33,341 bases of DNA from a virus. Where the stretch lies: positions 1-33,341 of the IMG/VR virus record IMGVR_UViG_3300017917_002445. One strand, written 5' to 3'. A model generated the notes under the pieces. The model saw only the letters and a program-made list of their open reading frames with translations. It did no database searches and was not told where the DNA came from. A program made the translations under genes and the position numbers. Positions 1 through 33,341 of the stretch are shown piece after piece; the first letter of the stretch is position 1, and each line of letters starts with the position of its first letter.

Positions 1-618
1 AATAATAAGTGGGGTCTTACCCTGGAGCCAGGCCTGCACTGCAAAGTAAAGTGCCATCCATGACTTACCAATTCCAGGGTATGCAAGAAATACTCCAAGC
101 TGTCCAGGCATAATTCCAGAAGGTAGGTAGTTATCAAACCCTGGTAGACCTGTTTTAATTCCACGAGAACCAAGAGCTTGCTGCTCTTTTACATTCTCAA
201 AGTATGCAATAGCAGAATCAATATCTGTTGCATCAATGTCACGAATAACGGATGTATTCTTTTTTAGTTCTGAAGTTTTTGTAATAAGATCTTCAAGTGC
301 TTGAACTCCCTGACCACCTTGAACTTCACCTGCTGCAGAACGAAGAATATCTTTAAGGCTATCAGTTAAGTAAGAAGTTTGAAGTTCTTCAAGATGATGC
401 TTTGTTGCACCAACACCTGGTACTGGCTGAAAATCTCTAAACTTTTCAACCACTAAAGATGTTGGAGGAACTGTTCCATTATTTTCTGCATAAAGTCGGA
501 TAAAGTTCCAAACATCTTTGTGTGTCTTAAGAAGGTTTTCTACATTTGCTTGCAATAGAACATGCAATTGCTTATCTTCTAATACGGCGGAGATTACCTT
601 TGCTTCTGAATTATTCAC
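1..618 (-). CDS. DnaB-like replicative DNA helicase, N-terminal part (runs off the window)
   Basis: Replicative helicase that would unwind phage DNA at the fork. The visible 206 residues contain a DnaB N-terminal-like helical region (about 1-65), a linker, and the start of the RecA-like ATPase core. A Walker A motif, AYPGIGKSW, lies at residues 179-187, with K185 and S186 as nucleotide-binding residues. It is preceded by 'GIKTGLPGFDNYLPSGIMPGQL', typical of DnaB/KaiC-type ATPases, here given only as a landmark. I chose GTG at 618 because AGGAG lies 7 bases upstream (626-630), and the start overlaps the TAA stop of the preceding gene. Walker B and the arginine finger lie outside the window, so DnaB versus another RecA-like ATPase rests on the N-terminal half. 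It is the third gene of the operon starting at the promoter near 1158-1186. Confidence 0.85.
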   Translation of the reverse strand, partial: MNNSEAKVISAVLEDKQLHVLLQANVENLLKTHKDVWNFIRLYAENNGTVPPTSLVVEKFRDFQPVPGVGATKHHLEELQTSYLTDSLKDILRSAAGEVQGGQGVQALEDLITKTSELKKNTSVIRDIDATDIDSAIAYFENVKEQQALGSRGIKTGLPGFDNYLPSGIMPGQLGVFLAYPGIGKSWMALYFAVQAWLQGKTPLII

Positions 619-919
619 TTAGCCACTCCTTCGCTTTCTGTCGCAATTCTGCTCTTTGCTTAATGTCTTCTTCTACTTCTATTTTACCATTAAGGATTTT
701 CTCTGCATTGTATGCAAAATAATTCCAATTAGGATCTTGTGCAATGCTAAAGTAATACTCTAATAAATCGTAGCACTGTGGCATTCCATATGATTCAATG
801 AGTCCATCTGCAGCCCACTGTTCAACGTTTAGATTGATGTTAGACTTACGCTCATATCGTTGCGTATAATACTTATTGTAGCGACTGAGCAAAGCCATTC
901 TGTCTTTGCGGTCTGCCAT
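611..919 (-). CDS. Small phage protein of unknown function next to the helicase
   Basis: A 102-residue, highly charged, mostly helical protein (many K, R, E, Y) with no signal peptide or membrane segment. I do not recognise a catalytic motif. The coding region starts with ATG at 919, which shares bases with the stop of the gene before it, and its own stop overlaps the GTG start of the helicase, so the three genes are translationally coupled. Sitting directly before a replicative helicase, it could be a loader or other replisome accessory factor. That is inference from position only, because the sequence shows no recognisable loader domain. Confidence 0.7.
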   Translation of the reverse strand: MADRKDRMALLSRYNKYYTQRYERKSNINLNVEQWAADGLIESYGMPQCYDLLEYYFSIAQDPNWNYFAYNAEKILNGKIEVEEDIKQRAELRQKAKEWLSE

Positions 920-1125
920 TATTCTTCTAGTTCAGACTTTGCTTCGTTAATCTTTTCAGTCAGCTTGTCTTCTACAAACTTATATACCCGCTCAAAAGCT
1001 TGTTCAGTATTTTCTCCATCACGCTTAGAGTCTACTACCCCAAGATCAAGACGAAGTGATTGAAAGTTTCCCAAGTTGAGAGTATACCCAAGTGTTACAT
1101 TAATCTTTGTTGCATCGTTTTCCAT
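919..1125 (-). CDS. Small conserved-looking phage protein of unknown function
   Basis: A 68-residue acidic protein. The first half is beta-like ('VTLGYTLNLGNF', then 'LRLDLGV') and the second half is a charged helix ('RVYKFVEDKLTEKINEAK'). I recall similar short 'NLGNF-SLR-D-GV' proteins in other phages but cannot name a family with certainty. ATG at 1125 is the only sensible start: a TGA lies in frame just upstream, and GGTGGG precedes the ATG by a few bases. It is the first gene downstream of a good sigma70-like promoter and the first of a three-gene operon ending in the helicase. Confidence 0.75.
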   Translation of the reverse strand: MENDATKINVTLGYTLNLGNFQSLRLDLGVVDSKRDGENTEQAFERVYKFVEDKLTEKINEAKSELEE

Positions 1126-1157
1126 TGCCCACCCATTTCATTGTTTTCTTTACACTA

Positions 1158-1186
1158 ATCATAGCATAAAGATTTGCCCATTGCAA
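1158..1186 (-). promoter_or_regulatory. Sigma70-type promoter with extended -10 for the replication operon
   Basis: On the minus strand the sequence reads TTGCAA (1181-1186), 17 bases, then TATGAT (1158-1163), with TGC directly before the -10 (an extended -10). The spacing is optimal and five of six -10 bases match consensus. Transcription would start near 1150, giving a leader of about 25 bases before the ATG at 1125. It lies in the 74-base gap between the tail-related genes and the helicase operon, so it would let replication genes be expressed apart from the structural genes. Confidence 0.7.
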
Positions 1187-1199
1187 GTTGTAAAAATAT

Positions 1200-1310
1200 T
1201 TATTTTGTTACAAGAATCTCTGCTGGTGTTGCTTTTTGCACTTCAACAGTTGCTGTTTTCTTTACTAGCTCAACGATAGATGATTCTTTATTTACTAATA
1301 TCTCAGTCAC
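1200..1310 (-). CDS. 36-residue small phage protein (GTG start)
   Basis: A short open frame encoding 36 residues, beginning 'VTEILVNKESSIVELVKK' (GTG read as Met) and ending 'PAEILVTK'. The GTG at 1310 overlaps the TGA stop of the BppU-like gene (1303-1305), and an AGG lies 7 bases upstream, the same coupled arrangement used elsewhere in this window. The hydrophobic/charged pattern and the position right after a BppU-like gene resemble short phage tail-module proteins I have seen after that gene type. No function can be assigned. It could be a chance frame, but the overlap and clean codon content favour a real gene. Confidence 0.5.
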   Translation of the reverse strand: MTEILVNKESSIVELVKKTATVEVQKATPAEILVTK

Positions 1311-1863
1311 GTGTTACCTGACTATCAAGAGAAAGTTTGCCTTGAATGAGTCTTGTAACCTCTCCGCTTGGAGATGTTATTTTTAAATCATAAACATACT
1401 GTGGTGATGTAAGTAAGGCTGTTTGTGCTGCAGTTGCACGAATTGTTACCTTGCCAGTAGTAGGATTAATAATGATTCCAGATCCAACCATTGCATATCC
1501 TCCAGAAACATATGTTCCATTTGCTGCGTTGTCCACAGTAAAATTAGAAGATGTAGCAGCTTTTATTTTTACACTTGAAAGGTTATAGTCGTTTGGAGTA
1601 ACCCCATATATAGAAACAATCTGGTTTGCTGAAAATGTATTAGATGCAGTGTATGTAACTACACCTGCTGATGCAGAAACTCCTGTGATTGCTGAAGCTT
1701 TTGACTCCAGTGTAAATACTGGGGAAGCAGAAGTAATAAATTCTCTTACCTGAAGCTTTGCTGTGTAACCAAGCAATGAAACAGGAGCAAAATTCTCCTG
1801 ATATTCAACTGTAAGGGCCCAGTCTGCTCCCTGGTCAATGGTGGGGCTATAATCTTTTGCCAT
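1303..1863 (-). CDS. BppU-like tail/baseplate protein with an inserted beta module
   Basis: A 186-residue phage structural protein. The N-terminus ('DQGADWALTVEY', 'LLGYTAKLQVREF') and the C-terminus ('YVYDLKI', 'GEVTRLIQGKLSLDSQVTR') match the general pattern of the BppU N-terminal-like fold found in many phage tail or head-proximal proteins. Residues about 64-129 ('YTASNTFSANQIVSIYGV' to 'GTYVSGGYAMVGSG') look like an insertion. A similar stretch occurs inside the 1,436-residue tail protein encoded at 12494-16804. Start ATG 1863 has AGGAG 7 bases upstream (1870-1874). A possible extended -10 promoter and an inverted repeat precede it. The exact place in the virion is not shown by sequence. 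Confidence 0.65.
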   Translation of the reverse strand: MAKDYSPTIDQGADWALTVEYQENFAPVSLLGYTAKLQVREFITSASPVFTLESKASAITGVSASAGVVTYTASNTFSANQIVSIYGVTPNDYNLSSVKIKAATSSNFTVDNAANGTYVSGGYAMVGSGIIINPTTGKVTIRATAAQTALLTSPQYVYDLKITSPSGEVTRLIQGKLSLDSQVTRD

Positions 1864-1893
1864 GTTTTACTCCTAAAAATAGTTTAACTCTTG

Positions 1894-1913
1894 AATTATA
1901 TCACAATATAATT
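1894..1913. repeat. Perfect 8-bp inverted repeat, possible operator
   Basis: AATTATAT and ATATAATT form a perfect inverted repeat separated by four bases (CACA on the plus strand). It begins inside the stop codon of the HTH gene and covers the -10 hexamer of the candidate promoter for the BppU-like gene. All paired bases are A/T, so as an RNA hairpin it would be weak. As a DNA site it could bind a dimeric regulator, and the adjacent HTH protein is the obvious candidate. An AT-only palindrome can also arise by chance in this AT-rich DNA. Confidence 0.35.
1895..1903 (-). promoter_or_regulatory. Candidate extended -10 promoter before the BppU-like gene
   Basis: TGATATAAT on the minus strand: perfect TATAAT (1895-1900) with TG one base upstream (extended -10). 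No convincing -35 box is present at 16-18 bases. It would produce a leader of roughly 25 bases before ATG 1863. Confidence 0.4.
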
Positions 1914-2454
1914 AAAGGGTTTCGCTCCAAATTGGTATATATCTTCCATCTTCAGTTCTTGTATAAGTAAGCATACCATCTCCCATTCGCCTTGTCAACT
2001 CTTGGCTAGTTGGAGTTATATTATTAGTGATCATCTTGTCTTTTCTAGGTCTACCGTGGTGCATTTCTGCCAAGATAGACCTAATCTCTTTTACCTGAGA
2101 CTCAGAGTAGTAGCATCTGACCTGCCACCCTGTTGCCCCACCTTTTTGAGAGCCCGTAGGTTTTGGGATTGTCCCGTTTTTAACTAGTCTTGGCAAATAT
2201 TTTTTATGTCTATTTACAAGAATAGCTGTCTCTCCAACAGTATAGGCTTTTTCTCTGTTCTTTTTAAAGTCAGATTTAAAACATACTTCCATCCTATCCT
2301 GGGTAATATTATAAAAACTTATCATCCCAGTAGAACGAGAACTATGGTGTGGCCTTACTAAGTCTCCATTAAGAAACCAAACCTTCTGGTTACCCTTTAT
2401 TACAGACTCGTTATTGTAGCCTTGGCCATCAATATTTCCTTTTGAAGAAGCCAT
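1912..2454 (-). CDS. MerR-like helix-turn-helix DNA-binding protein
   Basis: A 180-residue protein, probably a phage transcription regulator. Residues about 70-130 form a MerR-like HTH: 'YTVGETAILVNRHKKYLPRL' followed by 'NGTIPKPTG', a WQVR strand, and the helix 'SESQVKEIRSILAEMH'. The N-terminal 60 residues look like a small beta domain ('VWFLNGDLVRPHH', 'MISFYNI'). The C-terminus ends 'TEDGRYIPIWSETL'. I know this combined layout from actinobacteriophage-type genomes, but the DNA target is unknown. The start at 2454 overlaps the zinc-ribbon gene by 55 bases and has a GAGG-type ribosome site; Met44 is an alternative but would remove the N-terminal domain. It may regulate the promoters seen in the gaps, including the palindrome just after its stop. 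Confidence 0.65.
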   Translation of the reverse strand: MASSKGNIDGQGYNNESVIKGNQKVWFLNGDLVRPHHSSRSTGMISFYNITQDRMEVCFKSDFKKNREKAYTVGETAILVNRHKKYLPRLVKNGTIPKPTGSQKGGATGWQVRCYYSESQVKEIRSILAEMHHGRPRKDKMITNNITPTSQELTRRMGDGMLTYTRTEDGRYIPIWSETL

Positions 2455-2591
2455 CTTCCCTCTTTGCTATTTTGAGCAGGATGATAGAATTGTCTATCTC
2501 CGCAGGACACACAGAAAGTTTCTATGTGATCATATGTTGTGTATTGTCTATCTACAAATACACGACTATTACATTTTTTGCATTTAAGCAT
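2400..2591 (-). CDS. Zinc-ribbon protein
   Basis: A 63-residue protein with two CxxC knuckles (C4/C7 and C27/C30) separated by about 20 residues, the classic zinc-ribbon arrangement. The middle reads 'VFVDRQYTTYDHIETFC', and the tail is a basic, amphipathic segment. It probably binds nucleic acid or a protein partner and may act with the HTH regulator whose gene overlaps its end by 55 bases. ATG at 2591 is preceded by GGCGGA. The family recurs in actinobacteriophages as a small accessory gene beside the HTH gene; its role is not established. Confidence 0.65.
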   Translation of the reverse strand: MLKCKKCNSRVFVDRQYTTYDHIETFCVSCGDRQFYHPAQNSKEGRWLLQKEILMAKATITSL

Positions 2592-2617
2592 TAGTTCCGC
2601 CTATATGTTTAGAATTG

Positions 2618-2797
2618 TTATGAGATTTTTTCTGCAATCTCTGAAGAATACTCGTCAATAGCTTTTTGCTTTTCTTCTTTCTGTTGTGTTAACTGTGTAA
2701 GCTCTGCTCTTAATATTGCAATCTGCATCTCATAATTGGCTGTCATTTCGCCTATGCGTTGCTGCAAAGCAGTAATTACTAGTTCTGTCTTGTCCAT
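2618..2797 (-). CDS. 59-residue coiled-coil protein
   Basis: A short open frame from ATG 2797 to TAA 2618-2620. The product begins 'MDKTELVITALQQRIGEM' and is almost entirely a predicted coiled coil ('YEMQIAILRAELTQLTQQK', then a K/E-rich tail). The ATG overlaps the stop of the preceding gene as TAATG, and a GGGG run lies 4 bases upstream, so it is well placed for coupled translation. It fills what would otherwise be a 200-base gap. Function unknown; the pair with the next upstream coiled-coil gene suggests partner proteins. Confidence 0.65.
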   Translation of the reverse strand: MDKTELVITALQQRIGEMTANYEMQIAILRAELTQLTQQKEEKQKAIDEYSSEIAEKIS

Positions 2798-3012
2798 TAT
2801 TCCCCACTCTCCAATGTTGATATTTCTTTTTCTAAAGCAGCTATCTTTAAATTAATTGAAGACAAATCATTGTTAATTGTTCTTATGTTATCTTCTTTTG
2901 GTTTTGGAACTGCAGACTCTTCTAGCAAAGATAATTCAAGATTATATTTGTTGTATACAAGATTTCGCATGTGTTGCTTAACAACACCTATCTTTTCTTC
3001 ATTTGTAAGCAT
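2797..3012 (-). CDS. Small coiled-coil protein
   Basis: A 71-residue protein beginning 'MLTNEEKIGVVKQHMRNL', with a helical N-terminal half and a C-terminal coiled coil ('NNDLSSINLKIAALEKEIS'). No catalytic residues. ATG 3012 is preceded by a GGGGG run about 10 bases upstream, and by a TGGTATAAT extended -10 further up. It is coupled by TAATG to the 59-residue gene that follows. I recall similar N-termini among phage proteins of unknown role. Confidence 0.7.
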   Translation of the reverse strand: MLTNEEKIGVVKQHMRNLVYNKYNLELSLLEESAVPKPKEDNIRTINNDLSSINLKIAALEKEISTLESGE

Positions 3013-3035
3013 AGACTATTTACCCCCAGCTAATA

Positions 3036-3044
3036 ATTATACCA
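3036..3044 (-). promoter_or_regulatory. Candidate extended -10 promoter before the small coiled-coil genes
   Basis: TGGTATAAT on the minus strand: perfect TATAAT at 3036-3041 and the extended TG element. It straddles the stop codon of the DUF6065-like gene. No clear -35 box. The ATG at 3012 lies 24 bases beyond the -10, fitting a short leader that carries the GGGGG ribosome site. Confidence 0.45.
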
Positions 3045-3789
3045 GTTTTTTCTGGTGATCAGGGTACTTTGTACCATCTGTATGAACACCATTAAAGTAT
3101 CTTCTTCCTGCTGTGTGTGGCTTATCTCTGTCCACTGTTGCTCTTTCTTTTCCAAGTCTATTTGCCTCTGCAACCTCATTTATGTGCAGATCCAATGCAA
3201 AATTTTCAGATATCTCTTCTAACTGGAATTTCTCAATTGACCCACGCTTAATTGGAATAAATGCCCCAACTGCATCGCCAGCATGTATCTTGACTGTATA
3301 GTTTGGGATAGTAATCTTTAGGTTAAATGTAAAATCTCTTCTTATCTGATCTGTCTCAATTACCCCAGTAATTGCAGATGTTCCAGGAATGAACATATTG
3401 GGTGGCTGGATTGTCATAAGATTAATTCCTGGCGGTGTTTTAAGGGCAAATCTATTTTGAAACATAATTGTTCCACTTCCAAAGTGACCATTGATAGTTT
3501 GCTTTCCTTCATTTTCATCTAAAAAATTAATCTCTGCAGGAAGCTCTCCACCCATCCAAATTGCCTCAAAGGTTCTGGTTGACTTGACAATAAACCCATA
3601 TTGATTACCTATTGATAGCGGTAGGCAATAGTAGAAGTGTGGAGTAAACCAATCTCTCTTTGGCTTTCCCGCCAAGCTTTCTAAAACTTCTTCATGATAA
3701 GATTCTCTTCCAACAGAATGTGGAACGATAATAATTTTATTGTCTGGAATAATATTATTCTCATCATTAAGATATGAAAGAGTAGTCAT
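3037..3789 (-). CDS. DUF6065-like protein of unknown function
   Basis: A 250-residue soluble protein. The central segment ('CLPLSIGNQYGFIV', 'FALKTPPGINLMTIQPPN', 'ITGVIETDQIRRDFTFNLKI', 'GDAVGAFIPIKRG') matches my recollection of DUF6065, a double-stranded beta-helix-like family often found near 2OG oxygenases and glycan-related genes in phages. I see no assigned catalytic triad. The frame is open to an ATG at 3807, but I chose ATG 3789 because AAGGAG (3797-3802) lies exactly 7 bases before it. The gene then overlaps the end of the preceding 2OG oxygenase by 23 bases. Its place at the end of the oxygenase cluster suggests a shared pathway, substrate unknown. Confidence 0.6.
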   Translation of the reverse strand: MTTLSYLNDENNIIPDNKIIIVPHSVGRESYHEEVLESLAGKPKRDWFTPHFYYCLPLSIGNQYGFIVKSTRTFEAIWMGGELPAEINFLDENEGKQTINGHFGSGTIMFQNRFALKTPPGINLMTIQPPNMFIPGTSAITGVIETDQIRRDFTFNLKITIPNYTVKIHAGDAVGAFIPIKRGSIEKFQLEEISENFALDLHINEVAEANRLGKERATVDRDKPHTAGRRYFNGVHTDGTKYPDHQKKLV

Positions 3790-4357
3790 ACTCATACTCC
3801 TTATCAAATGTCCAAAACGAAGCTACCGTATATCTCATGCCGTCTTCAATTTTTGTAACACCATGTAGATGATTATCGTCTCCTGGATGTGCAGCTAGCA
3901 TTCCTGACATAGGCACAATCTCAAAATCATATTGAGGATAGTACGTATGTCCACCTTTATAATTATCATTTAAATAAAGAATTACTCCAAAATCTCTATG
4001 ATGAAACCAGTCGCTTGCATCAGGAACCATCTTCATATCATCTGCATGAGGTGGCTGGTCCATTCCTGGAAACCATCTAATTAATTGAATAAGATCACAG
4101 TAAATTTCTTTGCCATCTCCATAATGTTCCTCAAGTGTGCTTTTTATTTTTTTTCTTATGTCATCAATTATTAAGGCTAAATCTTTGCGACCTTGAAGCA
4201 TCATGGACTGTGGACCTATAACCCTGTTGTTCCATACAGAACTTCCAGGCTCCCAACGCTCTGTTGTTTCTGCAAAGTTAATTAACTTATTTACATCCTC
4301 TACGCCTATAAAGTTTTCAAATGTTTTTGCTTTAAACAAAGATATGTCATTTTTCAT
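3767..4357 (-). CDS. 2-oxoglutarate/Fe(II)-dependent dioxygenase
   Basis: A 196-residue non-haem iron oxygenase of the prolyl-4-hydroxylase-like superfamily. The iron triad is visible: H104-A105-D106 ('PPHADDM') and H165 ('NHLHGVTKI'). R175 ('DGMRYTVASFW') is the 2-oxoglutarate-binding basic residue. The intervening strand 'FGVILYLNDNYKGGHTYY' is the family hallmark. The frame is open to ATG 4372, but ATG 4357 forms a clean ATGA overlap with the preceding stop, so I prefer it. It would hydroxylate a protein or small molecule with O2 and 2-oxoglutarate. The substrate is unknown, but the cluster directly follows a poly-proline tail protein gene. Confidence 0.85.
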   Translation of the reverse strand: MKNDISLFKAKTFENFIGVEDVNKLINFAETTERWEPGSSVWNNRVIGPQSMMLQGRKDLALIIDDIRKKIKSTLEEHYGDGKEIYCDLIQLIRWFPGMDQPPHADDMKMVPDASDWFHHRDFGVILYLNDNYKGGHTYYPQYDFEIVPMSGMLAAHPGDDNHLHGVTKIEDGMRYTVASFWTFDKEYEYDYSFIS

Positions 4358-4950
4358 AAAACAGGTATCCATTTCTGTGGGTACTGACCACTAAGCATAT
4401 CTAAAGGAGCTATACTAAATGATAGCATATTAGTTTTGTTTTTGTTATAAACTATTTTATGCCCCGCTTCAAATAAAATAAAATCTCCAGAGTTAACTGT
4501 AACCTTTGTGTCACCTATTGTTACTTCCAGATTATCAACATCATCTAAAAATGCCATTCCAGAAAAACAAGGGATTCTTATTCCTCCAGTGTCATACCAG
4601 TACTCAGAGCTAACCTCTTTCTGATACACAGAAGATATAAAATAAAACATTCTTTCATAGTTTATCTCGTAATGAGAACATGCAGACCTTAATGATTCTC
4701 TTACTGCCTTTAAAAGTGAATAAATATTTTTATCATATATGCCAAAATGATTAGATGAGCTTTGGAGTATACTTTGTTTATCTAGCAATCTTGAAGACTT
4801 TCCTCCATCAAAAAAATGAACATCTTCGTAAGAGTTTTCAAGGCTAATAATTTTATCCATAATACCCTTATAGTCAAAATTATTTTGTAACACATAAAGG
4901 CTGTTATTTTTTCTATACAGCACATCATTTTCTTTGAATATATTTTTCAT
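4354..4950 (-). CDS. Degenerate 2OG-oxygenase-like (double-stranded beta-helix) protein
   Basis: A 198-residue protein whose C-terminal half looks like the oxygenase fold: 'EYWYDTGGIRIPCFSGM', then 'VNSGDFILFEAGHKIVYN', with H164 where the second iron histidine would be. At the HxD position the sequence reads W-Y-D (118-120), so the first histidine appears to be lost. It is either inactive, uses another ligand set, or belongs to a related cupin-type family. ATG 4950 is chosen over the upstream in-frame ATG 4989 because it makes a TAATG overlap with the preceding stop. It sits among two intact oxygenases, which supports descent from one or a partner role. Confidence 0.55.
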   Translation of the reverse strand: MKNIFKENDVLYRKNNSLYVLQNNFDYKGIMDKIISLENSYEDVHFFDGGKSSRLLDKQSILQSSSNHFGIYDKNIYSLLKAVRESLRSACSHYEINYERMFYFISSVYQKEVSSEYWYDTGGIRIPCFSGMAFLDDVDNLEVTIGDTKVTVNSGDFILFEAGHKIVYNKNKTNMLSFSIAPLDMLSGQYPQKWIPVL

Positions 4951-5489
4951 TAGTCGGAAACCCTTCCACCAACTCTTTGATTGTACCAAATATAAGGATA
5001 GGCTGGTTCTCTTGGTGGTTCAATTTCAGAAGCAAGGTGCTTAAACATTCTTCCATTGTTTGGTAGCCACTTTGCTTGCTTACCAATGTTTACCATTGCA
5101 AGATAAGCTTTCTCTACTGCCTTAGCCCTGTCAGTACTTCCATCAGGAATTATGCCATTATAGTTATAAATGATTGATCTCATAAGTGTTCCAAATATTT
5201 TCCAGTACCCACGCCTTCTGTATTCTGGATTAGTATAAACTCTATTTGCCAGATGCTGTTTATCTAATGTGTAATACATGTCTGGATAATCATTAGGTAT
5301 GTAATCAGAAAAAATAACAGTACCCTTTTTATGTTTAGAGTTAATATATAGCATTGCAATTAAAGATAAGTCTGGGTGATCTTTTAAAAAAGTAACCTGT
5401 ATCCACGAGTCACCTAGTTCTTCTGGGTAGGAAGAAAAAGACGGAGTTGGAATCCCATTTGTTGTATCTGGAGTAATTTCTGTAGCCAT
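4950..5489 (-). CDS. Unknown protein with weak GNAT-like features
   Basis: A 179-residue soluble protein. The segment 'RVYTNPEYRRRGYWKIFGTL' resembles the acetyl-CoA-binding motif A of GNAT acetyltransferases (R/Q-x-x-G-x-G/A), followed by a helix; the match is partial because the second glycine is replaced. Elsewhere I recognise nothing. It is coupled by TAATG at both ends to oxygenase-family genes, so it may act on the same target. An alternative is a phage-specific family with no acetyltransferase role. Confidence 0.6.
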   Translation of the reverse strand: MATEITPDTTNGIPTPSFSSYPEELGDSWIQVTFLKDHPDLSLIAMLYINSKHKKGTVIFSDYIPNDYPDMYYTLDKQHLANRVYTNPEYRRRGYWKIFGTLMRSIIYNYNGIIPDGSTDRAKAVEKAYLAMVNIGKQAKWLPNNGRMFKHLASEIEPPREPAYPYIWYNQRVGGRVSD

Positions 5490-6058
5490 TATAGTAAAAA
5501 TGTTGTGACAACATATTTAGACCCATCTGTAATTGGGTTTACTTTATGAGTATTTTCTGCCGAAGAATTAAACACTAGAAGTGTATTTTTTCTAGGTTTA
5601 ATGGTAATACCTTTTTGCACAAACACTAATTCCCCACCTTCATAATCATCGTTGACATAATAAAACACAGAGATTTTAATTTTTTTATTAAGTGCGTTAT
5701 CACAATGTTCTTTCATGTGATGCCCTTTGTTATATTTAAGAATCTCTATATCATTATACCAATTAAAAGGAGTTTTGTCAACAACAAAGTCTTCAATGCA
5801 TCCTATAGCTGGAGCAAACATTCTTGATATTTCTATCTTTATGTTTTCATTATCTTTTCCTAAAGGCTTAAGGGTATATAGATTTTTAGATAGTTCTCTA
5901 TATCTTTTTATATTTAAGTTTGGATCAATGGTTGGAGTTGTCAAATTCCATATAACAGAGTTATCGGATAATAAATTAATTAATCTATCATTGTCGTCAG
6001 AAAAATTTTCATATATAGATATGCTGTTATCCAGATCTATTCTATTTAGACTAGTCAT
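5489..6058 (-). CDS. 2-oxoglutarate/Fe(II)-dependent dioxygenase, prolyl-4-hydroxylase-like
   Basis: A 189-residue oxygenase with a complete motif set: H118-C119-D120 ('MKEHCDN'), H171 ('NTHKVNPI') and a basic 2OG-binding residue K181 ('DGSKYVV'). 'VFYYVNDDYEGGELVF' is the typical core strand. Lysine rather than arginine at the 2OG site is also what animal collagen prolyl-4-hydroxylase uses, so activity is plausible. Start ATG 6058 has GGAG 6 bases upstream. The gene begins only 17 bases after the stop of the 941-residue poly-proline tail protein, the closest possible neighbour for a prolyl hydroxylase substrate. Specificity for proline is inferred from fold and context, not shown. Confidence 0.85.
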   Translation of the reverse strand: MTSLNRIDLDNSISIYENFSDDNDRLINLLSDNSVIWNLTTPTIDPNLNIKRYRELSKNLYTLKPLGKDNENIKIEISRMFAPAIGCIEDFVVDKTPFNWYNDIEILKYNKGHHMKEHCDNALNKKIKISVFYYVNDDYEGGELVFVQKGITIKPRKNTLLVFNSSAENTHKVNPITDGSKYVVTTFLL

Positions 6059-6075
6059 GTTTTTCTCCTTTTGGT

Positions 6076-8901
6076 TTAAATAGATCTTGAGTCATGAGTT
6101 AACATTCTTTCTGTAAAAAACATATCGTATGGCTCACAGTCAATTGATACTACCTGATGATCAACAGTTACCTTTTCAAGCAATGTAATTGGTGTCCAAT
6201 CCATAATAGCATAATCATACACCATGTCAGTATTTTCTACTGATAAAGAGCGAATAAACTGAGCTTCCTCATTTCTTTTTACAAGAATATAGTGCGTTTC
6301 TGAAAAAAGATCATTATTAATCGCTACAACAATTGGAGATATTGCTTTTACTACAGAAACAACAGTTGTTTCAACTATATTAATTTGTGGATTAGATTCT
6401 GCCCAGGCTAAAGCATTATTGACTGCTTGTGGATAAGATTCGTAAGGGAAACCAGATATATCTGCAGACAGCAGTTTATCACCTGGCTTAATTGATTCTG
6501 CTAATACTAATCCGCCAGAAGTTCTTACCATAGTAGATACATTAACACTCTTTCCTGGAGGTGGAGGAGGTGGTGGTGGTTCTGCTGGAGGTGGAGGAGG
6601 GGGTGGCGGTGGAGGAGGTGGAGGAGGAGTTCCACCACCTGATGCTAATGTGGTAAAAGATACAGACCCAGTATACGTATAGTTAATACGAACATCAAAA
6701 GTATAGTTTGATGAAGATGATAATCCAGTAACAACTGTTGAAGATCCAGTACCGCCTGATGCTAGCGCAAAGCCTGCAAACAATAACTCCCAGCTTGTTT
6801 GAGTTACTCCACTAACAGACCAATTTATTGTCGCTGCATCAGCAGTTATTCCTGAAGCAGATACACTAACAGTTACTGAGACTGGTGGAGGAGGGGGAGG
6901 AGGTGGTGGTGCTGTATTTCCAACAGTATAATATGATGAACTTGAATAAAAAGTTCCATAAGCAGTAGTTGCACCAACCGTTACAGTAGTGTAAACCCCT
7001 GCTGCACTGCCCTCAAACTCTGTTAGTGCAGAAGATCTTGAGCCAAGGTATTCATCATTTATACCTGAATAAAATGGACTAGGCAAAACATAGTCATTAT
7101 TTGTAGATATAGACCAGTAAGTTACTGGTTGATTGCATGACCAGTTAAACGTTGTTCCGCTAATACTAGAAGTAACAGATACAGAAACAGGTGGAGGTGG
7201 CGGTGGTGGGGGAGGAGGAGGGGCAGACTGCATTGTTATCGTGTTTGTTGTTATCCAAACTGATTCTGAATAATCATCTGCCATAGCTCTAACTTTAGCG
7301 TAGACAGAATCTCCAATTGATGCAGCCTGAACTCTTCCGCCAAAGCTTTCTGCTGTTGTAAAACCCTGACTGACACCATTCACAAACCACTCAACAGAAT
7401 GAACAATGATAGTCTTAGTCCAAGTTCCTAAATTATCTAAGTAAGCTGATGAAGTGTCAAGCTGAGTAACTGTTGGAGGAGTAATATTTGCTGGAGGTGT
7501 AGGAGCAACATATCCAGTTGCTTCTATGACATTTGAAGAGTATACTTGAGGAGAGGTTCCATATGAGTTTGTAGCATATGCATAAGCTCTAAAATATTGT
7601 GTGCCAGGTCCAGCATCTGTATTTGTAACGGTATACGTAAATGAGGTATTTGTTGCTGGATCATTTCCTGCAATTGCAAAGCCTCCAGTTGCATCATTGT
7701 TGGTTGCTGATTCAGATCTATATAGAAAAATGCCGTATGAGGTTGGATTACCTGACCATCCAGAAGTCTGCACAGTTAAAGTTCCACCAACTGCACCGCT
7801 TCCAGAAAGTGTAACAGTTCCACCTGCTGGTATAAATGGGTTAGTGGATGAAAGTGGTCCAACTGCATCTGAAGTTACAGGGTCTCCTGCTCCAAAATTG
7901 TTGGATGGGACAATCGTTACGCTGATATAATTATTTGCAAAAATACTACCTGCATAAAATGTTTCATTTGTAGAGCCTTGATGAGGAGTAAATGTTACTC
8001 CATCTTCTGAATAATTCCACTGATATGTATAAGTTGTTCCTGTAGCAAATCCTGATGGTACAGCTGTAAATGTTCCACCAATAGCCAAGTAGTCATAAGT
8101 AATTAATACGCTTCCCCCTTCTGGAACTCCATTTAATGAATAAATGTTTGAGTCATTTCCAAGGTAACCATTTGTATTGGTGTTGCCTGTTGATGGTATT
8201 ACTTTAAAGAAATACGATTTACCGTTTGTTAATCCTGTTACTGTAGCTTGAGATGTTGCCCCTGAGTATCCAGCAAAAAATGTCCAAGTTGGAGTTGTTG
8301 ACTGTCTATAGTAAACAAGGTGTCTATTTGCAAATTGCGATGGTGTCCAGGTTAATGTTGCTGTTGTTGTAGTAGAAGATAGCAAATCAAGGTCAGTAAT
8401 GTCTCTGCATGCTTCAATTTCTACTGGATCAGATTCAGATGAACCATCGTTGCCAGAGTTGCTATTAGTTGCAATAGATCTATATCTATAATAGTTTGTA
8501 GTATTTGGCGTAACATCTGCTTGTGCAATTAAATATGAATCATTTGTATTACTACTTCCAATTGCTGGGTTCACTGATGTTCCACCTGAACCTACTATAT
8601 TAGAATAATTCATATTGTCAGTGCTTTTTTGAATTATAAAGCTAACACTTGTTGAGCGAAACCAATGATATAGCTTTCCAGTTATTGTAGCTTTTCTAGT
8701 AGTGCTATTTGTTGTAAGTGTTGCCTCTACTTGTTTTTCAATGGTTGGAATTGGAGATGAAGAATAAACCATTTTCCAAACACTGGTGCCAGCTTTTACC
8801 CATACAGCTTTTGCCTTAGACCAAGTAGTTGTATTCTTTTTAATAAATACCTCAGTTGGCTCAACCCAAGTTGAAGTATTCTTTTTAACCCACAGTGCCA
8901 T
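6076..8901 (-). CDS. Tail fibre-like protein: WVK repeats, FN3 domains, poly-proline linkers, C-terminal Hint domain
   Basis: A 941-residue virion protein, probably at the tail tip. The N-terminus has three short repeats ('ALWVKKNTSTW', 'VFIKKNTTTW', 'VWVKAGTSVW'). A chain of Ig/FN3-like beta domains follows, for example 'LTWTPSQFANRHLVYY' and 'TGLTNGKSYFFKV'. Three poly-proline tracts lie at residues 561-571, 665-673 and 759-782. Residues 785-941 form a Hint domain: block A 'SVNVSTMVRTSGG' with 'IKPGDKLLSAD', block B-like 'SETHYILVKR', block F 'EPYDMFFTERMLTHD'. Ser785 takes the usual Cys position and the end is His-Asp-Ser rather than His-Asn-Cys. ATG 8901 is preferred over 8931, which would overlap the previous gene by 29 bases and start before the WVK repeats; neither has a strong ribosome site. 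Confidence 0.75.
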   Translation of the reverse strand: MALWVKKNTSTWVEPTEVFIKKNTTTWSKAKAVWVKAGTSVWKMVYSSSPIPTIEKQVEATLTTNSTTRKATITGKLYHWFRSTSVSFIIQKSTDNMNYSNIVGSGGTSVNPAIGSSNTNDSYLIAQADVTPNTTNYYRYRSIATNSNSGNDGSSESDPVEIEACRDITDLDLLSSTTTTATLTWTPSQFANRHLVYYRQSTTPTWTFFAGYSGATSQATVTGLTNGKSYFFKVIPSTGNTNTNGYLGNDSNIYSLNGVPEGGSVLITYDYLAIGGTFTAVPSGFATGTTYTYQWNYSEDGVTFTPHQGSTNETFYAGSIFANNYISVTIVPSNNFGAGDPVTSDAVGPLSSTNPFIPAGGTVTLSGSGAVGGTLTVQTSGWSGNPTSYGIFLYRSESATNNDATGGFAIAGNDPATNTSFTYTVTNTDAGPGTQYFRAYAYATNSYGTSPQVYSSNVIEATGYVAPTPPANITPPTVTQLDTSSAYLDNLGTWTKTIIVHSVEWFVNGVSQGFTTAESFGGRVQAASIGDSVYAKVRAMADDYSESVWITTNTITMQSAPPPPPPPPPPPVSVSVTSSISGTTFNWSCNQPVTYWSISTNNDYVLPSPFYSGINDEYLGSRSSALTEFEGSAAGVYTTVTVGATTAYGTFYSSSSYYTVGNTAPPPPPPPPPVSVTVSVSASGITADAATINWSVSGVTQTSWELLFAGFALASGGTGSSTVVTGLSSSSNYTFDVRINYTYTGSVSFTTLASGGGTPPPPPPPPPPPPPPAEPPPPPPPPGKSVNVSTMVRTSGGLVLAESIKPGDKLLSADISGFPYESYPQAVNNALAWAESNPQINIVETTVVSVVKAISPIVVAINNDLFSETHYILVKRNEEAQFIRSLSVENTDMVYDYAIMDWTPITLLEKVTVDHQVVSIDCEPYDMFFTERMLTHDSRSI
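6556..6627 (-). repeat. Proline codon tract (P14-Ala-Glu-P8)
   Basis: Twenty-four codons encode fourteen prolines, Ala-Glu, and eight prolines, directly before the Hint domain. All four proline codons are mixed, so the tract is selected at protein level rather than being a simple base repeat. It is the longest of three such linkers in this gene. Confidence 0.9.
6883..6909 (-). repeat. Proline codon tract (P9)
   Basis: Nine consecutive proline codons using CCA, CCT and CCC, linking two beta domains of the tail protein. Confidence 0.9.
7189..7221 (-). repeat. Proline codon tract (P11)
   Basis: Eleven consecutive proline codons of mixed type, linking the FN3-rich part to the next beta domain of the same protein. 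Confidence 0.9.
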
Positions 8902-8902
8902 T

Positions 8903-11900
8903 TTAGTATTGAACCCACAAATCTCCGACATATCCTGTTGATCCAGTTGGATCTGAAACGTGAACAGTGGATGTATCTTGATAGTATACAGCCATACCTA
9001 AGCTTAGCACACCAGTTACTGGATTTTCAACTATCATTCTTTGCCTTCCCAAAGGTCCCAATGGATACATTCCCATATAAGATGTACCACCTTGAGCAAT
9101 TGGGGTATCACTGTCTTGAAGGTTACCGCTTGAATCAATATATCCAGCTGTTGTTATTAACTGAGATTGACCATAGTAATTTACTACAGAGTTTCCTTGA
9201 AGAGGTAGTCCACTAATTAATGTTCCTGTAGAGCCAAGCTTGATCTGTGAGTAGCCAACGTAAGCACTTCCAACATTTCCTCCTTTAAACTCTGAGGTAC
9301 TAAGCAAAATCTCTCCATTTATATACTTAATATATGCTGAAGGACCTCCAAGGTTAAAAGTTCCATCATTGTCTAGATAATAACCATCAGACGTACTACT
9401 TACGCTAGTCTTTGAGCCACCATAAAGTGTACCCTTGAGTGTTGCATTCTGAGCATATAAATCTCCATTATGTTTTACCCAAAAATTAGGGCTTGATAAA
9501 TTTCCAGCTTTTATAGCATAATCAGTGTCATATCCTGCTGTAATAGAAATTCCCTTTGCAGAGTTAGCAGTTTTAGAAACAACCTTTAGCTCTTGATTTG
9601 GTGAGTCTAAAGTTATATAGTTTGAAGACATTACTCCGTCAGATATCAACCATCCAGAGGATTCAGTTTCTCCAAATAAAGCTTTACGGCTCCATAGGGT
9701 AACTCCAGTTGTTGTTCCTACTGTAATTGGACTTGAATAAATTTTTGTTGTTGCTGTTCCGCCTGAATTTAAAGCAAGGATTCCCTCATCCCCAAGTTTT
9801 AAGGTGCCTGTACCTGTTGCAATTAGATATCCATTTGATCCAAGATTAATGTTTGCGTTAAAATATGATTGCTGATTTACTGTTATTCCACCAGTAATTG
9901 TGGCTGAACTTGCTGTTAGGGCTCCAGTATTCGTTACCTTAAACACTCCGCTGCCTGCATTAATTAGGTCTGATGATGTTCCATCACCAATAATACTAAT
10001 CTTTCGTGCTGTTACTGCTCCTGCTGGTGTAACAGAAAATTTAGCCAGATCATCTGAATTACTTGAAGAGCTTGCCCCTGCCCAAAATGCATAGGTACCA
10101 CTAGCAGAAAGACCAGTATAAGTTGAACCACTTACATACCCATCATTCTGGATTGCAGTTGGCGATATTGTCCAATCTCCAATGAGTGCTCTTTTTGTAA
10201 TAAAGGTAGGTTCATTTGTGCCTGCGCTATTAATTATTTCGGTTGTCCAGTCACCACTTGCATCATAGGCAAACAGTCCATCTTTATTAAAAAATACTTG
10301 AGGATATTCAGTCTCATCTCCAGGGCCTGAAAAAATTGATCCGTCTGTTTGTATTTTAATAGGATTTTCAATTAAAGATAATGTTCCAACATCTATTGGG
10401 GTTACTTCAACACCACTTGTTTGTCCAGTTTTCTCCATGCTGTAATATGAGTTATTATTGTATTGATCATAAAACCTTACAATCACATATCTTTTATCGT
10501 TTGTTGGAGTTATTATGGTTGCTGGACTTAAGCCAGAGTAAATCATTTCGTTATCGTTTGTTGGTATTACTGTCCAAGCAGTTGACTTTTCATAAACCTC
10601 TAGTCTGGTTGCTCCTGATGGCATATCAAAGTCAACTACATATCCATTAGATATAGGACTTACTCTAAATACTCCTGTTGGAGAGTTAACATTTGGAGTG
10701 CCTAAAGTAGGATAAATACTGGCCAAAGGATTTGCTCTTGTTATTGGACCAGATGAGATTGATGATGTTGATTCTACACCTTGTGCGGAAAGGGCAGAAA
10801 TATATACCTTAAACTTTGAGTAGTATGTACCAAACTGTCCATACATATCTAATGATTTAATTACAAACTCTGTATCTAAAGCATCAAGTATTTTATAATA
10901 GAATGCAGAAAGAGATGTGCTTTCTACGTCATTAACATAAGGAACAAGCTTAACCTTAATTGTTGTTCCCGCATTTTCTGAGGGCCTAACAAAAGAAACC
11001 TTTATGTCGTTACTTTGCCATTCTGCTGTTGCTGTATTAAAATTTGTTGGTGGTGTTGTATTTGTTGGCATAAACTGATCTGGAGTAATATCAGCAATTT
11101 CAGAATAAACAGAGTTATTGGCAGACTTAGCAACATATTTAACTCTAACCCATCTGTGTGCTCCATCTGGTGTGTAGATAACTGAAGTTGCATTAGTTGT
11201 AATTGGTGATGCCTGAACCCATCCCTCTGTCAAGCTTACATTTGCTTTTACTGTTTCTGTTGTAACCTTTTCTTCAATTATTATTCCGTAAAAATTTTTA
11301 GTAAGTGCTTCTGCAAGGTTTGCTGAGTCTAGAGTTACTGTGTAATAGTCAACACCTTTAGTCATAGTAAATACTGGTTTTGGAAAACTTGACACATAAA
11401 GTGGCACATCAGCAAGAACAAAATCATTGCACTTATAAAGGCTACAGGTTGCAACCCCCACCTGGTCAATATTTTGAGAAAGCTCTATTCCTGTTCTTTG
11501 TATATCTGCGTCTTCTATTGTAAGCGTTTGCTCAGAAGAAGAGTTGGATAAAAATGTTGATTCATATCCATACCCTGCCCTAAGAAAATAATCTTTATTG
11601 TTTGTCTTATCTCTAACCTTAACCAAGAACCTATGTATACCCTGATTTGCTGAATCACTTGGATCAAACGTAAACGTAAGAACTATGTTATCTCCAGACC
11701 AAGTTGCAACAAGGTCTGAAACATTTCCTGGCAAATCAGTTACTGCAGATTCTCCAGCTATATTTGCAACTGGATCATAAGTTGATCCATTAGGGCTTAT
11801 GGTTGTTGTTCCTCCAACTAATAGAGGTACACCGTTTAATCCTACAACTTCAATTTCAGCACCAATGGTGGCCTTAGTTAATCCAATTTGATCCCACGCC

Positions 11901-11980
11901 AAACGTGGGTCATCAACTCCAATTACGATTGTCGGATTTTTTGCTACTGAGCGATTACTACGATATTCTGAGTTCACCAT
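8903..11980 (-). CDS. Large tail fibre / minor tail protein with FN3-like and beta-helical regions
   Basis: A 1,025-residue structural protein. The N-terminal third has FN3-like sandwiches ('SDLVATWSGDNIVLTFTF', 'GIHRFLVKVRDK'), and more follow around residues 310-410 ('TAEWQSNDIKVSFVRP'). The C-terminal half is a run of short beta repeats rich in G, S, T and N ('INLGSNGYLIATGTGTLKL', 'NSGGTATTKIYSS'), as in trimeric beta-helical fibres. The extreme C-terminus ('QRMIVENPVTGVLSLGMAV') looks like a compact cap. AAGGG precedes ATG 11980. It lies between the lectin-like protein and the FN3/Hint protein, so it is likely part of the host-contact device. No enzymatic motif seen. Confidence 0.75.
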   Translation of the reverse strand: MVNSEYRSNRSVAKNPTIVIGVDDPRLAWDQIGLTKATIGAEIEVVGLNGVPLLVGGTTTISPNGSTYDPVANIAGESAVTDLPGNVSDLVATWSGDNIVLTFTFDPSDSANQGIHRFLVKVRDKTNNKDYFLRAGYGYESTFLSNSSSEQTLTIEDADIQRTGIELSQNIDQVGVATCSLYKCNDFVLADVPLYVSSFPKPVFTMTKGVDYYTVTLDSANLAEALTKNFYGIIIEEKVTTETVKANVSLTEGWVQASPITTNATSVIYTPDGAHRWVRVKYVAKSANNSVYSEIADITPDQFMPTNTTPPTNFNTATAEWQSNDIKVSFVRPSENAGTTIKVKLVPYVNDVESTSLSAFYYKILDALDTEFVIKSLDMYGQFGTYYSKFKVYISALSAQGVESTSSISSGPITRANPLASIYPTLGTPNVNSPTGVFRVSPISNGYVVDFDMPSGATRLEVYEKSTAWTVIPTNDNEMIYSGLSPATIITPTNDKRYVIVRFYDQYNNNSYYSMEKTGQTSGVEVTPIDVGTLSLIENPIKIQTDGSIFSGPGDETEYPQVFFNKDGLFAYDASGDWTTEIINSAGTNEPTFITKRALIGDWTISPTAIQNDGYVSGSTYTGLSASGTYAFWAGASSSSNSDDLAKFSVTPAGAVTARKISIIGDGTSSDLINAGSGVFKVTNTGALTASSATITGGITVNQQSYFNANINLGSNGYLIATGTGTLKLGDEGILALNSGGTATTKIYSSPITVGTTTGVTLWSRKALFGETESSGWLISDGVMSSNYITLDSPNQELKVVSKTANSAKGISITAGYDTDYAIKAGNLSSPNFWVKHNGDLYAQNATLKGTLYGGSKTSVSSTSDGYYLDNDGTFNLGGPSAYIKYINGEILLSTSEFKGGNVGSAYVGYSQIKLGSTGTLISGLPLQGNSVVNYYGQSQLITTAGYIDSSGNLQDSDTPIAQGGTSYMGMYPLGPLGRQRMIVENPVTGVLSLGMAVYYQDTSTVHVSDPTGSTGYVGDLWVQY

Positions 11981-11991
11981 AGCTGCCCTTT

Positions 11992-12456
11992 TTACTTTGG
12001 CCCAACAGCCATCCAGTTAATATAAAAATATCCACTGAGGTCTGTTGTGGTACCTGCATTAGTTAGTCTAACTGCAAACCCATCTACTTTCACATCGTAT
12101 ATTGTTAGAACAATATTTGCATTACTTGTTCTTACTGTATTTCCTCCGAATTGTATAGTTGCAGTGACTATTGGACTTCCAGAAAATGCTGTTCCAAACT
12201 CTATTGGACCATATTTAAATTTTCCGCTTGTGCCTTCATCTGCCACAACATACTTATAGCGACCAGTAACTAGCTTTTGAGTTCCCAAATTAAATTCGTG
12301 TGTGTTTGTTGCAGAAACATTCCATTCACCAGTACCTACTGTGGTAGCTCCATAATTTGTAGTTATATTATCAAGTCTATCTTTGACTTCTTGGATATCA
12401 GAAGTTACCTGCTGCCAGGCTGCTAAATCAATTATTTCTGGGTTACTAGCTGTCAT
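11992..12456 (-). CDS. Tail protein with C-terminal H-type-lectin-like domain
   Basis: A 154-residue protein. The N-terminal ~35 residues form a helix/coiled coil ('WQQVTSDIQEVKDRLDNI'), as in trimerising fibre proteins. Residues about 55-154 resemble the H-type lectin fold seen at fibre tips: 'FGTAFSGSPIVTATIQFGG', 'LTIYDVKVDGFAVRLTN', and the terminal strand 'YFYINWMAVGPK'. It probably binds host surface sugar. ATG 12456 has a GGAG ribosome site (rather distant, about 10 bases), and an extended -10 precedes it. The lectin assignment is from pattern only. Confidence 0.65.
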   Translation of the reverse strand: MTASNPEIIDLAAWQQVTSDIQEVKDRLDNITTNYGATTVGTGEWNVSATNTHEFNLGTQKLVTGRYKYVVADEGTSGKFKYGPIEFGTAFSGSPIVTATIQFGGNTVRTSNANIVLTIYDVKVDGFAVRLTNAGTTTDLSGYFYINWMAVGPK

Positions 12457-12477
12457 TTTTTATTCTCCAATCCTTTA

Positions 12478-12486
12478 ATTATACCA
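12478..12486 (-). promoter_or_regulatory. Candidate extended -10 promoter before the lectin-like gene
   Basis: TGGTATAAT on the minus strand in the 37-base gap after the 1,436-residue tail gene, identical in all nine bases to the motifs at 3036-3044 and 32294-32302. No clear -35 box. It would separate expression of the fibre genes from the upstream tail genes. Confidence 0.45.
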
Positions 12487-12493
12487 CAGGGGC

Positions 12494-15400
12494 TTACTCT
12501 TGGATCCTGTTGAGCACAAGAGAGGTAGAAAGCCCATTTTCAAACGAATGAGATATTGATGAAACAATACATCTTTGTTGGCTAATCCCATTTAAGCTAT
12601 AAGAAAATGTTACTATGTCTCCAACCTGAAATAGTGGGTTTCCAAAAATCTTTAAAGATATGTTTTTAGAAAAACCAGAAAGTCCACTCTCAATTAGCTT
12701 CATGACTTTTCTTGCAGAGGTTTTTGATTGGATCCACTTTGTGTCTATTTGAACAACCTCAGAGGCATTGCCAATGTCTACAACATAATCAATCAACTCT
12801 GGGTCTGAAGGCACAATTGCTTCATGGGTGTACATTGTAAAATTAATAGAAAAATTATTAACTGAGTCTGCTTCTTTTTTAATCCACACTTGATGCGAAG
12901 CATTATTGGCAAGAGCAATTCTACCTCTGTGGCCACTATTGATTAATGTAGAGTATGCAATTGAGTTTGCATTAACTAATTTTTTGTAGGTTGTTCCCTT
13001 GTCATCAACGCCATTGCCTGCATAGTAATTCCACATATATTGTATCTTTGAGTGGTTTGCTGTTACTGCTGCTGGAGTTCCATACTCAACATCATATGTA
13101 TTTATTAATTTTATTTCTGGAGTTGTTTGCATCATGTATGATGGAGAGTTTAATGCTAATGGTCTATCCTGTATTATTCCATCTAAAAACTCAGAGTCTT
13201 GCAGAAAGTTATTTACTTTTCTTGACTGCAATGGTTTTGTGGTTGCGTAAATTTCTCTTAAATAGCCCAACACTCCAGTTGTGTTCTTGCTATACTCTAT
13301 TGCTGGGTGAGCATTTTGAGGAGGATATCCATCATTTGCTACGCAATAACCAAATTGAGTATCTTTTGATGGAATCATGTCCATTGAAGGATTTTTCCTT
13401 GTACCTAAAATTTCATTTTTGCCTATTGTTTCCCAGCCAGTTCCAAGTGGATTAGTTTCTTCATCATATGTTCCTCCAGGTATTTGCCATCCAGAAATTT
13501 TAATTCCATTTAAAAATACATAGAATATTGTTTTCTTGTCTTCTGGTGTTCCATCTTCTCCAGTTGACCCATCTGATTCTTCCCAGACTACCTGTAAATC
13601 AAATACTTGGTCTTGAATGTATCCATAGCTGTATGTTCCATCAGTTAGTTTTGTTTTGTTGACTATCTTTGGAAAATTAGCAATAATGTCATTGCATACC
13701 TTTGTAATGTCAACCCAATGAGTAACGGCTGATTCAGTTTCTATTTGCATGATATATCTATATTTTGGTGAATTGTCTAGCTTGATTCTATTTAATGTGA
13801 CATAGATTGTTTCGGCACCACCTTTGTTAAAAAATAGGCCTGCATAAGCATGAGTGTTTGGCGGAAACTCAAATTTAACAGAGTATGTGTGATAGCCTTT
13901 ATCAACCTCAGTTGTTGGTGATACTGTTATTACCTTAAATATATCTAAAAGTGGTGTTGAGTCATAAACACGAAACCTAGAAATACTTGGATAAAGAGAA
14001 TTTTCGGTGTTCTTGTTAACAACATTAACTTCTCCTGAAGTATTTGATATTATGTTAGTTGCAGTTAAATCTTTGCTGCTTAAGCTAGTAGCTCTTTTAT
14101 GTGCAGATGGCACAGTTCCAAAAAGTCCACGCTTAACATTATTTATGTTTCCCGTTGGATTTGCTGTCATATCGTACTGTGATCCAATAGAAGCAAGGCC
14201 TCCAGAAACATAGCTGCCCTGTCTGTCGCTTGCAATAGTAAACGATGTGCTTGTTGCATTTGTAATTGTTCCAGTTGTATTAAAGGCTACTGGACTTACC
14301 TTGCTAACTGATACCTTGTCTCCTTCTTTAAAAGAATTGTTTGCTGTGTATACTATGTACTCTCCATCACTAACAGCATCAGTAATGTCTGCAAATGACT
14401 GTCTTAGTTGAACCCCGTACTTTTTTATAAATCTAGTTATCTCAGACTGCAACTCAAGATTATTTTTAATTGATACAAGCTCTGTTTTCTTTAAGCTACC
14501 AGTGCCAGTTGACAGCTCGTATTCTTTATACTCAAATGAAACTACTTCGTTTTCAATTATTGCATATCCATTGCTATCTCTGTTGTATGCATAAAATATA
14601 CTGTCTATGTCTCCACCATTTGTGCTCAAGGTTGTTGATTGTTTTTCTATGCCATCTTTTATGTAGTTAAATCCTACAGAATCTGTTTTTTGTTGTTCCC
14701 ACAAAATATCATTTGAAGTTACATACACAAAAGATGGAGATGACTTTATATTGTTTTCTTGAACATTTCTTAAGCTTAAAGATTGCTTTATCTTTGGCTC
14801 AGTATATTTAATAGAAATTTTTCCTGGTTTGGCTTTGTTTTGTATAGAGAATCCATTTTGATAAACATTGGCATCTGAAATACTGGCAACTGAAGAAGCT
14901 GTTGGAGACATAATATCCTGCAAGCTTAAAAACTTCATAATCCCATATTCATCAATATATACTGCAATCTGATATGGAAGCAATAACTCATTGATTGAAG
15001 CGATCAATGTTGTATCTTTTGAGTAAACAGAATAGTAATATATGTCAAGCGGAAAGTTTTTATTGTTACAGACTTTATACAGAGAGTCATAATCGTAATC
15101 TGTGAATCCAGCTAGATCTAATATATCTGATACTACATCAAATGCACTCTTTTGATTAGAAACATAGTCTGGTGCTGGCAGAGATTGTAGATACTTAGAA
15201 ATATCAAAACATTGAATAGACACAGAGTCTATATCTGATTCGTCCCAAGACTCTGAATAAAAAACTCCACCTGGTACATAAGAAGAAATTCCAGATACCG
15301 TTCCAGAAGATAGTATTGAGTATTCAGATAGTTTGTAGCCAGTATAGAACTTAATTCCTTTGCGAAGCATTTTTGATATGACCGTATTAAAGGTATTATT

Positions 15401-16804
15401 TTGACTAGAAAAAATAGGAACAATGCTAGATCCACTCATCAATGGAAGTCCAGACAAAGATATTGCTGCTGTGTTTGAGTTTGTAGCAGATATAGGAAGA
15501 TTGCTTTCTTTAGAGTCTAGTGATTTTTCTATTGAAAAATTCATTACAAAGTCAGAAAGGTCTACCTCTAGTCTTGGAGAAATTTCAACCAAGTGCATTC
15601 TTTCAAGATCTACTGTAAGACTATCGCTTGAGTATGACTCAAAAGCTGGATTAGTTACTTGGCTAGCCTGAGTTACAGTAATCTTATTAATTGCTACCGT
15701 TTGATTGAGTGATCCGTTTGAACCAAAAGTTGGCATAGTTGACCAAGGTGTTTTTGTCCATTCTGAACCATTCCAATACAAAACAAGAACACCTGTAGCT
15801 ACCCCATCTGAATTTTCTGGCAACTCAATATCTGCAGAAAGAACATTTGAGGTATTTCTGACCAAAATAGCATTTTCATTAATGTCTATATTTATAGTTG
15901 GATTTGTCATAATGTTATTAATTTTAATAACAAGCTTGTTTGTATGTACATGCTCAGCATACATTGCAGAAATAGACTTAGACTCACTATCAGAAACAAA
16001 ATACTTATAAGCAGAAGTATTTGTTGGAGCTGCATGCTTTAGCATTGGAACAGGTGGATTTAAGAAAAGTGCACCTGGATTTCTTAAAATTGATGAAACT
16101 GGAGAATAAAAATTTTCTGTGTTATCTGCTATGACTTCTGTTGTTATTTTTCTAAAAAGTGATGGAGCAGAATTTGCTGAATTGCCAGTTGTAACATATG
16201 ACTCGCCTGGTCTAAATGTTGAGAATACTGACTCTGTTGGGAAGAATGAGTGATTTTTATAGTCAAATAATGTTGTCTCATATATTTCTGGCAATGTAAA
16301 CATTACCTCTGCATTTGTATTATTTCCAGAAATTGAGTGTGCAGATATTGTGTAATTTAGTGAAGATATAACATCGCTTGTTCCTGATGAACCAACATAT
16401 GTAACTATTCTTTCCCAGCCTAGGTTGCTTACTTCTGCTTGGCTAGAACCAAACTGTGTTGATGATCCTTCTCCATAAACATTTACTATTATTGGGTCTG
16501 AGCTATCTGTTTTTATATAGGTTATTATTTTATATGCATTACCAGAAAGTGATGCTGCATTATAAGTTACAGAGCCTGCCCCATCTTCCATTATAATTTT
16601 TTTAGTTGTAAAGTTTTCTTTTCCACCAGATGTTACTGACTCAGCAACCCCGTCTTCCAAGGTAATAGTTGCCTTTGTTCCATTTCCTGCAACAGTAATA
16701 TATGGGGTATTAAATAAGTTATGATTCCATTCTGCAGAAATGCAGGGCTGTAAGGTTATTGATTCAGATTCAGAAAAGACTGTTGAGCTGACATTACTTA
16801 GCAT
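12494..16804 (-). CDS. Very large tail hub / minor tail protein with carbohydrate-binding-like modules
   Basis: A 1,436-residue protein. The N-terminal ~200 residues look like a carbohydrate-binding beta sandwich ('YKIITYIKTDSSDPIIVNVY', 'NLGWERIVTYV'). Residues about 410-750 are hub-like ('VSIQCFDISKYLQSLP', 'SAFDVVSDILDLAGF', 'YGIMKFLSLQDIM'), similar to siphophage tail-hub proteins. Residues about 805-875 repeat the beta module of the BppU-like protein. Residues about 980-1120 resemble a concanavalin/LamG sandwich ('GLFFNKGGAETIYVTLNRI'). The C-terminus returns to the hub fold ('FGNPLFQVGDIVTFSYSL', 'ISHSFENGLSTSLVLNRI'). ATG 16804 overlaps the previous stop as TAATG, with GGAG 5 bases upstream. 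Lectin-like modules spliced into a hub protein suggest host recognition. Confidence 0.7.
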   Translation of the reverse strand: MLSNVSSTVFSESESITLQPCISAEWNHNLFNTPYITVAGNGTKATITLEDGVAESVTSGGKENFTTKKIIMEDGAGSVTYNAASLSGNAYKIITYIKTDSSDPIIVNVYGEGSSTQFGSSQAEVSNLGWERIVTYVGSSGTSDVISSLNYTISAHSISGNNTNAEVMFTLPEIYETTLFDYKNHSFFPTESVFSTFRPGESYVTTGNSANSAPSLFRKITTEVIADNTENFYSPVSSILRNPGALFLNPPVPMLKHAAPTNTSAYKYFVSDSESKSISAMYAEHVHTNKLVIKINNIMTNPTINIDINENAILVRNTSNVLSADIELPENSDGVATGVLVLYWNGSEWTKTPWSTMPTFGSNGSLNQTVAINKITVTQASQVTNPAFESYSSDSLTVDLERMHLVEISPRLEVDLSDFVMNFSIEKSLDSKESNLPISATNSNTAAISLSGLPLMSGSSIVPIFSSQNNTFNTVISKMLRKGIKFYTGYKLSEYSILSSGTVSGISSYVPGGVFYSESWDESDIDSVSIQCFDISKYLQSLPAPDYVSNQKSAFDVVSDILDLAGFTDYDYDSLYKVCNNKNFPLDIYYYSVYSKDTTLIASINELLLPYQIAVYIDEYGIMKFLSLQDIMSPTASSVASISDANVYQNGFSIQNKAKPGKISIKYTEPKIKQSLSLRNVQENNIKSSPSFVYVTSNDILWEQQKTDSVGFNYIKDGIEKQSTTLSTNGGDIDSIFYAYNRDSNGYAIIENEVVSFEYKEYELSTGTGSLKKTELVSIKNNLELQSEITRFIKKYGVQLRQSFADITDAVSDGEYIVYTANNSFKEGDKVSVSKVSPVAFNTTGTITNATSTSFTIASDRQGSYVSGGLASIGSQYDMTANPTGNINNVKRGLFGTVPSAHKRATSLSSKDLTATNIISNTSGEVNVVNKNTENSLYPSISRFRVYDSTPLLDIFKVITVSPTTEVDKGYHTYSVKFEFPPNTHAYAGLFFNKGGAETIYVTLNRIKLDNSPKYRYIMQIETESAVTHWVDITKVCNDIIANFPKIVNKTKLTDGTYSYGYIQDQVFDLQVVWEESDGSTGEDGTPEDKKTIFYVFLNGIKISGWQIPGGTYDEETNPLGTGWETIGKNEILGTRKNPSMDMIPSKDTQFGYCVANDGYPPQNAHPAIEYSKNTTGVLGYLREIYATTKPLQSRKVNNFLQDSEFLDGIIQDRPLALNSPSYMMQTTPEIKLINTYDVEYGTPAAVTANHSKIQYMWNYYAGNGVDDKGTTYKKLVNANSIAYSTLINSGHRGRIALANNASHQVWIKKEADSVNNFSINFTMYTHEAIVPSDPELIDYVVDIGNASEVVQIDTKWIQSKTSARKVMKLIESGLSGFSKNISLKIFGNPLFQVGDIVTFSYSLNGISQQRCIVSSISHSFENGLSTSLVLNRIQE

Positions 16805-17271
16805 TATATCTCCGTAAACTCAATAGTCATATCAACATAGTCAGCAAGCCTAGTTCTGTGGTTAAGTGTTTTTGAAAAAGCCGTAATAAATACTGTATAA
16901 ACCTGTGATTCTGTTTGTGCTGTTTTAAAATCATTATCTGCTGGTATTGATCCAGATGTAGTGATTTCAGAACTATTTACTTTGACATAAATAGGCTCTT
17001 TGCAGTTAGCATTATAAAAAGCTTCAAGCCAAGCTGGTCCATGGTTTTTATCAACGCACTCTGAAGTTTTTGTTGGAACATATTTCCAGTCTGTAGAAAT
17101 CTTATTCTTTTTTGCTACAACATATTTACGCATCTTGCCATTAGCCATGCGCTGTGAAGTCTCAATAAGTTCTGGGGTATAAGATATCTGACCTCTATTA
17201 TGGTCTGTAAGTTTGTACCATGTAGAGTTGTCTAGGGAAACCTCAATACCCGCACTTATTGGATAAACCAT
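16804..17271 (-). CDS. Minor/distal tail protein
   Basis: A 155-residue protein starting 'MVYPISAGIEVSLDNSTWY'. It is beta-rich with a tail-tube-like ending ('ADYVDMTIEFTEI'), as expected for a distal tail or tube-capping protein between tape measure and hub. ATG 17271 overlaps the tape measure stop as TAATG, with AGGTGG about 8 bases before it. Its own stop overlaps the start of the hub gene. Role is assigned from position plus general pattern; I cannot name a specific family. Confidence 0.6.
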   Translation of the reverse strand: MVYPISAGIEVSLDNSTWYKLTDHNRGQISYTPELIETSQRMANGKMRKYVVAKKNKISTDWKYVPTKTSECVDKNHGPAWLEAFYNANCKEPIYVKVNSSEITTSGSIPADNDFKTAQTESQVYTVFITAFSKTLNHRTRLADYVDMTIEFTEI

Positions 17272-20200
17272 TAAATTACCACCTTGTTAGTTTGATTATT
17301 TTGGGAAGCCACTAACTTAAGCTTTGCCATTACTTGGTTTGCTATATCGTTGGCACTTGTATTTCCACCGTTAACAACCATATCAATATTATACACTGTA
17401 TTGGAATTTGATGTTGAAGAATTAATGTCAGCATCTCTTCTAAGTCTATTCATATAGTCTTCCTGATATACCCCTTCAGTTCCAGACTTAAGTACCGCAC
17501 TAAGTTCTTGTCCATATGGACCAGGGATTGGACCATTCCAACTATGGAATTTAGGAACCATTCCACCAGTTGATAGGTTTGCTACCTTTGCATATTCAAG
17601 TAAATCTTTAAATTCTTTAGAATCTATTGATGTGTCTTGTGTTACATTGTAGCGTTTCATTGCCTCTATCCAGCTTCTTCCCTTTGATAAAAGTGCTGGA
17701 GCCAAGGTTGTATCTGATATTAATGCTTCTACAAAACCTGGATCTCTAAAATACCCGTGACCATCTTGCATTGATTTCATGAGTAATCTACTCAATGTTT
17801 TGCCGTAAAGATTTGCAGATGCATCACCAAGATCAATTCCTGGAATAGTAATGTCTTTTGGTATTTTTCCATTTGCATTTTTTTCTAGTAATCCACGGAA
17901 ATATGGGTAGTCAGGTGTTCCGTATAGGAAGTCTTTAAATCTTGCATATAATGAAGGTGATTTGCTTGCCCACAATTCATAATTGTCAATAATAAATTTA
18001 TCAACCATTTGACCTTTACCATCAAGAATAAGTTTATCAATCATATCTCTTAATGACCAGAATCCTCCAGCAGAATCTGCAGCATGAACAGCTTCATGGG
18101 CTACAGCTTTAGCTCCAACTTCATCTGGCAAATGAATTGAATGGTCTGATCCTCCCCTATAAAATCCTCCTGTCAATGGAGGCATTTCTTCTCTAAAGAG
18201 TTGTGGTGTTCTTGAAATACCGTAGTATTCCATTATTGAGCTGATTACTCTTTCTACCTCTGAAGATTCTTTCAATACTGTTCCTTTTACAGAAGGTAAA
18301 GTAGAAGGAGCATCCTCAAATGTTACTCTTACACCGCTGGCAATAGCTCTTTCCTGCATGGCCTCTAAACTATTTAAGTCTTTAATGTTTGTTTTAAAGT
18401 CACCATGCAATACTGCCATCTTAACAGCTTCAAGGCTATCAACCCAAGCTTTACTTGATGTACTAACACCAATTTGTTCTAACAAGCGATGACTGTTAAG
18501 GTCTGACTCCATAATACTAATGTCAGATCCATTATGTTTTTCAACCATTATGCCGTTATTTTCTGCCCACTTAAGATAACTATTATTAAGGTCAAAGTTG
18601 TCTAGTGAGTGTTGACCTTGACCAATATATGGTGTATCTATTCCAAGCATTTTTTTAAGTTCTTGTCTTGACCACTCTAGGACTTCTTTTTCCTCTCTTC
18701 CAGCCATACCGTCAAGCCATGGCTGTGATGGTGTCCATCCTTCTGGTGCATCAGGGTTATTTCTCATTACTAAAGCAGCTCTATCTTCATCAGTATACTC
18801 TGACTTAAGCAAACGGTATATATCTTTTGTCTTTGGGTCTACCGTTACTAATGAAGGTTTTTCTCCTGGCTTAATTAAACCTTTTCTTATTAGTTCTGCT
18901 GTATATGATGCTTCATCATAAAAAGATGGTCTAATTACTGGTGGGTTAGGGAAATGCAAAGCTTTACCTGGACCAAGTGCCCAATACATATCTATCGTGT
19001 CTGCATTGTATGGAAGACCATTAGATTTTATTAGTGTTTCCAGATCCATTCCAATTTCTGAATAATTTGTACCACCAGTTCTTTCTATATGTCCAGCAAC
19101 TACACTTTCTGCAGTTGTGTGTACGGTGCTTCTTGAGTGTCCTGCTGGCAAACCTTCTTCATCAAATTTACCCATTGTGTGATATCCATGAGGATATATG
19201 TCAACACTGCCATCAGCATTACGAACTACTGGATGTGGTGTTGCATGGAATATTGGAGCCTGTGAAGTATTAATAGGCTCTACACCTTCTAAGAATGATG
19301 ATGGGGCTTTTGCTGCTGCTATTCTTTCTGCTTTATTTTTTTCAATCATAGCAACAAAAGCATTTCTTCTCTTTACAATGTTTATTTGTGCTTCAATATT
19401 TCCATTTAGGTAAGCCAGCATTTCTGCAAAACCATCTGTATTTTCTTTATTAAGTTTTGCTCCAGTATCATCCATACCAACTGCTGATGCCATGCGAACA
19501 GCAAATTCTTCTTCTTCAGGTCCAAATGTTTTATTTTTAAAGTTTTCAAGCATTCTCTTAGCATATGCATTGTTAGGGTTTAGCCTTAATGCTTCTTCAA
19601 GTAATCCTATTGGAGTTGTTGGTACAGCATGTGCACCAACTTCTGCTGTTGCTGAAACATCTTCTGTATGACCCTTAAAGCTAATTCTACTCTTATCTCC
19701 ACCAACTGTATAAATTGGATAACTATATCCATCAAGATCAACCATTTCTTTTTGGAATATTGCTTGCTGCTGTTCAGCTTTTGTAAAGGCTCCAGCAACC
19801 TTGGGAGCTGAAATACCTGGTTTTGGCTTTAACCCAGAAGAGACACCAACGCCTGAGCTGAATGGTTTTGAGAATCCCAGCATTGCAGATACTCCAAGGT
19901 TTTGAACAAGCTTTGGAAGTGCTGCTCCAATGTATTTAAATGATCCTGTTGGTAGTAATGATCCTAATCCTGGAATTCCAAATTGAGTTCCTAATGTTTC
20001 TACACCAGTTCTTCCTAATGCAGAAGCTGCTGCACCTCTTAATCCTCCAGTAAGAACATTAACTAGCCCATAAATATATTCTCCAGCACCTGGAAGTAAA
20101 CCTTGATTTTCTCTGTTATATGCATTTGGTCCCATCAAAAGGCTTAGCAAGCCTTTCTTTGTTCCTTCAAAAATTGGTCCAGTACCTTGGTTTTGTCCGC

Positions 20201-23200
20201 CAAGTAATGACTTCCAGTTTGCACCTGTTGTTATTGTGCTCCAGAAAGATGGTGTTTCTGGTTTTACTGTTTTAAACTTTTTCTTTGGGTCAAGTGCGGA
20301 CATTGATGGAGGAACAACAACTCCATTTGCACCATGAGAATGACCTACTGGCCCACCCTTGTGGAACTTAGACACCATTCCACCTTTTGCAAGATTATTT
20401 CTAACTAAATAATCATAAAAATCAAAATATTCATTAGACACTCTTGAGGTGTTTTGATTTATACCATAACGATCAAGAATTGTTACCCAGTCTTTTGCTT
20501 TTTGTTTTACTGCAAATGGTACTGCAGCTCCAGCTGACTCATATGCACTTGTTAGGTATCCCTTAATAAACTCTGGGTCCATCATGTACTCATACCCAGG
20601 ACCTAGTTTTGTTGATGCATCCATTAATTGTCTTAATGTGCTCTGATTATATATTGCATTATTTCTAAATGGATCAAGAATATTTAATTCATTTCTAGTT
20701 GATTTTGGAATTCTATAAATATTTCCATCTGCAGTTCCTTCTAAGATTCCTCTAAAATATGGGAACATAGATGGTTGTTCTTTTTGTAAGTATTGTTCTA
20801 TTTCATAATACAGTGATGGACTTTTTGCCTGAAAAAATTCATTCATTGCACTTGCAAACCTTACAGCTTCATCTATGCCTTTTTCTTGAGCTATGTATCT
20901 TGACATTTTTTTGTATGACTCAAATGAGCTAGTATAGTCTACATGGTGAAATGCTTCATGTGCTACTGTGAATGGAGTTGTTTTCTTTCCTACATTCATG
21001 GATTCGTCTGCTACATTATAAAAACCAGATCCTTTATCTAAACTTCTATTTTTATTAACTTTAACATTTCTTGGTATAGTTGGTGCATTTGTGTTTTTGA
21101 CTGCACTAACTACTTCTTGTATATCTTTTTCTCTTTTTATTACTGCCTCATATGGAGAATCTTTAAAGAATCTGCGAAGTGCTGCTGGCATTGCTTTTTC
21201 TGTAGCACTTAATGTAGTTTTTGTTGCAGCTGATCCAGCAATACCTGCTCCACCTCTAATGGGAAAAAATGCTGTCAATACTGATGCTATATCCATACCC
21301 TTTGCAAAACCTGGTCCAGCTGCTGCATAGGGATTTTCAAATCTTTCATTTCCAAATAGTCTTGCAATTTGTCCAACCATAAACATTTCTGCAGTTGTAC
21401 TTATGTCTTTTTCGCTAGCTTGAAATAAACCACTATTCTTTGTTCCATTTGCAAGAATAAATTTACCTATGGACTTAATGGTGTCCATTATGCCAAAGCT
21501 AACAGCTCCAAGCTGTCCATTTTGAGACATTTTATCGCCAAGCTTATCCCACCAAGACTTAGAGTCTATTGGCTCTGTTGTGCCACTACCAAATCTTTGA
21601 ACAAGTCCTCCAGTAGCAAACTTTTGGGTATTTACATTATTAAGGAATCCTGTTCCATATTGTTTTACAGCAGAAGCTCTAATTACATACTCACCATTTG
21701 AAAGCATAGCTGGAATAGAATCAGATGTGCCAGTTCCTGGACCATTTACGCTACCGCCAGGTTCATAGTGACGAATATATCCGCCATCTGCTTTTTTGAC
21801 TGGCTCACCCATTCTGATGAAGTCATCTTTTCCTTGTTTCTTTAAAACCTTAAACGTATATGTAAGCCCATCTTTTCCTTTTAGGTCAACAATAAGGAAT
21901 TTTTCATCTTTCTGAAATTCAATTTGACTTCTAACATACTCTTCAAGTATATCCATTTCTGTTTTTAATGTTGGATTTTTAAGGCGAGTTATTTTTTCTA
22001 TAAATGATTCATTCCATGCTTTAGAAGGATCAATCTCGGAGGCTGATACTGGGCCAGCTGGAACTGGTACCCCGTTGTCGCCAGTTATATATCCAGCAGT
22101 TGGCTTATTTTTTTCTACGTATGCTTTTATTACTGCTGGGTTTGTTGATACTGGCTGTGGATTTGCAAATGTACCTAGGCTTCTTAAATCATTAGGGCCA
22201 CCAAATACTGGAGGTAAGTTATCTACAATCTTGTCCGCCCCATCACCTACGGCATCTGATATCTTTGTTGCTGAATCATTAATTGCAGATTTTACTTCTT
22301 CTAGTTTATCTATTTGCTCCTGAAGCTTGTTAGCCTGTGCCTCTAGCTTAGCAAGTCTTGCATCATTATTAAATTCTGCAATGTTTGCAAGTTTTTGCTG
22401 TTCAAGGTTTGCAGCCTCAATGTAATTACCCGACATTTTTGCTTCAGCAATTTTTTGATCAAGGTCTGCTTGTTTTTGGCTAAAGTCATTTTGTTTTTTA
22501 TTTTGCTCAGTTATAGCTCTTTCAATCTTTAAAATTTTATCTAGTTCTGCTTTTTTCTTTTTAAGAGCATCTATGGCTTTTGTTGTTGTTTCAAGTTGTT
22601 TTGTCTGCTCTTTAGTTAGAGCAGATGTTGTTTGTGTTTCTTTTTTCTGGAACTTGTCTGGATTGTCTGCTAAGTATTTTGTTGCCTCTTCAATTAATTG
22701 CTGTGCTGTTGTTTTTTTAGTAATGTCTTGTCTAAGTCCTCTTTGCCAAGCTTGAAGAATATATGCTCCTCCAGAACTAGTCATACCAGGGATTGACATA
22801 AGAACCTTAGCTGCAGCTGCCATCTCTTTATTGCCAACACTAAGGTATGCATAATACATTGCGCTTAAAGCTTCAGCTGCATTAAGTCCAGCAGCTGCAA
22901 TGCCATTGATCACTCCCTCTAGTTCTGTAAGTGAACTTGCTTGATATGCAACAGACATTATTTGTGTAAGAGATTCACCAAGGGCAACTGAGTTTCCTGC
23001 TGCATTCTTTAATGATTTTGTTACTGCATCTGTTTGATTCTTAAAGGAAATAAAAGTTGATCCAACCATTGCAAGATGACCGCTAGATGATAATATTAAG
23101 TCTAGTGTTTTTTGTGCTTGGTCTGGTTTGATTTGTCCAAGAGCAACTTGAGTTGTAACAAAAGCTTGTGCTATTTCTTTAATCTTTTCTGGGTCTTTTT

Positions 23201-26200
23201 CATTGGTAAGGCCTGTGATTAAGTCTTTAAGAGGATTTCCTTCTGGTAAAGATTCAAGCATCTGTTTAAATGCTGCAAGTTCTTGTGTTGAATAACCAAA
23301 GCTCTTGCCTAATTCCATTACTCCATTTTTAGTTGATAGAGAGGTAGCATTAAGATTAGCTAATGTTATATCTACTGTTGCTGCTACGTTTCCAAAATAT
23401 GTTGCAAGATCTGCGCTGGCCTGGAACACAGCTTCTTGCATAGCCTTTTGCTGTCTTTCCTTTTCTAGCAAATCACCAATAGCAGCAGTAACTAATCCTA
23501 CCGCTGCTCCTGCAGCAGCTCCCCAAGGTCCAAACATTGCTCCCATTGCAGCCATATTGAGTGAGCTTGTAACCATGGCTTTTCCTGTAAAATCAGGTAG
23601 TGCTGACATAGCCATGCTTCCAGCCATAATACCCATACCAGCCATCATTCCACCACTACTAAGTCCTGGCTTAGATTTTTCTTTTAGCTCATTAAGCTTC
23701 TTTCTTCTTTCTTCTCTTCTTCTTTCTTCCGCTGTTAGCCCAGCAACAATAGGAAGCATAATTGAGTTTTCATTAGGAAGAACACCAATTTGTGCTGGGC
23801 CCTGTTCTCTAGTTGCAACTCTTCTTGGTTTTTTAGCTGATTCCTTAACTATTGCTGTATCTATAGACTGTACTGCAATTTGACCAACTCTTGTACCTGA
23901 TGCTCTTACTGAACCTTCTAGTGCAGCTAATTCATTTCTTAGTCCAGCGATGATATCTCTTGCTGTTTGTCTTGTTGCTTCTGATGGAGATTTTGTCTTT
24001 GCTCCCTTTGCAACTCCAGTTACTGCAGCCTCTCCAACTCTTATTCCAGCTTTTTCTGCCTCTATTACAACTTGACGAGCAAGCTCGTGAACATCTCCAG
24101 CATATTGATCAAGTTTAATTCTTGTTGTTTTAGAAAGTTTATCGTACAATGCATCAAGCTCTGCAATGCTCTTAAGCCCTGCTGCTTTAGCTGCTTCTGG
24201 GGTCCAATTAAAAGATTGCTTAACAGGATAATATCCTGGAATAACTGATTGTACGTCAGCATTTACTCTATCCTTTCTTCTCCCATCTGCATAAGATCCA
24301 GGAAGAGCTTTTCTTCCTCCAGTTCCCTTTCCTTCTGGCAGAACTCCAATTTGTTTTTGCTCTTCATATGCAGCTTCCATTCTAGCATTGCCTTTAATAG
24401 CCCTTTCAGTGCTTTTTGTGACAATATCTTCCATGTCTTCTGCAGTCATTACTGTTTCTTCCAACAGCTTTTTACGCATCTTAGTTTCTATTAATGCTTT
24501 TTGATCTCTCTTTTTTAGCTGCTGTTCTTCTTCTGTTAAAGTTATTCCAATTTTTTCAAGGCTTCTAGCTTCTAGAATTTCATTTTTCTTTCTTGCAGTT
24601 AATTTACCTTGGTCAAATAAAGCCTGCTCTTCTTTAGTTAAAGCTACAGAAAGGTCTACTCCAGCTTGCTCTGCAAGTGTTTCTAATGCTTTTCTAACAT
24701 TTGCGATTGGTGCTTTCATTACCCTTTCAAGATTTTTTTCATCTGTAGATTCTAATAAAAAGTTGCTTATACCTTCTGTCATACTTTCTTTAAGTTTTTG
24801 TCTTGCTACAGATATTTCTTCTTCACTTGCCCCGCCAGTTCTCATTCTTTCTATCAAAGGAGAATTAAAAGCATCTCCTCTTTCAACTGCGTCTGCCTGA
24901 AATAATCTTAACGGTGCTACTTTATCAGTTCCAGTTTCACCAATTAGCTGGTTAAATTCTCTTGATGCAACATTTACTCTGTTATCAAGTAAAGTAATTA
25001 AACCTCCATTAGCATTTTTTATTAATTGATCTACTGCGGTTTTAATGTTTGGAGGAAGTTCTTTTCCTAATTGAGACTCTATAGTTGCCATATGATCTAA
25101 CAATTGAGAAGCAGTCATATGTATTGGACCACCAAAATGAGATAGCTCATATCCTCTTGCTACTGGCTGCGCTTTTACGTTTCCTGTGGGTTCTTTTCTC
25201 CACTTTGCTTTTTCTACAACATTATCTTCAAATTTTGATGTATTTACTTCTTCGTCACCAGAACCAAACTTAGGAAGTTGTCCAGAAACAAGTGCACGAA
25301 CAACATCTGGGTGTCTTGCAACTTGTAGTGCTGGAATAATAGCTTCACCATTAGAAACTCTTGCAAGAATTGAGTCGGACGTTCCTGTGCCTGGGCCACG
25401 AATTATTACTCCATCGCTACCGTTTGCAAAACCTGGAAGCTTTGGAGTTTTCATCATTCCAGGGTTCATAGTAGCAAATTTTGCACCTGCTACTAAAGCT
25501 TGTTCATAAGCAACACGAAGCTGATTTACAGCTGTAGCCTCAACAGAGAATTGCTGTGTAAGTCTTGCATGTGACTGCTCAAGAGAGTGAGCTGCTGCAG
25601 CTGCTTCTAGCTGCTCATTTGTCATGTACTGAGTTTGTTCTCCAAGGTTTTGGCTTTGTCCAGTTAGTTTTTGATAGCCAGTTCTTAGAGTTACAAATAG
25701 CTTTAATATGTTTGCAATTCCGTTTGCTAACAAACCAAATGTCATGAGGAATACTGGTCCAAGACCACCTATAACTCCTACAGTTATTGCGATAAACTTT
25801 TTTGTTCCTTCAGACAACCCATTAAATTTATCCAACACTTTGCTAACAAATTCAAGGATTGGTGCAACAGAGTTCATAAAGACTTCTCCTACTGGAGCAA
25901 GAGATGCCTTTAGTCTTGCTACTGCTGCTTCAAATTTAATCAGTGCTGACTCTGATGTTACGCCTAATTCTTTTGCTGTAAGTGTTGCAAGATTAGAAGC
26001 TGATTGACCTGCTAAATCAAGAACTCTAGAAGCTTGATTTCCTTGCTGGATTACGTTACTCAGTAATGTAGAAATACGAGCAAACTGAAACTTTCCAAAC
26101 ATTGTTTCAATTGCTCTAGCTCTTGATAGTGGATCAAGTTTATCTAATTGCTGAGCAAACTCAATTACAGTTTTCTTTAGATTGCCAGCATTTTTTGTAA

Positions 26201-27422
26201 CAATAGCATCAATATTTATTCCCATGCTTCCAAGCATTGCAGTTGCTTTGTTGGTTGGGTTAATTAAAGAAGCAAGACCAGACTTAAGTGCGTTAGCACC
26301 TTCTGATGCATTAATTCCGCCTTCCTTCATTGCTGTAAGGAAGAATGCTAAATCTTTTACATCTCCGCCAAGAGATTGAATAACTGGAGCTACCTTTGGA
26401 ATCGCAGTTGTAATATCATCAAGAGATGTAACTGTTTGGTTTTCTACTGCGTTAAGGAAGTCAATTGTTGTAGCAAGTTCTGTTGAAGAAATCTTAAATG
26501 CATTTTGTAGCGAAATAGTTGTTTCTAGTGCTTGCTGTTGCTCAATCTGTCCAAGAATTGCAAGCTTTGTTGCTGCTTCTGTTTGAGCCAAAAGGTCTGC
26601 ATTTTTAAAGCCTGCAGCAGCAGCTTGTGAGGCTAAGCCAACTGTCTTTGATACTTCAACGCCATACTTTGTATATCCGTCTGCAAGAGCTTTAATTCCC
26701 TCTAATGCTTTTTCTGTTTGTACTGGGTCTGTTCCTAGATCACCATATACTTTTCTAAACTTAATAACTTCTGTTTCAAGGTCTCTAAAAGCCTTAGATG
26801 CTGCTGCTCCAAAAGCCATAAGAGGCAAAGTAAAACCAACCATAAGCTGACGACCAGCCCACTGAGTATTTTTACCAAAATTAAGAAGCTGTGTAGAGCC
26901 CTGTCTCATTAACTGATTAAATAATGCTTGCTTTTGTGCTGCAATTTGTGTTTGCGTTGCAAGGTCTGTCATGTCAAGGACAAGAGGTCTTACAGCAATT
27001 GCTTTCATTGCTCCGTTAGCATCACGACCAAGTTTAATATACTGAGTCTGTAATGTTTTTACACGCTCTACTGCAACCTTATTGAGTGTATCTAGCTCAG
27101 ACCTAAACTGTCCACCAAATGTTTTTGTAGATGCAGCAGCATACCTAAAGTATTCACGCATTGAAAGCTTGTTGCCTTCAAGGGCTTTGGTAAATGATTC
27201 TGCTGTTGTGTTAACAGTACGAAGCTCTGCAGAGAATGAACCAATAGCATTAATACTATTGATAAGGTTTCTCTGCAGAGACTTCTGTGCTAATGCTGCT
27301 GCTTCATTTGATTTGGCTATAGCAAGGTTAAATTCAGAGATCTGTCTTTGCAGTCTCTTTAACTCATCTAAAGCCTGTGAGGAATCAATGTTTACGCCAA
27401 TATTAGCATTAACGTCAGACAC
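17271..27422 (-). CDS. Tape measure protein (TP901-type) with duplicated HExxH domains
   Basis: A 3,383-residue tape measure that sets tail length and is expelled ahead of the DNA. Residues ~190-530 match the TP901 tape-measure core ('FLTAMKEGGINASEGANALK', 'ARAIETMFGKFQFARI'). Hydrophobic segments lie at ~540-570 and ~1260-1315; a long K/E/Q-rich coiled coil lies at ~1585-1720. GPGTGTSDSI occurs twice (~675 and ~1893) within Gly-rich 'SNGE' repeats. Two homologous ~240-residue domains (2099-2344 and 3056-3286) each carry HExxH (2155-2159 and 3109-3113) and a later 'YFRGxLE' motif. Between them, about 2720-2900, is an unrecognised domain with 'RSTVHTTAESVVAGH'. GTG 27422 is the start, with GAGGTG about 8 bases upstream. 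Lengths of this order suggest a tail of hundreds of nanometres. Confidence 0.9.
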   Translation of the reverse strand: MSDVNANIGVNIDSSQALDELKRLQRQISEFNLAIAKSNEAAALAQKSLQRNLINSINAIGSFSAELRTVNTTAESFTKALEGNKLSMREYFRYAAASTKTFGGQFRSELDTLNKVAVERVKTLQTQYIKLGRDANGAMKAIAVRPLVLDMTDLATQTQIAAQKQALFNQLMRQGSTQLLNFGKNTQWAGRQLMVGFTLPLMAFGAAASKAFRDLETEVIKFRKVYGDLGTDPVQTEKALEGIKALADGYTKYGVEVSKTVGLASQAAAAGFKNADLLAQTEAATKLAILGQIEQQQALETTISLQNAFKISSTELATTIDFLNAVENQTVTSLDDITTAIPKVAPVIQSLGGDVKDLAFFLTAMKEGGINASEGANALKSGLASLINPTNKATAMLGSMGINIDAIVTKNAGNLKKTVIEFAQQLDKLDPLSRARAIETMFGKFQFARISTLLSNVIQQGNQASRVLDLAGQSASNLATLTAKELGVTSESALIKFEAAVARLKASLAPVGEVFMNSVAPILEFVSKVLDKFNGLSEGTKKFIAITVGVIGGLGPVFLMTFGLLANGIANILKLFVTLRTGYQKLTGQSQNLGEQTQYMTNEQLEAAAAAHSLEQSHARLTQQFSVEATAVNQLRVAYEQALVAGAKFATMNPGMMKTPKLPGFANGSDGVIIRGPGTGTSDSILARVSNGEAIIPALQVARHPDVVRALVSGQLPKFGSGDEEVNTSKFEDNVVEKAKWRKEPTGNVKAQPVARGYELSHFGGPIHMTASQLLDHMATIESQLGKELPPNIKTAVDQLIKNANGGLITLLDNRVNVASREFNQLIGETGTDKVAPLRLFQADAVERGDAFNSPLIERMRTGGASEEEISVARQKLKESMTEGISNFLLESTDEKNLERVMKAPIANVRKALETLAEQAGVDLSVALTKEEQALFDQGKLTARKKNEILEARSLEKIGITLTEEEQQLKKRDQKALIETKMRKKLLEETVMTAEDMEDIVTKSTERAIKGNARMEAAYEEQKQIGVLPEGKGTGGRKALPGSYADGRRKDRVNADVQSVIPGYYPVKQSFNWTPEAAKAAGLKSIAELDALYDKLSKTTRIKLDQYAGDVHELARQVVIEAEKAGIRVGEAAVTGVAKGAKTKSPSEATRQTARDIIAGLRNELAALEGSVRASGTRVGQIAVQSIDTAIVKESAKKPRRVATREQGPAQIGVLPNENSIMLPIVAGLTAEERRREERRKKLNELKEKSKPGLSSGGMMAGMGIMAGSMAMSALPDFTGKAMVTSSLNMAAMGAMFGPWGAAAGAAVGLVTAAIGDLLEKERQQKAMQEAVFQASADLATYFGNVAATVDITLANLNATSLSTKNGVMELGKSFGYSTQELAAFKQMLESLPEGNPLKDLITGLTNEKDPEKIKEIAQAFVTTQVALGQIKPDQAQKTLDLILSSSGHLAMVGSTFISFKNQTDAVTKSLKNAAGNSVALGESLTQIMSVAYQASSLTELEGVINGIAAAGLNAAEALSAMYYAYLSVGNKEMAAAAKVLMSIPGMTSSGGAYILQAWQRGLRQDITKKTTAQQLIEEATKYLADNPDKFQKKETQTTSALTKEQTKQLETTTKAIDALKKKKAELDKILKIERAITEQNKKQNDFSQKQADLDQKIAEAKMSGNYIEAANLEQQKLANIAEFNNDARLAKLEAQANKLQEQIDKLEEVKSAINDSATKISDAVGDGADKIVDNLPPVFGGPNDLRSLGTFANPQPVSTNPAVIKAYVEKNKPTAGYITGDNGVPVPAGPVSASEIDPSKAWNESFIEKITRLKNPTLKTEMDILEEYVRSQIEFQKDEKFLIVDLKGKDGLTYTFKVLKKQGKDDFIRMGEPVKKADGGYIRHYEPGGSVNGPGTGTSDSIPAMLSNGEYVIRASAVKQYGTGFLNNVNTQKFATGGLVQRFGSGTTEPIDSKSWWDKLGDKMSQNGQLGAVSFGIMDTIKSIGKFILANGTKNSGLFQASEKDISTTAEMFMVGQIARLFGNERFENPYAAAGPGFAKGMDIASVLTAFFPIRGGAGIAGSAATKTTLSATEKAMPAALRRFFKDSPYEAVIKREKDIQEVVSAVKNTNAPTIPRNVKVNKNRSLDKGSGFYNVADESMNVGKKTTPFTVAHEAFHHVDYTSSFESYKKMSRYIAQEKGIDEAVRFASAMNEFFQAKSPSLYYEIEQYLQKEQPSMFPYFRGILEGTADGNIYRIPKSTRNELNILDPFRNNAIYNQSTLRQLMDASTKLGPGYEYMMDPEFIKGYLTSAYESAGAAVPFAVKQKAKDWVTILDRYGINQNTSRVSNEYFDFYDYLVRNNLAKGGMVSKFHKGGPVGHSHGANGVVVPPSMSALDPKKKFKTVKPETPSFWSTITTGANWKSLLGGQNQGTGPIFEGTKKGLLSLLMGPNAYNRENQGLLPGAGEYIYGLVNVLTGGLRGAAASALGRTGVETLGTQFGIPGLGSLLPTGSFKYIGAALPKLVQNLGVSAMLGFSKPFSSGVGVSSGLKPKPGISAPKVAGAFTKAEQQQAIFQKEMVDLDGYSYPIYTVGGDKSRISFKGHTEDVSATAEVGAHAVPTTPIGLLEEALRLNPNNAYAKRMLENFKNKTFGPEEEEFAVRMASAVGMDDTGAKLNKENTDGFAEMLAYLNGNIEAQINIVKRRNAFVAMIEKNKAERIAAAKAPSSFLEGVEPINTSQAPIFHATPHPVVRNADGSVDIYPHGYHTMGKFDEEGLPAGHSRSTVHTTAESVVAGHIERTGGTNYSEIGMDLETLIKSNGLPYNADTIDMYWALGPGKALHFPNPPVIRPSFYDEASYTAELIRKGLIKPGEKPSLVTVDPKTKDIYRLLKSEYTDEDRAALVMRNNPDAPEGWTPSQPWLDGMAGREEKEVLEWSRQELKKMLGIDTPYIGQGQHSLDNFDLNNSYLKWAENNGIMVEKHNGSDISIMESDLNSHRLLEQIGVSTSSKAWVDSLEAVKMAVLHGDFKTNIKDLNSLEAMQERAIASGVRVTFEDAPSTLPSVKGTVLKESSEVERVISSIMEYYGISRTPQLFREEMPPLTGGFYRGGSDHSIHLPDEVGAKAVAHEAVHAADSAGGFWSLRDMIDKLILDGKGQMVDKFIIDNYELWASKSPSLYARFKDFLYGTPDYPYFRGLLEKNANGKIPKDITIPGIDLGDASANLYGKTLSRLLMKSMQDGHGYFRDPGFVEALISDTTLAPALLSKGRSWIEAMKRYNVTQDTSIDSKEFKDLLEYAKVANLSTGGMVPKFHSWNGPIPGPYGQELSAVLKSGTEGVYQEDYMNRLRRDADINSSTSNSNTVYNIDMVVNGGNTSANDIANQVMAKLKLVASQNNQTNKVVI
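17565..18257 (-). other. Tape measure metallopeptidase-like domain, copy 2
   Basis: Residues about 3056-3286 of the tape measure. 'AVAHEAVHAAD' gives H3109, E3110 and H3113. Downstream 'YELWASKSPSLY' and 'YPYFRGLLEKNANGKI' align with copy 1, and the domain ends 'NLSTGGMVPKFH'. A glutamate in the YFRGxLE motif is a candidate third zinc ligand (gluzincin-like). Catalysis is not proven. Confidence 0.6.
20391..21128 (-). other. Tape measure metallopeptidase-like domain, copy 1
   Basis: Residues about 2099-2344. 'TVAHEAFHHVDY' gives H2155, E2156 and H2159. Downstream 'NEFFQAKSPSLYYEI' and 'FPYFRGILEGTADGNI' match copy 2, as does the terminal 'NLAKGGMVSKFHKGG'. The two copies are about 950 residues apart, so this is an internal duplication with the motif kept in both. 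Confidence 0.6.
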
Positions 27423-27458
27423 TGATTTTCACCTCATTTGCTATATTATATTGTTAGA

Positions 27459-27755
27459 TTATAGTGCTACTGGTGAACCAGATGCTGCTTCAATAATCTT
27501 GTAAACTGTAGGAAGATCTAAGATCTCCTCAAGCGCAGCCTTATCCTTTGATAGTTCTGGCTTGTACTGCTCCATTGCGATAAGTACACAATCAATTAGT
27601 AGATTCATTGACTTATCATTGTCTTCCGCCACTGCTGCAACCTTCTCAAATGTCTTCATAAATTTACGAAGAAGTGAAATTTTGAGAGGACGAACCTGAA
27701 TCTCTGTGCCATCCATAAGTGTTACAGTTTCAGCTTCATGTATAGTTGTTGCCAT
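27459..27755 (-). CDS. Tail assembly chaperone, short (G-like) paralogue
   Basis: A 98-residue cytoplasmic chaperone that would coat the tape measure during tail assembly. It lies immediately upstream of the tape measure gene, the standard place. 'MATTIHEAETVTLMDGTEI' and 'VRPLKISLLRKFMKTF' align along the whole length with the N-terminal domain of the preceding 239-residue chaperone, so the two are tandem paralogues. ATG 27755 has an excellent GGAGGA site, and TGCTATAAT lies upstream. No slippery site or overlapping T frame is seen at its end: the stop TAA is 36 bases from the tape measure start. The usual G to G-T frameshift therefore does not occur here. Confidence 0.75.
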   Translation of the reverse strand: MATTIHEAETVTLMDGTEIQVRPLKISLLRKFMKTFEKVAAVAEDNDKSMNLLIDCVLIAMEQYKPELSKDKAALEEILDLPTVYKIIEAASGSPVAL

Positions 27756-27779
27756 TATTCCTCCTGTTGTATTGTATTA

Positions 27780-27788
27780 ATTATAGCA
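27780..27788 (-). promoter_or_regulatory. Candidate extended -10 promoter before the short chaperone
   Basis: TGCTATAAT on the minus strand, with TATAAT at 27780-27785, overlapping the last codons and stop of the long chaperone gene. No -35 box recognised. It would give the short chaperone a leader of about 18 bases carrying its strong GGAGGA ribosome site, raising short over long chaperone. Confidence 0.4.
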
Positions 27789-28500
27789 TAAGAGAAGGGT
27801 CACGATAGTCATCATAATCTAATCCCATCCCTATGCCAAATCCGTTCTTTTGGGCATTTACTCCCTGTAATGCAAGTATATCATTACTATCTCTTGTTGC
27901 GCCACCAGAGAATACCCTTGCCTTCATGTCTTCCCATTCTTTTTGACCTTTTTCTTCATTTTCATCAAGGTCTACACCTTGGATAGCTGCAAGAAATTTT
28001 TTCTCAGAGTAGTCTAGCTCTCTTTTGCTTTCTAGTGTTGTTAATAGTTCTGGCATAGACATAGATTTTTCAAGCTCATCATAGTCTTTCCATATGCCCA
28101 GCAAAAATACTTCAGCCTCAAGTTTAGCTAAGTCTAGTGTTTCCCATGTTGGTGCGTCTGCCTTATCTGATGACTTTTTTTCTTGTTCTGGTTTTTCTTC
28201 ATCTAAATTTTGTCTTAATCTGATACCAGCACCAAAATCTAAAATATCATATATTTGATCTAAGATTAAATTATCTTCAACATCTTCAATTGTTTTTGAT
28301 ATTTCAGGATAGTACTGTTTCATCGCAATTCTTGTACACTCAATCAAAACCTGGATTGTGTCATCTTCAGTTTCCACTTCTGTTATTTTTGAAAAAATAT
28401 CCATTAGCTCACGAAGATACTTGATCTTAAGAGGCATTAATTCTATTTCTTTGCCATTCATGAGTGTAATATTTTTATGTTTATAAACCACTGTTGCCAT
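27781..28500 (-). CDS. Tail assembly chaperone, long (G-T-like) paralogue
   Basis: A 239-residue protein. Residues 1-95 match the short chaperone ('ITLMNGKEIELMPLKIKYL'), followed by a charged linker (~96-115) and a T-like domain ('TWETLDLAKLEAEVFLLG', 'ELDYSEKKFLAAIQG', 'EWEDMKARVFSGG'). In most siphophages the T part is reached by a -1 frameshift; here it is fused in one frame. The frame is open to an ATG at 28536, but that falls inside the terminator hairpin, so ATG 28500, which also aligns with the short paralogue, is preferred. No ribosome site precedes it. Just upstream TGGTAGAAT could yield an almost leaderless message. An A-AAA-AAG heptamer sits in the linker. Confidence 0.75.
   Translation of the reverse strand: MATVVYKHKNITLMNGKEIELMPLKIKYLRELMDIFSKITEVETEDDTIQVLIECTRIAMKQYYPEISKTIEDVEDNLILDQIYDILDFGAGIRLRQNLDEEKPEQEKKSSDKADAPTWETLDLAKLEAEVFLLGIWKDYDELEKSMSMPELLTTLESKRELDYSEKKFLAAIQGVDLDENEEKGQKEWEDMKARVFSGGATRDSNDILALQGVNAQKNGFGIGMGLDYDDYRDPSLML
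28163..28180 (-). other. Possible -1 frameshift site (A AAA AAG) in the long chaperone gene
   Basis: The heptamer A AAA AAG (28174-28180) is in the correct frame for simultaneous slippage: zero-frame codons are GAA AAA AAG. After a -1 shift the ribosome would read Val-Ile-Arg and stop at TAA (28163-28165). That gives a 112-residue product truncated exactly between the G-like and T-like domains, as in dnaX. No obvious stimulatory pseudoknot or upstream ribosome-like site was found, so use in vivo is uncertain. Confidence 0.35.
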
Positions 28501-28508
28501 ATCATTTA

Positions 28509-28517
28509 ATTCTACCA
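28509..28517 (-). promoter_or_regulatory. Candidate extended -10 promoter for the long chaperone
   Basis: TGGTAGAAT on the minus strand, five of six -10 bases plus the TG element, placed just after the terminator hairpin. Initiation 6-7 bases on would fall within a few bases of ATG 28500, giving a leaderless or nearly leaderless message. This fits the lack of a ribosome site. Confidence 0.35.
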
Positions 28518-28529
28518 CAAAAGCAACAA

Positions 28530-28554
28530 GGCCCACCTCAAAAAGAAGTGGGCC
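28530..28554 (-). terminator. Rho-independent terminator after the tail tube gene
   Basis: Minus-strand RNA would fold GGCCCACUUC against GAGGUGGGCC (10 pairs including one G-U) with a five-U loop, followed by a U-rich run (UUGUUGCUUUUG). It lies 18 bases after the tail tube stop. It probably reduces read-through into the chaperone and tape measure genes, which need far fewer copies. Confidence 0.75.
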
Positions 28555-28572
28555 AAGCTACTATATATTAAA

Positions 28573-29217
28573 TTATGAAGCTGGTGCGAAAGTACGATCT
28601 ACGATCTTACCGTATGAACCAGATACATCTTCTGGAAGAAGACGGAATGTAACAGCGAACTCTGATGGTGTATCACGCTTAGCAGATACTGTTACGTTGT
28701 CAATTGACAATGCACGGTATGCTGTGTAAACACGCTCAACTGTTGCTGAGTCAGTGCAGTCACCTGTTCCTGGACCAATTGCAACAATTCCACGCTCTAC
28801 TGGACATTCTCCAATGTCTCCTGCAGAAAGGTCAAGTGCCTGTCCATTTGAAGTTGCCTTAGCTGACTTTAGGCCAAGCTTTGTATCTGCATATGCAAGT
28901 GAGAGAAGAAGATTCTCAAGTGTTGCTTCTGCAAATGATGTTTTTAGATCAACCTTCATGCCCTGCTTGTAAAGCTTAGCAGCATCAAGAACCTGATCAA
29001 CCTTAACTTCGCCGAAATCTGGCTGGAAGTTAATTTCAAGACCGTTCATTGTGTATCCAACGTTTGTGTAGTCAGCGTCATTTGTGAGTGTATCACGGAA
29101 TGATTTTGTTGACTCAAAAGCTGTCAATGAAGTAGCGTCTAGAGTTGTGTCTGCAATAAAGAGTGCAGCAGCACCAACGATAATGTTGGTGTTAGTACCA
29201 CGACTGTAGTTTGCCAT
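28573..29217 (-). CDS. Major tail tube protein
   Basis: A 214-residue protein that should polymerise into the tail tube. Support: size; place between the tail terminator and the chaperones; beta-rich sequence with the pattern of siphophage tube proteins ('GYTMNGLEINFQPDFGEVKV', then the terminal 'EFAVTFRLLPEDVSGSYGKI'); and a strong terminator right after it. Composition differs from its neighbours: more G and C at wobble positions, like the capsid gene, as expected for highly expressed genes. The frame can be opened at GTG 29226, but ATG 29217 has AGAGG 8 bases upstream and is preferred. Only one tube-like gene and no sheath gene lies here, consistent with a siphovirus. Confidence 0.75.
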   Translation of the reverse strand: MANYSRGTNTNIIVGAAALFIADTTLDATSLTAFESTKSFRDTLTNDADYTNVGYTMNGLEINFQPDFGEVKVDQVLDAAKLYKQGMKVDLKTSFAEATLENLLLSLAYADTKLGLKSAKATSNGQALDLSAGDIGECPVERGIVAIGPGTGDCTDSATVERVYTAYRALSIDNVTVSAKRDTPSEFAVTFRLLPEDVSGSYGKIVDRTFAPAS

Positions 29218-29276
29218 ATTTTTCACCTCTTTCTAGGGATAGATATTAAAATGTTTGGCGTTGTTTCCTCAAGCCA

Positions 29277-29285
29277 AGTATAACA
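29277..29285 (-). promoter_or_regulatory. Candidate extended -10 promoter for the tail tube gene
   Basis: TGTTATACT on the minus strand (extended TG plus TATACT, five of six) in the 65-base gap before the tail tube gene. No good -35 box. A second weaker pair (TTGAGG, 18 bases, TAATAT) lies downstream in the same gap. Either could supply extra tail tube transcript. Confidence 0.35.
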
Positions 29286-29291
29286 GCCTTT

Positions 29292-29837
29292 TTAAGTATA
29301 ATATGGGCTGACCACATGGTAGTCATACTCAACTATGATTTTGTTTCTAAAGATGGTCCTTACTGAGGCAAGGTCCAATAAGTCTCTTGTTTCATTAATT
29401 TGATAGACTTTAAAATTGTGAAAATATACATTTTGAACTGAGCTATTTCCGTCTAAAACTGGGTTTTGGGCTATCCAGGCATTAACATCCTCTGCTGATG
29501 CATCCATCCTGTCCAAAGCCTCTGAGATGACCCTGTGAGCCCCTAGAACCTTATCTAGGCTGGTTGAGTGAACGGTGTATATAACTTGCTCTCTTTTTCT
29601 CATATAAAATGGGCTTGGGTTTACTCTTAACATTCTGTCATACACGATCATAAGTGGGTCTGGGTAAGCGTTTCCTTCTAGTATATTATTGTATAGTTCA
29701 TCTATATTTGATGGGGTAACAGCCATAAAAACTGAATCATTAACACCACTGCCAATGATGCCAAAGTCTTTAAACTGTTGCTGGAGATAACCATTAATAA
29801 ATAATGGTGGAAATCCAGTTTGTGATATATTTGCCAT
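29292..29837 (-). CDS. Tail terminator protein (probable)
   Basis: A 181-residue protein beginning 'MANISQTGFPPLFINGYLQQ'. Its place, last before the tail tube gene and after the HK97 gp10-like gene, is that of tail terminators, which cap the tube at the head end. The middle 'REQVIYTVHSTSLDKVLGAH' and the end 'FRNKIIVEYDYHVVSPYY' fit the alpha/beta fold of that group. ATG 29837 follows the previous stop by four bases; the ribosome site is weak. Sequence alone does not prove the role. Confidence 0.6.
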   Translation of the reverse strand: MANISQTGFPPLFINGYLQQQFKDFGIIGSGVNDSVFMAVTPSNIDELYNNILEGNAYPDPLMIVYDRMLRVNPSPFYMRKREQVIYTVHSTSLDKVLGAHRVISEALDRMDASAEDVNAWIAQNPVLDGNSSVQNVYFHNFKVYQINETRDLLDLASVRTIFRNKIIVEYDYHVVSPYYT

Positions 29838-29841
29838 AGTC

Positions 29842-30519
29842 TTATTCTACACCAATCCTTGCACCTGTTATCCATCTAAATCCTACTTCATATCCTACTG
29901 ATCTGCCCCGCACTGAACCAGACTTTAAATTGTTTTTATACCCTGATGGCTTCTTTAAATACTCATAAAGACCAGATGAACGCATAAATGCCTGAGTAAA
30001 ATAAGAACCAAAGAATTCATCTACAACATCTTTAAATGAGCCTTCAACATAATCTCCTCCTGGATTTTCTACTGTTATTTCTTTTTTAGTAAATACCCGC
30101 TCTCCATCTACATTAAATGATAACATGGTTGCATTTTTTGGCCTAATGTATATAGTTTTACCAGATTCCATAACTCTTGCTTTATCAGTAAATGGTTCAT
30201 TAGAATCATAAGATAATGTGCTTGACTGAGTAAATGTTGCATTGACTGAAACTCCATTGCGGTTTGCTGTTGATTTTATGTCAAATAATCTTGCTAATGG
30301 ATTTCCAACTTTATACCATTCATACACATGATGCAATGATTGAGGGTTTGTTCTAGCTTGTGAATCAATGTAAAGCTGTAATACTTGAACTACACTGTCC
30401 CCAAAGTTTTCTAAAAATACGTGTTTACCAGCATGTATGCCATCTAAAAATCCAAAAGAATATTCTGTGATATTAAGCAATTTTTTTTCAAAAGCTTTAA
30501 TGTCTATTGCTACTTTCAT
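29842..30519 (-). CDS. HK97 gp10-like tail completion protein (probable)
   Basis: A 225-residue protein. The opening 'MKVAIDIKAFEKKLLNIT' and the helical region around 'DSVVQVLQLYIDSQARTNP' resemble gp10-like neck/tail-completion proteins, whose long first helix is followed by a small beta domain ('TIYIRPKNATMLSFNVDG'). The gene order, connector then head closure then this then tail terminator, is canonical. ATG 30519 overlaps the preceding stop as TAATG. The family call is moderate; there is no active site to check. Confidence 0.6.
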   Translation of the reverse strand: MKVAIDIKAFEKKLLNITEYSFGFLDGIHAGKHVFLENFGDSVVQVLQLYIDSQARTNPQSLHHVYEWYKVGNPLARLFDIKSTANRNGVSVNATFTQSSTLSYDSNEPFTDKARVMESGKTIYIRPKNATMLSFNVDGERVFTKKEITVENPGGDYVEGSFKDVVDEFFGSYFTQAFMRSSGLYEYLKKPSGYKNNLKSGSVRGRSVGYEVGFRWITGARIGVE

Positions 30520-30965
30520 TAGTCACCTACAGACTGGTTTTCAGACTTTCGCCATAGCATCTGATAAAACTCAATAGTTTGAAAGCCACCAATAAAAGGC
30601 TCAATTGTTGCAATTTCATATATTGTTCCTCTGCCGTTTCTTGGACCTGCAGTTTCTTTATAAACAATTTCTCCATTTGGAAATCTAATATTTGTTATTA
30701 ATATATTTGTTACAGCATTATTTTCTTCATGTGTTGAAACTCTTGGATCATTCTTTGTACGGGCAATTAGCTTTCCTTCGTGTTGAAGAAAAACAGCTGG
30801 CTGAATATCTTGTATTGCTTTTCTGGTTAATGTTTCTGCGTTAACCGCAATTGTTCTATCAAGTACCCATTCTTTTTTTGCTTGACCGTATGTACTCTGA
30901 GTAACTATTGGATAATAAAGATCAGCAAGTAGCGGGTACAGGAAGTCAGTTGAGTCGCAATTCAT
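30519..30965 (-). CDS. Head closure / neck protein (probable)
   Basis: A 148-residue protein beginning 'MNCDSTDFLYPLLADLYYP'. The middle is beta-rich ('GKLIARTKNDPRVSTHEENN', 'NILITNIRFPNGEIVY') as in head-closure (stopper) proteins that bridge connector and tail. It is coupled at both ends by TAATG overlaps to the connector and the gp10-like gene. The assignment rests chiefly on size, order and beta content. Confidence 0.55.
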   Translation of the reverse strand: MNCDSTDFLYPLLADLYYPIVTQSTYGQAKKEWVLDRTIAVNAETLTRKAIQDIQPAVFLQHEGKLIARTKNDPRVSTHEENNAVTNILITNIRFPNGEIVYKETAGPRNGRGTIYEIATIEPFIGGFQTIEFYQMLWRKSENQSVGD

Positions 30966-31945
30966 TACAGCATCCCTGGAGTTCTAATATTTGTCATATA
31001 TTTATCAAGAATAATATCAACAAGAATATTTCCAGTGCCAAAGAACTTAGAAGGATCATATTTGATTTTAAATTGATCAGTTTCATAATCTGTTACATAC
31101 GCTTTGTAGTGGTCAATCTTTCCACAAGAAATATCATCAATTAACATTTTTACTGCATCACGAACATCGTTTGGAATAACTTTATATCCTGCTTCATATA
31201 CAAAGATGTAATCGTAGCCTTCTGGAAATGATACTGATTGATTTCTTGTATTTAACCATGCGTTATCAAAATTTTCATATGGTGCATAAGCATAAAATGA
31301 ATCCGATCCAGCATAAGGATATTTGGTTGGTTTTCTTTCTGCACGATTTTGCATTTCTGTTGCTACAGCTGCTACTGGAACTTTAACTATTGCGGACCTG
31401 TCTTTTGTTACCATAAAAGTGTAATCAGTTAGGTATGGTGGGGTAAGGGTATTATCATAAACCTTTACTCCATTTTCCCAAACCTCTGAAATATCATAGA
31501 TAGTTTCCCATACTGGCATGTAGTCTGTTCCTTGCCCAACTACCTCAAGAACTTTTTTCTCAAAAGTAAATCCACGGCTGATTAGGGAATCAACAATAGC
31601 TCTAGCAATTCTCTCATTATATTGAGCATTTGCTATTTCTGTTGCAGTTGTGCCAAGGGTTCTTGGATCAACATATGGACGAACAATGCTTAAGATATCC
31701 TGAACTAAAATATGGTTTTCTTCGTCTTCGTTAATTTCATAGATTGCTACAGCATAGTCATGATCAAATGTTACAAAGTCTCCAGTAAGGCTAAAAGTAA
31801 TTTGAGAGTTTTCATCTGATGTTAAAACCTCTGAAGCTTCAATTGTTTTTGGAGCATTTTCAATTGTAAAAAGATAGTCAGTATCTGGAGCTGGAACATC
31901 ATACTTAACTTCAATAGGGAATGGTGGTAGTCTTAAGATTATCAT
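30965..31945 (-). CDS. Head-tail connector (adaptor) protein (probable)
   Basis: A 326-residue protein. The first ~90 residues look like an Ig-like beta sandwich ('PFPIEVKYDVPAPDTDYLF', 'TFDHDYAVAIYEINEDEENH'), unusual for this class. The remainder fits a connector: the helix 'YNERIARAIVDSLISRGFTF' and the C-terminal 'VIPNDVRDAVKMLIDDIS', then 'FKIKYDPSKFFGTGNILVDI', typical of adaptor proteins binding under the portal. ATG 31945 lies just after the previous stop with only a weak ribosome site. The N-terminal Ig-like part may decorate the neck or capsid. Confidence 0.6.
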   Translation of the reverse strand: MIILRLPPFPIEVKYDVPAPDTDYLFTIENAPKTIEASEVLTSDENSQITFSLTGDFVTFDHDYAVAIYEINEDEENHILVQDILSIVRPYVDPRTLGTTATEIANAQYNERIARAIVDSLISRGFTFEKKVLEVVGQGTDYMPVWETIYDISEVWENGVKVYDNTLTPPYLTDYTFMVTKDRSAIVKVPVAAVATEMQNRAERKPTKYPYAGSDSFYAYAPYENFDNAWLNTRNQSVSFPEGYDYIFVYEAGYKVIPNDVRDAVKMLIDDISCGKIDHYKAYVTDYETDQFKIKYDPSKFFGTGNILVDIILDKYMTNIRTPGML

Positions 31946-31947
31946 TA

Positions 31948-32277
31948 TTATTTACCGTAATATGAAGCTACTTCACTTGGCTCCGCTATGCGAACTGCCT
32001 TGTGAGTTGTCCATTTTTCGGATGCCTCCTTAGTCACTATGTTATACCCCTTTTTCAATTCTCCCAAACCATTCCAGAATAAGCTCTTTTGAGAGTAGAC
32101 CGCAACCTTTTCGTTTTTGTCTACAACTGGCTCTACGATCTTTTCTGGTGTCCATGCTTTAATTATTTCAAGTATCTCTATTTTTTTGGTTGCGCCAAGG
32201 AGGTCAATATTATTCTTCTTTGCAAAAGATTTAATTTCCATTACGGTCTTTGTTGATAATTCATCAATATTTAACAT
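31948..32277 (-). CDS. Small head protein with N-terminal SAP/HeH-like domain
   Basis: A 109-residue protein. Residues ~7-42 ('STKTVMEIKSFAKKNNIDL', 'TKKIEILEII') form the helix-extended-helix pattern of SAP / Rho-N-like nucleic-acid or protein-binding domains. The rest ('VAVYSQKSLFWNGLGELKKG', 'YNIVTKEASEKWTTHKAVR') is a compact beta region with the form of other small phage head proteins. GGAGGA lies a few bases before ATG 32277, and TGGTATAAT lies just upstream. It may be a head accessory or decoration protein; the position between capsid and connector supports a head role. Confidence 0.6.
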   Translation of the reverse strand: MLNIDELSTKTVMEIKSFAKKNNIDLLGATKKIEILEIIKAWTPEKIVEPVVDKNEKVAVYSQKSLFWNGLGELKKGYNIVTKEASEKWTTHKAVRIAEPSEVASYYGK

Positions 32278-32293
32278 GTAATCCTCCTATGAC

Positions 32294-32302
32294 ATTATAC
32301 CA
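32294..32302 (-). promoter_or_regulatory. Candidate extended -10 promoter before the SAP-like head gene
   Basis: TGGTATAAT on the minus strand (TATAAT 32294-32299). No -35 box. The predicted leader is about 10-12 bases and carries the GGAGGA ribosome site. It would restart transcription of the neck genes after the capsid terminator. Confidence 0.45.
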
Positions 32303-32305
32303 GAA

Positions 32306-32545
32306 TTAACGTCTTTTACTTCTTCCAAAATTATTTTGCATTGGCAATCTTATGCCATTTTGTGTTCCTGAAGGATTAACTGAGTTTGGACCTAGTTCTC
32401 CAAAGTTTGCACCTTCAAGATTTCCTAATGTGTTTGTTTGCAAACCACCTGACCCCATAATAATAACACCTGGTGTCCCCAATGAAGCAATTGCTCCTGT
32501 ACCAGCGTGTGTATGATCTACTGGTTGTTCTCCTGGATATGACAT
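32306..32545 (-). CDS. Small Gly/Asn-rich phage protein of unknown function
   Basis: A 79-residue protein beginning 'MSYPGEQPVDHTHAGTG' and ending with a basic 'NNFGRSKRR' tail. It is rich in Gly, Asn, Pro and Thr with little predicted regular structure. GGAG lies 6 bases before ATG 32545. It sits just after the capsid terminator, so it could be a minor head or decoration component. I recognise no family. Confidence 0.65.
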   Translation of the reverse strand: MSYPGEQPVDHTHAGTGAIASLGTPGVIIMGSGGLQTNTLGNLEGANFGELGPNSVNPSGTQNGIRLPMQNNFGRSKRR

Positions 32546-32569
32546 ATATTCTCCCTATAAAGGACTAAA

Positions 32570-32595
32570 GGAGGGTAGCTATTACACTACCCTCC
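32570..32595 (-). terminator. Hairpin terminator after the major capsid gene
   Basis: GGAGGGUAG pairs perfectly with CUACCCUCC (9 pairs) around an 8-base loop, followed by UUUAGUCCUUUAU. It lies about 20 bases after the capsid stop codon. The U tract is interrupted, so termination is probably partial, leaving capsid mRNA in excess over the neck genes. The stem may also protect the 3' end of capsid mRNA. Confidence 0.7.
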
Positions 32596-32615
32596 CAAGT
32601 CAAGGATGAGTCAGA

Positions 32616-33341
32616 TTATGAATCTGATGCTACATCTGCGTAAGCAACTGCATCAAGCTCTTCCCACTGAATACCAAAGCGGACGAATACTGTGTATTCA
32701 ATTGTGTCCTTCTTTGGCTGGTAGAAGCGGTTTACAGTGATATCACGCTGGAATCCCCATACACGGTTCTGTGGGAATGTAATATCTACATATCCTGCAG
32801 GGTAGTATGGAACTTCCTGGACTTCAACGCCAAGAACACGTGTTGTACGTGCTCCACCGAATGTCTGTCCCTGACCATCAAGGTATGCCTGACGGTTTGC
32901 AGGTGTACCTGCTGGAGTACCAGCAAATGCTTCTGCGATTGCGTCTGCAAGTGTACCGTTATGCTTTACGATACCCTGGAATGCATCTGTACCTGCGTAG
33001 AACTTAAGGTTGTTCTTAAGTGCACGGTACTTACGTGGCATTGCAAGGATAAGGTCCTGCATTACAGTTGGTGTCCAAGCATTGTCAGCAACTGTCACGA
33101 TTGACTCGTGAGCAACGTCGTCTGAAGTAGCCTTGTGAATAAATCCTTCCATGATTGAAAGGAATGCACCTGTTGAACCGTCACCGTTGATAGCAAGATC
33201 TTCAATGTCGTTAGCAAAAGCAGTTGTCATAAGACGAACTAGGTGGTCTTCAAGAGCTCCACCCTCAAGGTTATCCTCAAGTGCTTCTGTTGAGACTTCC
33301 CAATCAAGACGAATCTTCTTTGTTGTAAGTTCAACCTTTGT
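32616..33341 (-). CDS. HK97-fold major capsid protein, C-terminal part (runs off the window)
   Basis: The last 241 residues of the major capsid protein; the N-terminus lies beyond base 33341. The visible part opens 'TKVELTTKKIRLDWEVSTEA', followed by 'LEDHLVRLMTTAFANDIEDL' and 'NGDGSTGAF', the usual spine-helix and loop region of phage capsid proteins. It continues through 'TPTVMQDLILAMPRKYRAL' and 'VEVQEVPYYPAGYVDITF' to the end. An internal ATG at 33230 is not the start, because the same frame continues with good family sequence to the window edge. Wobble positions are richer in G/C than in neighbouring genes, in line with very high expression. A strong terminator follows. Confidence 0.85.
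   Translation of the reverse strand, partial: TKVELTTKKIRLDWEVSTEALEDNLEGGALEDHLVRLMTTAFANDIEDLAINGDGSTGAFLSIMEGFIHKATSDDVAHESIVTVADNAWTPTVMQDLILAMPRKYRALKNNLKFYAGTDAFQGIVKHNGTLADAIAEAFAGTPAGTPANRQAYLDGQGQTFGGARTTRVLGVEVQEVPYYPAGYVDITFPQNRVWGFQRDITVNRFYQPKKDTIEYTVFVRFGIQWEELDAVAYADVASDS

Follow-up and report, generated by a model that had tools for sequence, protein, structure and literature searches.

Tape measure proteins (TMPs) are known as the rulers of phage tails, as formers of membrane channels and, sometimes, as wall hydrolases. The delivery of enzymes at infection is usually described for other carriers, namely head proteins and injection particles. The locus described here raises the question of why a TMP should contain two domains with the signature motif of zinc peptidases (HExxH), and where such domains might act. 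The window—the whole stretch of DNA analyzed, 33,341 nucleotides in length—is an entire IMG/VR virus record. The isolates listed are 126–134 kb long, and the record, being far shorter, is probably a fragment of a genome. By TMP, the nearest isolates are Streptomyces phages (~30% identity), and the G+C content of the window is low (37%); from these two properties, the host is probably freshwater and actinobacterial. We refer below to the two domains as D1 and D2, to the module between them as E, and to the sequences compared by numbers prefixed ‘L’.

The tape measure gene and its neighbors

The gene that contains the two domains was taken for a tape measure gene in an earlier note on this DNA, and this identity is borne out. 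The N-terminal part of the protein matches the Pfam family PhageMin_Tail (7e-26, residues 252–443), and PHROG tape measure families match it with E-values down to 7e-96. It is the largest of the tail genes, and it lies among others of that kind, between a major-tail-protein-like gene (phrog_2175/885) and a gene for a minor tail protein (phrog_10359). Its features are collected in Table 1.

Table 1. Features of the tape measure gene, with positions in the window and residues of the encoded protein
Feature	Residues	Position	Strand	Remarks
TMP gene	1-3383	17271..27422	-	3383 aa; GTG start; uninterrupted frame
Conserved TMP core	1-722	25257..27422	-	53-81% identity to compared relatives over residues 1-722 or longer
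TMP linker (‘bead’)	1881-1943	21594..21782	-	GG..GPGTGTSDSIPAMLSNGEYVIRASAV; putative cargo starts after it
D1, first zincin-like domain (putative)	2086-2349	20376..21167	-	Homology to D2
D1 HEAFH	2155-2159	20946..20960	-	Asp2162 at +3 (20937-20939)
D1 Glu2195, candidate third zinc ligand	2195	20838..20840	-	NEFFQA; aligned with Glu3149
E module	2546-3016	18375..19787	-	Conserved TDGFA, RS[TS][VL]H
D2, second zincin-like domain (putative)	3031-3288	17559..18332	-	Homology to D1
D2 HEAVH	3109-3113	18084..18098	-	Asp3116 at +3
D2 Glu3149, candidate third zinc ligand	3149	17976..17978	-	YELWAS; aligned with Glu2195
Conserved TMP C-terminal tail	3276-3383	17274..17597	-	58% identity to L053 1808-1909

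Several other genes of the window caught our attention. A 951-aa protein (6076–8931, minus strand) contains fn3-like repeats and long runs of proline; its C-terminal ~160 residues appear, by eye, to be of the Hint/intein type, an impression that Pfam does not confirm. Just downstream of this fn3-repeat gene are two genes for 2OG-Fe(II) oxygenases (5489–6058 and 3767–4372, minus strand; Pfam 8e-17 and 4e-6), and a DUF6065 gene is present at 3037–3807 (Pfam 8e-38).

Two homologous domains

D1 and D2, each of about 260 residues, are homologous. BLASTP aligns them at E = 2e-25, with 29% identity over 295 columns, and their Smith–Waterman score of 236 is far above the scores of shuffled sequences (33 ± 5; maximum 58, n = 500). 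Both contain KSPSLY, PYFRGxLE and HExxH, the last followed by Asp at +3 (HEAFHHVD in D1, HEAVHAAD in D2). The earlier note had called the two domains homologous, had placed both HExxH motifs within one open frame, and had pointed to the shared KSPSLY and YFRG[IL]LE stretches, and in all of this it was right. It had also ended each domain with a GGMV-KFH segment; this belongs instead to the TMP's own recurrent linker, and lies outside the peptidase. Further residues that could plausibly belong to an active site, which the note did not mention, are aligned between the copies: Asp2162 with Asp3116, and Glu2195 with Glu3149, each Glu being 36 residues past the last His of HExxH.

Zincins whose third ligand is Glu (the gluzincin type) show, as their ligand pattern, HExxH and a Glu further along the chain. 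Both domains have this pattern, in alignment, and the similarity between the domains peaks around these putative active-site motifs. By motif, then, D1 and D2 are probably zincin-like. Within these two sequences of one protein, the candidate zinc ligands agree: both domains keep H, E, H and the aligned candidate third-ligand Glu, and a working zinc site is thus plausible in each. The earlier argument that retention of HExxH favors function over relic is supported in part, at the level of these residues; the zincin fold itself is putative.

That the inserted domains merely lengthen the TMP, their HExxH motifs being relics or coincidences, we consider very improbable. The length of the tail is set by that of the TMP, so length variants are tolerated, and the D1/D2 family is one that libraries do not recognize and whose activity is only predicted; but at ~30% identity both copies have retained H, E, H, the Asp at +3 and the Glu, and are closest to each other around these motifs. 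Nor is coincidence an attractive explanation: shuffled versions of the TMP contain 0.024 HExxH motifs on average, and at least two in 0.015% of shuffles, which makes two by chance very unlikely. The inserted modules, moreover, recur in varied combinations, as we describe later.

Fold prediction and searches for relatives

Structure prediction had been proposed as a check on the two domains. With D1 and D2 as a two-sequence input, AlphaFold produced models of low confidence (pLDDT 42.7 and 45.8). In both of these, one helix covers HExxH and another covers the Glu segment, in zincin-like placement; in the model of D1, short strands also occur ahead of HExxH. Foldseek returned zero matches for the models, whose low confidence makes this search uninformative. 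In Pfam, neither D1 nor D2 was matched at E-values up to 10, and NCBIfam gave no relevant match to either. The E module has no match in either library.

Relatives of D1 and D2 were sought at several levels. None was found by protein search among GenBank phages and plasmids, by peptide or DNA pattern search of IMG/VR and GTDB genomes, or by a D1/D2 profile in 57 relative viral records and three bacterial genomes, or in 397 genomes of the phylum containing an Acidimicrobiales genome. As a control, the profile recovers D1 and D2 themselves from the window. The sole pattern match, L161, has no open frame of interest. Comparison of the profile with viral HEAxHxxD proteins is circular, this set having been selected by motif, and we exclude it as evidence.

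A proposed exchangeable region of the tape measure

Relatives of the virus, identified through the TMP N-terminus or the capsid protein, number in the hundreds in IMG/VR. Among 55 non-redundant, intact TMPs with their 3' end within the locus, lengths range from 1668 to 3614 aa; most are of 1.7–2.5 thousand aa, and five exceed 2600. In the window, D1, E and D2 occupy an insert of ~1,400–1,550 aa, preceded by coiled coil and linker, and followed by the C-terminal tail. In the TMP of L053, this tail comes almost directly after the coiled coil and there is no insert; the window protein has ~1,550 residues extra. In that of L002, the first 722 residues of which are 81% identical to those of the window TMP, the linker is followed by a different, unrelated module of ~280 aa, which is also present in L007.

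Modules are shared among these proteins in mosaic fashion. Copies of E occur in the TMPs of L016, L078 and L206 (28–37% identity), where the neighboring modules differ and D1 and D2 are absent. A module with the motif YHGSQPTG is common to L007, L010, L070 and L078, and another, HGGNL...AIDFGR, occurs twice in L075 (2386–2682 and 3155–3568) and once in L078 (1926–2337), with 50–60% identity. In the long relatives, modules are separated by copies of one TMP linker, and their combinations vary. This linker is repeated between modules in L070, L075, L076 and L078, where TMP PHROGs match the copies at as many as three places in a single protein; the bead of the window TMP likewise matches segments of several TMP PHROGs. 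The pattern GG-h-h-x-K-[YF] is found past residue 1400 in 27 of the 59 compared TMPs, including that of the window. The sequence AEGGMMYPG in T5 pb2 (L209), which follows the reported T5 cleavage site, resembles the GG-h-h motif of the linker, and by analogy TMP linkers might be processing sites.

Other modules take this place in relatives, so that the region has the character of a cassette whose effectors can be exchanged; the insert may accordingly be read as exchangeable cargo of the tape measure. The earlier note treated the twin proteases as a system in themselves. The twin domains are real, but the content of the insert varies among relatives, and the unit would seem to be the exchangeable region rather than the pair.

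Motifs of the HExxH kind occur in the TMPs of two other relatives, at residue 2456 of L070 (HEIVHH) and residue 2009 of L079 (HELIHI), both in cargo regions. Neither region matches the D1/D2 profile, and two of 121 TMPs is no above-chance count. By eye, certain modules of the relatives looked kinase-like (HGGNL..IDFG), ADP-ribosyltransferase-like (YHGSQPTG..GFFGTS), CHAP-like or acetyltransferase-like; Pfam, PDB, NCBIfam and PHROGs confirm none of these readings, and we do not adopt them. Simple hydropathy shows no strong membrane segment within the cargo region of the window, and we make no claim for a pore-forming segment ahead of the cargo.

Possible roles of D1 and D2

The position of E, flanked by D1 and D2, invites the idea that the two domains are maturation proteases, which cut the TMP during assembly or after ejection and separate E and the tail from the ruler. 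Precedents exist: autoprocessing is the main proposal for the zincin domains of polyvalent proteins, with host-directed action as the other (PMC5512222), and the TMPs of T5 and lambda are cleaved during tail morphogenesis (PMC10038345). However, E is present without D1 and D2 in three relatives, which argues that its release is independent of them; and the TMPs of this group, in which HExxH is otherwise confined to L070 and L079, generally do without such a domain. We judge pure self-processing an unlikely explanation, and lean instead to a host-directed or a dual role.

OmpA family domains usually bind peptidoglycan, and one such domain is present near the C-terminus of the L068 TMP (Pfam 1e-16, residues ~1930–2020). 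It is the sole module of the relatives to be identified independently, and a tape measure is an unusual location for a peptidoglycan-binding domain. Its presence would fit with a role of the cargo in envelope penetration, in which D1 and D2 would be virion-associated peptidases that open the peptidoglycan or S-layer for passage of the DNA. To our knowledge, peptidoglycan metallopeptidases have mostly LAS, M14, M15 and M23 motifs, and not the HExxH of zincins, and the motif of D1 and D2 makes envelope opening less likely. Muralytic TMP domains are known in T5 pb2—in its C-terminal part—as well as in TM4 and phiIPLA35 (PMC10038345, PMC6116005), but pb2 contains no HExxH, and its similarity to D1 and D2 is at chance level (best local alignment, E = 1.7). 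Most relatives, too, are missing such a domain, and a role in envelope penetration appears to us decidedly unlikely.

The reading that we prefer, and to which we give an even chance, is that D1, E and D2 are the cargo of an ejected TMP, that D1 and D2 are zinc endopeptidases, and that the cassette is exchangeable. We infer that the last third to ~40% of the TMP—D1, the E module and D2, before the C-terminal tail—would be packed within the tail along with the rest of the TMP, would exit with it at infection, and would act in the host envelope or the cytosol. D1 and D2 would bind zinc in a site of the gluzincin type, and their most likely substrates following ejection would be proteins of the host, the TMP chain (thereby freeing modules), or both. 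Certain observations weigh against this cargo reading. The fold models are of low confidence, the libraries match none of D1, D2 and E, and the searches described above found no relative of D1 and D2. The three TMPs that contain E without D1 and D2 indicate that twin domains are unnecessary for its release; for most modules of the other relatives, no activity could be assigned; and ~1,400 extra residues per chain must be accommodated by the tail.

More broadly, and with some doubt, the TMP of a widespread group of phages might be regarded as a modular injector, in which effector modules placed between repeated linkers are exchanged among phages in the manner of polymorphic toxins. Twin zinc proteases and a third module would be injected in the present case, and would process themselves or host proteins at entry. 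If true, long-tailed phages could bring several enzymes into play as soon as infection begins, each TMP chain supplying one set. Such TMPs would also be a source of unstudied enzyme families, D1/D2 among them.

Comparison with known systems

TMPs with enzyme domains, and multidomain proteins that are injected, are already known; the novelty, if our reading is right, would lie in the carrier and in an arrangement that allows exchange. Our search of the literature, thin on subscription journals and preprints, found no phage tape measure described with HExxH peptidase domains or with interchangeable cargo. Three known systems come closest.

T5 pb2 is expelled at infection, and its C-terminal part, which has a metallopeptidase motif, is muralytic and can act outside the tube (PMC10038345). 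It resembles the window TMP in having an enzymatic C-terminal part that leaves with the TMP, a reported metallopeptidase motif, and a similar GG-rich C-terminal segment. The two differ in construction. In pb2, a protein of 1219 aa, the C-terminal part is short and is annotated IPR000834, a zinc carboxypeptidase entry, whereas the window TMP contains a multi-module insert that varies among relatives.

Polyvalent proteins, described by Iyer et al. in 2017 (PMC5512222), are similar in that they are large, multidomain phage proteins for which entry into the host is presumed, and in that zincin-like MPTase domains, sometimes in several copies, are scattered among their other domains. A widespread phage-type MPTase clade among them has an Asp three residues past HEXXH (PMC5512222), as do both D1 and D2. 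By alignment only, the His that ends strand 2 in this clade has a possible counterpart in D2 (SIHL), and is Asn in D1 (SMNV). Pfam gives no match to D1 or D2, and NCBIfam no relevant one, and so, the likeness of motif notwithstanding, we do not assign them to this clade. The carrier differs also: here it is a TMP, and PMC5512222 nowhere uses the term tape measure. By analogy, we read D1 and D2 as domains that may work like those of polyvalent proteins, on another carrier.

The contractile injection systems of actinobacteria offer the third comparison. In Streptomyces injection particles, a TMP-like effector ends in a nuclease (PMC11126660), and in TMP-like effectors of such particles the C-terminus bears a nuclease or some other domain open to exchange (PMC11126660, PMC13277306). 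Tme (PMC11126660) and the Sle1 group (PMC13277306) share with the window protein a TMP-like carrier and a variable C-terminal functional domain—a ‘reconfigurable platform’. They differ in belonging to non-viral particles; the window protein is the TMP of a phage, with several modules between linkers and a normal TMP tail retained at its end. If the cargo reading is correct, it would be a phage counterpart of these effectors.
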